NCBI GenBank assembly: GCA_902805775.1
Contig: CADCUB010000009.1
Location: forward strand, 1 to 54,738
Source: an uncultured Frankineae bacterium
GTDB lineage: Bacteria; Actinomycetota; Actinomycetes; Mycobacteriales; SCTD01
Direction: 5' to 3'
Length of the DNA: 54,738 nucleotides
The translations under genes and the position numbers were made by a program. The notes under the pieces are model-generated. The model was not told where the DNA came from. It worked only from the letters and a program-made list of their open reading frames with translations, and did no database searches. This document shows, one piece after another, positions 1 to 54,738 of the stretch; positions within the stretch are counted from its first letter, which is position 1; the number at the start of each line of letters is the position of its first letter.

Positions 1-1
1 G

Positions 2-106
2 GCCGGGACACTGCCCGAGCCGGTGCTGTCGTGGGCCGGCACGGTGGGGGAGGTGCTGTCGTTCGAGCACGCCGAGGTCGCCGGTCGTGGCAGCCTGCCG
101 GCGTGA
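2..106 (+). CDS. C-terminus of an upstream protein (truncated by window edge), product unknown
   Basis: Frame from nt 2 reads AGTLPEPVLSWAGTVGEVLSFEHAEVAGRGSLPA* and its TGA overlaps the GTG of the next gene (GTGA). Confidence 0.5.
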   Translation, partial: AGTLPEPVLSWAGTVGEVLSFEHAEVAGRGSLPA

Positions 107-960
107 GCAGCCCGGACGCCGACCTCGACGAGGTCACCCCGCTGGCACTGGCCGCGCAGGCCGGTGACAGCGCGGCGCTGGAGGAGCTGTGCCGGCGGCT
201 GCAGGGGCCGGTCTACCGGCTGGCGCTGCGCTTCGCCGGCCAGCCCGCCGACGCCGAGGACCTGACGCAGGAGGTGCTGGTCCGGCTGGTCACGCACCTG
301 TCGTCGTTCGAGGGCCGGGCGCGGTTCACCACCTGGGCCTACACGGTGGCGACCCGGCAGCTGCTGCGCAGCGCCCGCCGGCCGGCCGAGGCCTCGGTCG
401 CGAGCCCGGAGGCGTTCGGGGCGTTCCTGGACGCGCACGCCGCCGACCCGGCGTTCGAGCCCCAGGCGCAGGCGCTGTACGACGAGCTGTGCGCCGACGT
501 GCGGCTGGCCTGCACCTCCGGGATGCTGCTGGCGCTGACCCGGGAGGCCCGGCTGGCGTACGTCCTCGGCGACGTCGTCGGGCTGCCCGCGCCGGACGCC
601 GCCGAGGTGCTCGGGACGACGCCGGCGGCGTTCCGGCAGCGGCTCGCCCGCGCGCGGGCGGTGATGCGGGAGCTGATGGGGCAGCGGTGCGGCCTCGTCC
701 GCGCGGAGAATCCTTGCCGCTGCGACCGGCTCGTCGGGGCCTCCGAGCAGCGCGGGCTGCTCGACCGCTCCTGCCCCGCCTTCGCCCGCCATCCCGGCGT
801 CGCCCTGCCACTGCCGGTGCACACGATCGAGGCAGCCGCCCGCGAGCTCGACCTCGGGGTCGCCGTCGGCGAGGTCTACCGCGCCGACCCGACGTTCGTG
901 CCGCCGCAGCGGCTGTGGGCGCGGCTGGAGATCGCCCTGCCGCACCTGCTGGGCGCCTGA
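103..960 (+). CDS. RNA polymerase sigma-70 (ECF-like) factor with Cys-containing C-terminal tail
   Basis: Region 2 motif (YRLALRFAGQPADAEDLTQEVLVRLVTHLSSFEGRARFTTWAYTVATRQL) and region 4-like HTH; GTG start at 103 chosen over the ORF-track start 31. Confidence 0.85.
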   Translation: MSSPDADLDEVTPLALAAQAGDSAALEELCRRLQGPVYRLALRFAGQPADAEDLTQEVLVRLVTHLSSFEGRARFTTWAYTVATRQLLRSARRPAEASVASPEAFGAFLDAHAADPAFEPQAQALYDELCADVRLACTSGMLLALTREARLAYVLGDVVGLPAPDAAEVLGTTPAAFRQRLARARAVMRELMGQRCGLVRAENPCRCDRLVGASEQRGLLDRSCPAFARHPGVALPLPVHTIEAAARELDLGVAVGEVYRADPTFVPPQRLWARLEIALPHLLGA

Positions 961-982
961 CCGCAGACGGGCGTCGACGAAC

Positions 983-1261
983 TCAGGCGGCGGTGCGACC
1001 AGGCCGCGACCCGTCCTGCTCCGGCAGGGTGGAGATGCCGGTGGCGTGGCAGATGCTGCAGGCGCCGGTGAGCGACGTCGGGAACAGCATCACGGTGAAG
1101 ACCAGCAGCGGGATCGCTGCGACGGCGGGCAGCACTCCGGTGAGCCAGAGGCCGCCGAGGACGAAGGGCAGCAGGGCGCGCACCCCCCGGTCCCAGCGGC
1201 CGACGTCGCTGGTGGTGTTGGCGTTGATGAGGGTCTGCCTGAGCGACATGTCGGTCCTCAT
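983..1261 (-). CDS. DUF2892 / YgaP-like small membrane protein
   Basis: 92 aa, RWDRGVRALLPFVLGG hydrophobic hairpin, C-terminal CSICHATGIST typical of the family. Confidence 0.7.
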   Translation of the reverse strand: MRTDMSLRQTLINANTTSDVGRWDRGVRALLPFVLGGLWLTGVLPAVAAIPLLVFTVMLFPTSLTGACSICHATGISTLPEQDGSRPGRTAA

Positions 1262-1326
1262 CTGTCAGCGCGCCAACGCGGCGGTCATGGAGGACTGGAT
1301 GGCGCAGGCCAGGCGGTGCGCCGGGA

Positions 1327-1935
1327 TCAGGGCGTCAGGCCCATCAGCAGGAGCTCGACAGCACGCCGCACGCTCAGCCGCAGCGGGACGCTGGGGGGCG
1401 GCGGGGGGGCGGCCATGAGCCCGAAGAGAAGCACGAGCAGCAGCACTGCGGCCTCGGTCGGGTCGACGTCCTGGCGGAGGCGGCCGAGCTGCTGCTCGGC
1501 GCGCAGGTAGTCCGCGAGGACCGTGGGTGGATCGGGCCGTTCGGGGTCGAGGACGGCGCTGTCGCGGGCGGCGGCCAGGTCGGGGTCGCTCAGCATGGCG
1601 AGCTCGAGGGGGAGCAGCGTCTCGCGCATCCGGGCCAGCTGCTCGAGGCAGTCGACCAGGTTGTCCCGCACGGCGCCGGCGCCGGCTCGACCGGGCAGCT
1701 GCGCCATCTGCTCGATGATGGGCGCGTGCTGCTCGAGGGCCGCGGCCAGCAGCAGGCTGGCCTTGTCGGGGAAGTGCCGGTAGAGAGTGCCCTCGGCGAC
1801 GCCGGCCGCCTGCGCCACGGCGCGGGTGGTGGTCTGCGTGTAGCCGACGTCGTGGACCAGCCGTGCAGCGGCGGCCAGCAGAGCTGCCCGGGTGCTCTGT
1901 CCTCGCTGTGTCACCGCGGCATCGTGCCTCAGCAC
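1327..1935 (-). CDS. TetR/AcrR family transcriptional regulator
   Basis: N-terminal HTH TTTRAVAQAAGVAEGTLYRHFPDKASLLLAA. Confidence 0.9.
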   Translation of the reverse strand: MLRHDAAVTQRGQSTRAALLAAAARLVHDVGYTQTTTRAVAQAAGVAEGTLYRHFPDKASLLLAAALEQHAPIIEQMAQLPGRAGAGAVRDNLVDCLEQLARMRETLLPLELAMLSDPDLAAARDSAVLDPERPDPPTVLADYLRAEQQLGRLRQDVDPTEAAVLLLVLLFGLMAAPPPPPSVPLRLSVRRAVELLLMGLTP

Positions 1936-1937
1936 GG

Positions 1938-2747
1938 TCAGTCGGTGACGTCACGCCGGGCCAGGAGCAGGGCTGACGCGACCAGCCCGAGGGAGGCGTA
2001 CCCGGCGCCGAGAGCGAGTGCCGTCGTGAAGGAGACCTCCGCCGTCCCGCCCTGGGCCAGCGCGGTGAGCGTTGCTCCGGGCATCCACCGCGCGACGTCC
2101 TCGAGTGCCGCGCCGACGACTCCCTCGACCAGCAGCACCCAGCCGGCACCGAGGGACACGGCGACCGCGGCCGATCGGCTGGCGGTGGCGACGAGCTGAC
2201 CGAGCACGCCCCACACCAGCAGGCAGGCGGACAGGCGCACCCAGACCTGGCCCAGATCCGCTGCGGTGACGGCCTCCCAGGTGCTCGTGTCGACGCCGGC
2301 GGCGCGGGCGGCGGCCGGCGCGACCGCGACGTTGAGCACCAGCGCGAGAGCGGAGGCGACGAGGGTCCACACCGACAGGGCAAGCGCCTTGCCGAGGGCC
2401 AGCCGCCACCGGCGGGGCTGTGCCGAGGCCAGCAGCCGCAGCACGCCGGTGGAGTGGTCGGTGCCGGTCAGAACGGCCCAGAAGGCCAGCGTGACCAGAC
2501 CGAGCATGTTGGCGGCCGTGGCCACCCCGGCGGTCAAGCCGTCGACGGACTGCAGTTCGGACAGGGTGGGGAAGGCGACCCCGGGACCCTGCGCAGCGGA
2601 CGTGGGGGCGTCGGCGACGACGCCGTACATGATGCTGTTGACCAGCAGCGTGAACACTGCCGTCAGACCCAGCCACCCGAGCAGCACGCCCCTGCGTCGA
2701 CTGCGGACCAGCTCGCTGCGGACCTCGCGGGTCAGCAGGCCCGTCAC
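1938..2747 (-). CDS. ABC transporter permease (ABC-2 type)
   Basis: About six hydrophobic segments; overlaps the upstream ATPase gene stop by 4 bp. Confidence 0.8.
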   Translation of the reverse strand: MTGLLTREVRSELVRSRRRGVLLGWLGLTAVFTLLVNSIMYGVVADAPTSAAQGPGVAFPTLSELQSVDGLTAGVATAANMLGLVTLAFWAVLTGTDHSTGVLRLLASAQPRRWRLALGKALALSVWTLVASALALVLNVAVAPAAARAAGVDTSTWEAVTAADLGQVWVRLSACLLVWGVLGQLVATASRSAAVAVSLGAGWVLLVEGVVGAALEDVARWMPGATLTALAQGGTAEVSFTTALALGAGYASLGLVASALLLARRDVTD

Positions 2748-3736
2748 CGCGCGCTCCGGGCCGCCGGGACCGGTGCTGCACCGGGTGCCGGCCGTTCAGC
2801 GCGGGCCAGCGCCAGCTCGCCGTCGTCCCTGCCGGTCATCTCCAGGAACACGTCCTCGAGGCTGTCGCGGCTGGTGACCAGGCTGCGCAACGTGAAGCCA
2901 GCAGCAGCGGCGGTCCGGTTGAGCTCGGCCGCTCGGTCCTCGTCGGCTTCCAGGACGTGGAGGCCGGTGGTCCCGCGCTCGACGTCGTACCCGGCGCGTC
3001 GCAGCGCCGCCGCCAGCGCGCCCTCGTCGCCGTCGTGCTCGGGCCGCAGGTCGATGCGGACCTGCCCTCGGGCGAGCAGCTCGGCGGTCGTGCCGGTGTA
3101 GACCAGGCGTCCGAAGCGCAGCACGAGCAGGCTGTCGCAGGCCGCCTCGATCTCCGAGAGCAGGTGCGAGGAGACCAGCACCGTGCGCCCCTGCGCGCCG
3201 AGTCGCCGGAGCAGCGCCCGGATCTCCACGATGCCCGCCGGGTCCAGGCCGTTGGTGGGTTCGTCGAGCACGAGCAGCTCCGGGTCCGGGAGAAGCGCGG
3301 CGGCGATCCCCAGCCGCTGCTTCATGCCGAGGGAGAACCGGCGTACTGGCTCCCGCTCGCGACCGGTCAGCCCGACGACCTCCAGCACCTCGGACACCCG
3401 GGAGGCCTGCAGCCCACGCAGGCGCGCCAGCGACAGCAGGTTGGCCCGGGCCGACAGCACCGGGATGAAGGCTGGGCTCTCGACCAGCGCGCCGACGCGG
3501 GCGGCGTAGCGCGAAGGGTCGGCGATGTCCTGCCCGAGCACCTGCGCCTCGCCCGACGTCGGCGCGACCAGTCCGAGCAGCATCCGCAGCAGCGTGGACT
3601 TGCCCGAGCCGTTCGGTCCCACCAGCCCGACGACGCCGCCGCGAGGCACCGCGAGGCTGAGGCGGTCGACCGCGAGGCGATCGCCGTAGCGACGTGTCAG
3701 GGCGTGGGTGGCGAGGGCTGTCATCAGGACCTCCAT
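2744..3736 (-). CDS. ABC transporter ATP-binding protein
   Basis: Walker A GPNGSGKST, signature RRFSLGMKQRLGIA, Walker B LLVLDEPTNGLDP. Confidence 0.95.
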   Translation of the reverse strand: MEVLMTALATHALTRRYGDRLAVDRLSLAVPRGGVVGLVGPNGSGKSTLLRMLLGLVAPTSGEAQVLGQDIADPSRYAARVGALVESPAFIPVLSARANLLSLARLRGLQASRVSEVLEVVGLTGREREPVRRFSLGMKQRLGIAAALLPDPELLVLDEPTNGLDPAGIVEIRALLRRLGAQGRTVLVSSHLLSEIEAACDSLLVLRFGRLVYTGTTAELLARGQVRIDLRPEHDGDEGALAAALRRAGYDVERGTTGLHVLEADEDRAAELNRTAAAAGFTLRSLVTSRDSLEDVFLEMTGRDDGELALARAERPAPGAAPVPAARSAR

Positions 3737-3738
3737 AG

Positions 3739-3757
3739 ATGTGAGCGCTCACTCACA
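3739..3757. promoter_or_regulatory. Putative TetR operator upstream of the ABC transporter/TetR operon
   Basis: GTGAGCGCTCAC perfect palindrome (3741-3752), immediately upstream of the ATPase start; minus strand reads TGTGAGTGAGCGCTCACA. Confidence 0.6.
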
Positions 3758-3902
3758 TTGGGCCGCCGGGCCTCCTCCTGTCAAGCCCTGCTCCGCCGGG
3801 GTGAGGTGGGTGCGGCGACGGCACCCACAGGTCTCGGTGGTCCGAGGTCGTGCAGGCGCGCACCGTGACGTACGTGACCGGGCGCGCTCCGAGCGGACGG
3901 AG

Positions 3903-4562
3903 TCATGAGCCGTCTGCGTCACGGCTCGAGCCCGTGGGTGGGACTCGGCGCTCGAGCCCCTCGAGGATCAGCTCGAGGCCGAAGCCGAAGTCGGCGGGCT
4001 GCTCGACCAGCCGCAGTGCTGTGTCGAGGTGCGGCGGTTCGGTCTCGGGGTCACCGAGGTGGTGCAGGGCGGCTCGCCGCAGCTCGTCCCGACCCTCGGC
4101 CGGGTCGGGCAGCGACGCCTCGGTCACCGCGAAGCCGATGACGTAGGCGAAGACCGTCGCCAGGCCGCCGGCGGCGACGTCGAGCGGGACGCCCTGGCCG
4201 GTCATGAGCACGACGGCCTGCTGCGTGAGGGCGAGCGCGGCGGGCGTGACCGGCGCACCGGCCAGGACGGCCGCCAGCGACGGTCGGGCGGCGAGCGAGT
4301 CGCGGAGCTGCCAGGCGAAGCGCTCCAGCTGACCCCGCCAGGGCCGGTCGGGGTCGAACCGGTCGAGGTCGGCCAGCACGGCGTCGCACAGGGCGCCGAG
4401 CAGGGCCTCCTTGTCGCGGACGTGCCGGTAGACGGCCATCGGGTCGGCACCCAGGGCGCGGGCCAGCGCACGCATGGTCAGCGCGTCCACCCCGTGCCGG
4501 TCCACGAGGTCGAGAGCGGTCGACACGATGAGGGAGGAGCTCAGACGAGCGGTGCGGGCCAT
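3903..4562 (-). CDS. TetR/AcrR family regulator (TetR-C like)
   Basis: LDLVDRHGVDALTMRALARALGADPMAVYRHVRDKEALLGAL. Confidence 0.9.
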   Translation of the reverse strand: MARTARLSSSLIVSTALDLVDRHGVDALTMRALARALGADPMAVYRHVRDKEALLGALCDAVLADLDRFDPDRPWRGQLERFAWQLRDSLAARPSLAAVLAGAPVTPAALALTQQAVVLMTGQGVPLDVAAGGLATVFAYVIGFAVTEASLPDPAEGRDELRRAALHHLGDPETEPPHLDTALRLVEQPADFGFGLELILEGLERRVPPTGSSRDADGS

Positions 4563-4573
4563 GTCAGCCGTGA

Positions 4574-4588
4574 GTCTACAACGTAGAC
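4574..4588. promoter_or_regulatory. Operator palindrome O1 GTCTAC-AAC-GTAGAC
   Basis: Perfect 6-bp inverted arms in the divergent TetR/MFS intergenic region. Confidence 0.75.
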
Positions 4589-4605
4589 GTGCGGTGCTAT
4601 CGTTG

Positions 4606-4620
4606 GTCTACACCGTAGAC
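4606..4620. promoter_or_regulatory. Operator palindrome O2 GTCTAC-ACC-GTAGAC
   Basis: Same half-sites as O1, centre-to-centre 32 bp. Confidence 0.75.
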
Positions 4621-4642
4621 AACTTCTCCCGAGGAGCTCGGC

Positions 4643-6226
4643 ATGACGCCCGACCCGCGCCGCTGGCTCGTCCTGATCGTCCTGGCGTCGAGCCTGCTGC
4701 TCATCGCGATGGATGCCACGCTGCTGAACGTCGCGCTCCCGACGCTCGCCGCCGACCTCGCGCCCAGCTCGGCCGAGCTGCTGTGGATCGTCGACGCGTA
4801 CGGGCTCGTCCTCGCCGGCCTGCTCGTCGCCATGGCCGGTCTCGGCGACCGGATCGGCCGCCGTCGGCTCCTGAGCGCCGGGCTGGTCGTGTTCGCCGGT
4901 GCCTCGCTGCTGGCGGCGCTCGCAGCGTCCCCCGCTCAGCTGATCGCCGCGCGCGTCCTGCTCGGCGTCGGCGGTGCGATGATCATGCCGTCGACCCTGT
5001 CCGTCCTGCGCTCGGTGTTCCTCGACGAGCGCGAGCGGACGGTCGCGATCGGCGTGTGGACCGCCGTCGCTGCCGGCGGGTTCGCCCTCGGGCCGATCGT
5101 CGGGGGGACCCTGCTCGAGGTCGCCGACTGGCCGTGGCTGTTCGCCGTGCAGATCCCGGTCCTGGCCGTCGCCTTCGTCGCCGTCCGCCTGGTCGTCCCG
5201 GAGTCGCGCGACCCCCGACCAGGACCGTGGGACGGCCCCGGCGTGCTGCTGTCCGTCGCCGGCATGCTGGCCCTCGTCTGGGGCGTCAAGGAGCTGGGCA
5301 AGGACGGCCTGACGACGACCGGACTCGCGGCGATGGCCGGCGGTCTGGCGCTGCTCGCCGCCTTCGTCGTCCGTCAGGCACGCTCCCGCACGCCGCTCGT
5401 CGACGTCCGGCTGTTCCTTCACCGGCGCTTCGCGACCGCCTCCGCCGCCGTGCTGTTCACCTTCTTCGCCCTGGGTGCGCTGCTCCTGCTGCTCACCCAG
5501 TTCCTCCAGCTGGTGCAAGGGCACTCGCCGCTCGAGGCAGGTCTGCGGCTCCTGCCGCTCGCGATCGCCGCCGCGGTCGGCGCCCCGCTCACCGACGTGC
5601 TCGTGCGCCGAGCCGGGATGCGGGCCGCAGTCGGTGGGGCCTTCGCGCTGATCGCGGGCGCGCTCGGCGCGCTCGCCACGCTCGACGCCGACACGTCGTA
5701 CGCCTTCGTCGGCGTCGCGTTCGTCGCCATCGGGCTCGGGGCCGGGGTCGCCGCCACTGCAGGCTCGGCGGCCATCATGGGCTCCGCGCCGCCCGAACGA
5801 GCCGGTGGGGCCGCCGCGGTGCAGGAGACCGCCTTCGAGCTCGGTGGCGCACTCGGGGTCGCCGTGCTCGGGTCGGTGATGGCTGCCCTCTACCGCGAGG
5901 CGATCGGTGTGCTGCCAGCGCTGCCCGACGACGCGGCAGCCGTGGCGCGGGACGGCCTGACCGGGGCAGCACAGGTCGCCGCCGACCTCGGTGAGCCCGG
6001 CGGCCAGGCGCTCATGGCGACGGCGAGCGCGGCCTTCGTCGAAGGCCTCGGCACCACCGTCCTGATCGGAGCCGCGGTCATGGCGCTGGTGGCACTCACC
6101 GCACTCGCCACGATGCCGGGGCGGACGCCGCAGGGCGCCGCCTCCGTCCGCAGCGACGCCGACGTCGACGGCCCGCCGGACGCCGGAGAGCGTCTCGGGA
6201 GCGGGTCACGGGGTTCCCACCGCTGA
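4643..6226 (+). CDS. MFS transporter, DHA2 (EmrB/QacA) family
   Basis: MDATLLNVALPTLAADL, GLGDRIGRRRLL, GGAMIMPSTLSVL motifs; many TM segments. Confidence 0.93.
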   Translation: MTPDPRRWLVLIVLASSLLLIAMDATLLNVALPTLAADLAPSSAELLWIVDAYGLVLAGLLVAMAGLGDRIGRRRLLSAGLVVFAGASLLAALAASPAQLIAARVLLGVGGAMIMPSTLSVLRSVFLDERERTVAIGVWTAVAAGGFALGPIVGGTLLEVADWPWLFAVQIPVLAVAFVAVRLVVPESRDPRPGPWDGPGVLLSVAGMLALVWGVKELGKDGLTTTGLAAMAGGLALLAAFVVRQARSRTPLVDVRLFLHRRFATASAAVLFTFFALGALLLLLTQFLQLVQGHSPLEAGLRLLPLAIAAAVGAPLTDVLVRRAGMRAAVGGAFALIAGALGALATLDADTSYAFVGVAFVAIGLGAGVAATAGSAAIMGSAPPERAGGAAAVQETAFELGGALGVAVLGSVMAALYREAIGVLPALPDDAAAVARDGLTGAAQVAADLGEPGGQALMATASAAFVEGLGTTVLIGAAVMALVALTALATMPGRTPQGAASVRSDADVDGPPDAGERLGSGSRGSHR

Positions 6227-6284
6227 CCAGCTGCCACCGTCCGCCCGGGTCGTCGCGACGTCCCGTCGTCGGGTGGTGGCGTCC

Positions 6285-6863
6285 TCAGCGGCTGGTGCTG
6301 TGCGCGGCGAGGAAGTCCGCGACCAGGCGGCGGGCGAAGGCCGGGTCGACGGGCTGGTCGAGGATGACGCGCTGGAACAGCAGGGGACCGACCAGCTGCG
6401 ACACGCCCTCGTCCAGGTCGACGGGCCGGATCCTGTTGTCCTGCACCGCCTGCCGCAGCACGGCACGCACCGGCTCGCGCTGCGCTGCCACGAAGCCGGC
6501 GTGGAAGGGCGCGAGCTCGGGGTCGCGTGCTGCGCCGGCGAGCAGTGACGGGACCAGTGCGGCGAACTCCTCGGTCGCGATCTGCTCGGCGAGCGGGCAC
6601 AGGAGCGCTTCCAGCTGCTGCGAGAGGTCCCCGGTCAGGACCGGCGCCGGGATCGGTGGCATGAGCTCGGCGAAGGCGGCAGCCACCATCTCGGTCCGCG
6701 TCGGCCAGTGCCGGTAGATCGTCGACCGCGCTACACCGGAGCGCTGCACCACCGCCTCGACCGTGAGCGCGGAGGTCCCGCCCTCGAGCAGCAGCTCGAC
6801 GCCGGCCCGGACGACGGCCTCCCGGGTGCGCTGCGTGCGCGGGCTCTCGCGCTGGATCGGCAC
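6285..6863 (-). CDS. TetR/AcrR family regulator
   Basis: GTSALTVEAVVQRSGVARSTIYRHWPTRTEMVAAA; divergent from an MFS gene. Confidence 0.9.
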   Translation of the reverse strand: MPIQRESPRTQRTREAVVRAGVELLLEGGTSALTVEAVVQRSGVARSTIYRHWPTRTEMVAAAFAELMPPIPAPVLTGDLSQQLEALLCPLAEQIATEEFAALVPSLLAGAARDPELAPFHAGFVAAQREPVRAVLRQAVQDNRIRPVDLDEGVSQLVGPLLFQRVILDQPVDPAFARRLVADFLAAHSTSR

Positions 6864-6873
6864 CGCACCTCCC

Positions 6874-6901
6874 TTGACAGGACGAGACAGTACCGTACTG
6901 T
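6874..6901 (+). promoter_or_regulatory. Putative promoter (TTGACA...TACTGT, 16-bp spacer) overlapped by palindrome ACAGTACcGTACTGT
   Basis: TTGACA 6874-6879; palindrome 6887-6901 covers the -10. Confidence 0.5.
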
Positions 6902-6908
6902 TCTACTA

Positions 6909-6928
6909 ACGAGACAGAACAGTCTCGT
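6909..6928. promoter_or_regulatory. Second operator-like palindrome ACGAGAC-AGAACA-GTCTCGT
   Basis: Perfect 7-bp arms between the divergent TetR and MFS genes. Confidence 0.6.
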
Positions 6929-6949
6929 CCTACTGCAAGGGAGACTGCG

Positions 6950-8533
6950 ATGGACGACCAGGCTGGCCACCCGCGGCGCTGGTGGATCCTGTCCGTACTG
7001 GTGTTGAGCCTGGTCGTCGTCGGCTTGGACACGCTGATCCTCAACGTCGCGCTGCCGACGCTGCAGCGCGACCTCGGAGCGACGGGTTCGGACCTGCAGT
7101 GGACGGTCGACTCGTACGCCCTGGCGTTCGGCGGGCTCCTGCTGCTCGCCGGCGGGCTCGGGGACCGCTTCGGCCGCCGGCTCATGCTCACTCTCGGCCT
7201 GGTCGCGTTCGGCGCCACGTCGGTGGTGGCCGCGCTGTCGACGTCCATCGACGCCCTCATCGCCGCCCGCGTCGGCATGGGCGTCGGAGCGGCGCTGATC
7301 ATGCCGGCGACCCTGTCGATCATCAAGATCGTCTTCGCGCCGGCCGAGCAGGGCCGGGCGATCGCGATCTGGGCCGGCGGCGCCTCGGTCGGCATCCCGC
7401 TCGGGCCGGTCGTCGGGGGGGTGCTCCTCGAGCACTACTCGTGGGCGTCGGTCTTCTGGATCAACGTGCCGGTCGTCCTGGTCGCCCTCGTCGCCGGCCT
7501 GCTGCTGATCCCCGAGTCGCGCGACGGCTCCGGAGCCCGGCTGGACCTGCCCGGCGCAGCCCTGAGCACCGCCGGACTGGCCACCCTGGTGTACGCGATC
7601 ATCGAGGCGCCCGTCCACGGCTGGACCTCAGCGACGACGCTGGGCTCGATCGCCGCGTCGGCCGTGCTGCTGGGCTGCTTCTGGGTCTGGCAGCAGCGCA
7701 CGGCCAGCCCGCTGCTGCCGCCCAGCCTGGTCCGCGACCGGCGCGTCGGCGGCAGCGTCGTCGTCATCGCCGTCCTGGCGTTCGCGCTCTACGGCGTGCT
7801 GTTCAGCCTCACCCAGTACCTGCAGTTCGTCCTGCGGTACGAGCCGCTCGAGGCCGGCCTGCGCCTGCTCCCGATCATCGCGATCGTCGCCGCTGCACCG
7901 CTGGGTGTGGTGCTGGTGCGGCGCGCCGGCTTCCACCGCACCGCCGCCCTCGGGATCGCCGCCGTCGCGATCGCCGCCGGCCTGGTCGCCTCCCTCGACG
8001 TCGACACCCCAGGGCAGGCGCTGCTCGCGGTCGCCGCCATCGGCGTCGGCCTCGGCTTCGCCCTGCCGCCGGCCAGCGACGCCATCCTGGCCGCGACCCC
8101 GCCCGACAAGGCCGGCGTCGGCTCGGCCCTCACGGACGCCGCACTGCAGGTCGGCGGCTCGCTCGGTGTCGCCGTGCTGGGCAGCGTGCTCGTCGACGAG
8201 TACCGCGACGCCGTCGCCCCGTCCCTCACCGCGCTGCCCGAGCCCGCCGCCGCCGCGGTCACCGACAGCGTCGCCGCCGCCCAGCCGGTGGCCCAGCAGC
8301 TCCCGACCGAGGCCGGCGAGTCGTTGCTCGCGGCCGTCGCACAGGCGTTCGTCGACGGGCAGCAGGCCGCCATGACCGTCGCGGTCGGCGTCGCGGTCCT
8401 CGGCATCGTCATCGCCCGGACAGTGCTCCCGCGGCGCGTGCAGCCGGCTCCGTCGGACGGCGCGACCGGCGGCGGCACTCCCCGGCCTGCCGCCCTGTCC
8501 GGCGCGCCAGGGACCACGACGACCTCGGCCTGA
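6950..8533 (+). CDS. MFS transporter, DHA2 family
   Basis: LDTLILNVALPTLQRDLGATGSDLQWTVDSYALAFGGLLLLAGGLGDRFGRR; paralogous to the 4643-6226 product. Confidence 0.93.
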   Translation: MDDQAGHPRRWWILSVLVLSLVVVGLDTLILNVALPTLQRDLGATGSDLQWTVDSYALAFGGLLLLAGGLGDRFGRRLMLTLGLVAFGATSVVAALSTSIDALIAARVGMGVGAALIMPATLSIIKIVFAPAEQGRAIAIWAGGASVGIPLGPVVGGVLLEHYSWASVFWINVPVVLVALVAGLLLIPESRDGSGARLDLPGAALSTAGLATLVYAIIEAPVHGWTSATTLGSIAASAVLLGCFWVWQQRTASPLLPPSLVRDRRVGGSVVVIAVLAFALYGVLFSLTQYLQFVLRYEPLEAGLRLLPIIAIVAAAPLGVVLVRRAGFHRTAALGIAAVAIAAGLVASLDVDTPGQALLAVAAIGVGLGFALPPASDAILAATPPDKAGVGSALTDAALQVGGSLGVAVLGSVLVDEYRDAVAPSLTALPEPAAAAVTDSVAAAQPVAQQLPTEAGESLLAAVAQAFVDGQQAAMTVAVGVAVLGIVIARTVLPRRVQPAPSDGATGGGTPRPAALSGAPGTTTTSA

Positions 8534-8613
8534 CGCCGTCAGGACCAGGCGCACCACCGGCCGTGCGGCCGCCGCACGCGCCGTCATCCGTCACGACCAG
8601 CCGGAGGACCGCC

Positions 8614-9297
8614 ATGACACGCACCAGCACGACCGGGCCGACGACGCGCATCCAGCTCGACGCCCCGTCCCTGACCACCATCACCTTCCTGCACGTCGAC
8701 CCGTCCGAGCAGGACTCGGCGGTCGACCTCGCCGCCGACGCAGCGACACGCATGACCCGGGCCGCCGGACCCGGAGTGCTCAACGTGCTCCGGTCGCTCG
8801 ACGGCAGCCGCATCTGCCTCTACGGGCAGTGGGACGACGTGGCAGCGCTGCGCGCCGCCGACGCAGCCCCCGGCGTCCCCGAGCTGCACGACCGGGCCCG
8901 CGCGCTCGCCGACAACGACGTCCGACCACGCCTGTTCACCGTCGTCTACGCCGACGACCGCAGCCCAGGCGGCGTCAGCGTCATCAGCCCGTCCTACGCC
9001 GGCGCGATCTTCATCAACGAGATCACCACCCAGCCGGCCACCCAGGCCCGCCTGCTCGAGCTCGTCATCGCCAACAACGAACGGCAGTCCCTGAGCACCC
9101 CCGGCTACCGGTCGGCGAACTTCCACCGGAGCACCGACGGCGAGCGCGCCGTCAACTACTCGCTCTGGGACAGCCCGGAGGACTGCATCGACGCGATCAG
9201 CCGGATGGCCGACATGGACGAGAACCTCGAGGAGACCGTCGAGATCGCCGAGCCCGACTTCCGCTTCTACGCCCTCGCCCACGCCGTCAGCAGCTGA
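8614..9297 (+). CDS. Tandem antibiotic biosynthesis monooxygenase (ABM)-like domain protein
   Basis: Two repeats of ABM-like ferredoxin fold sequence (ITFLHVDPSEQDSAVDLAADAAT... and FINEITTQPATQARLLELVIANN...). Confidence 0.65.
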   Translation: MTRTSTTGPTTRIQLDAPSLTTITFLHVDPSEQDSAVDLAADAATRMTRAAGPGVLNVLRSLDGSRICLYGQWDDVAALRAADAAPGVPELHDRARALADNDVRPRLFTVVYADDRSPGGVSVISPSYAGAIFINEITTQPATQARLLELVIANNERQSLSTPGYRSANFHRSTDGERAVNYSLWDSPEDCIDAISRMADMDENLEETVEIAEPDFRFYALAHAVSS

Positions 9298-9335
9298 GCC
9301 ACCCGTCCGCACTCCCCACCGACAGGAGCACCACC

Positions 9336-9683
9336 ATGACCACCCCCACCGACTCCACCAGCTACGACGCCGCTGTCCAGCGGCTCCGCTCCCGGCTCAC
9401 CGCCGACACCCTCCAGCGGATCGGCGCCGTCTACGCCTTCCACTTCGAGGACGGGACCAGCGCCACCCTCGACGGGCGCGGCGCCCACGGCTCGGGCTAC
9501 CTCGAGGACGCCCCCGACACACTGGGGCTGACCCCCGACTTCGAGGTCACCCTGACCCGCGAGGACTTCGCTCAGCTCGTCTTCGGCGAGCTCCACCCCA
9601 TGGCCGGCATGGCCACCGGCCGCATGCGCCTGAAGGGGTCGATCAGGCAGGCCATCACGCTCGACCGGCTGCTCGAGGACTGA
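9336..9683 (+). CDS. SCP2 sterol-binding domain protein
   Basis: YAFHFEDGTSATLDGRG...LTREDFAQLVFGELHPMAGMATGRMRLKGSIRQAITLDRLL. Confidence 0.75.
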   Translation: MTTPTDSTSYDAAVQRLRSRLTADTLQRIGAVYAFHFEDGTSATLDGRGAHGSGYLEDAPDTLGLTPDFEVTLTREDFAQLVFGELHPMAGMATGRMRLKGSIRQAITLDRLLED

Positions 9684-9688
9684 GGTGC

Positions 9689-9736
9689 CGAGGCCGTCCC
9701 CGGAGCCGTCACCCGGCCGCTCCGGGGACTGCCTCG
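9689..9736. terminator. Bidirectional hairpin terminator between convergent genes
   Basis: CGAGGC-c-GTCCCCGGAG / CTCCGGGGAC-t-GCCTCG: 16 paired bp with one mismatch and a 14-nt loop. Confidence 0.7.
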
Positions 9737-9819
9737 TCCGTCCTGAGACGCGACTGCCTGTCCTCCTGCGGTGCTCCCTGCCTGCTGCGCGGCGCGTGTC
9801 CGCGCGGGCGAGCCTCGGC

Positions 9820-10560
9820 TCAGGACATGCCGCCGTCGACGACCAGCTCGTGGCCGAGGACGAAGCTGGCCTCGTGCGAGAGCAGGAACGCTGCGGTGGC
9901 GGCGATCTCGTCCGCCGTGCCGAAGCGGCCGAGCGGCACCTGCCCGAGCACGGTCGTGGCGAACGCCTCGATCTCCTGCGCCCCCAGACCGGTCGCGCCG
10001 AAGAAGCCGGTGTCGACCGGTCCTGGGGAGATGGCGTTCACCCGGACACCCCGGGCGGCGAGCTCACCGGCCGCGGAGCGCATCGCCGAACGGACGGCGC
10101 CCTTGGTCGCGGCGTACACCGAGGCGCCCGGCATCATCAGGCCGTTCACCACGCTGGTGTTGAACAGCACGGCAGCGCTGGGCGCCAGCGCGCTGTCCAG
10201 TGCGGCGAGCTGCAGCAGCGGCCCACGGACGTTGATCGCGAACTGACGGTCGACCTCCTGCGGCTCGGCTGCCCCGACGGGGGCGAAGGCGCCGAGGCCG
10301 GCGTTGAGGAACAGCGCGTCGACGCGGCCGTCGAGGTGGAGGTCCACCGCCTCACGGAGCCGGCGGCCGGTGTCGGGGTCGGCGGCGTCGTCCAGCACCG
10401 CGGTGATCCCCTCGGCCTCCCCGATGGTCGTCAGCCGCGCGACATCGCGACCGGTGACCAGGACGCGGGCGCCCTCGTCGCGCAGGCGCAGGGCGGTGGC
10501 CCGGCCGATGCCGGACGTGCCCCCGGTGACCACGGCGTGCTTGCCGGTGAAGCGGGTCAT
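9820..10560 (-). CDS. SDR family oxidoreductase
   Basis: TGGTSGIGRATA, LNAG, YAATKGAVRS, PGPVDTGFF motifs. Confidence 0.93.
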   Translation of the reverse strand: MTRFTGKHAVVTGGTSGIGRATALRLRDEGARVLVTGRDVARLTTIGEAEGITAVLDDAADPDTGRRLREAVDLHLDGRVDALFLNAGLGAFAPVGAAEPQEVDRQFAINVRGPLLQLAALDSALAPSAAVLFNTSVVNGLMMPGASVYAATKGAVRSAMRSAAGELAARGVRVNAISPGPVDTGFFGATGLGAQEIEAFATTVLGQVPLGRFGTADEIAATAAFLLSHEASFVLGHELVVDGGMS

Positions 10561-10632
10561 GACGGTCTCCCTGTTGTAGAACGTACGCTTCCCAATCCGG
10601 GCAGCGCTGAGCGGTTCTCCGTGCGGTGGGAC

Positions 10633-11208
10633 TCAGGTGAGGGCGCGCAGCGCCAGGTCGAGGGTCGAGCGGGCGGCGTCGCGGCTGACGCCCTTGCGGG
10701 CGTCGACCTGCAGGCCGACGACGGTCGTGAGCAGCAGCCGCGCGCCGGCCGCCGGGTCGACGCGCAGGTCGCCCTCCGCGACGGCGCGCCGGATGGCGTC
10801 GGCGAGCACGGCCCGCAGCCGCTCGTCGTGCCGGCGCAGTCGCGCACGCGCCTGCTCGTCGCGCTCGGCCAGCTCGACCGCGCAGACCACGGCGTAGCAG
10901 CCGCGGGTGGGTCCGCAGTCGCTGGCGGCGTCCGCCGCGCCGGTCAGCCAGGCGCGCAGCCCGGCGAGTCCGGTCGGGGCGTCGTCCAGCGTCCGGCGCA
11001 CCTGCTCGTACGACGTCTCGAGGTAGTCCTGCAGCGTGCGGTCGGTCAGGCCCGCCTTGGAGCCGAAGGCCTTGTACAGGCTGCCGGTGCTGAGTCCCGT
11101 CGCCGTCGACAGGTCGGTGATGGAGGTCGCGGCGACGCCACCGCTCCAGAAGGCGTTGCGCGCCTTCTCCACCACCTGCGCCTCGTCGAACTCCCTGGGC
11201 CTGCCCAC
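10633..11208 (-). CDS. TetR/AcrR family regulator
   Basis: GVAATSITDLSTATGLSTGSLYKAFGSKAGL. Confidence 0.9.
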   Translation of the reverse strand: MGRPREFDEAQVVEKARNAFWSGGVAATSITDLSTATGLSTGSLYKAFGSKAGLTDRTLQDYLETSYEQVRRTLDDAPTGLAGLRAWLTGAADAASDCGPTRGCYAVVCAVELAERDEQARARLRRHDERLRAVLADAIRRAVAEGDLRVDPAAGARLLLTTVVGLQVDARKGVSRDAARSTLDLALRALT

Positions 11209-11416
11209 GCGCCGACGCTAGCACGGATGGGGAACGACCGCTCCACAACGTCGCTCCGGCCGCACGCCGAACGCCCGCCCTGTCGGCGGTCCACCTGCCT
11301 GCGCGTCGGCCGTGGGTCCGCGCCTGCCGTGTCCGTGCCGGCGCTCGACCGGAAGCGCGAACTACCTGCGCGCCTTCCGCGCACTCCCCGCTCCCCGTCC
11401 GGGCGACAGTGGCGGT

Positions 11417-12733
11417 GTGCCGACGACGCTGCCGCCGCCCCCCGTGGTCCCGGACCGTGAGCGGGGCGGGATGCCCGACCCGGACTCCGACCTGCTGCGC
11501 TTCCTGGAGGCCGTTGCCGCACACGGCGACGTCGTCGCCTTCTCCCTCGGTGGGCGCGAGCGGGTGCTCGTCAACGACGGCACCTTCGTCGCACGCTTCC
11601 TGCAGGAGGCGGGTGACGAGACCCGCCGCGCGCCGATCAACCTCGCCACGGCCGTCGTGACCGGGGACGGCCTGCTCAGCAGCGAGCAGCCGCGGTGGCA
11701 GCCGCGCCGCAGGGTGGTGCAGCGCGGCCTGTCGCCCCGGCAGGTCCGAGGGCACCTGCGCCTGCTCGCCGACAACACGACCAGGTGGTTGACGGGGGTC
11801 CTCGACGACGGCGAGGTCGACCTGGCCGCGCGCGTCGGGGAGCTCACGCTGGACAACCTCGGCGATGCGGTCTTCGCCGCGGACTTCCGCCCCGTCCGGC
11901 CGCTGCTGTCGCGCGTGCTGGCCGGGGTGCTGAGCACGGCGGCGGCCGCGAACAGCGGGCGGGTCGACCAGGCGGCGCAGGAGCGGCTGCACGCCGACGT
12001 GGTGGAGCTGGACGCGCACCTCGCGCGGCTGATCGCGCAGCGGTCCGGCCCTGCGACCGGCGCCGGGGACGTCCTGAGCGTGCTGGTGGAGGCCGGTCGC
12101 CGCGACGACGACGTCTTCAGCGAGCGCTGGGTGCGGGACGAGGCGCTGACCCTGATCGTCGCCGGCCACGACACGACGGCGCTGCTGACGACGATGGCGC
12201 TGTCCCTGCTCGCGCGCCACCCCGACGTGCACCGGGCGCTGCGGCGGGAGCTGCGGGCGGCCCGGAACGCCGGGGTCCCTGACGAGGAGCTGTGCGAGCA
12301 GGTGCCGCTGGTGCGGCTGGTCCTGCAGGAGGCCCTGCGGCTCTACCCGCCCGTCCCGGTGCTGCACCGGGTGGCGACGCAGGCGCTCGACGTCGGAGGG
12401 CACACGGTGGCCGCCGGGTGCATCCTGGTCTTCTGCCCGTGGGTGCAGCACCGCGATCCGCGCAGCTTCCCGGAGCCGCTCGTCTTCGACCCGTGGCGGT
12501 TCTCGGAGCAGCGCCGGGCGTCGGTGGGTGCTGCGTACCTGCCCTTCGGCGGCGGGCGGCGGATGTGCGCCGGCAACCACCTGGCCACCCTGCAGGCCGC
12601 GATGATCGTGTGTCTGGTGACGCTGCTCGCCGACGTCGAGACGGCGCAGGCCGAGCCCCGGCTGGAGTACGCGGTGAGCCTGCGCCTGCCGGACGGCCTG
12701 CCCGCGCGCGTCCGCAGCGCTCGTCGTCCGTGA
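11417..12733 (+). CDS. Cytochrome P450
   Basis: I-helix VAGHDTTALL, EALRLYPPVPVLHRVA, heme motif FGGGRRMCAGNHLA; GTG start at 11417 inferred. Confidence 0.92.
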   Translation: MPTTLPPPPVVPDRERGGMPDPDSDLLRFLEAVAAHGDVVAFSLGGRERVLVNDGTFVARFLQEAGDETRRAPINLATAVVTGDGLLSSEQPRWQPRRRVVQRGLSPRQVRGHLRLLADNTTRWLTGVLDDGEVDLAARVGELTLDNLGDAVFAADFRPVRPLLSRVLAGVLSTAAAANSGRVDQAAQERLHADVVELDAHLARLIAQRSGPATGAGDVLSVLVEAGRRDDDVFSERWVRDEALTLIVAGHDTTALLTTMALSLLARHPDVHRALRRELRAARNAGVPDEELCEQVPLVRLVLQEALRLYPPVPVLHRVATQALDVGGHTVAAGCILVFCPWVQHRDPRSFPEPLVFDPWRFSEQRRASVGAAYLPFGGGRRMCAGNHLATLQAAMIVCLVTLLADVETAQAEPRLEYAVSLRLPDGLPARVRSARRP

Positions 12734-12785
12734 CGCCGACGGGCGGCCAGGCGTGCGAGGCTGACCGCTCGTCCCTGGAGGACCC

Positions 12786-13616
12786 GTGCCGACCGCCGTG
12801 CTCGAGACCCTGCCGATCCCCGCCGGTCAGGCAGGACGTGTCTGGCGCTACCGCACCGTGCCCGGCCGCGTCGACCGGCCGCACCGCCACCTCGAGCTGG
12901 AGCTGAACCTCGTCCTCTCGGGCACCGCACGCTACGAGGTCGACGGGGCAGCGATCGACCTCGTCCCCGGGGACGGGCTGCTGCTGTGGCCCCGCCACGG
13001 GCACGTCCTGCGCGAGCAGACCCGCGACTTCTCGATGTGGATCGTCGTCGTCGGTCCCGCGTTGCTCGAACGCATCTGCACCTCGCCGGCGACCGCCGCC
13101 CTGCGCGACCCCGTCGGTCCGGAGCGACCGCTGCACTGGCGCACCGACGTGTCACAGGTCGGCCTGCTCGATGCGCTGCTGACCACGCTGACGGCGCCCC
13201 TCGACGAGGCGCTGCACGCCGCGGCGCTCGGGCACGTGCTGCTCGCCGCGTGCTCGACCGCCGCGGGCCGGCCCGGCCCGGTCCCGCGGAGCTGCGCGCA
13301 CGACGCCCGCCGGCTGCTCGACGACGGCGCCTCGGACTGGACGGTGCCGCGGCTGGCGAGGGCGGTCGGGACGAGCCCGGGCACCCTCGCCCGCGCGTTC
13401 CGCCAGGCCTACGGGCGCACGCTCGTGCAGTACCGGCACGAGGTGCAGGTCGCGCGGATGCGCGCCGCGTACGGCGACGGGCACCGCGCCACCCTCCAGG
13501 AGGCGGCAGCACGCGCCGGCTTCGGCAGCTACTCGCAGTTCCACCGCGTCTTCACCCGCCTGCACGGCTGCTCGCCGCGCGAGTACGCCCGTCAGGTGGC
13601 CGTCTCCCGTCCGTGA
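12786..13616 (+). CDS. AraC family transcriptional regulator
   Basis: Cupin-like N-terminus; C-terminal double HTH ending GFGSYSQFHRVFTRLHGCSPREYAR. Confidence 0.9.
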   Translation: MPTAVLETLPIPAGQAGRVWRYRTVPGRVDRPHRHLELELNLVLSGTARYEVDGAAIDLVPGDGLLLWPRHGHVLREQTRDFSMWIVVVGPALLERICTSPATAALRDPVGPERPLHWRTDVSQVGLLDALLTTLTAPLDEALHAAALGHVLLAACSTAAGRPGPVPRSCAHDARRLLDDGASDWTVPRLARAVGTSPGTLARAFRQAYGRTLVQYRHEVQVARMRAAYGDGHRATLQEAAARAGFGSYSQFHRVFTRLHGCSPREYARQVAVSRP

Positions 13617-13621
13617 CCCGG

Positions 13622-14434
13622 TCAGGCCAGCGGGCCGCCGGCCACGAGCCGGCGGCAGGCCGCGGCGGTGGCGTCGTCGACCGGGAACCACTGCTCGATC
13701 CGCAGCTCGTCGAGGGCGACGCTCTGAGGGGCCTGGAAGGCGGTGATGACCGCGACGAAGCGCAGGTCGTCCGCGCCCAGCCGCAGGTGGACGACCAGCG
13801 CGGGATCCGACGGCTGGTCGAGGTCGATCGTCCGCCAGCCGCCCGGGACCGTCGGCTGGGACAGGACGTCGTCGAGCAGCTCTCGCAGCGCACCGTCGTC
13901 CGGCGCCGCCAGGACCTCGCGCTGCACGCGCCGCAGCAGGCTCCGGCCGACCTCGTCGAAGTTGGCGATCCGCGGGTGCGCGCCGGCAGGGTCGAAGGTC
14001 GCGCGGGCCAGGTTCAGCGGCCCGGCGGCGTCGGGCACGAGCGCTGCGAGCAGCGCGCGCGCGCCGGCGTTGGCGCGCAGGACCTCGTAGGTGCGGTCGA
14101 CGGTCACGACGGGGAACGGCTCGGCGTGCGCCTCGATCAGCTCGAGGGCGCGTACGGCGACGGCTGGGAGCGCGGCGGACTCGGTGGCGTACCGGGCCGG
14201 ATGCCCTGAGGCGCGCAGCAGCCCGTCGACGTGCCGCAGCGGCACGTCGAGCGCCGCCGCGAGCCGCACGACCATCTCGGCGCTGGCCCGGGACCGGCCC
14301 GTCTCGAGGAAGCTGACGTGGCGGCTCGACACGTCGGCGGCCAGCGCCAGGTCGAGCTGGGACAGCCCCCGCCGGTGGCGCCAGTGCTTGAGCAGCGCGG
14401 GGAACAGCCCGGCCCGGGGATCGGCGTCGCGCAC
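13622..14434 (-). CDS. XRE family HTH regulator with MmyB-like ligand-binding domain
   Basis: LSQLDLALAADVSSRHVSFLETGRSRAS... and C-terminal TYEVLRANAGARALL...VVHLRLGADDLRF; GTG start 14434. Confidence 0.85.
   Translation of the reverse strand: MRDADPRAGLFPALLKHWRHRRGLSQLDLALAADVSSRHVSFLETGRSRASAEMVVRLAAALDVPLRHVDGLLRASGHPARYATESAALPAVAVRALELIEAHAEPFPVVTVDRTYEVLRANAGARALLAALVPDAAGPLNLARATFDPAGAHPRIANFDEVGRSLLRRVQREVLAAPDDGALRELLDDVLSQPTVPGGWRTIDLDQPSDPALVVHLRLGADDLRFVAVITAFQAPQSVALDELRIEQWFPVDDATAAACRRLVAGGPLA
13634..13656. terminator. Possible terminator hairpin at convergent gene ends
   Basis: GCCGCCGGC-CACGA-GCCGGCGGC perfect 9-bp stem just beyond the AraC gene (lies within the XRE gene 3' end). 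Confidence 0.45.
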
Positions 14435-14546
14435 GTCGGCCCTCCGGTGGTGACGGTGGCGCCCGACCGTAGGCGGATGACCGCGGCGGCGCACCTACCT
14501 GCGGAGGTCGTTGCGCCTGCGCCGGCGGCACCCGAGCCTGTCGGTC

Positions 14547-15428
14547 ATGACCCTCACCGCCACCGCTGCGACCGACCTGTTCCGCCGGCCCCCCGACCGG
14601 TACGTCGAGGTGGGCGGGGGAGCGGTCGCCGTCCGCACCGTCGGCACCGGGCCCGACGTCGTGCTCGTGCACGGCTGGCCGGTCAGCGGCGCGACCTTCC
14701 GCGGGCTGCTGCCGCACCTCACCGAGCAGCTCACCTGCCACGTGCTGGACCTCGTCGGCGCCGGCGACAGCCGCTTCGACCGCAGCACCCGGATCGACCT
14801 GGACCTGCACGTCCGCAGCGTCCGGGCCGTCCTGGACGACCTCGAGCTCACCGACGTCGCGCTGGTCGGTCACGACAGCGGCGGCCTGATCGCCCGGCAC
14901 GCGGTGGCCGGCGACCGCAGGCTGCGCGGGCTGGGGCTCATCGACACCGAGCAGCCGCAGGGGCTGGCGTGGCGCTTCCGGCTGTTCCTGGCAGCGGCGC
15001 GGCTGCCGGGATTCGCCGACCTGCTGGGCCGGGCGGTGCTGCGCCCCCGCCTGCGCCGCTCGCCCCTGCTGCTCGGTGACGCCTTCGCCGACCGCGCGCT
15101 GCTCGGCGGGGACTTCGAGGAGCTGCTGCTGCGGCCGCTGCACGACGACCCCGACCGGCGGTGGGCGGCGGGCCGGCTGGCTCGCACGTTCGACACGCGC
15201 CTGGTCGACCGGCTCGCCGAGGTGCACGCGGCGATCGACGCGCCCGTGCAGCTGGTGTGGGGAGAGCGGGACCCCTTCTTCCCGCTCGCCCGGGCGCGGG
15301 CGATGACGGCGGGCTTCCCCGACGCCCGCCTGCACGTCGTGCCGGGCGGCAAGCTCTTCGTCCACGAGGAGCACCCCGCACAGGTCGCCGGGGCGTTGCT
15401 CGCGGTGCTGCTGGGGCGGGGCCGCTGA
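14547..15428 (+). CDS. Alpha/beta hydrolase
   Basis: VVLVHGWPVSG, nucleophile elbow VGHDSGG, late H in VVPGGKLFVHEEHP. Confidence 0.88.
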   Translation: MTLTATAATDLFRRPPDRYVEVGGGAVAVRTVGTGPDVVLVHGWPVSGATFRGLLPHLTEQLTCHVLDLVGAGDSRFDRSTRIDLDLHVRSVRAVLDDLELTDVALVGHDSGGLIARHAVAGDRRLRGLGLIDTEQPQGLAWRFRLFLAAARLPGFADLLGRAVLRPRLRRSPLLLGDAFADRALLGGDFEELLLRPLHDDPDRRWAAGRLARTFDTRLVDRLAEVHAAIDAPVQLVWGERDPFFPLARARAMTAGFPDARLHVVPGGKLFVHEEHPAQVAGALLAVLLGRGR

Positions 15429-15600
15429 CGGCTGGACTGCGCGGTCGGCGGGTGCGTCCTGCCGCACCGCCCAGGGTCGCGACCTGACCGCCCGCCCTGC
15501 GGCGAGCGGGAGACGGCGATCGGGTAGACCTGCAGCACTCCGAGGACCCGCGCGCTCTCGCGGCGGCGGCGGCGGCGGCGGAGGGGGAGGCGGAGGCGGC

Positions 15601-16305
15601 GTGGCGACGTTCGTCCTGGTCCACGGCGCCTGGAGCGGCGCGCACGGCTTCCGGCACGTCCGTCGGCTGCTGCAGCGCGCAGGTCACGACGTCTCCACGC
15701 CGTCCCTCACGGGCATCGGGGAGCGGCGGCACCTGACGAGTCCGCAGGTGGGCCTGGCCACCCACGTCTCGGACGTGGTCAACCACGTGCTGTACGAGGA
15801 CCTGCACGACGTGGTCCTGCTGGGCTTCTCCTACGGGGGCTGCGTCGTCACCGGTGCGGTCGACCACCTCGAGCCACGCATCCGCCACCTGGTCTACCTC
15901 GACGCGTTCGTGCCCCAGGACGGCGACTCGGTCCTGTCCATGACCGGCCGGACGCAGCCCGACCGGATCGTCGTGGAGGAGGACTGGCTCGTGCCCCCCG
16001 CGTCGCGCGCGTTCGACGACCCCGCGGAGGCGGAGTTCATGGGCGCTCGTCGCACGCCTCAGCCGCGCGCCTGCTTCGCGGAGCCGGTCCGCCTGGAACG
16101 ACCGCTCGAGCAGTACCCCTTCGCACGCACCTACATCAGGGCGACGGCGGACGCGCCGGACGCCCCCTTCGCCGCGGTGTTCGAGGCCGCCGCGGAGCGC
16201 GCGCGCCGGTCGACCGCCTGGCAGTCCCGCGAGATCTCCAGCAACCACATGGTCGCGAGCAACCGGCCGCGCGAGCTCGCCGCCCTGCTGCTCGAGACGG
16301 TCTAG
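15601..16305 (+). CDS. Alpha/beta hydrolase (small esterase-like)
   Basis: FVLVHGAWSGAHGFR, LLGFSYGG, SSNHMVASNRPRELA. Confidence 0.88.
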   Translation: MATFVLVHGAWSGAHGFRHVRRLLQRAGHDVSTPSLTGIGERRHLTSPQVGLATHVSDVVNHVLYEDLHDVVLLGFSYGGCVVTGAVDHLEPRIRHLVYLDAFVPQDGDSVLSMTGRTQPDRIVVEEDWLVPPASRAFDDPAEAEFMGARRTPQPRACFAEPVRLERPLEQYPFARTYIRATADAPDAPFAAVFEAAAERARRSTAWQSREISSNHMVASNRPRELAALLLETV

Positions 16306-16391
16306 CGCCGGCGCGACCACCGCGCCGGGCCCCCCGGGCCGCGCTCGCCCGACCGCCGACGGCACTGCCCGTCCGCAGCGCGCGTCCCAGA

Positions 16392-16440
16392 GTTACTGGA
16401 GGCCGTCACAAGCCGACCGGGGTGTGCTGGAGGCCACACC
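16392..16440 (+). promoter_or_regulatory. Putative regulatory region with 31-bp-spaced CTGGAGGCC repeats ahead of a TAGTAT -10-like box (16447-16452)
   Basis: CTGGAGGCC at 16396 and 16427; the second lies inside inverted repeat GGTGTG-n8-CACACC. Confidence 0.5.
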
Positions 16441-16482
16441 GGGCCCTAGTATCCGAGCCCCTTCGACGCCGCAGGAGCACCG

Positions 16483-18198
16483 ATGACGCAGGACCGTTGG
16501 CTGATCGACACCGAGCCCAGCACCCGGTTCCCGGTCTACACCCGGCTCAACGCCAACGACGTGCTGCCGGACCCGATCACCCCGCTGGGAGCCTCGCTCG
16601 CGTGGAACCCCCACATCCTGAAGGGGTGGGCGGCCGGCTACGTGGAGATGGGCACCTTCGACCCGCGTGAGATGACGGAGGTCGCAGCCACTGCCGGCTT
16701 CTTCTTCGGCCACCTGTACGTCAACCAGTCGTCGGTGCGGGTGGTCGGCATCCGCGCGGGTCTGGGCTGGCGCGCGATCGACGCGGCCTTCTTCAGCGTC
16801 GACTCCCCACCGCACGAGGACAGCCCGACCGACGTCAACGAGGCGCAGTCGGAGAAGATCGCCGCCCGCACGACCCGGACGCTGACCGACGCCAGCTTCC
16901 CCGAGCTCGAGGAGGAGCGGCTCATCGCGGAGGGCGTGCGCCAGCGGCGACCCGACCTGTCCTCCCTGACTCCCGGCGCGCTCGTCAACATCGCCCGCTC
17001 GCTCATGCCGATCGAGCGCCTGACCTGGCGTTCGGAGACGATCGGCTCGAGCCAGTCGGCGACCGGCCCGGCCGTCCTGGGCCAGCTCCTCGGGTCCGTC
17101 GACCCGTCGCTGGTCGTGAAGGTGATCGGCTCCGCCGGCGACGTCGACTCGGCCGCGCCGTCGTACGCGCTGTGGGACCTGTCGCGGGTCGTGCGCGGCG
17201 ACCGCGCCCTCACGGCGGAGTTCGACGCCGGTCTCGACGGGCTGCAGGCCAGGCTGCAGGGCAGCGCTGCGGACTTCAGCAGCCGCTTCGCCGGCTTCCT
17301 GCGCGACTTCGGCTACCGCGGCCCCAGCGAGTGGGACCTGGGTGCCGACGCGTGGGAGACGCGGCCGGACCTGGTCCTCGGTCTCCTGGACCGCCTGCGC
17401 CAGCTCGACGACGACGCGTCACCCGCAGCTCGTCAGGCCCAGCAGGCCGCAGAGACCGAGGCGGCCACGCGCCAGGCGCTCGAGCACCTCGGCGGCAGCG
17501 ACGAGGCGGTCGCGACGTTCCACCTCGCGGTCGCCTCGGCCCGCCGCTTCGGTGCCTGGCGGGAGCGCGGCAAGACCAACTGCATCAAGGTCCTGCACGA
17601 GGCCCGGATGGCGATGTTCGAGCTCGGCCGCCGCCTCACCGCCGAGGGCCACCTCGACCACCCGCGGCAGGTCTTCATGGCGGTGGAGTCCGAGCTCGAC
17701 ACGCTCATCGGCAACCCGGCCGCGATGAGCGACACGCTGCGCCAGCGCGAGCAGCAGTGGAGGGCGCTGTTCGACCTCGAGCTGCCGATGTTCCTCGACA
17801 CCCGCGCCGGGGTGCCGGCGCTCGGCGAGATCCCCCGCAAGGGGACGACCCCGACCGAGCTCGCGTCGCCCGGCGACGTGCTGCAGGGTGGCCCGGCGTC
17901 CGCGGGAGTGGCCAGGGGTCGCGCGCGCATCGTCCACGACACCGCGAGCATCGCGGACTTCCAGCCCGGCGAGATCCTCGTCGCTCCCCAGACCGATCCG
18001 TCGTGGACGCCGCTGTTCATGGTCTCCGCCGGGGTCGTCGTGGACGTCGGCGCCCTGGGGAGCCACGCGATGATCGTGAGCCGGGAGCTCGGCATCCCCT
18101 GCGCGGCCGGCGTGGCGAGCGCCACCAGGCGCATCCCGGACGGCGCGCTGGTCGAGGTCGACGGCTCGACCGGGACCGTGACGATCCTGGAGGTCTGA
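16483..18198 (+). CDS. PEP-utilising enzyme: RPH/PPS1-like helical domain plus phosphohistidine swivel domain, no ATP-grasp domain
   Basis: NANDVLPDPITPL, FGYRGPSEWDL, GEILVAPQTDPSWTPLFMVSAGVVVDVGALGSHAMIVSRELGIPCAAGV. Confidence 0.85.
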   Translation: MTQDRWLIDTEPSTRFPVYTRLNANDVLPDPITPLGASLAWNPHILKGWAAGYVEMGTFDPREMTEVAATAGFFFGHLYVNQSSVRVVGIRAGLGWRAIDAAFFSVDSPPHEDSPTDVNEAQSEKIAARTTRTLTDASFPELEEERLIAEGVRQRRPDLSSLTPGALVNIARSLMPIERLTWRSETIGSSQSATGPAVLGQLLGSVDPSLVVKVIGSAGDVDSAAPSYALWDLSRVVRGDRALTAEFDAGLDGLQARLQGSAADFSSRFAGFLRDFGYRGPSEWDLGADAWETRPDLVLGLLDRLRQLDDDASPAARQAQQAAETEAATRQALEHLGGSDEAVATFHLAVASARRFGAWRERGKTNCIKVLHEARMAMFELGRRLTAEGHLDHPRQVFMAVESELDTLIGNPAAMSDTLRQREQQWRALFDLELPMFLDTRAGVPALGEIPRKGTTPTELASPGDVLQGGPASAGVARGRARIVHDTASIADFQPGEILVAPQTDPSWTPLFMVSAGVVVDVGALGSHAMIVSRELGIPCAAGVASATRRIPDGALVEVDGSTGTVTILEV

Positions 18199-18219
18199 CC
18201 GGGTGGCGTCGACGATGAC

Positions 18220-19020
18220 GTGCGGCCAGGGCGCCGCGTGACGCCGCCGGTCGTCGTCGTCACCGGAGCCGCGCAGGGCATCGGTGCTGCCGTCGCCCGT
18301 CGCTTCGCCGCCGAGGGTCACGCCGTCGTGTGCGTGGACCGCAACGCCGCGGTGGCGGCGCTGGCCGACGAGCTCGGTGGCCGGGCGGTCGTGTGCGACG
18401 TGCGCGACGAGCAGGCTGCCCGCTCCCTCGCCTCGTCGTTGGACCGCTGCGACGCGCTGGTCAACAACGCTGCGGTGTGGCACCTGTCGCCGCTGCTGGA
18501 CACGTCCGTGGACGAGGCCGTCGAGGTGCTGACGGTCAACGTCGTCGCACCGCTGGTGTGGATGCGGGCCCTGGTCCCCGTCATGGTGCGCACGGGCGGG
18601 GGGAGCGTGGTGAACCTCAGCTCGGTCACCAGCGCCTACACCGCCACCGGCACGGGGCTGTACCCGATGTCCAAGGCCGCGGTCGAGAGCCTGACCCGCG
18701 CGGCGGCGCTGGAGCTCGCCCGGGACGCGGTCAGGGTCAACTGCGTCGCGCCCGGGATGGTCGTCACCGAGGGCACGCAGGCGGCCTACGGCACCGACGA
18801 CGAGCAGCGACGTGCCCGCGGCCAGGTCATCCCGCTGGGCCGGATGGGCGAGCCGCGCGACATCGCCGAGGTGGTGGCGTTCCTGTGCTCCCCCGCGGCC
18901 GGGTACATGACCGGGCAGGTGCTCTGGGTCGACGGCGGCTTCACGATCGGCGGGAACGAGTACTTCCGGATCGCCAGGTCACGCTCGGGCGGACATCCGA
19001 CCTCCCCGCTGCCGGACTGA
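18220..19020 (+). CDS. SDR family oxidoreductase
   Basis: VTGAAQGIGAAVARRFA, VNNAA, YPMSKAAVESL, VDGGFTIGG. Confidence 0.93.
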   Translation: MRPGRRVTPPVVVVTGAAQGIGAAVARRFAAEGHAVVCVDRNAAVAALADELGGRAVVCDVRDEQAARSLASSLDRCDALVNNAAVWHLSPLLDTSVDEAVEVLTVNVVAPLVWMRALVPVMVRTGGGSVVNLSSVTSAYTATGTGLYPMSKAAVESLTRAAALELARDAVRVNCVAPGMVVTEGTQAAYGTDDEQRRARGQVIPLGRMGEPRDIAEVVAFLCSPAAGYMTGQVLWVDGGFTIGGNEYFRIARSRSGGHPTSPLPD

Positions 19021-19207
19021 GGCGTGCCGGAGGCGGTTGACGCCGCACGAGGACCCCGGCCAGACTCCGCTCCAGTCCCTGCCCGGAGCAGGGGTCCAGG
19101 CGTCGACGCGGCCCTGGGGGCCGGCGTCGCGACGGTGCCGGCCCCCCGGCCGGACCGTCCGGCGCGCTGGTCGCCGCCACCTGTCGATCGCCACCTGGGA
19201 GAGAGCC

Positions 19208-20257
19208 GTGCGCGCACTGCAGCTCGTCGCGTGGAAGAGCGACGCCGAGTACGTCGACGTCGACATGCCCGAGGCCGGACCCGGCGAGCTGGTGGTCACG
19301 GTCGGGGGCGCCGGCCTGTGCCACTCCGACCTGCACCTCATGCACGACTTCGAGGACGGCATGCTGCCCTGGCGGACGCCGTTCACCCTCGGCCACGAGA
19401 ACGCCGGGTGGGTCCACTCCGTCGGGGCCGGGGTCCGCCTCGAGCCGGGGCAGCCCGTCGCCGTCTACGGCGCCTGGGGCTGCGGGTCGTGCTCGCGCTG
19501 CGGACAGGGCTTCGAGACCTACTGCGAGCGACCCGACCGGGCTCCGGTGGTGGCCGGCGGCGGTGGGCTCGGCCTCGACGGCGGCCTCGCCCGCTACCTC
19601 AAGGTCCCCGCCGAGCGCCTCGTCGTCCCGCTCCCCGACGGCCTGGACCCGCTGGCCGCCGCGCCGCTGACCGACGCCGGGCTCACGCCGTACCACGCCG
19701 TCAAGCGCTCGTGGCCGAAGCTGGTCCCCGGCAGCACCGCCGTGGTGATCGGCGTCGGCGGGCTCGGGCACCTCGCCGTGCAGATCCTCAAGGCCACCAC
19801 GGCGGCCCGGGTGGTCGCCGTCGACCCCAAGCCCGACGCCCTGCAGCTCGCCACCGCCTCCGGTGCCGACCTGGCCGTGCCCTCGGGTGCCGGCGCCGCC
19901 GAGGCGGTCAGGGACGCGACCGGCGGTCGTGGCGCCGAGCTCGTCCTCGACTTCGTCGGCGTCGCGGACACCATGGCCCTGGGCGCCGCGGTGGTGCGTG
20001 TGCTCGGCGACCTCACGATCGTCGGGATCGGGGGCGGGCAGCTGCCGTGGAGCTTCTTCGCGACGCCCTACGAGGTGTCGCTGCAGACGACCTACTGGGG
20101 CTCCCGCTTCGAGCTCGTCGAGGTGCTCGACCTGGCGGCCCGGGGCCTGCTGACCCCCGAGGTCACCGTGTTCGACCTCGACGCGGCGGCCGAGGCCTAC
20201 GCGCAGCTCGCGGCGGGGAAGATCCGTGGCCGCGCCGTCGTGGCGCCCGGGACCTGA
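19208..20257 (+). CDS. Zn-dependent alcohol dehydrogenase (MDR family)
   Basis: GLCHSDLHLM, GHENAGWV, GCGSCSRCGQGFETYC, IGVGGLGHLAVQI; GTG start 19208. Confidence 0.93.
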   Translation: MRALQLVAWKSDAEYVDVDMPEAGPGELVVTVGGAGLCHSDLHLMHDFEDGMLPWRTPFTLGHENAGWVHSVGAGVRLEPGQPVAVYGAWGCGSCSRCGQGFETYCERPDRAPVVAGGGGLGLDGGLARYLKVPAERLVVPLPDGLDPLAAAPLTDAGLTPYHAVKRSWPKLVPGSTAVVIGVGGLGHLAVQILKATTAARVVAVDPKPDALQLATASGADLAVPSGAGAAEAVRDATGGRGAELVLDFVGVADTMALGAAVVRVLGDLTIVGIGGGQLPWSFFATPYEVSLQTTYWGSRFELVEVLDLAARGLLTPEVTVFDLDAAAEAYAQLAAGKIRGRAVVAPGT

Positions 20258-20344
20258 CAGCCGGGACCTGACACCCGGGACCTGCGCCTGCCCGGACCTG
20301 CGCCTGCCCGGACCTGCGCCTGCCCGGACCTGCCACTGCCCGGC
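20247..20344 (+). repeat. GACCTG-based tandem repeat; three perfect 16-bp units CCTGCGCCTGCCCGGA plus degenerate copies
   Basis: Perfect units at 20281, 20297 and 20313; degenerate unit at 20329; 14-bp-period variants upstream. Confidence 0.9.
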
Positions 20345-20485
20345 GCCGCGCTCTAGGGTGTGCCCCTCGGTCCCCGACGTCCGTGGAGGTGCCGTGATCT
20401 CCGTCCCGACCCGTGGCGGTCCGCCCTCCGACGCCGGCCCCGTCGGCAGCCCGGCGGTGCCGCAGGCCTCACCGGTGCTCGCCGG

Positions 20486-21940
20486 ATGACGCGCAGCCGC
20501 ACCGCGCTGTACGTCGGTGGCCGCTGGACGCCGGCGTCCGGGAGCGGTGTCGTGGAGGTGCACGAGGCGGCGACCGAGCAGGTGCTGGCCACGGTGCCGG
20601 CGGGGGAGCCGGCCGACGTGCAGGCGGCCGTCGCTGCCGCGCGCAGCGCGTTCGACGGGTGGGCCGCCACGGACCCGTACGAGCGGGCGGACGTCGTGCG
20701 CCGGATCGCCGAGGGGCTCGAGGCGCGGGCCGACGAGCTGGCCGAGACGATGGCCCGGGAGGTCGGCACGCCGCTCGCGACCTCCCACCGGGTGCAGGTC
20801 GGGCTCGGCGTCTCGGCCTTCCGGTCGACGGCCGACGCCCTCGACAGGCTGGCGCTCGAGGAGCGGATCGGCACCTCGCTGGTCCTGCGCGTGCCCGCCG
20901 GTGTGGTGGCCGCCATCACGCCGTGGAACTACCCGCTGTACCAGCTCGCCGCGAAGGTGGCCCCGGCGCTGGTCGCCGGCTGCACGGTGGTCGTCAAGCC
21001 GAGCAGCGTCGCGCCGCTCGCGGCCTTCGCCCTGGCGGACGTCGCGCACGAGCTCGGCCTGCCGCCCGGCGTCCTCAACATCGTCACGGGGAGCGGCACG
21101 ACGGCGGGCGAGGTGCTGGTCTCCCACCCCGAGGTCGACCTCATCTCCCTCACCGGCTCGACCGCGGCCGGCGCGCGCATCGCGGAGCTGGCTGCGCGCA
21201 ACATCACCCGCGTGACGCTGGAGCTCGGCGGCAAGTCGGCCTTCGTCGTGTGCCCCGACGCCGACCTCGAGGCCGCGCTGGACGCCGCGGTCCGCACCTG
21301 CTTCGTCAACAACGGCCAGACCTGCTCGGCGACCACCCGGCTCGTCGTCCCGCGCGACCGGCTCGACGAGGTGGAGGAGCGCCTGGCCGCCGTCGTCGGG
21401 GAGCAGGTCGTGGGCGACCCCCTGGACCCGGCCACGCAGATCGGCCCCGTGGCGTCGGCCGCGCAGTACCGCACCGTGCAGGGCTACCTCGACCGGGCGC
21501 ACGAGGAGGGGACGGTCGTCACCGGAGGGCCGGGGCGCGCTCAGGGGCACGACCGGGGGTGGTTCGCCCGGCCCACGGTCGTCAGCCGGCTGTCGAACTC
21601 CGCCACGATCGCCCGGGAGGAGATCTTCGGTCCGGTGCTCGCGGTCGTGCCGGTGAGCGGTGTCGACGAGGCGGTGCAGGTCGCCAACGACTCCGACTAC
21701 GGCCTGTCCGGTGCGGTCTGGGCCGGCGACGTCGGCAGCGCCGTGGCCGTCGCCCGCCGGCTGCGCACCGGGCAGGTGTCCGTCAACGGCGGGCGCTTCA
21801 ACGTCCAGGCCCCCTTCGGCGGGTTCAAGAGGTCCGGGGTGGGCCGCGAGCTCGGCCACCACGGGCTCGCGGAGTACTTCGAGCTCGTCTCGCTGCAGCT
21901 GCCGGCCGAGCCGGCGGAGCCGGTGATGACCGCGCCCTGA
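20486..21940 (+). CDS. Aldehyde dehydrogenase family protein
   Basis: TPWNYPLYQLAAKVAPALVAGCTVVVKPS, LTGSTAAG, LELGGKSAFVV, NNGQTCSA. Confidence 0.95.
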   Translation: MTRSRTALYVGGRWTPASGSGVVEVHEAATEQVLATVPAGEPADVQAAVAAARSAFDGWAATDPYERADVVRRIAEGLEARADELAETMAREVGTPLATSHRVQVGLGVSAFRSTADALDRLALEERIGTSLVLRVPAGVVAAITPWNYPLYQLAAKVAPALVAGCTVVVKPSSVAPLAAFALADVAHELGLPPGVLNIVTGSGTTAGEVLVSHPEVDLISLTGSTAAGARIAELAARNITRVTLELGGKSAFVVCPDADLEAALDAAVRTCFVNNGQTCSATTRLVVPRDRLDEVEERLAAVVGEQVVGDPLDPATQIGPVASAAQYRTVQGYLDRAHEEGTVVTGGPGRAQGHDRGWFARPTVVSRLSNSATIAREEIFGPVLAVVPVSGVDEAVQVANDSDYGLSGAVWAGDVGSAVAVARRLRTGQVSVNGGRFNVQAPFGGFKRSGVGRELGHHGLAEYFELVSLQLPAEPAEPVMTAP

Positions 21941-21984
21941 GACCGCGCCCCGACCACCTGGGCGGGGCGACGCGGCACCTGCGC

Positions 21985-22013
21985 CGTCCCGGGGCGAGCG
22001 GCCCCCCGGGACG
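21985..22013. terminator. Terminator-like hairpin between convergent genes
   Basis: CGTCCCGGGG-n9-CCCCGGGACG perfect 10-bp stem. Confidence 0.6.
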
Positions 22014-22024
22014 CGGGTGCCCGG

Positions 22025-22633
22025 TCAGCCGGCGAGCTGGCGCATGCCGGCCAGGCGCTGCGCGACGACCTCCGTCTCGGACAGGAACAGCTCGCGGCCC
22101 AGGCCGCGCACCGACTCGTCGACGGTGAGCCAGGACGCTGCCGCCACCTCGACGAGGGACAGCAGGCCGGTGGCCACCACGGCGCTCGCCGCAGCCCCGA
22201 GGGACGGCGCCTCGGCGCGGGCGATCCGGGTCAGCACGCCGAGCATCTCGGCGCGGACCTGCGCGCGTCGGGTCTCGACCGCGAGGTTGACACCGGTCGA
22301 GGTGACGAACCAGACCGTCGCCCGGTCGGTGTGCCCGTCGAGCCAGCGCAGGAGGTGGGCAGGGATCGTGGCCAGCCGGGCGTCGGGCTCGCGCTCCAGT
22401 CGCCCCAGCTCCTGGCGCAGGGCGTCGCTGAACTCCTGCAGCCCGTCGAGCAGGATGTCGTCCTTCGAGGCGTAGTGGTAGTAGACGGCGGCGGAGGTCA
22501 TCCCGGCGGCGTCCGCGATCTCCGCTACCGTGACGGTCTCAGCACGGCGGGTGGCGAACAGCCGCATCGCGGCGTCCACGACGGCCGCGCGGCGCGACGG
22601 CCGGTGAGCGGGGCGCTTGCCGGCGGGCGACAC
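22025..22633 (-). CDS. TetR/AcrR family regulator
   Basis: VTVAEIADAAGMTSAAVYYHYASKDDILLDGLQEF. Confidence 0.9.
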   Translation of the reverse strand: MSPAGKRPAHRPSRRAAVVDAAMRLFATRRAETVTVAEIADAAGMTSAAVYYHYASKDDILLDGLQEFSDALRQELGRLEREPDARLATIPAHLLRWLDGHTDRATVWFVTSTGVNLAVETRRAQVRAEMLGVLTRIARAEAPSLGAAASAVVATGLLSLVEVAAASWLTVDESVRGLGRELFLSETEVVAQRLAGMRQLAG

Positions 22634-22696
22634 GGCGCCATGCTAGGGCTGCGGCCGTCACCGTCGCAGCCGCCGGCGGTCCGGGCCGACGGCGTC

Positions 22697-22756
22697 CGGG
22701 CAGGACGTGAACGGGCAGGACGTGAACGGGCAGGACGTGAACGGGCAGGACGTGGA
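22697..22756 (+). repeat. Four tandem 15-bp units CGGGCAGGACGTGAA
   Basis: Units at 22697, 22712, 22727 and 22742 (last with one change). Confidence 0.95.
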
Positions 22757-22771
22757 CGGGGGAGGGCGGAC

Positions 22772-23410
22772 GTGGCACAGCCGCTCGAGGCCGCGTCGCC
22801 CCGGCCGCCCGCGCACCGGCCGTCCCGCCGGCAGGAGATCGTCGAGGCGGCGGTGCGCGTCTTCGCCCGCAACGGCGCCGAGACCAGCATCCCCGACGTC
22901 GCGGAGGAGGCAGGCGTCGTCCCGACCGCTGTCTACTACCACTTCGCCGGCAAGGACGCCCTGTTCGAGGTGGTGCTCGGCCAGGTCATCGCCGACGTCG
23001 ACGCGGTCGTCGACGCCGCCCGCGACGCCAGTGCAGGCAGCGACGAGGCCGCGCGGCTGGTCGCCGTCATCCGGGCGGTCTGGGACTGGAACGACGCTCA
23101 TCCCGACCAGGCCCGCGTGCTCTACAGCCACCTCGGCGGCGCGACACCGCACGCTCGCGAGCTGCGCCGGCAGTTCGAGGAGAAGCACGTCGAGCGGGCG
23201 TACGAGTACCAGCGGGCGTCCGGCCAGCGCCGCCACGCCACCGACACCGCTCAGCACGCCGCTGCCCGCCTGTCGGTGCGGACGCTGATCCACCTGCTCA
23301 CCGCGGTCCACCCGCTGCGCTTCGACGGGGGGCCGCTGAGCAGGCGCTCGGCACGGGGCCTGCGGACGGCGCTGGAGGAGGTCGCGGTGAGGCTCACGAT
23401 CTCCGACTGA
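22772..23410 (+). CDS. TetR/AcrR family regulator
   Basis: RQEIVEAAVRVFARNGAETSIPDVAEEAGVVPTAVYYHFAGKDALF; GTG start 22772 with a GGAGGG Shine-Dalgarno. Confidence 0.88.
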   Translation: MAQPLEAASPRPPAHRPSRRQEIVEAAVRVFARNGAETSIPDVAEEAGVVPTAVYYHFAGKDALFEVVLGQVIADVDAVVDAARDASAGSDEAARLVAVIRAVWDWNDAHPDQARVLYSHLGGATPHARELRRQFEEKHVERAYEYQRASGQRRHATDTAQHAAARLSVRTLIHLLTAVHPLRFDGGPLSRRSARGLRTALEEVAVRLTISD

Positions 23411-23426
23411 GCCGGACGTGCGACTG

Positions 23427-23455
23427 CCGCGGGCCGCGAGGGGTGCGGCCCGCGG
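23427..23455. terminator. Strong hairpin between convergent TetR and SDR genes
   Basis: CCGCGGGCCGC-gaggggt-GCGGCCCGCGG perfect 11-bp stem, 7-nt loop. Confidence 0.7.
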
Positions 23456-23467
23456 GGACCGGGCGGC

Positions 23468-24244
23468 CTAGTAGGCCGCCGTGCCACCGTCGATGGACAG
23501 CAGGGCACCGGTGATGCCGGCGCCGACCGGGCGGGCGAGGAGCAGCGCCATGGCGGCGACCTCGTCGACCGTGTTCGGGCGCTTGATCGCCGACTCCTGC
23601 GCGAACATGTCGATCATCGCCTCGAAGCTCATCCCCATCGCCTCGGCGGTCGCCGGGCCGTTGTCCTTGATGATGTCGGTGATGATCAGGCCGGGGCACA
23701 GCGCGTTGACCGTGATGCCCTCGGTCCCCACCTCCTTGGCCACCGCCTTGGTGAAGCCGTTGATGGCGTGCTTCGCCGTGACGTAGGACGTGAGGATCGG
23801 CTTGCCGTGCTTGCCCTCGACGGACGAGATGTTGATGATGCGGCCCGACTTCTGCGGCAGCATGTAGGCGAGCGCACGCCGCGTCGCCCAGAACGTCGAG
23901 TAGACGTTCCACCGCATCGTGTCGTCCCACGACGCGTCGCTCAGGACCGCCAGCGGCTGCAGGTCGCCTGCCCCTCCTGCGTTGTTGACCAGGATGTCGA
24001 CCGTGCCGAAGTGCTCGGCCGTGAAGTCGATCAGGCTCTCGACGTCGGCCTGCTGCTTCACGTCGCCGGCCCGGAAGACGGCGCGCTCCCCGGCGCCGAG
24101 CTCGGCCAGCACCTTGTCGCCCTTCTCCTGCGAGCGGCCGTTGAGGACGACCTTCGCGCCGTCGCCGAGCAGCGCGGCGGCGATGGCGCGGCCGATGCCC
24201 GCCGTGCTCCCCGTGACGACCGCGACCTTGCCGTCGAGCTCCAT
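23468..24244 (-). CDS. SDR family oxidoreductase
   Basis: MELDGKVAVVTGSTAGIGRAIA, NNAGG, SYVTAKHAINGFTKAVAKE; start ATG at 24244. Confidence 0.93.
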   Translation of the reverse strand: MELDGKVAVVTGSTAGIGRAIAAALLGDGAKVVLNGRSQEKGDKVLAELGAGERAVFRAGDVKQQADVESLIDFTAEHFGTVDILVNNAGGAGDLQPLAVLSDASWDDTMRWNVYSTFWATRRALAYMLPQKSGRIINISSVEGKHGKPILTSYVTAKHAINGFTKAVAKEVGTEGITVNALCPGLIITDIIKDNGPATAEAMGMSFEAMIDMFAQESAIKRPNTVDEVAAMALLLARPVGAGITGALLSIDGGTAAY

Positions 24245-24280
24245 CTGACCTCCTCGGGCGCCGGTCCCGGCGCTCCTGTG

Positions 24281-24301
24281 GTTACTTGGTCCGCCGTACA
24301 G
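24281..24301. promoter_or_regulatory. GTTAC-N11-TACAG element
   Basis: GTTACTTGGTCCGCCGTACAG in the SDR/MDR divergent intergenic region; recurs at 16392, 29756 and 43310. Confidence 0.4.
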
Positions 24302-24430
24302 ACGGCGGGCAGGAGTGTGACACGTGCCACCTCGTCCGGAGAAGGCCCGGCGCGACGCCCGTTCCGGGGTGGACCCGCGCCGCGGTCGCCCGCCGCTCGG
24401 TCGAGCAGAACTCGAAGGGGAGGGCGTCGG

Positions 24431-25477
24431 ATGGCGGTCACCGGGAGCGGTCCGCGCACGACGCGGGTCGTCGTGCTCGCGCAGCGACCGTCGACGGCGG
24501 GGCCGGAGCCCGCGCACTTCGCCGTCGAGGAGCGGCCCCTGCCCGCACTGAGCCCGGGCCAGCTGCTGGTGCGCAACGCCTTCATGAGCGTCGACCCCTC
24601 GATGCGGGGGCGGCTGGAGGAGACCGAGAAGCACTACACCACCAACTTCCGGGTCGGCGAGCCGCTCGACGGCTCGGCGGTGGGGCGCGTCGTGCGCAGC
24701 GCCTGCCCCGACGTCGCGGAAGGAGCCGTCGTGCGCCACCGCCTGGGCTGGCGGGAGCACGCGGTGGTCGACGCCGCCGCGGCCACCGTCGTCGACGACA
24801 CGCTGGCCCCGATGTCGCAGTGGCTGGGGGTGCTCGGTCAGACCGGCTTCACGGCGTACGTCGGACTGGTGCGGGCGGGCGAGCTGCGCCCGGGCGACCG
24901 GGTGCTCGTCTCGGCGGCCGCCGGAGCCGTGGGGTCGGCCGCGGGCCAGCTCGCGCGGCTGCTCGGTGCGGGCCGGGTCGTGGGCAGCGCGGGTGGTGCG
25001 GTCAAGGCGGCCCTGCTGACCGACGAGCTCGGCTACGACGCCGGGATCGACCACCGCGCGGAGCCGCTGGCCCAGGGACTGGCCCGCACCGCGCCCGAGG
25101 GCATCGACCTCTACTTCGACAACGTCGGAGGGGACCACCTGGTCGCCGCCCTCGGCGCCCTGCGGCTCCAGGGGCGGGTGGCGCTGTGCGGGATGATCTC
25201 GCAGTTCGACTCCGCGGGCCCGCGCCCGAGCGTCGACCACCTGATCCAGGCCGTGCTCAAGCGGATCACCCTGCGCGGCTTCATCGTGCGGGACCACGAG
25301 GACCTGCGCCCCGAGTTCGAGCAGCGGGTCGGGGACTGGCTGCGCAGCGGCGAGCTGGTCAGCCGGTCGACGGTCGTCGACGGGATCGACCACGCCGTCG
25401 CGGCCTTCCTCGGCATGCTGCGGGGCGACAACGTCGGCAAGATGCTCGTGCGCCTGGACGAGTCCGTCGAGCACTGA
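24431..25477 (+). CDS. NADP-dependent oxidoreductase (MDR, prostaglandin/curcumin reductase-like)
   Basis: NAFMSVDPSMRGRL, LGQTGFTAYVGL, AAAGAVGSAAGQLARLLGAGRVVGSAGG, YFDNVGGDHL. Confidence 0.92.
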   Translation: MAVTGSGPRTTRVVVLAQRPSTAGPEPAHFAVEERPLPALSPGQLLVRNAFMSVDPSMRGRLEETEKHYTTNFRVGEPLDGSAVGRVVRSACPDVAEGAVVRHRLGWREHAVVDAAAATVVDDTLAPMSQWLGVLGQTGFTAYVGLVRAGELRPGDRVLVSAAAGAVGSAAGQLARLLGAGRVVGSAGGAVKAALLTDELGYDAGIDHRAEPLAQGLARTAPEGIDLYFDNVGGDHLVAALGALRLQGRVALCGMISQFDSAGPRPSVDHLIQAVLKRITLRGFIVRDHEDLRPEFEQRVGDWLRSGELVSRSTVVDGIDHAVAAFLGMLRGDNVGKMLVRLDESVEH

Positions 25478-25509
25478 CCGTCCAGCCCGACCACCCGAGA
25501 GGACACCGC

Positions 25510-26271
25510 ATGGACCTGCAGCTGCGCGGCAAGCGCGCCCTGGTGACCGGGGCCAGCCGCGGCATCGGCCGCGCCATCGCCGAGACCCTCGCCGAGGAGG
25601 GCTGTGCCCTGGCGCTGTGCGCGCGGGGCGCCGCGGACCTCGAGACGGCCGCGTCGCAGCTGCGCGCACGGGGCGCCCGGGTGCACGCCGAGCCGGTCGA
25701 CGTGACGGACCACGCGGCGCTGGCAGCCTTCGTCGACCGCTCCGCAGCCGAGCTCGGCGGGCTCGACGTCGTCGTCTCCAACGTCTCGGCCGGCGCCGCC
25801 AAGGACGCCGACCAGTGGCAGCGCGGGCTGGACGCCGACGTCCTGGGACTCGTCCGGCTGACGGAGGCGGCGGTGCCGCACCTCGAACGGTCGCGCGGGT
25901 CGATCGTGTCGATCGGCACGACCAACGCGGTCGACAACGCCTGGCCGTCGGCGCCGAACGCCTACTCCTCGCTCAAGGCCGCGGTCGTCCACTACGCCTC
26001 GGCGCAGGCGCACGCGCTCGGGCCCCGGGGCATCCGGGTCAACACGGTCTCTCCCGGACCGGTCTTCTTCGAGGGCGGTGCCTGGGCGACGATCAAGGAG
26101 CACCGCCGGGAGGCCTACGACGACATGATCGCCAGGTCGCCGGTCGGCAGGATCGGCACGCCGCAGGACGTCGCTGCGGCGGTGGCCTTCCTGGCCAGTC
26201 CGCTCTCGGGCTACACCAACGGGGCCCACCTGGTCGTCGACGGGGGCATCACGTCGCGCGTGCAGCTCTGA
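25510..26271 (+). CDS. SDR family oxidoreductase
   Basis: MDLQLRGKRALVTGASRGIGRAIAETLAEEG, YSSLKAAVVHYA, NTVSPGPV. Confidence 0.93.
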   Translation: MDLQLRGKRALVTGASRGIGRAIAETLAEEGCALALCARGAADLETAASQLRARGARVHAEPVDVTDHAALAAFVDRSAAELGGLDVVVSNVSAGAAKDADQWQRGLDADVLGLVRLTEAAVPHLERSRGSIVSIGTTNAVDNAWPSAPNAYSSLKAAVVHYASAQAHALGPRGIRVNTVSPGPVFFEGGAWATIKEHRREAYDDMIARSPVGRIGTPQDVAAAVAFLASPLSGYTNGAHLVVDGGITSRVQL

Positions 26272-26307
26272 CCGGTGCCCCACGGCGTCCGGCCGGGCCC
26301 GTCCCGG

Positions 26308-27843
26308 CTACCCGCCGATCGTGCGGTCGCTGTCCCAGTAGGGCCGCCGGAGCGCGCGCTTGTCGAGCTTGCCCATGGCGTTGCGCGCCAGCCCGTCGAC
26401 CCACTCGACCGTGCGCGGGACCTTGTGGGCCGCCATCCGGCTGCGGGCCCAGGCGACCAGCTCGGCGGGCTCCGGCGGGTCGGCGGCCGGGACGACCAGG
26501 GCGTGCAGCGCCTCCCCGAGATCGGGGTGCGGCACCCCGATGACCGCGACCTCCCGGACCGCCGGGTGCTGCAGCAGCACCTGCTCGCTCTCGGCCGGGT
26601 AGAGGTTGACCCCGCCGGAGACGACGACGTCGGCCACCCGGTCGGTGATGAAGACGAACCCGTCCCGGGTCACGTAGCCCACGTCGCCGAGGGTGGCCAC
26701 CCCCGGCCGGACGTAGGCGCTGCGGGTCTTGTCCTCGTCGGCGTGGAAGCGGACCTCGCGTCCCGGCGGCGTCCGGAAGCCGAGGAGCCCGACCTGGCCG
26801 GGACCGAGCTCCTGCCCCGCGCCGTCCAGCACGACGGCCTCGAACGGCGGCACGGCCCGCCCGACCGAGCCGGGGTGGGCCAGCCACTCGTCGCTCGTGA
26901 TGCGGGTGACCGTCCCGATCTCGCTGCCGCCGTAGCTCTCCACCAGGACCGGCCCGAACCAGTCGATCATCGCGCGCTTCACGTCGGGCGGGCACGCCGC
27001 GCCGGTGTGCACGACCGAGACGAGGCTGCTCACGTCGTAGCGCCGCCGGACCGGCTCGGGCAGGGCCAGCAGGCGGCTGAAGTGGGTCGGGACCATCACC
27101 GTCGAGGTCACCCCGTGCCGGGCGATGCGGGCGAGCGCGCCTTGGGCGTCGAAGCGCCCGAGGACCACCACGGGCTGGCCCGACAGCAGGTGGCGCACCG
27201 CGGTCAGCGGACCGTTGTGCTGCAACGGCCCCGCGACGAGGTGCGGGCCGGCCGGGAACCCCGAGCGGGCGGCGAGCGCCCGGGCGTACTCCTGCGCTGT
27301 CCCGACGGTGGCCGGCAGCCAGCGGACCTCGGTGCCGCGGGCGCGGCCGGTGGTGCCGGAGGTGTAGACGAGCGGCGGGCGCGCCGGGCGCCCCGCGAGC
27401 TCGGGCAGGGGACCGCCCGAGGTGGCCCAGTCCGACCACGCGATCGCCCCCGGCGCACCCGTGCCGTGCACCACCACGGCGGCCAGCGCCGTCTCCTCCC
27501 CCGCCCGGAGGGCGGCGGACAGCCCGTACGGCCCGGTCACCACCGCGACGACGCCGGCGTCGCGGAACTGGTCGGCCATCTCGCGCGCGGTCAGCTCGCG
27601 GGACACCGCCACGGTGCCGACGCCGGTGAGGATCCCGGCGGCGTGCGCCAGGAGCGTGGCGACGGCGTTCTCGCCGACGACGGCGACCCGCTGGTCCGGA
27701 CCCGTCACCAGCTCCCGCAGGCGGGCGCCGACCCCCTCGACGGCCCGGGCGGTCCGACCCCAGGTCAGCGTCGTGACGTCGTCGACGAGCGCGACGTCGT
27801 CAGGCTGCCGGCTCGCCCGCTCGCCCAGGCCTGCGAGTGCCAC
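26308..27843 (-). CDS. AMP-binding acyl-CoA synthetase/ligase
   Basis: PLVYTSGTTGRARGTE, VESYGGSEIG, GDVGYVTRDGFVFITDRVADVVVSGGVNLYPAE, RNAMGKLDKRAL; GTG start 27843 inferred. Confidence 0.94.
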   Translation of the reverse strand: MALAGLGERASRQPDDVALVDDVTTLTWGRTARAVEGVGARLRELVTGPDQRVAVVGENAVATLLAHAAGILTGVGTVAVSRELTAREMADQFRDAGVVAVVTGPYGLSAALRAGEETALAAVVVHGTGAPGAIAWSDWATSGGPLPELAGRPARPPLVYTSGTTGRARGTEVRWLPATVGTAQEYARALAARSGFPAGPHLVAGPLQHNGPLTAVRHLLSGQPVVVLGRFDAQGALARIARHGVTSTVMVPTHFSRLLALPEPVRRRYDVSSLVSVVHTGAACPPDVKRAMIDWFGPVLVESYGGSEIGTVTRITSDEWLAHPGSVGRAVPPFEAVVLDGAGQELGPGQVGLLGFRTPPGREVRFHADEDKTRSAYVRPGVATLGDVGYVTRDGFVFITDRVADVVVSGGVNLYPAESEQVLLQHPAVREVAVIGVPHPDLGEALHALVVPAADPPEPAELVAWARSRMAAHKVPRTVEWVDGLARNAMGKLDKRALRRPYWDSDRTIGG

Positions 27844-27919
27844 GGAGCAGCTCCTCGGGCGTGACGGAGGTCTAGGGTTCGCCCGATCCTGCAGCACGGG
27901 TCAAGGAGGCAGCTGCGCC

Positions 27920-28885
27920 GTGGCACGTCCCTTCCGCTTCGCCGTGCAGGCCTACCGGCCCGGATCCGGCGCGCAGTGGCGCGACCTGGCCCGCCGCGTC
28001 GAGGCGCTCGGCTACTCGGCGCTGCACACCTCCGACCACTACCTCGGCCCCGGCGCGATCTCCGACGCGACCGGCCACCGTCCGGTCACCCTGGCCCCGA
28101 TCCCTGCGATGGCGGTGGCGGCCGAGGTGACCAGCACGCTGCGCATCGGGTGCCGCATGTTCTGCGTCGGCTACCACTCGCCGGTGGTGCTCGCCAAGAC
28201 GATCGCGTCCCTGGCCGAGCTGTCCCTCGGGCGCACCGAGGCGGGGCTGGGGGCCGGGTGGCTGCAGGCGGAGTACGACGGCATGGGCGTGCGCTTCCCG
28301 CCGGCCGGGGAGCGGGTCGACCACCTGCAGGAGTTCGTGGCACTGCTGCGGCAGTTCCTCGCCGGCGAGCCGTTGGAGCTCGCCGGCCGGCACGTGCGGG
28401 TGTCGGGCATGGGACCGCTGCCCGTGCCCACGAGCCCCGTGCCGGTGATGATCGGCGGAGGCTCCCCCCGCGTGCTGCGCCTGGCCGGCGCGCAGGCCGA
28501 CATCGTCTCGGTCAACTTCGACAACCGCAGCGGGGTGATCGGTGCCGACAGCATCGCGACCTCGGGTGCGGAGCAGACGCGGCGCAAGCTCGGGTGGGTG
28601 CGCGAGGGGGCGGGCGACCGCTTCGGCGACGTGGAGCTGGAGATCGGGGCCTACTTCGTCGCGATCGCAGGGCGCACCGAGGCCACCGAGGAGCAGCTGT
28701 CGGCCCAGACGGGTCTGACGGGGGAGGACCTGCGCACCTTCCCGCACGCCCTGGTCGGCTCCGTCGACGCCGTCTGCGACGAGCTCGAACGGCGCCGGGA
28801 GGAGTACGGCTTCTCCTACGTCACCGTCGGCGACCGCGCCGTCGAGGCGTTCGCGCCGGTGGTCGAACGCCTCGCCGGTCGCTAG
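27920..28885 (+). CDS. LLM class (F420-dependent type) oxidoreductase
   Basis: FAVQAYRPGSGAQWRDLARRVEALGYSALHTSDHYL, LGAGWLQAEYDGMGVRFPP, MIGGGSPRVLRLA. Confidence 0.88.
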   Translation: MARPFRFAVQAYRPGSGAQWRDLARRVEALGYSALHTSDHYLGPGAISDATGHRPVTLAPIPAMAVAAEVTSTLRIGCRMFCVGYHSPVVLAKTIASLAELSLGRTEAGLGAGWLQAEYDGMGVRFPPAGERVDHLQEFVALLRQFLAGEPLELAGRHVRVSGMGPLPVPTSPVPVMIGGGSPRVLRLAGAQADIVSVNFDNRSGVIGADSIATSGAEQTRRKLGWVREGAGDRFGDVELEIGAYFVAIAGRTEATEEQLSAQTGLTGEDLRTFPHALVGSVDAVCDELERRREEYGFSYVTVGDRAVEAFAPVVERLAGR

Positions 28886-28886
28886 C

Positions 28887-28901
28887 CCGCCGTCACGGCG
28901 G
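28887..28901. terminator. 15-bp palindrome at convergent LLM/ThuA gene ends, possible weak terminator
   Basis: CCGCCGT-c-ACGGCGG perfect arms, spans the ThuA stop. Confidence 0.3.
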
Positions 28902-29747
28902 CAGCGGCGTCGGTCGCCGACGGGCCCACTGCCGCGCGGGCTCGGAGCAGACCCAGGCCAGTGCGTTGGCGAGCAGCCGCCGGTAGGCGGCGAGCCCGAA
29001 CGTCGCCGCGCTGTCACCCGGCTGCAGGTAGACCAGCGGCGACCGGCCCGCCGTGGTGGCCCAGGCGAGCAGGTCGCTCGCCGGCGGGTGCGCGGTGGCG
29101 TCCGGCGCCGCCTCCCGCCCCACGAGCACGTGCTCGTAGGCCGACACGAACGCCGCCCGGTCGAGGTCGGCGTCGGTGCGCAGCAGCGGGACGACCTCGT
29201 CGACGAGGACGGGACAGCAGTAGAGCTCGTCGTCGAGCTCGAAGGCGTCCACCCCTGCCAGGACCGGGTGGTCGCCGACGGGCAGTGCGCGGTAGGTGGC
29301 CAGCCGCGTGCCGGACGACGGCCAGTCGACGCCGCGCAGGCGCCCCGGCGCGTAGTGGAACCGGCCGCCGAGCGCGGTGGCCCACCCCTCCCAGCCCGGC
29401 CAGCCCGCGAGCGCGTGGTGGACGGCCACGACGCCGACGCCTGTGTCGAGCAGTCCGGCCAGCGCCGCGCGGACCTCGGCCGGCGGCCCGACCGGCGCGG
29501 GTGGTCGCCCCCGCTCCAGGTGCAGCCCCGGCAGGTCGTGCAGCAGCAGCGCGTCCCAGGCGCCGGCGTGGGCCGGTGACAGCCAGGCCTGAGCCGCCGG
29601 CTGGACGGCGTGGGCCCAGACGGCCCCGACCTCGTCGCAGGCCGCGGCCACCATGAGCAGGAAGGCCTCGAGGTCGACGCGGTGACCACCCGTGACGGCG
29701 AGGACCCGCACACCGGCCTCCCGAGGCGACCCCGTGACGCGTGCCAC
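28893..29747 (-). CDS. ThuA domain-containing protein (1)
   Basis: VLAVTGGHRVDLEAFLLM, LLLHDLPGL, GVGVVAVHHALAGWPGWEGWATALGGRFHY. Confidence 0.75.
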   Translation of the reverse strand: MARVTGSPREAGVRVLAVTGGHRVDLEAFLLMVAAACDEVGAVWAHAVQPAAQAWLSPAHAGAWDALLLHDLPGLHLERGRPPAPVGPPAEVRAALAGLLDTGVGVVAVHHALAGWPGWEGWATALGGRFHYAPGRLRGVDWPSSGTRLATYRALPVGDHPVLAGVDAFELDDELYCCPVLVDEVVPLLRTDADLDRAAFVSAYEHVLVGREAAPDATAHPPASDLLAWATTAGRSPLVYLQPGDSAATFGLAAYRRLLANALAWVCSEPARQWARRRPTPLPP

Positions 29748-29755
29748 CGGGCCCG

Positions 29756-29776
29756 GTTACGGTAGCCGCTCTGCAC
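29756..29776. promoter_or_regulatory. GTTAC-N11-TGCAC element (variant)
   Basis: GTTACGGTAGCCGCTCTGCAC between the divergent ThuA and E1-alpha genes. Confidence 0.35.
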
Positions 29777-29809
29777 TCAGCCACTCCTGCGGCAGGAACA
29801 GGCGGTTCC

Positions 29810-30835
29810 ATGGGCAGCGCGACGGTGACCTCCGAGCACACGTCGGCGGGGGAGCGACTCGACCCGCAGGTGGTGCTCGACCTGCACCGCCGCATGGTCC
29901 GGATCCGGGTGTTCGAGACCGAGGCGGGCAGGCTGGCGGAGCAGGCTGAGCTGCCCGGCTTCCTGCACCTCTACGTCGGCCAGGAGGCGGTCGCCGCCGG
30001 GGCGATGAGCTGCCTGCGTGACGACGACCAGATCACCTCCACCCACCGCGGCCACGGCCACGCCGTCGCCAAGGGCGCGCAGTTCCGCCCGATGTACGCA
30101 GAGCTGTTCGGTCGCGTCGACGGCTACTGCTCCGGTCGCGGCGGCTCGATGCACATCAACGACCTGTCCATCGGGATGCTCGGCGCCAACGGCATCGTCG
30201 GTGCCGGCATCCCGATCGCGGTCGGTGCGGCCTTCGCGAGCAAGTACAAGGGCGAGGACACCGTCGCCGTGCCGTTCTTCGGCGACGGTGCGAGCAACAT
30301 CGGCGCCTTCCACGAGGCCGCCAACCTGGCCGCGGTGCTCCGCCTGCCGGTCGTCTTCGTCTGCGAGAACAACGGCTACGCCGAGTTCACGCCGCAGGCC
30401 GGGCACATGCTGCTCGAGGACGTGGCCGACCGCGCGGCGGCGTACGGCATGCCCGGCGAGGTGTGCGACGGCATGGACGCGCTCGCCGTCCGCGAGACGG
30501 TGCAGCGCGCGGTCGACCGGGCCCGGGCCGGTGACGGACCGTCGCTGGTCGAGGCCAAGACCTACCGCTACTACGACCACCAGGGGGTCAAGGGCCTGCG
30601 CAAGCCCTACCGCACCCAGGAGGAGATCGACGCCTGGAAGGCGCGCGACGCCATCGAGCTGATCGAGGCCCGCGCGGCCGCCGCCGGCGTCGTGAGCGAG
30701 GAGCAGTTCGAGCGGGTGTGGGCCGAGACGCGGGCCGACGCCGCCGACGCGATCGAGTTCGCCAGGGCCAGCCCGCTGCCCGACCCCGCCGACATCGCCC
30801 AGGACGTCTACACCGTCATGCAGGCACCGCAGTGA
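29810..30835 (+). CDS. 2-oxoacid (pyruvate/acetoin) dehydrogenase E1 component alpha subunit
   Basis: FLHLYVGQEAVAAG, THRGHGHAVAKG, GRGGSMHI, TPP motif GDGASNIGAFHEAANLAAVLRLPVVFVCENN. Confidence 0.93.
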   Translation: MGSATVTSEHTSAGERLDPQVVLDLHRRMVRIRVFETEAGRLAEQAELPGFLHLYVGQEAVAAGAMSCLRDDDQITSTHRGHGHAVAKGAQFRPMYAELFGRVDGYCSGRGGSMHINDLSIGMLGANGIVGAGIPIAVGAAFASKYKGEDTVAVPFFGDGASNIGAFHEAANLAAVLRLPVVFVCENNGYAEFTPQAGHMLLEDVADRAAAYGMPGEVCDGMDALAVRETVQRAVDRARAGDGPSLVEAKTYRYYDHQGVKGLRKPYRTQEEIDAWKARDAIELIEARAAAAGVVSEEQFERVWAETRADAADAIEFARASPLPDPADIAQDVYTVMQAPQ

Positions 30836-31854
30836 CCACCACCGTCGTGCCGCCGGGCGCCGCAGGCACGGGCGTCCGGGAGCTCACCTACGTCAAGGCC
30901 TTCAACGAGGGCCTCCTGCAGTGCATGCGCGAGGACAGCGACATCGTGGTCATGGGCGAGGACGTCGCCGGCTACGGCGGCGTCTTCCACATGTTCGACG
31001 GCGTCCTGGGCGAGTTCGGGCCGATGCGGGCCGTCGACACCCCCATCGCGGAGATGGGGCTGATGGGCATGGGCGTCGGTGCCGCCGCCCGTGGGCTGCG
31101 CCCCGTCGTCGACATCATGTTCATGGACTTCCTGGCCGTGTGCCTGGACCAGCTGGTCAACCAGGCCGCCAAGATGAAGTTCATGTTCGGCGGCTCGGTC
31201 CGCGTGCCGTTGACGATCACCACGGCCAGCGGCGCCGGCCTCGGCGCGGCCGCCCAGCACAGCCAGAGCCTCGAGGCGTGGCTGGCCCACGTCCCCGGCC
31301 TGAAGGTCGCGATGCCGTCGTCGGCCTACGACGCCAAGGGCCTGATGGTGTCGGCGCTGCGCGACGACAACCCCGTGGTCGTGATGCTCAACAAGCTGCT
31401 CCTCGGCGCCAAGGGCGAGGTGCCCGAGGGGCTGTACGACGTCCCGCTCGGCCGTGCGGCCACGCTGCGGACCGGCACCGACGCCACCGTCGTGGCTCTG
31501 GGCCGGATGGCGGTCGAGGCGGCGGCGGCCGCCGAGGAGCTGGCCGCGGAGGGCATCGAGGTCGAGGTCGTCGACCCCCGCACGGTGCAGCCGCTCGACA
31601 CCGAGACGATCGTGGAGTCGGTGTCGCGGACCAACCGCGTGCTCGTCGTGCACGAGGCGGTGACCTTCGGCGGCATCGGCGCCGAGATCGCCGCGCAGGT
31701 GCAGGACCTCGCCTTCGACCACCTCGACGCCCCGGTCGCGCGCCTCGGGGCGCCCTTCACGCCGGTGCCGTTCAGCCCGTCGCTGGAGAAGGCCTACGTC
31801 CCGGACCGCGCGCGCATCGCCGACGGCGTGCGCGGGCTGCTCGCCCGGGGCTGA
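30832..31854 (+). CDS. 2-oxoacid dehydrogenase E1 component beta subunit
   Basis: VMGEDVAGYGGVF, TPIAEMGLMGMGVGAAARGLRPVVDIMFMDF; GTGA overlap with E1 alpha. Confidence 0.93.
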   Translation: MTTTVVPPGAAGTGVRELTYVKAFNEGLLQCMREDSDIVVMGEDVAGYGGVFHMFDGVLGEFGPMRAVDTPIAEMGLMGMGVGAAARGLRPVVDIMFMDFLAVCLDQLVNQAAKMKFMFGGSVRVPLTITTASGAGLGAAAQHSQSLEAWLAHVPGLKVAMPSSAYDAKGLMVSALRDDNPVVVMLNKLLLGAKGEVPEGLYDVPLGRAATLRTGTDATVVALGRMAVEAAAAAEELAAEGIEVEVVDPRTVQPLDTETIVESVSRTNRVLVVHEAVTFGGIGAEIAAQVQDLAFDHLDAPVARLGAPFTPVPFSPSLEKAYVPDRARIADGVRGLLARG

Positions 31855-31856
31855 GC

Positions 31857-33194
31857 GTGGCCCGCGAGGTGCTGCTGCCCAAGCTCGGGCTGACGATGCA
31901 GGAGGGGACGATCGTCGAGTGGGTCGCGCGGCCCGGTGACACCGTCCGCGAGGGCGACGTCCTGCTGCGCATGGCCACCGACAAGGTGGACGTCGACGTG
32001 GAGGCCGAGGGGTCCGGCGTCTTCCGGCCGGTGGCGGTGGAGGGCGCCACGGTGCCTGCCGGTGCGCGGATCGCGTGGCTGCTGGCCGAGGGCGAGCCGG
32101 TGCCCGGGCAGGTCGAGGCGCCGCCCGGTGCTCCCGCAGGGGAGGCGCCCCCCGCCGCGGAGGACGTCGGCGAGCTGTCGCTCGCAGCACCGGCGGCGGC
32201 GTCCGGCAGCACCCGGCTCAGGGCGTCCCCCAACGCCCGCCGGATCGCGAGGGTGCACGGGGTCGACCTGCACGCCGTGGCGGGCACCGGCCCGGGGGGA
32301 CGCATCGTGTCGGAGGACGTCGAGGAGCTGCTGGCCCGGCCGGCGGCTCCGGCACCCCGGGCGTCCGAGCCGGGGCGCGTCGTGTCGCCGCTGGTGCGCC
32401 GTGAGGCGGCGAGCAGCGGCGTCGACGTCAGCCGGCTGGTCGGCAGCGGTGCCGGCGGCCGGGTGCGCCGCGCCGACCTCGCCGCGGCCGCACCTCCCCC
32501 GGCCACGGCCGGGGTCATCCCCCTCACCGGCATGCGCGGCGCCATCGCCCGCGCGATGCACTCCTCCCTGCAGGAGATGGCGCAGCTGACCCACGGCTAC
32601 GAGGCCGAGGTCGGCGGGCTGGTGCGGCTGCGCGAGCAGCTCAAGGCCGAGTGGGCCGGCCAGCGGGTCCCGAGCATCAACGACTTCGTCGTCAGAGCCG
32701 CCGCCCTCGCTCTGCGCGAGCACCCGCTGCTCAACGCCACCGTGCGCGACGACGCGGTCCACCTGCTGACCGACGTCCACGTCGGGGTGGCGGTCGCGGT
32801 GCCCGACGGGCTCGTGGTGCCGGTGGTGCGCGACGCCGCCGACACGCCGCTCCCCGCGCTCTCGGCGGAGACGTCGGCCCTGGCGGCAGCCGCCCGGGAG
32901 GGCCGCCTGTCCTCGCGGCAGCTCGAGGGCGCGACCTTCGTGGTGACGTCGCTCGGGCACTACGGCGTCGACTTCTTCACGCCGGTCGTCAACCCCGGCA
33001 ACGTCGCCATCCTCGGGGTGGGGCGGGTCAAGGACGGCGTCCGCTGGGAGGACGAGACCCCCGTGCGGACCTCGGTGCTCACGCTGAGCCTGTCGTTCGA
33101 CCACCGGGCCGTGGACGGGGCGCCCGCCGCCGACTTCCTGCGCACCGTGTCCGGCCTGCTCGCCACGCCGCTGCGGCTGCTGGCCGGCCCGTGA
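31857..33194 (+). CDS. Dihydrolipoamide acyltransferase E2 (one lipoyl domain, two peripheral-subunit-binding domains)
   Basis: Lipoyl MATDKVDVDVEAEGSG; PSBDs ASPNARRIARVHGVDLHAVAGTGPGGRIVSEDVEEL and SPLVRREAASSGVDVSRLVGSGAGGRVRRADL; catalytic SFDHRAVDGAPAADFL. Confidence 0.94.
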   Translation: MAREVLLPKLGLTMQEGTIVEWVARPGDTVREGDVLLRMATDKVDVDVEAEGSGVFRPVAVEGATVPAGARIAWLLAEGEPVPGQVEAPPGAPAGEAPPAAEDVGELSLAAPAAASGSTRLRASPNARRIARVHGVDLHAVAGTGPGGRIVSEDVEELLARPAAPAPRASEPGRVVSPLVRREAASSGVDVSRLVGSGAGGRVRRADLAAAAPPPATAGVIPLTGMRGAIARAMHSSLQEMAQLTHGYEAEVGGLVRLREQLKAEWAGQRVPSINDFVVRAAALALREHPLLNATVRDDAVHLLTDVHVGVAVAVPDGLVVPVVRDAADTPLPALSAETSALAAAAREGRLSSRQLEGATFVVTSLGHYGVDFFTPVVNPGNVAILGVGRVKDGVRWEDETPVRTSVLTLSLSFDHRAVDGAPAADFLRTVSGLLATPLRLLAGP

Positions 33195-33583
33195 CGACCG
33201 TGGTCGACCCGGGGCTGTTCACCTCGCTGGACCCGCCTCGTCTGGCCGGCAGCAGGTGCCGGTCCTGCGGCACGGTCACCTTCCCCGTCGGCGGCTCGTG
33301 CCCCCGGTGCACCCTGCCCGGTCCGGACACCGTCGCGCTGGCCGACGCCGGCACGGTCTGGACGTGGACCGTGCAGACCTTCCCGCCCAAGCCGCCCTAC
33401 GTACCGCCGGCGGGGGGCTTCTCGCCGTACGCGGTGGGCTACGTCGACCTCGGTGACGTCCTCGTCGAGGGCCACCTGCTGGTCGAGCCCGGGCACCTGC
33501 GCATCGGCCTGCCGGTGCGGCTCGTGCTGACCCCGGTGGGCGACGGCAGCCGGTCGACCTTCGCCTTCGAGGCGACCCCGTGA
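33191..33583 (+). CDS. Zn-ribbon/OB-fold protein (DUF35 type)
   Basis: CRSCGTVTFPVGGSCPRC followed by an OB-fold-like region; coupled to a thiolase. Confidence 0.88.
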   Translation: MTTVVDPGLFTSLDPPRLAGSRCRSCGTVTFPVGGSCPRCTLPGPDTVALADAGTVWTWTVQTFPPKPPYVPPAGGFSPYAVGYVDLGDVLVEGHLLVEPGHLRIGLPVRLVLTPVGDGSRSTFAFEATP

Positions 33584-34737
33584 CGGTCGCGATCGTCGGC
33601 GTGGGCATGACCCGCTTCGGCCGGCACGACGAGCTCTCGGGGCTGGACCTCGCGGAGCAGGCCGTCCGGGAGGCCCTGGCCGACGCGGGCACCGCCTGGT
33701 CCGACGTCGACCTCGCCGTCGGCGGCAGCAACGTCTCCGGCAAGCCCGACGCGCTGGTGTCGCGCCTGGGGCTGACCGGGCTCGCCTTCCCGACGGTGCG
33801 CAACGGCTGCGCCACCGGCGGCGTGGCCCTGGCGACGGCCGCCGACGCGATCCGCGCGGGCCGCGCGCGCACGGCCGTCGTCGTCGGCTTCGACAAGCAC
33901 GAGCGCGGCGCCTTCGCCTCCGACCCCGCCTCCTACGGGCTCGGTGCGTGGTACGGCGAGACCGGGCTCATGGTGACCACGCAGTACTTCGCGATGAAGA
34001 CCCGCCGCTACCTGCACGAGCACGGGCTCTCGGAGGAGTCGCTGGCCCGCGTCTCGGCCCGGGCGTTCCGCAACGGGGCCGCCCACCCCCGGGCCTGGCG
34101 CCGGTCGCCCCTGTCGGTCGAGCAGGTGCTGGCGGCCGCGCCGGTCAACCCGCCGCTGACGCAGTACATGCTCTGCCAGCCGTCGCAGGGCGCCGTCGCC
34201 CTGGTCGTGACCGGCGAGGAACGGGCCGCCGACCTGGCCGAGCGGCCGGTGCGGCTCGCGGCGGTCAGCGTCCGGACCCGCCGCTACGGCTCCTTCGAGG
34301 TCTTCTCACCGTCCCTGGACCCGGTCCCTCGCAGGAGCCCCAGCATCGACGCCGCCGACAGCGCCTTCCGGACGGCCGGCCTGTCGCCGTCGGAGGTGGA
34401 CGTCGCCCAGGTGCAGGACACCGACAGCGGATCGGAGCTGATCCACCTGGCCGAGACCGGCCTGTGCGCGCACGGCGAGCAGGAGAAGCTGCTGGCCGAT
34501 GGGCAGACCGACGCGGAGGGCGCTCTGCCGGTCAACACCGACGGCGGGTGCCTGGCCAACGGCGAGCCGATCGGCGCCAGCGGCCTGCGGCAGGTGCACG
34601 AGGTGGTCCGCCAGCTGCAGGGGCGCGCCCTCGGCCGCCAGGTGCCCGGTGCACCGCGGGTCGGCTTCACCCACGTCTACGGCGCACCGGGAACGTCGTC
34701 CTGCGCCGTGCTCACGCTCGAAGGAGCTCGCTCGTGA
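33580..34737 (+). CDS. Thiolase-family protein, lipid-transfer/Ltp2-like aldolase
   Basis: MTVAIVGVGMTRFGRH, NGCATGGVAL, NTDGGCLANGEPIGASGLRQ, length 385 aa next to DUF35. Confidence 0.88.
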   Translation: MTVAIVGVGMTRFGRHDELSGLDLAEQAVREALADAGTAWSDVDLAVGGSNVSGKPDALVSRLGLTGLAFPTVRNGCATGGVALATAADAIRAGRARTAVVVGFDKHERGAFASDPASYGLGAWYGETGLMVTTQYFAMKTRRYLHEHGLSEESLARVSARAFRNGAAHPRAWRRSPLSVEQVLAAAPVNPPLTQYMLCQPSQGAVALVVTGEERAADLAERPVRLAAVSVRTRRYGSFEVFSPSLDPVPRRSPSIDAADSAFRTAGLSPSEVDVAQVQDTDSGSELIHLAETGLCAHGEQEKLLADGQTDAEGALPVNTDGGCLANGEPIGASGLRQVHEVVRQLQGRALGRQVPGAPRVGFTHVYGAPGTSSCAVLTLEGARS

Positions 34738-35957
34738 CCGACGTCGACGCGTGGCGCGGACAGGTGCGCGCGTGGTTGGCCGGCACCGTGCCGCCACGCG
34801 GCCCCGAGCAGGACGCGTCCGGCGACCTCGCCGTCTTCCGCAACCTGTCCGACGACGACGAGCACGCGCTGCTCGAGGCGGTCCGCGCCTACCGCCGGGC
34901 CCGCTACGACGCGGGGTACGGCGCGCTGACCCTGCCCCTCGAGCACGGCGGCGCCGGGCTGCCCGCGTCGTACGCCATCGCCATGGCGCAGGAGGAGGCG
35001 GCCTTCGCGGTGCCGCCCTCGACCGAGCTCATCAGCGTGACGACCGGCCTGGTGGGACCTGCGGTCGCGATGTTCGGGACGCCCGGGCAGCGGGCCGAGT
35101 ACGCCGGGCCGCTGCTGCGCACCGACCTGCTCGCCTGCCAGCTGTTCAGCGAGCCGGGCGCCGGCTCCGACCTCGCGGCGCTGGCCTGCCGGGCCGTCCT
35201 GGACGGGGACGAGTGGGTGCTCGACGGGCAGAAGGTCTGGAGCTCCGGCGCCCGCTTCGCCGACCACGGCCTGCTGCTGGCCCGGACCGACCCCGACGTG
35301 CCCAAGCACAGGGGCATCACGGCCTTCCTGCTGCCGATGCGCACCCCGGGCGTCGAGGTCCGGCCGATCCGGCAGATGAGCGGCGGGGCGTCGTTCGCCG
35401 AGGTGTTCCTCACCGGGGCGCGCGTCCCGGACGGCCTGCGCATCGGCGGCGTCGGCGAGGGCTGGAGGGTCGCCACCGCGACGCTCGCCTTCGAGCGGAC
35501 GGCCTCCGGGTCCGGCACGCGCCGCAAGGGCGGGACGGTCGACGACGTCGTGCAGCTGGCCCGGTCGCTGGGCCGCACGTCGGACCCCGTGGTGCGCCAG
35601 CAGCTCGCCGACCTGCACGTGCGCAGCGTCCTCAGGGCGGCCACCGCCGAGCGGGTGGCGCGGGCGGCGGCGGCCGGCGTGTCACCCGGTCCTGCGGGGA
35701 GCGTCGGCAAGCTGCTGGCCTCCGACCTGCTGGTGCGCACGGGAGAGACCGCCGCCGACCTGCTCGGCGGCCGGATCACGGCCGACACCGGGGAGGGCTT
35801 CGCGTGGACCGAGCACCTGCTCGGCGCCCCCGGCTACCGACTGGCCGGCGGCACCGACCAGGTCCAGCGCACCGTCATCGGTGAGCGCGTGCTCGGCCTG
35901 CCGCCGGAGCCCCGCGTCGACAAGGACGTCCCCTTCAGCGCGCTCAGGCGCGGCTGA
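34734..35957 (+). CDS. Acyl-CoA dehydrogenase (canonical FAD-binding)
   Basis: LFSEPGAGSDLAALACRA, DGQKVWSSGARFADHGLLLAR, GGTDQVQRTVIGERVLG; GTG start coupled to the thiolase. Confidence 0.92.
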   Translation: MTDVDAWRGQVRAWLAGTVPPRGPEQDASGDLAVFRNLSDDDEHALLEAVRAYRRARYDAGYGALTLPLEHGGAGLPASYAIAMAQEEAAFAVPPSTELISVTTGLVGPAVAMFGTPGQRAEYAGPLLRTDLLACQLFSEPGAGSDLAALACRAVLDGDEWVLDGQKVWSSGARFADHGLLLARTDPDVPKHRGITAFLLPMRTPGVEVRPIRQMSGGASFAEVFLTGARVPDGLRIGGVGEGWRVATATLAFERTASGSGTRRKGGTVDDVVQLARSLGRTSDPVVRQQLADLHVRSVLRAATAERVARAAAAGVSPGPAGSVGKLLASDLLVRTGETAADLLGGRITADTGEGFAWTEHLLGAPGYRLAGGTDQVQRTVIGERVLGLPPEPRVDKDVPFSALRRG

Positions 35958-35962
35958 GCGCG
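35939..35962. terminator. Hairpin at convergent acyl-CoA dehydrogenase gene ends
   Basis: CGCGCTCAG-gcgcgg-CTGAGCGCG perfect 9-bp stem spanning the TGA. Confidence 0.55.
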
Positions 35963-35978
35963 GGACGCGCCGGGCCGG

Positions 35979-37058
35979 CTACCAGCCCAGGGCGGTGGCG
36001 ATGCGCTCCCGGTGGTAGGCGGCGCTGCCGAGCAGGACCGCGTCGGCGCGCGCCCGGCGGAAGTACAGGTGGGCGTCGTGCTCCCAGGTGAAGCCGATGC
36101 CGCCGTGCAGCTGGACCGTCTCGGCGCTGACCGTGCGGAAGGCGTCGCTGCACCACGCCTGGGCGACCGAGGCGGCCTCGTGCAGGTCACCGTGCTCGGC
36201 CGCCACCGCCCGCACCACCGCGGACCGGGCGGTCTCGACCAGCACCAGCAGGTCGGCGCAGGTGTGCTTGACCGCCTGGAAGCTGCCGACGGGCCGCCCG
36301 AACTGCGTGCGCTCCTTGACGTAGGCCACGGTCAGCTCCAGGCAGGCCGAGGCACCGCCGAGCTGCTCGGCGGCGAGGGCGACGGCGGCCACGTCGAGCG
36401 CCGGCCGCACGACGGCGTCGGCCGAGCCGCGGACGGTGAGCCGGACGGCGGGGGCGTCGGTCAGCGTGACGCGGGCCTGGGCCCGGGACAGGTCCAGGGT
36501 CGGCACCCGGACCACGTCGGCGGCTGCGGCGTCGACGAGGAACAGGTCAGGTCCCTCTGCCGTGGTCGCGGCCACGACCAGCAGCGCGGCTGCGGCGCCC
36601 TCCAGCACAGGGGCGGGCGTGCCGTCGACGGTCCACCCGTCGCCGGCGGGCGCGGCCGTCACCGCGAGGTCAGCGGGGTCCCAGACGGCGTCCCGCGTGA
36701 GCGCGACGAGCGTCGCCACCTCCCCCTCGGCCACGCGTGCGAGGGCCGCCGAGGCGCCCGCCGCGGCCAGCACCTGTCCGCAGAGGACCGTCGAGGACAG
36801 GAAGGGCACCGGCAGCAGCGCGCGTCCGAGCTCCTCGGCCACGGCCGCGACCTCGGCCAGGCCGCCGAGCCCACCCGCGTCCTCCGGCAGCCCCAGACCG
36901 GCCAGCCCCACCTGCCGCGCGAGCACGTCCCACGCGCGCTGGTCGATGCCCGGCCCGTCCTCGGCCAGCCGGCGCACCGCGCCCGGACCGCCGGCGGACG
37001 CGCAGACCCCGCGCACGGTCGCGCGCAGCGACGCGAGGAGCTCCTCGGTCTCGCTCAC
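35979..37058 (-). CDS. Acyl-CoA dehydrogenase, short divergent subunit
   Basis: KERTQFGRPVGSFQAVKHTCADLL, VQLHGGIGFTWEHDAHLYFRRA; lacks the EPGAGSD loop; GTG start 37058 overlaps the upstream stop. Confidence 0.88.
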   Translation of the reverse strand: MSETEELLASLRATVRGVCASAGGPGAVRRLAEDGPGIDQRAWDVLARQVGLAGLGLPEDAGGLGGLAEVAAVAEELGRALLPVPFLSSTVLCGQVLAAAGASAALARVAEGEVATLVALTRDAVWDPADLAVTAAPAGDGWTVDGTPAPVLEGAAAALLVVAATTAEGPDLFLVDAAAADVVRVPTLDLSRAQARVTLTDAPAVRLTVRGSADAVVRPALDVAAVALAAEQLGGASACLELTVAYVKERTQFGRPVGSFQAVKHTCADLLVLVETARSAVVRAVAAEHGDLHEAASVAQAWCSDAFRTVSAETVQLHGGIGFTWEHDAHLYFRRARADAVLLGSAAYHRERIATALGW

Positions 37059-39586
37059 AGGACCGCCTGGGCCGCGGCGAGCCGGGCGACCGGCACCCGC
37101 TGCGGTGAGCAGGAGACGTAGTCCAGGCCCAGTCCCTCGAGCCACGCCACCGACGCTGCGTCGCCCCCGTGCTCGCCGCACAGGCCGATCTTGATCTCAG
37201 GTCGCACGCGACGAGCCCGGTCGACCGCGAGGGCCATCAGCGCTCCGACGCCGTCGGCGTCGAGCTCCGCGAACGGGCTCGCGGTGAGCAGGCCACGGTC
37301 GAGGTAGCTGCGCAGCAGCCGGCTCTCGACGTCGTCGCGGGAGAAGCCGTAGGTCATCTGCGTCAGGTCGTTGGTGCCGAACGACAGGAAGTGGGCGTGC
37401 TCGGCCATCCGGTCGGCGAGCAGTGCCGCGCGCGGCGTCTCCACCATGCTGCCCAGCAGGTAGGGCACCCGCACGCCGGTCTGCGCCTCGACCCGGTCGC
37501 GGGCCAGCCGCACCTGGCCCGCTGCCACGGCGAGCTCCTCGGGCAGCGACACGAGCGGGACCATCACCTCCAGCAGCGGGCGGACGCCCTCCTCGACGAC
37601 CTGGACCCAGGCGAGGAACAGCGCCTCGGCCTGTGCGGGGTACAGCTCCTCGTCGAGCAGCGCCAGCCGCACACCGCGCACGCCGAGCATCGGGTTGACC
37701 TCGTGCAGCTCGGCGGCCCGCAGCCGCGCGGCCTCGTCCTCGTACACGGCGTCGCGCGGCAGGAACTCGTGCAGTGGCGCGTCGAGCAGCCGCACCGTGA
37801 CGGGGCGGTCGCCGACCGCGCGCAGCAGGTGCACGAAGTCCTCGTGCTGAGCGCGGCGCAGCTCCTCCAGCGCGGCCCGGTGCGCCGCCGCGTCCGGGGC
37901 CAGCAGCATGCGCTGCACCAGGGGGAGCCGCTCGCCGAGGAACTGGTGCTCGGTGCGGCACAGGCCTATCCCCTCGGCGCCGAGCCGCAGCGCGACCTCC
38001 GTCTCGCGGACGGTGTCGCTGTTGGCGCGCACCCCCATCCGGCGGGACCCGTCCGCCCAGCCGAGCAGCCGGTCGAGCTCGGCGGGTGGTTCGGCGGGCC
38101 GGATGTCGACCGCCCCGAGGTACACCGTCCCCGTGCGCCCGTCCACGGTGACGACCTCGCCCTCGCGCACCTGGAGGTCGCCGGCGCTCACCAGCCCCTG
38201 CGCGCGGTCGATCCGCAGGCTCGAGGCGCCGCAGACCGCGGGAGTGCCGGCCCCGCGGGCGACGACGGCCGCGTGCGAGGCGAGCCCGCCGTGCGCCGTC
38301 AGCACGGCCCCCGCCACGAGGATGGCAGGCACGTCACCGGGGTCGGTCTCGTCCGCGACGAGCACGGCGGGTGTGCCGTCGGCGGCGAGCGCCAGCACGC
38401 GCTGCGCCGACAGGCAGACGACCCCCTCGGCCGCGCCCGGCGAGGCGGCCAGGCCGGTCGCGAGCACCGCCTCGGACCCGGTCAGCCGCACGGAGGCGTG
38501 GAGCAGCTCCTGCACGGCCGACGGCGCCAGCGACCGCACGGCCCCGGCCCGTGTGAGGACCCCCGCATCGGCGAGGTCGACCGCCAGGCACACGGCCGCA
38601 CGGGGGGTCGGGCGCTCGACCGCCCCGGCGCTCAGCAGCGACACCCGACCGTCACGCAGCTCGAAGCCGACCTCGGCCACGCTGCCGAAGTGGTGCTCGA
38701 GCGTGGTGAGGGCCTGCTGCAGCACCTCACCGGCCGGGCCGAGCCCGCTCAGCGACTCCTCCGACCCGGCCGCGGAGGGAGCGGTGCGTCGGACACCCCG
38801 GTGGAACCGGCCGGTCGCGACGGCACGCCCGGTCTCCGGGTCACGGCTCGTCGCCAGGCCGTGCCCGGAGCGCTCCCAGTGGCCGATGCGCAACGCCTGG
38901 ACGTGCAGGGCGAGGCCGAGGTCGGGCGGGAGGCGCTGCGTCCGTCGCGCACGCGCGCCGCGGGGCGAGGCCCAGCGACGCAGCACGGCGGTGGCCGCGA
39001 GCGCCAGCTGGCCGGCAGCGTCCTCGGGCACGGGGCCGAGCCCCGAAGTCGCGCACAGCGCCAGGAGGGCCGACAGCTGGTCACGGGGCGCCGGGATGCC
39101 GGCGAGCGCGTCGTCCCGCTCGGCGGGGTCGACGCCGAGCGCGTCCTCGGCCAGCAGGCGCAGCAGCGCGCCCCAGGCCTGGTGCAGGTCGCCGTCGCGA
39201 CCGATGACGCCGACCAGCCCGTCGACGTTGCCCGGAGTGAGGCCGATCGCCACCACCTCCGGCGGCAGGCCCGCCGCGGGCAGCGGCGCGCTGGCGACGA
39301 GCCGCAGCAGCACGGGGTGCGCCGGGTCGCCGACGGTGCGCCCGGCGAGCTGGGACACCAGGTCGACGGCGGAGCGCGCGACAGCCGGGTCGGTGAGCTC
39401 CTCGGCGTGCCCGACCGGCACGGTGAGCCCGGGCACCACCGGGAGCCCCAGCGCGACCAGGCGGTCCATCTCGTCGCCGTGCACCCCGAGCGCGGCCGCG
39501 CCCAGCCCTCGGGCGCGGCCCTGTCCGTAGGGGACCAGCGGCGTGGACACGGTGGCTCGAGCGACGCCGGTGACCGGCGAGGTCAC
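37055..39586 (-). CDS. Pyruvate,phosphate dikinase-like protein with degenerate ATP-grasp region
   Basis: GGLASHAAVVARGAGTP swivel His; GIGLCRTEHQFLGERLPLVQRM, VTVRLLDAPLHEFLP, LSFGTNDLTQMTYGFSRDDV, IGLCGEHGGD PEP barrel; GTG start 39586 overlaps the upstream TGA. Confidence 0.9.
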   Translation of the reverse strand: MTSPVTGVARATVSTPLVPYGQGRARGLGAAALGVHGDEMDRLVALGLPVVPGLTVPVGHAEELTDPAVARSAVDLVSQLAGRTVGDPAHPVLLRLVASAPLPAAGLPPEVVAIGLTPGNVDGLVGVIGRDGDLHQAWGALLRLLAEDALGVDPAERDDALAGIPAPRDQLSALLALCATSGLGPVPEDAAGQLALAATAVLRRWASPRGARARRTQRLPPDLGLALHVQALRIGHWERSGHGLATSRDPETGRAVATGRFHRGVRRTAPSAAGSEESLSGLGPAGEVLQQALTTLEHHFGSVAEVGFELRDGRVSLLSAGAVERPTPRAAVCLAVDLADAGVLTRAGAVRSLAPSAVQELLHASVRLTGSEAVLATGLAASPGAAEGVVCLSAQRVLALAADGTPAVLVADETDPGDVPAILVAGAVLTAHGGLASHAAVVARGAGTPAVCGASSLRIDRAQGLVSAGDLQVREGEVVTVDGRTGTVYLGAVDIRPAEPPAELDRLLGWADGSRRMGVRANSDTVRETEVALRLGAEGIGLCRTEHQFLGERLPLVQRMLLAPDAAAHRAALEELRRAQHEDFVHLLRAVGDRPVTVRLLDAPLHEFLPRDAVYEDEAARLRAAELHEVNPMLGVRGVRLALLDEELYPAQAEALFLAWVQVVEEGVRPLLEVMVPLVSLPEELAVAAGQVRLARDRVEAQTGVRVPYLLGSMVETPRAALLADRMAEHAHFLSFGTNDLTQMTYGFSRDDVESRLLRSYLDRGLLTASPFAELDADGVGALMALAVDRARRVRPEIKIGLCGEHGGDAASVAWLEGLGLDYVSCSPQRVPVARLAAAQAVL

Positions 39587-40257
39587 GCCGACGGGGCCGC
39601 GACCAGCGCGGCCTCCAGCTCCCCGTCCTCCTCGCGGCTCATCCCGAGCATGAGCAGCAGCTCCTGGTGCAGCCACATCCAGACGGTGTGGTAGCTCGGC
39701 TCCAGCGGCGACGTCAGCATCCCGGTGTGCCCGTCGTCGAACGCCTCGAGCGCCGCCGTCAGGTCCGCCCGGTAGTGGGCCAGCGACGGTGCGGCCTCGG
39801 CCATGCGGCGCAGGACGCGTCCCACGGCCTCGTCGACGTCGTCGAGCTCGTCCCTCACGGCGGCGTCGTAGGCCGGGTCGCCGTGGTCGTTGGCGCTGCC
39901 GTCCGGGCGGCGCTGCCACGACGTGCACAGCTCACGCAGGCGGTGGTTGATCGGCAGGAAGGTCGTCATCAGCCGCCGCAGGGTCGTCTCCTGCTCACCG
40001 CCCTCCGGCAGGCGGAGCTCGTCCGCGGCGGCCGCCCGGCCCTCGGCGGTGGGCATGACCAGGGGCCCCTTGACCATCGCGAGGCCGGCGTCGACGAGCT
40101 GCCGCTGCGCCGGGCCGAGCGCCCCGCGGTGCAGACCGCGCACGGCCAGCTCCAACAGCGCGGCGCGGGCGGCGTCGTCGAGCGGGACCGCCGCGGTGGA
40201 GGCCTCCGTCATGGGGCGGGCTCCTCTCGCGCCGGCGGTCTCCGGCTGCGGGTGCAA
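39583..40257 (-). CDS. Hypothetical 224-aa protein, translationally coupled to the PPDK-like gene
   Basis: MTEASTAAVPLDDAARAALLELAVRGLHRGALGPAQRQLVDAGLAMVKGPLVMPTAEG (winged-helix-like) then helical region; GTGA overlap. Confidence 0.8.
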   Translation of the reverse strand: MHPQPETAGARGARPMTEASTAAVPLDDAARAALLELAVRGLHRGALGPAQRQLVDAGLAMVKGPLVMPTAEGRAAAADELRLPEGGEQETTLRRLMTTFLPINHRLRELCTSWQRRPDGSANDHGDPAYDAAVRDELDDVDEAVGRVLRRMAEAAPSLAHYRADLTAALEAFDDGHTGMLTSPLEPSYHTVWMWLHQELLLMLGMSREEDGELEAALVAAPSA

Positions 40258-40368
40258 GGGCGGATGTGACGCCGGTCATCGTGTGTGTGCGCGCAGGACG
40301 AGTCAAGGAGGTCCAGCCCCACCACACGGCCTGGCGTCGCTGCCCGCGCCGGACCGCAGGTGCCGGAC

Positions 40369-41670
40369 TCAGCGGCGGGTGATCCGGACCGGGAGCGAGG
40401 TGAGGCCGCGCAGGAGGAAGCTGGGCAGGTAGCGCAGCGAGCCCGGCTCGACCACCGTCACGCTGCGCACGCAGGAGGTGAGCTCCTCGAGCGCGACCCG
40501 CGCCTCGAGGCGCGCCAGCCCGGCCCCGATGCAGGCGTGGATGCCGTGGCCGAACGACACGTGCGAGCGGATCTCCTGACGGTCGGGCCGGAAGGCGTCC
40601 GGCTGGGCGAAGACCGCCTCGTCCCGGTTGGCCGAGGAGTAGGACAGGAACAGCACCGAGCCCTCCGGCAGGGCCACCCCGCCGAGCTCCACGTCGCGGG
40701 TCACGCGGCGGAACATCCCCTGGGTCGGCGCCAGCAGCCGCAGCGTCTCCTCGACGACGAGGGGGACACCCTCGGGTGCTGCCGCCAGCCGCTCCCACGG
40801 CTCGCCCGCCGTGTGCACCACCGACTCCGCGATCAGCCGGGTCGTCGTCTCGTTCCCGGCCACGAGCAGCTCGCGCAGCAGGTTCACCAGCACGTCGTCG
40901 TCGAGCCGGTCCCCGTGGTCGGGGTCGGCCGAGGCGAGCACCGAGAGCAGGTCCTCCCGCGGCCGGTCCCGACGCTGCTCGAGCTCGACCACCATGGCCT
41001 GCTGGAAGTCGAGCATCGTCTGCTCGACGTCGAGCCACCGCGCCGGCTCGAGCCGGCCGCCCAGCGCCCCGATGGCGGCGTCGGACCAGCGGCGCACGTC
41101 GTCGCAGCGCTCCGGGCCGAGTCCGAGGATCCGCGAGATGGCTCCGACGGGCAGGGGTACGGCGAAGCGCTCGACGAGGTCGACCACCTCACCGTCCGGG
41201 AGCGCACCGGCCAGCGCCCGGGCGGTCGCGCGGACGTCGGGCTCCATGGCCCGCAGCGCCCGGGGCGTGAACGCGCGGTTGCAGAGCCGGCGGATGCGGG
41301 TGTGGTCCGGCGGGTCGTTGCTCAGCAGCGTCGGGAGCCGGGGGATGCCGCTCGCCCGCAGCCGCTCGACGTCGGCGCGCACCTCCGGCGGCGGCTCGGT
41401 GCGGTGTCCGACCAGCGAGGAGTAGGTCGAAGGATCGCGCAGCACCTCGCGGACGAGGTCCATGGTCGTGACGACCCACCACCCGCAGCCCTCGACCGGG
41501 TGCACCGGCGCGGTCCGGCGCAGGGCCGCGTAGGCCGCGTGCGGCCGCTGCTGGAACGCCTCTGCGTAGGGGTCGAGGGGCTCGGGGGCCCACCGCTCCT
41601 GCACGCCCTCGGGCGGTGACGCCGCCGCCGTCGGGGTCAGGGCGGTCAGGGGCTCAGCGGGTCCAGGCAC
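40369..41670 (-). CDS. Cytochrome P450
   Basis: LLVAGNETTTRLIAES, EETLRLLAPTQGMFRRV, heme FGHGIHACIGAGLARLEARVALEEL; start position uncertain. Confidence 0.93.
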   Translation of the reverse strand: MPGPAEPLTALTPTAAASPPEGVQERWAPEPLDPYAEAFQQRPHAAYAALRRTAPVHPVEGCGWWVVTTMDLVREVLRDPSTYSSLVGHRTEPPPEVRADVERLRASGIPRLPTLLSNDPPDHTRIRRLCNRAFTPRALRAMEPDVRATARALAGALPDGEVVDLVERFAVPLPVGAISRILGLGPERCDDVRRWSDAAIGALGGRLEPARWLDVEQTMLDFQQAMVVELEQRRDRPREDLLSVLASADPDHGDRLDDDVLVNLLRELLVAGNETTTRLIAESVVHTAGEPWERLAAAPEGVPLVVEETLRLLAPTQGMFRRVTRDVELGGVALPEGSVLFLSYSSANRDEAVFAQPDAFRPDRQEIRSHVSFGHGIHACIGAGLARLEARVALEELTSCVRSVTVVEPGSLRYLPSFLLRGLTSLPVRITRR

Positions 41671-43040
41671 CACTGGCTCAGCAGGTGGTGGAAGTGACGG
41701 ATCTTGCTCTCCTGGTAGACCGCGAAGGTCACACCTGGCTTGCGCGTGGCCCGGAGCCCCTTCTGGACGGCCTCGAGGTTGAACTCGTCCTGGTCGAAGA
41801 CCCGGGCCAGCGAGCCGAGCACCTCCGTGGCATCGCGCCAGGCGTCGTCCGGGCCCAGCGCCACGTGCTCCGCGGGGGGCGGCCGCTCGCCCGTGAACGG
41901 CGCCAGCAGGAAGCACTCCATGATGCAGCTGGTGTGGTCGTCGCCGTGCGGCCGGAAGCGGTAGACGATCTGGTTGTAGGCCCCCCAGGGGTGGAAGTTG
42001 GGGAACAGGTTGATGTAGTAGCTGTCGACCAGCTCCGCGTCCGACAGCTGCTCGGCCTCGGGCCCGACGACCTGGCGGATCTGACGCCGGGCCGCCTCCG
42101 CCAGCACGGTGCGGGCGTTCTCGCCCTCCGGCACCACGAGGATCTGCGGGTCGTCCATGCGCTGGTCGATCGAGGAGTTGAGCTTCTCCTGCTCGGTGGG
42201 CTCCCAGGACAGGTACGGCGAGGCGACGCCGCGCGGGCTGATGCCGCGGGCGACGTTGCCGAAGACGTCGTACTGCGAGTTGGCGTCGCCGAAGCCCTGG
42301 AGCAGCTGGGGGTGGGTCGTCACCACGTGGTAGCTCTCCATGAAGGCGTCCTGAGCGACCTTCCAGTTCACCCGGATCACCTTGGAGACGTGGGCCCGCG
42401 TGTAGCGACGGTCCAGCGGCCACCGCTCGAACAGCGACGGCAGGTCGCCCATGAACTCCTCGAAGGGGCCCGCGTCGGGGTCGGGGTTGACGAAGACGAA
42501 GCCGCCCCACGTCGCCACCCGGACCTCGGGCAGCCGGAACGTCTCCGGCGTGACCTGCGGGAAGTCCCACGCGCTCGGCACACGCTTGAGCCGGCCGTCG
42601 AGGTGCCAGCAGAAGCCGTGGAAGGGGCACTGCAGGTCGTCGACCCGGCCCGGCCCGTCGCGCAGCGCTCTGCCGCGGTGCAGGCAGGCGTTGACGTAGG
42701 CCCTGATCCCGCCCGCACCCGGTGCGACGCGCACCAGCAGGAAGGAGCTGTCGACGATGTCGTAGACCTCGGTGTCGCCGACCTCGGCCAGCACCTCCTC
42801 CCGGCAGGCGAACTGCCACACCCGCGACCACAGCCGGGTCTTCTCGCGCTCGTGCCACTCGCGCGACAGGTAGCGCTCGACCGGGATGTCGTCGGAGCCG
42901 AACTCGCCCGGCTCGTCGCGGCGCAGCGACGCCGGGACCGGCTTGCTGTCGGTGTCGAGGAGCTGCTGGTAGTTCGGTCCCTTGCCGCGGAAGCCGGTGC
43001 GCGGCTGCTCCGGGGCAGGGCGGACGGGCGCCTGGGTCAT
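41646..43040 (-). CDS. Rieske-type aromatic-ring-hydroxylating dioxygenase alpha subunit-like oxygenase
   Basis: Rieske CLHRG...CPFHGFCWHLDGRL; mononuclear Fe motif MESYHVVTTHPQL. Confidence 0.93.
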   Translation of the reverse strand: MTQAPVRPAPEQPRTGFRGKGPNYQQLLDTDSKPVPASLRRDEPGEFGSDDIPVERYLSREWHEREKTRLWSRVWQFACREEVLAEVGDTEVYDIVDSSFLLVRVAPGAGGIRAYVNACLHRGRALRDGPGRVDDLQCPFHGFCWHLDGRLKRVPSAWDFPQVTPETFRLPEVRVATWGGFVFVNPDPDAGPFEEFMGDLPSLFERWPLDRRYTRAHVSKVIRVNWKVAQDAFMESYHVVTTHPQLLQGFGDANSQYDVFGNVARGISPRGVASPYLSWEPTEQEKLNSSIDQRMDDPQILVVPEGENARTVLAEAARRQIRQVVGPEAEQLSDAELVDSYYINLFPNFHPWGAYNQIVYRFRPHGDDHTSCIMECFLLAPFTGERPPPAEHVALGPDDAWRDATEVLGSLARVFDQDEFNLEAVQKGLRATRKPGVTFAVYQESKIRHFHHLLSQWCLDPLSP

Positions 43041-43282
43041 GAGAACGACTCCTCGGTGTAGAAGCGCCGGCTGCGCGCGGCAGCGCCGCCGGGGTCCTTG
43101 CCGCCACTGGCGATCCAGCGGCACAGCTCCGGGTCCGCGCTGTAGACGACACCCTCGAGGTGGTAGCCGTCGCGGTCGAAGCGGCCCTGCCGACCTTCGC
43201 GGTCGGTCACGAGGACCGGCCCCCGGTCGTCGTCGGCCCACTCGTAGACCGCGCCGCTCAGTGCGTGCCTGATCTTGCGCAT
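43037..43282 (-). CDS. Small hypothetical protein coupled to the Rieske oxygenase
   Basis: MRKIRHALSGAVYEWADDDRGPVLVTDREGRQGRFDRDGYHLEGVVYSADPELCRWIASG...; SD AGGAGG; ATGA overlap with the Rieske start. Confidence 0.75.
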   Translation of the reverse strand: MRKIRHALSGAVYEWADDDRGPVLVTDREGRQGRFDRDGYHLEGVVYSADPELCRWIASGGKDPGGAAARSRRFYTEESFS

Positions 43283-43309
43283 GCTGCCCGCCTCCTGCCG
43301 CACTGCGGT

Positions 43310-43330
43310 GTTACCGGAGGCAGACTACAG
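43310..43330. promoter_or_regulatory. GTTAC-N11-TACAG element
   Basis: GTTACCGGAGGCAGACTACAG; shares 12-mer GTTACYGGAGGC with 16392-16403. Confidence 0.4.
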
Positions 43331-44143
43331 AAAGTCGCGGTCGTGGACCAGCCCGGTCCCGAGTCCCCAGGCCAGCCCCCTGCGGACCACCTCGAGGAAG
43401 GCAGCGGACTGCCACGGTCCACGCTCGACCGAGCACTCCGCCATCAGGGGCTGCATGTCCCAGCGTCCCCGGGCATGGCCCAGGGTCAGGTACAGCACCT
43501 CGCCCTCGCCTCGTCGACGCAGGTACAGCAGCGGTCGGCGCACCGACTCGTCGTCGACGGCCGCCGGCACCTTGCGCATCGTGCGGCTCGAGACGGTCGT
43601 CTCCAGCAGCACCTCGACGTCGGTCGTGAACGCGCAGCAGTAGGCCTCGTCGGTCACCTCGAAGTCGGCGAGGTCGGCGACCAGCGGGTGACGCGGCTCG
43701 CTGACCCGGACGGTGAACGGCTGGACTGTCGGGTGGGCGAGGAAGCGCGAGCCGAGCAGCCCGGTGAAGCGGGGCCGCAGGTCGGGTGTGAGGTAACGGC
43801 CGGGGATCACGACGCCGCTCCCACCGGTGACCGGTCCGCCCTCGGTGTCGAAGTCGATGAAGGCGTTGGTGCCGTGCAGGGCGAACCACCGGCCGCCGCG
43901 GTCGAGGAACGCCGCCAGCGCCTCGTCCTGCTCGTCGGTCGTGCGGACGTCGCAGGTGTAGCTGACCAGGAGCTGCGCGCCGGCCAGCGTGGCGAGGTCG
44001 GCGAAGTCGGAGGCGACGTGCACGTACGCGTCGTCGCGCTCGGCGAGCAGCGTCAGCAGGTCCAGGCGGACGCGGTTGACGTCGTGGAAGCGGCCACCCA
44101 CGACGAGCAGGACGTCGCGGCGGTCACTCGCAGCCTCGGGCAT
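43325..44143 (-). CDS. ThuA domain-containing protein (2)
   Basis: LLVSYTCDVRTTDEQDEALAAFLDRGGRWFALHGTNAF, PLLYLRRRGEGEVLYLTLGHARG. Confidence 0.82.
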   Translation of the reverse strand: MPEAASDRRDVLLVVGGRFHDVNRVRLDLLTLLAERDDAYVHVASDFADLATLAGAQLLVSYTCDVRTTDEQDEALAAFLDRGGRWFALHGTNAFIDFDTEGGPVTGGSGVVIPGRYLTPDLRPRFTGLLGSRFLAHPTVQPFTVRVSEPRHPLVADLADFEVTDEAYCCAFTTDVEVLLETTVSSRTMRKVPAAVDDESVRRPLLYLRRRGEGEVLYLTLGHARGRWDMQPLMAECSVERGPWQSAAFLEVVRRGLAWGLGTGLVHDRDFL

Positions 44144-44324
44144 GGTGGTCCCCTCCGGGTGACGGCTCCTGGACGGCGCAGAGCCTCGGGCGGCAGCAGG
44201 GGGATCGTGTCAGCCGGTCCTGACCGCCGCAGCGCCCGCCGACCGCTCGTGTGCCTCGGGGCCGTATCAGACCGCCCCGTCGCCCCTCCGTCCACGGGAC
44301 CGGGCACGTTGACGGAGGTGGGCG

Positions 44325-45155
44325 ATGGGCACGACGACGACCCGACGGCTCCTGCTGGGAGGCGGGGGCGCGCTGGCCGCGGTCGGGATCGCTGCGGCCG
44401 CCGCCTCCGGTGGCGGCGAGCCCGCCCCACCGCCTGCGCCGGTGGTGTCGCCGCCGCCCTCCGCCACCTCGACGCCCTCGGTCTCCCCGTCGCCCTCGGT
44501 CGGCGCCACCCTGCGGCCCGAGGTGGCCCAGGCGCTCGAGCGCCTGCGGCGGCGCAGCGAAGCCGTCCAGGAGGCCCTGCGGTCCGCCCGTCCGACGACC
44601 ACGGCAGGACCGACGCCCGCGGCAGGACCGCAGGACCTCCCCCTGGTGCTCCCGACGCGACCGGCGCCAGCGCCGCCGCCCGCTCCCGAGCGGCAGCTGT
44701 CCGCGACCTGGTCGACCCTGGGCGGCGCCGTGGTCGGCGACTCCGTCCAGGCCGCGGGGGCCGCGCTCGGCGTGGTCTTCGACGACGTCGTGCGCCTCAC
44801 CGAGGAGTGCTCCCTCGTCCTGACCGCCGACAGCTCGCTGGGCGTCGTCGCGACCGACCCCGGGGGAGTGCGCGTCTTCGTGATGGCGCTGGACGGGACG
44901 CAGATGGTGTCCGGCACCGGCACCCCCGTCGGCGTGGGCAGCACCCTGGAGCAGGTCCGTGCCGCCTTCCCCGACTGGTACTCCGGCTCCGAGCACCCCA
45001 GCCGGGCCGGCGGCGAGCGGGCCCTGATCGCCCCCCGGGCGCTGCGGGGCAGCGCCGCGCTGTTCGAGGCCGACGAGGCGGGGGTCGTCCGGCAGTTCCG
45101 GGTCGGCGACTCCGGCTACGTCGGCCACACCGACTACTGCACGACGCCGGAGTGA
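44325..45155 (+). CDS. Secreted/anchored hypothetical protein
   Basis: MGTTTTRRLLLGGGGALAAVGIAAAAASGGG Tat/Sec-like signal then a Pro-rich linker. Confidence 0.6.
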   Translation: MGTTTTRRLLLGGGGALAAVGIAAAAASGGGEPAPPPAPVVSPPPSATSTPSVSPSPSVGATLRPEVAQALERLRRRSEAVQEALRSARPTTTAGPTPAAGPQDLPLVLPTRPAPAPPPAPERQLSATWSTLGGAVVGDSVQAAGAALGVVFDDVVRLTEECSLVLTADSSLGVVATDPGGVRVFVMALDGTQMVSGTGTPVGVGSTLEQVRAAFPDWYSGSEHPSRAGGERALIAPRALRGSAALFEADEAGVVRQFRVGDSGYVGHTDYCTTPE

Positions 45156-45186
45156 TCGCGCCGCTCCGGCTGGGTAGGCCACCGGC

Positions 45187-45585
45187 ATGGGAGACTTCAG
45201 CGGCACCACCAGCGTGTCCGTCCCGATCGACACGCTGTTCGCCTACCTGTCGGACGTCGACAACCTGCCCCGCTACTTCGCCCGGATGACCTCTGCGGTG
45301 CCGGCCGAGGGCGAGCGGGTGATGACCACGGCGAGGATGCCCGACGGCACCGAGGTGCAGGGTGAGGCGTGGTTCCGGGCCGACCGGGCCACCCGCCGGA
45401 TCGAGTGGGGTTCCGAGGGCCCGAGCGCGTACGCCGGCCACCTGCAGCTCACCCCTGACGGCCAGGGCAGCGAGGTCGAGGTGGGTCTGCACACGACCCG
45501 CGTGCCGGACGGGGACCGGGAGGTCTCGGACGGCATCCGCGAGACGCTCGCCGCCATCAAGGCGCAGGCCGAGTCGCGGGGCTGA
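45187..45585 (+). CDS. SRPBCC (START-like/polyketide cyclase) family protein
   Basis: VSVPIDTLFAYLSDVDNLPRYFARMTSAVP. Confidence 0.8.
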   Translation: MGDFSGTTSVSVPIDTLFAYLSDVDNLPRYFARMTSAVPAEGERVMTTARMPDGTEVQGEAWFRADRATRRIEWGSEGPSAYAGHLQLTPDGQGSEVEVGLHTTRVPDGDREVSDGIRETLAAIKAQAESRG

Positions 45586-45652
45586 GCCCGCGGCCGGGCT
45601 GCGGCCAGACCGCAGCCGACCTGCGGCCGCACTGGTCCGCGGGCCGGTAGCA

Positions 45653-46873
45653 GTGCGGTCGGCGCCGTGCTCGACACTGGCCGACGTGGACGACCTCCGT
45701 GACCTCGCGCAGCTGCGCGACGAGCTCGACCGCGTCGACCGGCAGCTCGTCGAGCTGGTCGCCCGTCGCCTGGAGGTGGTCGCCGAGGTCGGGCGGGCCA
45801 AGGCCGCCACGGACAGCCCGGTCCGCGACCTCACCCGGGAGCGAGCGGTGCTCGACGGGGTCGTCGTGCTCGCCGAGGAGCGGGGCGTGTCGGGGGACCT
45901 GGTGCGCCGCATCTTCCGTGAGATCATCGGGCACGCGGTCGACCGGCAGGTCGCCGAGCTCACCGGCACGTCCGCCCGGCCGCTCGTCGTGGCCTTCCAG
46001 GGCACCGAGCACGCCTACAGCCACCTCGCGGCGCGCAAGCTCATGGCCGGGCGCGGTCAGTCGGCGACGTACGAGGGGCGCGTGTCGTTCGCCGACGCGC
46101 TCGGGGCGCTGCTGGACGGCTCCTGCGACCTGGCGTTCCTGCCCATCGAGAACACGACGGCGGGCAGCATCAACCAGGTGTACGACCTGCTGCAGGCCAG
46201 CGACGTGCACGTCGTGGGGGAGGAGACCTGGCGGGTGGACCACTGCCTGGCGGCGGTCCGCGACGTCGCGCTGTCGGGCCTGACCCGGGTGCTGTCGCAC
46301 CCGCAGGGGCTCGAGCAGTGCGCGGCGTTCCTGCGCACCCTGCCGCAGGCGGTGCCGGTCACGGTCTTCGACACGGCCGAGGCGATGCGTGCGGTCGCGC
46401 AGGAGGGCGACCCCACCTGGGCGGCGATCGGCTCGCAGGAGGCGGCGGACGCGCACGGGCTCGTGGTGCTGCGGCGGGGCCTGGCCGACCGCGCCGAGAA
46501 CTGGACGCGCTTCCTGCTGCTGTCCCGGACGCCGGCGGCGGTGCCGGACCGGGTCCCCAGCAAGACGAGCCTGGTCCTGGTCACCCGGCACGAGGAGGGG
46601 GCGCTGCTGCGCTGCCTGCAGATCCTGTCGCGCAGCGGGCACTCGATGACCAAGCTGGAGTCCCGACCCCGTCCGGGCAGTCCGTTCGAGTACCTGTTCT
46701 TCCTCGACTTCGAGGGCAACGTGGGCGACCCGGCGACCGCCGCGGTCGTCGAGGAGCTCCGGGCAGCGGCCCTGTGGCTGAAGGTGCTCGGCAGCTACCC
46801 GGCCAAGGTGGCGCGCGCCGACGCCGGCGACGACGACGCCCTCGAGGCGGTGCTCGCCCCGCGCCCGCGCTGA
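45653..46873 (+). CDS. pheA: Bifunctional chorismate mutase/prephenate dehydratase
   Basis: RDELDRVDRQLVELVARRLEVVAEVGRAK; PIENTTAGSINQVYDLL; ACT domain SLVLVTRHEEGALLRCLQILSRSGHSMTKLESRPRPGSPFEYLFFLD. Confidence 0.9.
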   Translation: MRSAPCSTLADVDDLRDLAQLRDELDRVDRQLVELVARRLEVVAEVGRAKAATDSPVRDLTRERAVLDGVVVLAEERGVSGDLVRRIFREIIGHAVDRQVAELTGTSARPLVVAFQGTEHAYSHLAARKLMAGRGQSATYEGRVSFADALGALLDGSCDLAFLPIENTTAGSINQVYDLLQASDVHVVGEETWRVDHCLAAVRDVALSGLTRVLSHPQGLEQCAAFLRTLPQAVPVTVFDTAEAMRAVAQEGDPTWAAIGSQEAADAHGLVVLRRGLADRAENWTRFLLLSRTPAAVPDRVPSKTSLVLVTRHEEGALLRCLQILSRSGHSMTKLESRPRPGSPFEYLFFLDFEGNVGDPATAAVVEELRAAALWLKVLGSYPAKVARADAGDDDALEAVLAPRPR

Positions 46874-46911
46874 CGGGAGCCGGTCGGGGGAACGGGACGC
46901 AGCGCGGAGGA

Positions 46912-47001
46912 CAGCAGGGTGACGGGCAGCAGGGTGACGGGCAGCAGGGTGGCGGACAGCAAGGTGACGGACAACGGGGTGACGGTGAGTGCGGTGACGG
47001 T
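46912..47001 (+). repeat. Six 15-bp units, consensus CAGCAGGGTGACGGG
   Basis: Units at 46912, 46927, 46942, 46957, 46972 and 46987, progressively degenerate. Confidence 0.9.
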
Positions 47002-47052
47002 GAGCGGGACGGGCCCGCGGGCCGGGCTGCCGGACGGGCCGGTCCGGCACCC

Positions 47053-47640
47053 GTGACGACCGCCCTGCGGTGCGAGATCTTCCCGTCGGACCTCGACGCG
47101 ACGGCCGACTTCTACGTGCGGGTCCTGGGCTTCGAGCTGCACCGCGACGAGCGCGGCGCCGAGCCCGGCTACCTCGAGCTGCGCCGGGGCAAGGTGCGGA
47201 TCGGCGCCGCCGCCCGTCCCGAGGTGGAGGAGGCGGGCCACCGCCGGCCACCCACCGGCGTCGAGCTGGTGCTGGAGGTGGACGACCTCGACGCCGAGCG
47301 GGCTCGGGTCACCGGTGCCGGATGGCCGCTGGAGGAGGACGTGGTGCTGCGTCCCTGGGGGCTGCGGGACTTCCGCGTGTCGGACCCCAGCGGCTACTAC
47401 CTCCGGGTCACCACCGCCGGTCCCCAGGGCGCCGGCACGACGCCCCGGCCCGCCGAGCGTCGCCGCTCCGGCCTCGGTCCGGCGTACGCCGGGATCGCCG
47501 TGGGCGCCCTGGGCGTGATCGGCGGGACCGCCGTCGCACTGCGGTGGCTCGCGGTCCGGCCGGTGGTCAGGACCGTCACGGTGGGGCCTCGGGGCTGGCT
47601 GAGCGTCCGGAGCGTCACGCCCCCCACCGCGCGGGACTGA
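47053..47640 (+). CDS. VOC (glyoxalase-like) domain protein with C-terminal transmembrane segment
   Basis: RCEIFPSDLDATADFYVRVLGFELHRDE..., DPSGYYLRVT; GPAYAGIAVGALGVIGGTAVALRWLAV hydrophobic tail. Confidence 0.75.
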   Translation: MTTALRCEIFPSDLDATADFYVRVLGFELHRDERGAEPGYLELRRGKVRIGAAARPEVEEAGHRRPPTGVELVLEVDDLDAERARVTGAGWPLEEDVVLRPWGLRDFRVSDPSGYYLRVTTAGPQGAGTTPRPAERRRSGLGPAYAGIAVGALGVIGGTAVALRWLAVRPVVRTVTVGPRGWLSVRSVTPPTARD

Positions 47641-47667
47641 CGGCCGGCGAAGGCCGGTCCCCGCCGG

Positions 47668-48639
47668 TCAGAGACTGCGGGGCGACCAGGCCAGGGCGGC
47701 GGCGCCGGCGCCGACGGCGGTGAGCAGCGCCAGACCGGCCACCCCCGCGCCCACCTCCCGCGTCTCGGTCGTCGTGCCGACGGCGCTGCCGATGTCGTCG
47801 TAGACGTCCTCCAGCTCGTCGCCGCTGGCCGCCTCGTACGCCCTGCCGTCCGTGTCGCCGGCGAGCTCGGCCAGCGCCGGCGCGTCGACGGGCACGCGGA
47901 TGCGCCGACCGTCGACGGCGACCTCGCCGTCCTGCGTGCCGTAGGCGATGGTCGAGACGGGGACGCCGGCGTCGAGCGCGTCCTGCACCGCTGCCGAGAC
48001 CGGTCGGCCGGCGGTGCTGGCGCCGTCGGAGAGCAGCACGACGTGCGCGGGCGTCGCCTCGTCCTCGACGCCGGAGGAGCCGGACGTCGCGCCCGGCACC
48101 GCGGCCACCGCTGCCAGCGAGCTGATGACGGCCTCGCCGATCGCCGTGCCGTTGCCCATGCTCAGGCCGTCGATCGCGGTGGTCACGGCCCCGTGCTCCT
48201 GGGTGGGCGGGACGACCACGGACGAGGTGCCGGAGAAGGCCACCAGCCCGACGTTGAAGCGCTCGGGCAGGCCGTCGACGAACTCGACCGCCGCGGCCTT
48301 GGCCGCGGTCAGCCGGTCGGGGTCGACGTCGGTGGCCGCCATCGACAGCGACACGTCGAGCGCGACGACGACCGTCGCCCGCTCGCGCGGCACCTCGACG
48401 TCGGCCTGCGGCTCGGCGAACGCCGCCGTGGCGCCGACCATCGACAGCAGCACGGCGGTCGAGGCCACGTGCCGTCGCCAGCCCAGCCGCGGCGCGACCG
48501 ACGCCAGCAGCGCGAGCCCGGGCAGGCGCACGGCGTAGCGCGAGACCCTGCGCTGCGCCAGCAGGTGGGCCACGGCCAGGGCCGCGACGGCGAGCAGCAG
48601 CCACAGCCGCTCCGGGCTCAGGAAGCTGAGGTCCCTCAC
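47668..48639 (-). CDS. VWA domain-containing membrane protein
   Basis: VVVALDVSLSMAATDVDPDRLTAAKAAAVEFVD; N- and C-terminal TM helices. Confidence 0.9.
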   Translation of the reverse strand: MRDLSFLSPERLWLLLAVAALAVAHLLAQRRVSRYAVRLPGLALLASVAPRLGWRRHVASTAVLLSMVGATAAFAEPQADVEVPRERATVVVALDVSLSMAATDVDPDRLTAAKAAAVEFVDGLPERFNVGLVAFSGTSSVVVPPTQEHGAVTTAIDGLSMGNGTAIGEAVISSLAAVAAVPGATSGSSGVEDEATPAHVVLLSDGASTAGRPVSAAVQDALDAGVPVSTIAYGTQDGEVAVDGRRIRVPVDAPALAELAGDTDGRAYEAASGDELEDVYDDIGSAVGTTTETREVGAGVAGLALLTAVGAGAAALAWSPRSL

Positions 48640-49586
48640 GCCGGCCCTCCGCTCCTGCGCCCGGCGCCGCGCAGGCGTCGCCGGGTGGCCAGGAAGCGCA
48701 CCAGCTGCGGCAGCCAGTCGGCGTCGGTGCGCACGGCGACGTGCGAGGCGCCGGCCGCGAGCACGCTGCGGCGCTGCTGCTCGGCGCGCTCGGCGGCGGC
48801 CGCGGCGTAGCGCTGACGGGTGCGGGCGCTCGTGCGCAGCTGCTCCTGCCGACCCGTCTCGGGGTCGACCAGGTGCAGCACTCCGACGTCGGGCAGCGCG
48901 AGCTCCCTCCTGTCCACGACCTGCACCACGACGACCTCGTGCTTCGCCGCGACGAGCCGCAGCGGCCGCTGCCAGGTGTCGACGGGGTCGCCCAGGTCGC
49001 TGAGGACCACCGTCAGCCCGCGCCGGCGGGGCCGGCGGGTGAGCGCCGTCAGCGCTGCGCCGAGACCAGGGCCGATGCCCGTCTCGCTGCGGGGCTGCCG
49101 CAGCAGGGTGCTCAGCGTCGCGAGGGAGCCGGCCCGGCCGGCGCGCGCCGGCAGGGAGCGCAGTCCGTCGCCGCCGACCACGAGGCCGGCGACCCGGTCG
49201 CCCGGGCGGCTGCACAGGTGGAGGAAGGCGGCGGCCAGGGCGAGGGCGACGTCGCGCTTCTCGGCGCCGGCGGTGCCGAACGACATCGACGACGACAGGT
49301 CGACCACCAGGGTCGTCTCCAGCTCCCGCTCGGCGACGGTCGTCCGCACGTGCGGCTCGCAGGTGCGCGCGGTGACCGCCCAGTCGAGGCGCCGGACGTC
49401 GTCGCCCGGGCCGTACGCGCGCGCCTCGGCGGCCTCCGTCCCCGGTCCGGGCAGGTGGCCCAGGTGGTCGCCCTGCACCAGGCCGTCGAGCCGGCGGGCG
49501 ACGTCCAGGCTCAGACGGCGTACGGCGTCGGGCCGCGCGAGCGGCGGAGGGGGCAGCGCGGTGGGGACCGCCCGCAGGGGCCTCAC
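48636..49586 (-). CDS. DUF58 domain-containing protein
   Basis: EARAYGPGDDVRRLDWAVTARTCEPHVRTTVAERELETTLVVDLSSSM. Confidence 0.92.
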   Translation of the reverse strand: MRPLRAVPTALPPPPLARPDAVRRLSLDVARRLDGLVQGDHLGHLPGPGTEAAEARAYGPGDDVRRLDWAVTARTCEPHVRTTVAERELETTLVVDLSSSMSFGTAGAEKRDVALALAAAFLHLCSRPGDRVAGLVVGGDGLRSLPARAGRAGSLATLSTLLRQPRSETGIGPGLGAALTALTRRPRRRGLTVVLSDLGDPVDTWQRPLRLVAAKHEVVVVQVVDRRELALPDVGVLHLVDPETGRQEQLRTSARTRQRYAAAAAERAEQQRRSVLAAGASHVAVRTDADWLPQLVRFLATRRRLRGAGRRSGGPA

Positions 49587-50632
49587 GCGGCACCTGCCTG
49601 CGGCGCCGGACGGTCGGCGCCGTCCTGTGCCGGACGGTCGGCGCCGTGCTGGGACGGCGCGACGTGCGGGGCGTCCACGGCCTCCAGCACGCGCTCGACG
49701 ATGCTGCGCGGCGACACCTCGTCGGCGAGGGCTTCGTAGGTCAGGACGAGGCGGTGGGCCAGCACGTCGGGGGCCAGGTCGGCGACGTCGACGGGCAGGA
49801 CGTAGTCGCGTCCGCGCAGCACCGCCAGCGCCTTGGCGGCCTGCACCAGCCCCAGACTGCCCCGCGGCGACGAGCCGTGCGCCAGCAACGGCACCACGTC
49901 CGCCAGCCCCCACCGCTGCGGCTCACGGGTCGCCATCACCAACCGCACCGCGTACTCCGCCACCGCGTGGTGCACGAACACCGTGTCCACCGCCGCCTGC
50001 ACCCCCACCAGGTCCGGCAGCGTCAGCACCGGCGAGGCGTACGGCCGGGCCACGCTCATCCGCCGCACGATCTCCATCTCCTCACCCATCGACGGGTGCC
50101 CGACCTCCACCTTCAACAAGAACCGGTCCCGCTGCGCCTCCGGCAACGGGTACACCCCCTCGGACTCGATCGGGTTCTGCGTCGCCAGCACCACGAACGG
50201 CACCGGCAGCCGGTAGGTCGTCCCCCCGATGCTCACCTGCCGCTCGGCCATCACCTCCAGCAACGCCGACTGCACCTTCGCCGGCGCCCGGTTGATCTCG
50301 TCCACCAGCACCAGGTTCGCGAACACCGGCCCCAGCTCGACGTCGAACGCCTCCCGCGACGGCCGGTAGATCCGCGTCCCCACGATGTCCGACGGCACCA
50401 GGTCCGGCGTGAACTGCAACCGCACCGACGACCCACCCACCACCGTCGCCAACGTCTCCACCGCCAACGACTTGGCCACCCCCGGCACCCCCTCCAGCAG
50501 GCAGTGACCACGCGCCAGCAACGCCACCAGCATCCGCTCGACCATCCGGTCCTGACCCACCACCACCTTCTTCACCTCCATCAGGGCGGTCTCGAGGACG
50601 GGGCCGGCGGCGGCGAGGTGCGCAGAGGTCAT
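49583..50632 (-). CDS. MoxR family AAA+ ATPase
   Basis: VVVGQDRMVERMLVALLARGHCLLEGVPGVAKS, LVLVDEINRAPAKVQSALLEVMAERQVSIGG. Confidence 0.95.
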   Translation of the reverse strand: MTSAHLAAAGPVLETALMEVKKVVVGQDRMVERMLVALLARGHCLLEGVPGVAKSLAVETLATVVGGSSVRLQFTPDLVPSDIVGTRIYRPSREAFDVELGPVFANLVLVDEINRAPAKVQSALLEVMAERQVSIGGTTYRLPVPFVVLATQNPIESEGVYPLPEAQRDRFLLKVEVGHPSMGEEMEIVRRMSVARPYASPVLTLPDLVGVQAAVDTVFVHHAVAEYAVRLVMATREPQRWGLADVVPLLAHGSSPRGSLGLVQAAKALAVLRGRDYVLPVDVADLAPDVLAHRLVLTYEALADEVSPRSIVERVLEAVDAPHVAPSQHGADRPAQDGADRPAPQAGAA

Positions 50633-50672
50633 GGGGGCTCCAGGTGAAGGGGGGAGTGCGGGGAAGGACAGG

Positions 50673-51635
50673 TCAGAGCAGGCGGGAGGACCACAGCAGC
50701 GACGGCACGGACGTCGCGAACAGCAGGGCCAGGCCCAGGCCGGCGAACAGGTCCGAGACGTCCACCCGGCCCGGCTCGCGCACCAGCGCCGAGCCGATGT
50801 CGTCGTAGACCTCGCGCAGCTGCGCTGCCGAGAAGGCGTCGTACGACCGGCCTCCGGTCGTCTCGGCCACCTCGCGCAGGGCGGTCAGGTCGACCCCGAC
50901 GGGATAGGTCCGGCCGTTGAGCTCGAGGGTGCCGTCGGGGGTGCCGAAGGCGATCGTCGACACGGGGACGCGCGCCGCCGCGACCGTGCGGGCGGCGTCC
51001 TCGAGCGAGGTGCCGACGGTGGTGTCGCCGTCGGCGAGCTGCACGATGCGGGCGGCGGGCTCGGGGTCGCCGGCCGCGGGTCCGAGCGCGGCCAGGGCGG
51101 CGTCCAGCGACAGCAGCAGCCCGTCCCCGGCCGCGGTGCCGTCGGTCAGCGGGAGGTCCTCGACGGCGGCGGCCACCTGCTCGTGGTCCCGGGACGGCAC
51201 CGCCACGAGGGTCGCGGCCACGTTGTAGGCGACCAGGCCGACCTCGACCTCGTCGGGCAGGTCCCGGATGAACTCCGAGGCGGCGGACTTCGCCACGGTG
51301 ATGCGGTCGGGGGCGACGTCGGTCGCGAGCATCGAGGTGCTGGTGTCGAGCGCCACCATCACGACGGCGCGCTCCCGCGGCTGCTCGCCGGCGACCGACG
51401 GGCCGGCGAAGGCGGTGGTCATCGAGACGAGCGCGAGGGCCAGCCCGGTGGCGATCACGGGCCGGCGCCAGCCCATCCGGTGCGGCGCGACCGACGCCAG
51501 CAGCGCGGGCTCGGCGTACCGCTCCCCGGTGCTCCGCCGGTGCCGGAGCACCAGCAGCGCGACCAGCGCCAGCCCGGCGGCGGCCGCCAGCACCCAGAAG
51601 CGCCCGGGGGCGGCGAAGGACAGGTCACGCAGCAC
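50673..51635 (-). CDS. VWA domain-containing membrane protein
   Basis: VVMVALDTSTSMLATDVAPDRITVAKSAASEFI; paralogous to the 47668-48639 product. Confidence 0.9.
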   Translation of the reverse strand: MLRDLSFAAPGRFWVLAAAAGLALVALLVLRHRRSTGERYAEPALLASVAPHRMGWRRPVIATGLALALVSMTTAFAGPSVAGEQPRERAVVMVALDTSTSMLATDVAPDRITVAKSAASEFIRDLPDEVEVGLVAYNVAATLVAVPSRDHEQVAAAVEDLPLTDGTAAGDGLLLSLDAALAALGPAAGDPEPAARIVQLADGDTTVGTSLEDAARTVAAARVPVSTIAFGTPDGTLELNGRTYPVGVDLTALREVAETTGGRSYDAFSAAQLREVYDDIGSALVREPGRVDVSDLFAGLGLALLFATSVPSLLWSSRLL

Positions 51636-51949
51636 GTGGCGGCTCCTCGGGCGGGACGGGGACGGCGGGCGGGTGCGGTGCGGTGCGGTGCGGTTCGGCG
51701 GGTGGGTGCCCTGTCGGGGGTGCGGGTGCGGTGCGGCGGGGCGGGTGCCCGGCCGGACGAGAGCCAGGCTGCGGGCCGTTGCTGGGTCCCTCCTGCGGCC
51801 CACCTGGCAGTGACCTGTGAGACCGGCCCACCGAACAGGCGCGTGCACGGGACCGGCGGCCGGGCTCACAGCAACCGCACAGGCAACGTCCAGACTCGCG
51901 TCAGGGTGTCCGCAGACCGTGGGTGCACCTCTCGAGATCGGAGCACCGC

Positions 51950-52681
51950 ATGCCCGCCACGTCCCCGCCCGAGGCGCGTCTGCTCGTCGTCGACGACGAG
52001 CCGAACATCCTGGAGCTGCTCTCGGTGAGCCTGCGCTTCGCCGGGTTCGAGGTGGCGACGGCCACGAACGGCGTCGACGCGCTCAACCAGGTCCGCGCGT
52101 TCGGGCCCGACCTGCTGGTCCTCGACGTGATGATGCCCGGCCTGGACGGCTTCGCGGTCGCCTCCACCCTGCGCGGCCGGGGCGACCAGGTGCCGGTCCT
52201 GTTCCTCACGGCCAAGGACGCGACGGAGGACCGGGTGCAGGGGCTCACGCTGGGCGGGGACGACTACGTCACCAAGCCCTTCAGCCTCGAGGAGGTCGTC
52301 GCCCGCATCCGCTCGGTCCTGCGGCGCACCTCCGGCCCCGCTCCGGCGAGCGCGCAGGCGCCGACGTCCGCGCGCCTGGCGTACGGCGACCTCGTCCTGG
52401 ACGACGACACGCACGAGGTGTGGGAGGGCGACCGGGAGGTCGAGCTGTCTCCCACGGAGTTCAACCTGCTGCGCTACTTCCTGCAGAACCCCGGGCGCGT
52501 GCTGAGCAAGCGGCAGATCCTGGAGCACGTGTGGAACTACGACTTCGGCGGCGACGGCAACGTCGTGGAGTCCTACGTCTCCTACCTGCGCAAGAAGGTC
52601 GACCTCTCGCAGCCGCGCATGCTGCACACCGTGCGCGGTGTGGGCTACGTGCTGCGGCAGCCCAAGGCGCCTCCCGCGTGA
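51950..52681 (+). CDS. Response regulator, OmpR/PhoB family
   Basis: LLVVDDEPNILELLSVSLRFAGFEV, LDVMMPGLDGF, KPFSLEEVVARI; winged helix ending RGVGYVLRQPK. Confidence 0.94.
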   Translation: MPATSPPEARLLVVDDEPNILELLSVSLRFAGFEVATATNGVDALNQVRAFGPDLLVLDVMMPGLDGFAVASTLRGRGDQVPVLFLTAKDATEDRVQGLTLGGDDYVTKPFSLEEVVARIRSVLRRTSGPAPASAQAPTSARLAYGDLVLDDDTHEVWEGDREVELSPTEFNLLRYFLQNPGRVLSKRQILEHVWNYDFGGDGNVVESYVSYLRKKVDLSQPRMLHTVRGVGYVLRQPKAPPA

Positions 52682-54141
52682 GCACGCCGCCGCCCGCCGG
52701 GCGGCTGTCCCGGCTCCCCCTGCGCACGCAGCTGATCGCGCTGCTGGTGGTCACCGTGGCGCTGGTGGTGCTGGTGACCAGCCTGGCCAGCACCGCGGTG
52801 CTGCGCGACTCGCTGGTCGACAGCATCGACCAGGACCTGCAGCAGGTCATGAAGTCCTTCGACGCGGGCAACGGCGGCCCGGCAGCAGGCAGCGGCGGTC
52901 GAGGGGGCAAGCGGGGGCCGCGCACGGGCGCGGCCGTGATGACCCTGGTCTACGACGGCGGCGGCACCCTGCTCGGTCGTGAACCGGCCGACCCCTCCTT
53001 CGGCGAGCCCCGGGTGGAGGACCCCGCCGAGCTGTCGCGCGTGGCGCCCAGCGAGGTCGGCGACGTCGCGTCGGACCGGCGCTGGCGGGTGCTGGCCCGG
53101 TCCACCTCCACTCCCGCCGGCGGCACGCTGGTCGTCGCGGTCGCCCTCGACGGCACCCAGCGGACCGTCTCCCAGCTCCTGGTCATCCACACCGCGGTCG
53201 GCTTCGGCGCGCTCGTGGTCGCGGCGGTGCTCGCAGGACTGGCCGTACGACGCAGCCTGCGCCCGCTCGTCGGGGTGCGGCGGACGGCGGAGGCCATCGC
53301 GGGCGGGGACCTGGCCGTGCGCGTGCCGGCGGCCGACCCGCGCACCGAGGTGGGCAGCCTGGCCGCGTCCTTCAACGTGATGGTCGACCGGTTCCAGAGC
53401 GCCTACTCGGCGCAGCAGCGCTCCGAGGTCGAGGCCCGCACGTCGGAGGGGCGCATGCGCCGCTTCGTGGCCGACGCGAGCCACGAGCTGCGCACGCCCC
53501 TGACCTCCATCCGGGGCTTCGCGGAGCTGTTCCGCCAGGGGGCGGCCCGCGAGCCCGAGCAGCTGGACGGGGTCATGCGGCGCATCGAGGACGAGGCCGC
53601 GCGCATGGGTCTGCTCGTCGAGGACCTCCTGCTGCTGGCGCGTCTGGACCAGGCCCGACCGCTGCGCCAGGACCCGGTCGACGTGCTCAGCGTCGCCACC
53701 GACGTGGTGCACGCGGCGGCGACGGTCCACGGCGGGACGCACGAGGTGCGCCTGGACGCCGACGCCGGCGGCGGCCTGCCGGTCGTCGTCGGCGACGAGC
53801 CGCGGCTGCACCAGGTGGTGGGCAACCTGGTCGCCAACGCGGTGGCGCACACGCCCGAGGGCACCTCCGTCGACGTGCGCGTCCGGCGCTCGGGCGGTGA
53901 CGTCGTGCTCGAGGTCCGCGACGACGGGCCCGGGATGCTCCCGGAGGTGGCCGCCCGGGTCTTCGAGCGCTTCTACCGCGCCGACACCTCCCGCACCCGC
54001 GGGCAGACGCCCAGCGCGGGCAGCGGACTGGGGCTGTCGATCGTCGCCGCCATCGTCGCGGCCCACGGCGGGAGGGTGTCGGTGGACAGCCGTCCGGGGG
54101 CCGGCTCGTCCTTCGTGGTGCACCTGCCGGCCGCCCGCTGA
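52678..54141 (+). CDS. Sensor histidine kinase
   Basis: HAMP region, FVADASHELRTPLTSIRGFAELF, NLVANAVAHTPEGT, GSGLGLSIVAAIVAAHGG; GTGA overlap with the regulator. Confidence 0.94.
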   Translation: MSTPPPAGRLSRLPLRTQLIALLVVTVALVVLVTSLASTAVLRDSLVDSIDQDLQQVMKSFDAGNGGPAAGSGGRGGKRGPRTGAAVMTLVYDGGGTLLGREPADPSFGEPRVEDPAELSRVAPSEVGDVASDRRWRVLARSTSTPAGGTLVVAVALDGTQRTVSQLLVIHTAVGFGALVVAAVLAGLAVRRSLRPLVGVRRTAEAIAGGDLAVRVPAADPRTEVGSLAASFNVMVDRFQSAYSAQQRSEVEARTSEGRMRRFVADASHELRTPLTSIRGFAELFRQGAAREPEQLDGVMRRIEDEAARMGLLVEDLLLLARLDQARPLRQDPVDVLSVATDVVHAAATVHGGTHEVRLDADAGGGLPVVVGDEPRLHQVVGNLVANAVAHTPEGTSVDVRVRRSGGDVVLEVRDDGPGMLPEVAARVFERFYRADTSRTRGQTPSAGSGLGLSIVAAIVAAHGGRVSVDSRPGAGSSFVVHLPAAR

Positions 54142-54253
54142 CCGGACTCCCAGCCTCGTCACAGGTCGGTCCCGGCCGTGTGCCAGGTGCGCGTCCGAGC
54201 CTCGGAGCACGACGCAGGCCGACCGCGGCCTGCCCGACCGAGGAGCCCCCGAC

Positions 54254-54738
54254 ATGCGCAGCACGCTCGCCACTGCCGCCCTCGCCGGCGCCGTGGGCCT
54301 GACCGGCGTCGCCGGTGCGGCCCTGGCCGCCCCGGCCGTCTCGTACGCCGCCACCGGCGACAGCACCGCCCTCGAGGACCGCGTCGCCTCGCTGAGGGAG
54401 GCGCTCGCGGGCCTGGTCACCGACGGGACGCTCACCCAGGAGCAGGCCGACGAGGTCGCCTCGACGCTCGCCGAGCGCGGGCCGCGGAGCGGGCGCACCG
54501 GTGGGCACGGCGGTGGGCACGGCGGTGAGGACGGCAGCGGGCACGGGCACGGCGGCGGGGCACGGGGCTCCGGGACCGGCTTCGCGGCGGCGCTCGAGGA
54601 CCTCGGCATCTCCACGAAGGAGGTGCGGGACGCTGCCGAGGACGGGACCACCCTGCGCGCGCTCGCACAGGCGAACAGCGTGCGCGCCGACGCCCTCGTC
54701 GAGGCCCTGGTCGCAGCGCAGGAGGCCCGCCTGGGCGA
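54254..54738 (+). CDS. Secreted hypothetical protein with His/Gly-rich linker (truncated by window end)
   Basis: Signal peptide MRSTLATAALAGAVGLTGVAGAALAAPA; AGGAG Shine-Dalgarno; GGHGGGHGGEDGSGHGHGGG; no stop before the window edge. Confidence 0.7.
   Translation, partial: MRSTLATAALAGAVGLTGVAGAALAAPAVSYAATGDSTALEDRVASLREALAGLVTDGTLTQEQADEVASTLAERGPRSGRTGGHGGGHGGEDGSGHGHGGGARGSGTGFAAALEDLGISTKEVRDAAEDGTTLRALAQANSVRADALVEALVAAQEARLG

Follow-up and report, generated by a model that had tools for sequence, protein, structure and literature searches.

A PPDK-derived, putatively PEP-charged histidine kinase with a dead ATP site and a conserved partner protein in an acyl-CoA catabolic cluster

Where does the phosphoryl group go in a PPDK-like enzyme that appears to have kept its PEP site and lost its ATP site? 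This question is raised by a gene in a 54,738-nucleotide contig of an uncultured Frankineae bacterium, the whole of which is called the window here. The gene (37055-39586, minus strand, as are its domains) starts with GTG and encodes a PPDK-derived, PEP-type histidine kinase of 843 aa. Its ATP-grasp domain (residues 20-330, 38597-39529), in which the nucleotide-site residues are replaced, is followed by a swivel phosphohistidine domain (residues 373-490, 38117-38470) carrying His438 in GGLASHAAVVARG and by a PEP/pyruvate barrel (residues 505-843, 37058-38074) with intact catalytic motifs. A sequence-only reading of the window had proposed that PEP charges the swivel histidine and that the phosphoryl group is then delivered to something other than AMP and Pi.

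Homology to PPDK extends over the full length of the kinase, of which residues 19-842 match maize PPDK (1vbg) in a phmmer search with an E-value of 2.9e-151. A Pfam search matched PEP-utilizers and PEP-utilizers_C in the protein and did not find PPDK_N. Membership in a curated family is not supported by score, as the kinase stays below the cut-off for PPDK (TIGR01828; 656 bits, cut-off 843), for VadK (PRK05878; 149 bits, cut-off 456) and for PTS Enzyme I (TIGR01417; 114 bits, cut-off 342). The AlphaFold2 model, one of the checks suggested with the sequence-only reading, has a mean pLDDT of 88.6 and reaches TM values of 0.75 to 1vbg and 0.81 to 5jvj, and its top full-length PDB matches are PPDKs only. 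As judged from this model, the PPDK fold is retained in the kinase despite the loss of the ATP-site motifs.

The extent of this loss becomes apparent from an alignment of 30 full-length subfamily sequences (the window protein and 29 relatives, from Streptomyces, Lentzea, Actinomadura, Dietzia and other hosts) with 67 ordinary PPDKs. While the ordinary PPDKs keep the ATP site, the motifs GGKGANL, SVRSGA, QGEDVVAG, DIEF and LQTR are replaced across the subfamily. Residues K22, R92, D321, E323, Q335 and R337 (C. symbiosum numbering), the established ATP-site residues of PPDK, are all exchanged in the window kinase, namely for H36, V97, E305, G307, S319 and G321, and the segment QGEDVVA reads VRRTAPSA. 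In the ordinary PPDKs, K22 and Q335 are invariant (67 of 67 each) and R337 is found in 65 of 67. The exchange of D321 is conservative in the window kinase, and many subfamily members carry serine or alanine at this position; R92 is replaced by serine or valine in most members and still present in two divergent ones (L050 and L191). A literature search by residue names found no papers on the PPDK active site; K22 and R337 are nevertheless recognised active-site residues, since structures of the PPDK mutants K22A and R337A have been solved. The loss of the nucleotide-binding Lys, Arg and Gln-x-Arg from a still alignable N-terminal half, initially read from a single protein, is hence seen across the 30 sequences, apart from the arginine kept in the two divergent members.

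His438 of the swivel domain and the motifs CRTEH, RLLDAPLHE, MVETPRAA, FGTNDLTQ and CGEHGG are conserved in all 30 subfamily sequences, in agreement with the PPDK hallmarks previously ascribed to the C-terminal half. As far as can be judged from these motifs, PEP charging of the kinase is well supported, and it is highly probable that the enzyme is charged by PEP and blind to ATP. With a dead ATP site it would not make ATP, and a destination of the phosphoryl group other than AMP and Pi would fit the comparative evidence well. Purifying selection acts on the N-domain (median omega 0.21, compared to 0.165 for the remainder of the protein; 60 pairs), and the domain possesses invariant residues specific to the subfamily at positions where PPDK differs (H36, R130, R204, H228, R267, E309 and R311), so that it looks repurposed and not decaying. 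Window-type kinases form a single clade with 100% SH-aLRT in a tree of the N and His domains, which was obtained by a quick search and contains long branches. No relative above 60% identity was found on plasmids. In two draft genomes, the gene of a PEP-type kinase is split over two frames (L057:5824-8719, Frankia; L061:5698-8534, S. tuirus), reflecting either a pseudogene or a sequencing error.

Upstream of the kinase lies the gene for p224 (39583-40212, minus strand), a protein with a winged-helix-like N part and a conserved helical C part, which comprises 209 aa when started from the ATG at 40212 and 224 aa when started from the TTG at 40257. The ATG, which is preceded by GAGAGGAG, is the more likely start. 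The earlier description as a 224-aa partner of unknown family thus holds for the family, for which no Pfam or NCBIfam model exists, and less well for the length. By sequence, p224 has no relative in Pfam, NCBIfam or the PDB; a Pfam match to RecC_C (E 0.05) was discarded as a chance hit. The structural model of p224 is confident (pLDDT 92.7), and Foldseek returned no PDB match for it below an E-value of 0.001 and only weak hints of PadR/VanR. We considered p224 as a transcription factor and rejected this candidate, given the neutral to acidic character of the winged-helix part, an alignment in which the window subfamily is about 12 residues short of the usual helix-turn-helix, and the Foldseek result. 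The C part harbors the invariant residues N89, W99, Q100, N108, H110, D112, H175, W178 and H182.

At all 30 PEP-type kinase loci, p224 is located upstream and an acyl-CoA dehydrogenase downstream of the kinase, whereas p224 occurs at none of the 67 ordinary PPDK loci (about half of which are at least 8 kb long). In the window the kinase overlaps both neighbours by 4 bases, with GTGA at the junction to the IpdE2/PimD-small-like dehydrogenase (35979-37058, minus strand), and such overlaps at both junctions recur in nearly all orthologs. The genome search proposed with the sequence-only reading therefore turned the overlaps and the pairing that it had noted at one locus into conserved features of the subfamily. 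There is little doubt in our assessment that p224 is a working subunit. In another genome of the same genus (G004), an ordinary PPDK (L118:3785-6562, 39% identity) lies on the opposite strand and divergently adjoins a complete p224/PEP-kinase operon; it is the one ordinary PPDK seen next to p224.

Beyond these loci, a p224-family profile matches 80 of 399 genomes of the order and 32 of 397 genomes across the phylum. Of the 65 p224 loci examined in the order, 49 have a swivel-His or ATP-grasp partner next to p224 or fused to it, and the other 16 are without an adjacent swivel partner. The same is true of most loci examined outside the class, and elsewhere in the phylum p224 often stands alone. 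The PPDK-class partners of p224 are of three sorts, none of which has both donor sites live: window-type kinases with a dead ATP and an intact PEP site, VadK-type proteins with a live ATP site and no PEP domain (29 proteins, including three N-His-p224 fusions, L205, L215 and L221), and three proteins of full length in which the ATP site is live and the PEP barrel dead (L202, L213 and L249). In the fusions, p224 takes the C-terminal place that is held in PPDK by the PEP/pyruvate domain. All but one of the VadK-type proteins group with the dead-PEP type and apart from ordinary PPDK in the tree of N and His domains, with the same reservation as to quick search and long branches. Among the looser partners of p224 there are also compact proteins made up of ATP-grasp and swivel.

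Two further observations concern related PPDK lines. The kinases that are paired with p224 and have lost the catalytic motifs of the PEP barrel (L202:6594-9122, L213:3826-6309 and L249:6624-9176) are preceded by an additional, small swivel-like protein as well as by a conserved protein of about 480 aa without a Pfam match. In Acidimicrobiales, a PPDK gene between glyS and dnaG encodes a protein of about 500-670 aa in which the ATP-grasp is mostly or wholly gone and the swivel and PEP domains are left; this line occurs without p224 and is represented by L094, L096, L099, L100, L102 and L112 (whole ORF) as well as L087 and L101.

The VadK type links p224 to a characterized protein. VadK (Rv1127c) of M. 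tuberculosis uses ATP to phosphorylate itself on His422, and Rv1126c is its operonic partner, co-expression of which improves the solubility of VadK and from which VadK was separated using 2 M NaCl (PMC13400623). PrpC and PrpD were recovered with VadK in pull-downs, growth on propionate requires the binding sites of VadK, and the protein has been interpreted as a regulator of methylcitrate-cycle enzymes; mycobacteria with a full-length PPDK without kinase motifs are mentioned in the same study and not pursued (PMC13400623). In genomes with PE proteins (Mycobacterium-like), the gene that immediately follows VadK encodes a p224 relative according to our profile search. This is the position of Rv1126c, and on the basis of this position Rv1126c appears to belong to the p224 family. 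The p224 family also serves ATP-charged PPDK relatives lacking the PEP domain, either beside them or fused to them, as apparently exemplified by VadK/Rv1126c. In two genomes (G001 and G189), an ATP-type kinase/p224 pair sits together with genes for biotin carboxylase, carboxyltransferase and thiolase. Near one of the fused VadK-p224 genes, in a Mycobacterium-like genome, we observed a protein with an acceptor region and a swivel C-terminus (L221:984-3356).

In the window, the kinase operon is embedded in an acyl-CoA catabolic cluster. A plus-strand series of genes encodes the 2-oxoacid dehydrogenase subunits E1 alpha (29741-30835), E1 beta (30832-31854) and E2 (31899-33194; the starts of the latter two are approximate), a ChsH2-like zinc ribbon and OB-fold protein (33191-33583), an SCP2-thiolase or lipid-transfer-protein-like enzyme (33580-34737) and a PimC-large-like acyl-CoA dehydrogenase (34734-35957). 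On the minus strand, a FadD-like acyl-CoA synthetase (26308-27897), a ThuA-domain protein (28893-29747), the alpha subunit of a Rieske ring-hydroxylating oxygenase (41646-43241, approximate start) and a second ThuA-like protein (43325-44143) are conserved in the cluster. The stretch 22640-26300, between a TetR-like gene and FadD, holds no confidently assigned gene. With the dehydrogenase present downstream of all 30 kinases and the cluster conserved, the acyl-CoA context proposed from the window alone is upheld. A literature search on Streptomyces catabolism found nothing matching this cluster.

A third component emerged about 19 kb from the kinase. The protein p571 (16483-18198, plus strand) combines a rifampin-phosphotransferase-like acceptor region with a C-terminal, HpeH-like swivel His and has no ATP-grasp. 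It matches RPH/PigC-type models over its acceptor and His parts and thereby has the make-up of an acceptor and swivel subunit of the HpeHI type; its swivel His is conserved in 32 of 32 aligned homologs. Homologs of p571 (39-70% identity) are present in all 24 distinct PEP-type genomes tested, and in 22 of these the coordinates place p571 and the kinase no more than about 20 kb apart. Nine of the 22 were checked on the contig, where p571 is found among FadD, ThuA-like proteins, 2-oxoacid dehydrogenase E1/E2, a ChsH2-like protein, SCP2-thiolase, acyl-CoA dehydrogenases, Rieske oxygenase and SDRs. Within the order, p571 occurs in 7 of 399 genomes, comprising all five PEP-type genomes and two (G183 and G247) with an ATP-type p224 partner; these co-occurrence counts ignore phylogeny, and the genomes span several families. 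In G183 the ATP-type partner shares a cluster with p571. In G247 the ATP-type kinase is split; its His half directly adjoins p571, and the other half lies next to p224. The same transposase gene is found at both breaks (L325:8739-9329 and L326:8404-10038), about 245 kb separate the kinase halves, and the split apparently results from an IS-mediated rearrangement. Since G183 and G247 carry an ATP-type partner, the donor type can change while p224 and p571 stay. In general p224 is not tied to p571, because, of roughly 40 ATP-type p224 loci, only about 5 have an HpeH-like gene in the vicinity.

Phenolic compounds are the substrates of the related two-part kinases HpeHI, CreHI and PpsAB, in which phosphorylation proceeds via an HpeH-like subunit (PMC12167813). 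We considered an ATP-grasp supplied to p571 in trans, and none was found by a search for PPDK_N (PF01326), which can miss divergent ATP-grasp proteins, in either the genome of the window (G000, 92% complete) or a second genome with p571 (G163, 100% complete). For the phosphoryl group of the kinase, p571 is the likelier route to a metabolite. We propose that PEP bound in the C-terminal barrel would phosphorylate His438 and that, with the ATP site dead, the phosphoryl group would be handed on with p224 instead of being used for making ATP. The full chain would run from PEP to His438, via p224 to the His of p571 and on to a substrate, with a catabolic substrate reached via p571 as the most likely final acceptor; the system would then be a PEP-driven, split, three-protein small-molecule kinase within the conserved acyl-CoA catabolic cluster. 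The direction of phosphate flow, the role of p224, the transfer to p571 and the substrate are what we infer here. Overall, we regard this PEP-driven small-molecule kinase of kinase, p224 and p571 as the best explanation, with a probability slightly better than even. The step in which phosphate reaches a small molecule through p571, suggested by linkage, the missing ATP-grasp and the analogy to HpeHI, is given the same narrow preference. Since p571 carries its own swivel, a relay from swivel to swivel must be assumed, and we know of no described member with such a relay. The linkage of kinase and p571 could also reflect only a shared pathway. The broader proposal, a PEP phosphorelay beside the PTS that runs from the kinase via p224 and the swivel His of p571 to a catabolic substrate and in which related clusters swap in an ATP-charged kinase and keep p224 and p571, is tentative and somewhat less probable than its opposite.

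The main rival is a regulatory PEP sensor, in which the kinase would phosphorylate itself with PEP and, jointly with p224, act on cluster enzymes such as the acyl-CoA dehydrogenase by modifying or binding them, with p571 being an independent pathway enzyme. The precedent of VadK, with its pull-down of PrpC and PrpD and binding sites essential for growth on propionate (PMC13400623), speaks for this explanation, and by analogy the reading of VadK as a methylcitrate-cycle regulator would favour a regulatory role over a metabolite relay. An acceptor-type protein is missing from the surroundings of many ATP-type p224 loci, and the GTGA overlap couples the kinase to the dehydrogenase. However, the occurrence of p571 in the order follows that of the kinase almost without exception, and the two genomes searched yielded no ATP-grasp donor for p571, so that we judge a regulatory sensor unlikely, though worth serious attention. 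Alternatively, p224 itself might bind a small-molecule acceptor; kinase and p224 would then suffice as a PEP-dependent metabolite kinase, and p571 would have its role at another point of the pathway. This would agree with the place of p224 in the fusions, with the nine invariant residues of its C part and with the carboxylase and thiolase genes around the ATP-type pair in G001 and G189, but it leaves the missing donor of p571 and its co-occurrence with the kinase unexplained and is therefore considered improbable. An ordinary PPDK whose divergent N-domain binds the nucleotide in another way is in line with the preserved fold of the model and with purifying selection on this domain; as the nucleotide-contact motifs, including the recognised residues K22 and R337, are replaced in 30 sequences and new invariant residues have appeared there, we rate it very improbable. 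A non-functional relic, as the lost ATP site and the two split genes might suggest, is hardly credible for a protein that is conserved in 30 genomes with an omega of about 0.2, whose PEP site is intact and whose gene overlaps its neighbours in the manner of translational coupling.

PPDK, Enzyme I, VadK and RPH/HpeHI form one superfamily based on the swivel histidine. The component parts of the PEP-driven kinase proposed here belong to this known superfamily, and a PEP-charged, ATP-dead, p224-paired branch of PPDK was not found in the literature searched. Compared to PPDK itself (TIGR01828; maize 1vbg), the window kinase is likewise a full-length homolog with intact swivel His and PEP barrel, but its subfamily differs in the dead ATP site, the score below the family cut-off and the pairing with p224. 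PTS Enzyme I is also a PEP-charged swivel-His protein that passes phosphate to another protein; the window kinase, however, scores far below its cut-off and retains the PPDK N-domain, and its partner p224 could not be related to any known family. The passage of phosphate from PEP to a compound under breakdown would resemble the PTS, which serves another end, the uptake of sugars. The subfamily points to a kinase beyond the PTS that would phosphorylate metabolites with PEP. With HpeHI, CreHI and PpsAB the system shares an HpeH-like protein with acceptor region and swivel, namely p571, and the setting in a catabolic cluster, but those kinases use a free ATP-grasp subunit, and here the PEP-type kinase and p224 would replace HpeI. 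RPH, whose C-terminal acceptor and His parts are matched by p571, has its own ATP-grasp in one chain, which p571 lacks. Through p224, the comparison delineates a partner family that neither Pfam nor NCBIfam covers with a model and that apparently includes the gene beside the tuberculosis virulence kinase VadK, and as the p224-paired PPDK relatives keep one donor site each, they represent a natural experiment on the rewiring of a phosphohistidine domain. VadK (Rv1127c, PRK05878) is, like the window kinase, derived from PPDK, carries a swivel His and has a partner gene that apparently belongs to the p224 family, but it keeps the ATP-grasp and has no PEP domain, while the window kinase is the reverse; the window subfamily, putatively PEP-charged and ATP-dead, would be the missing mirror image of VadK.
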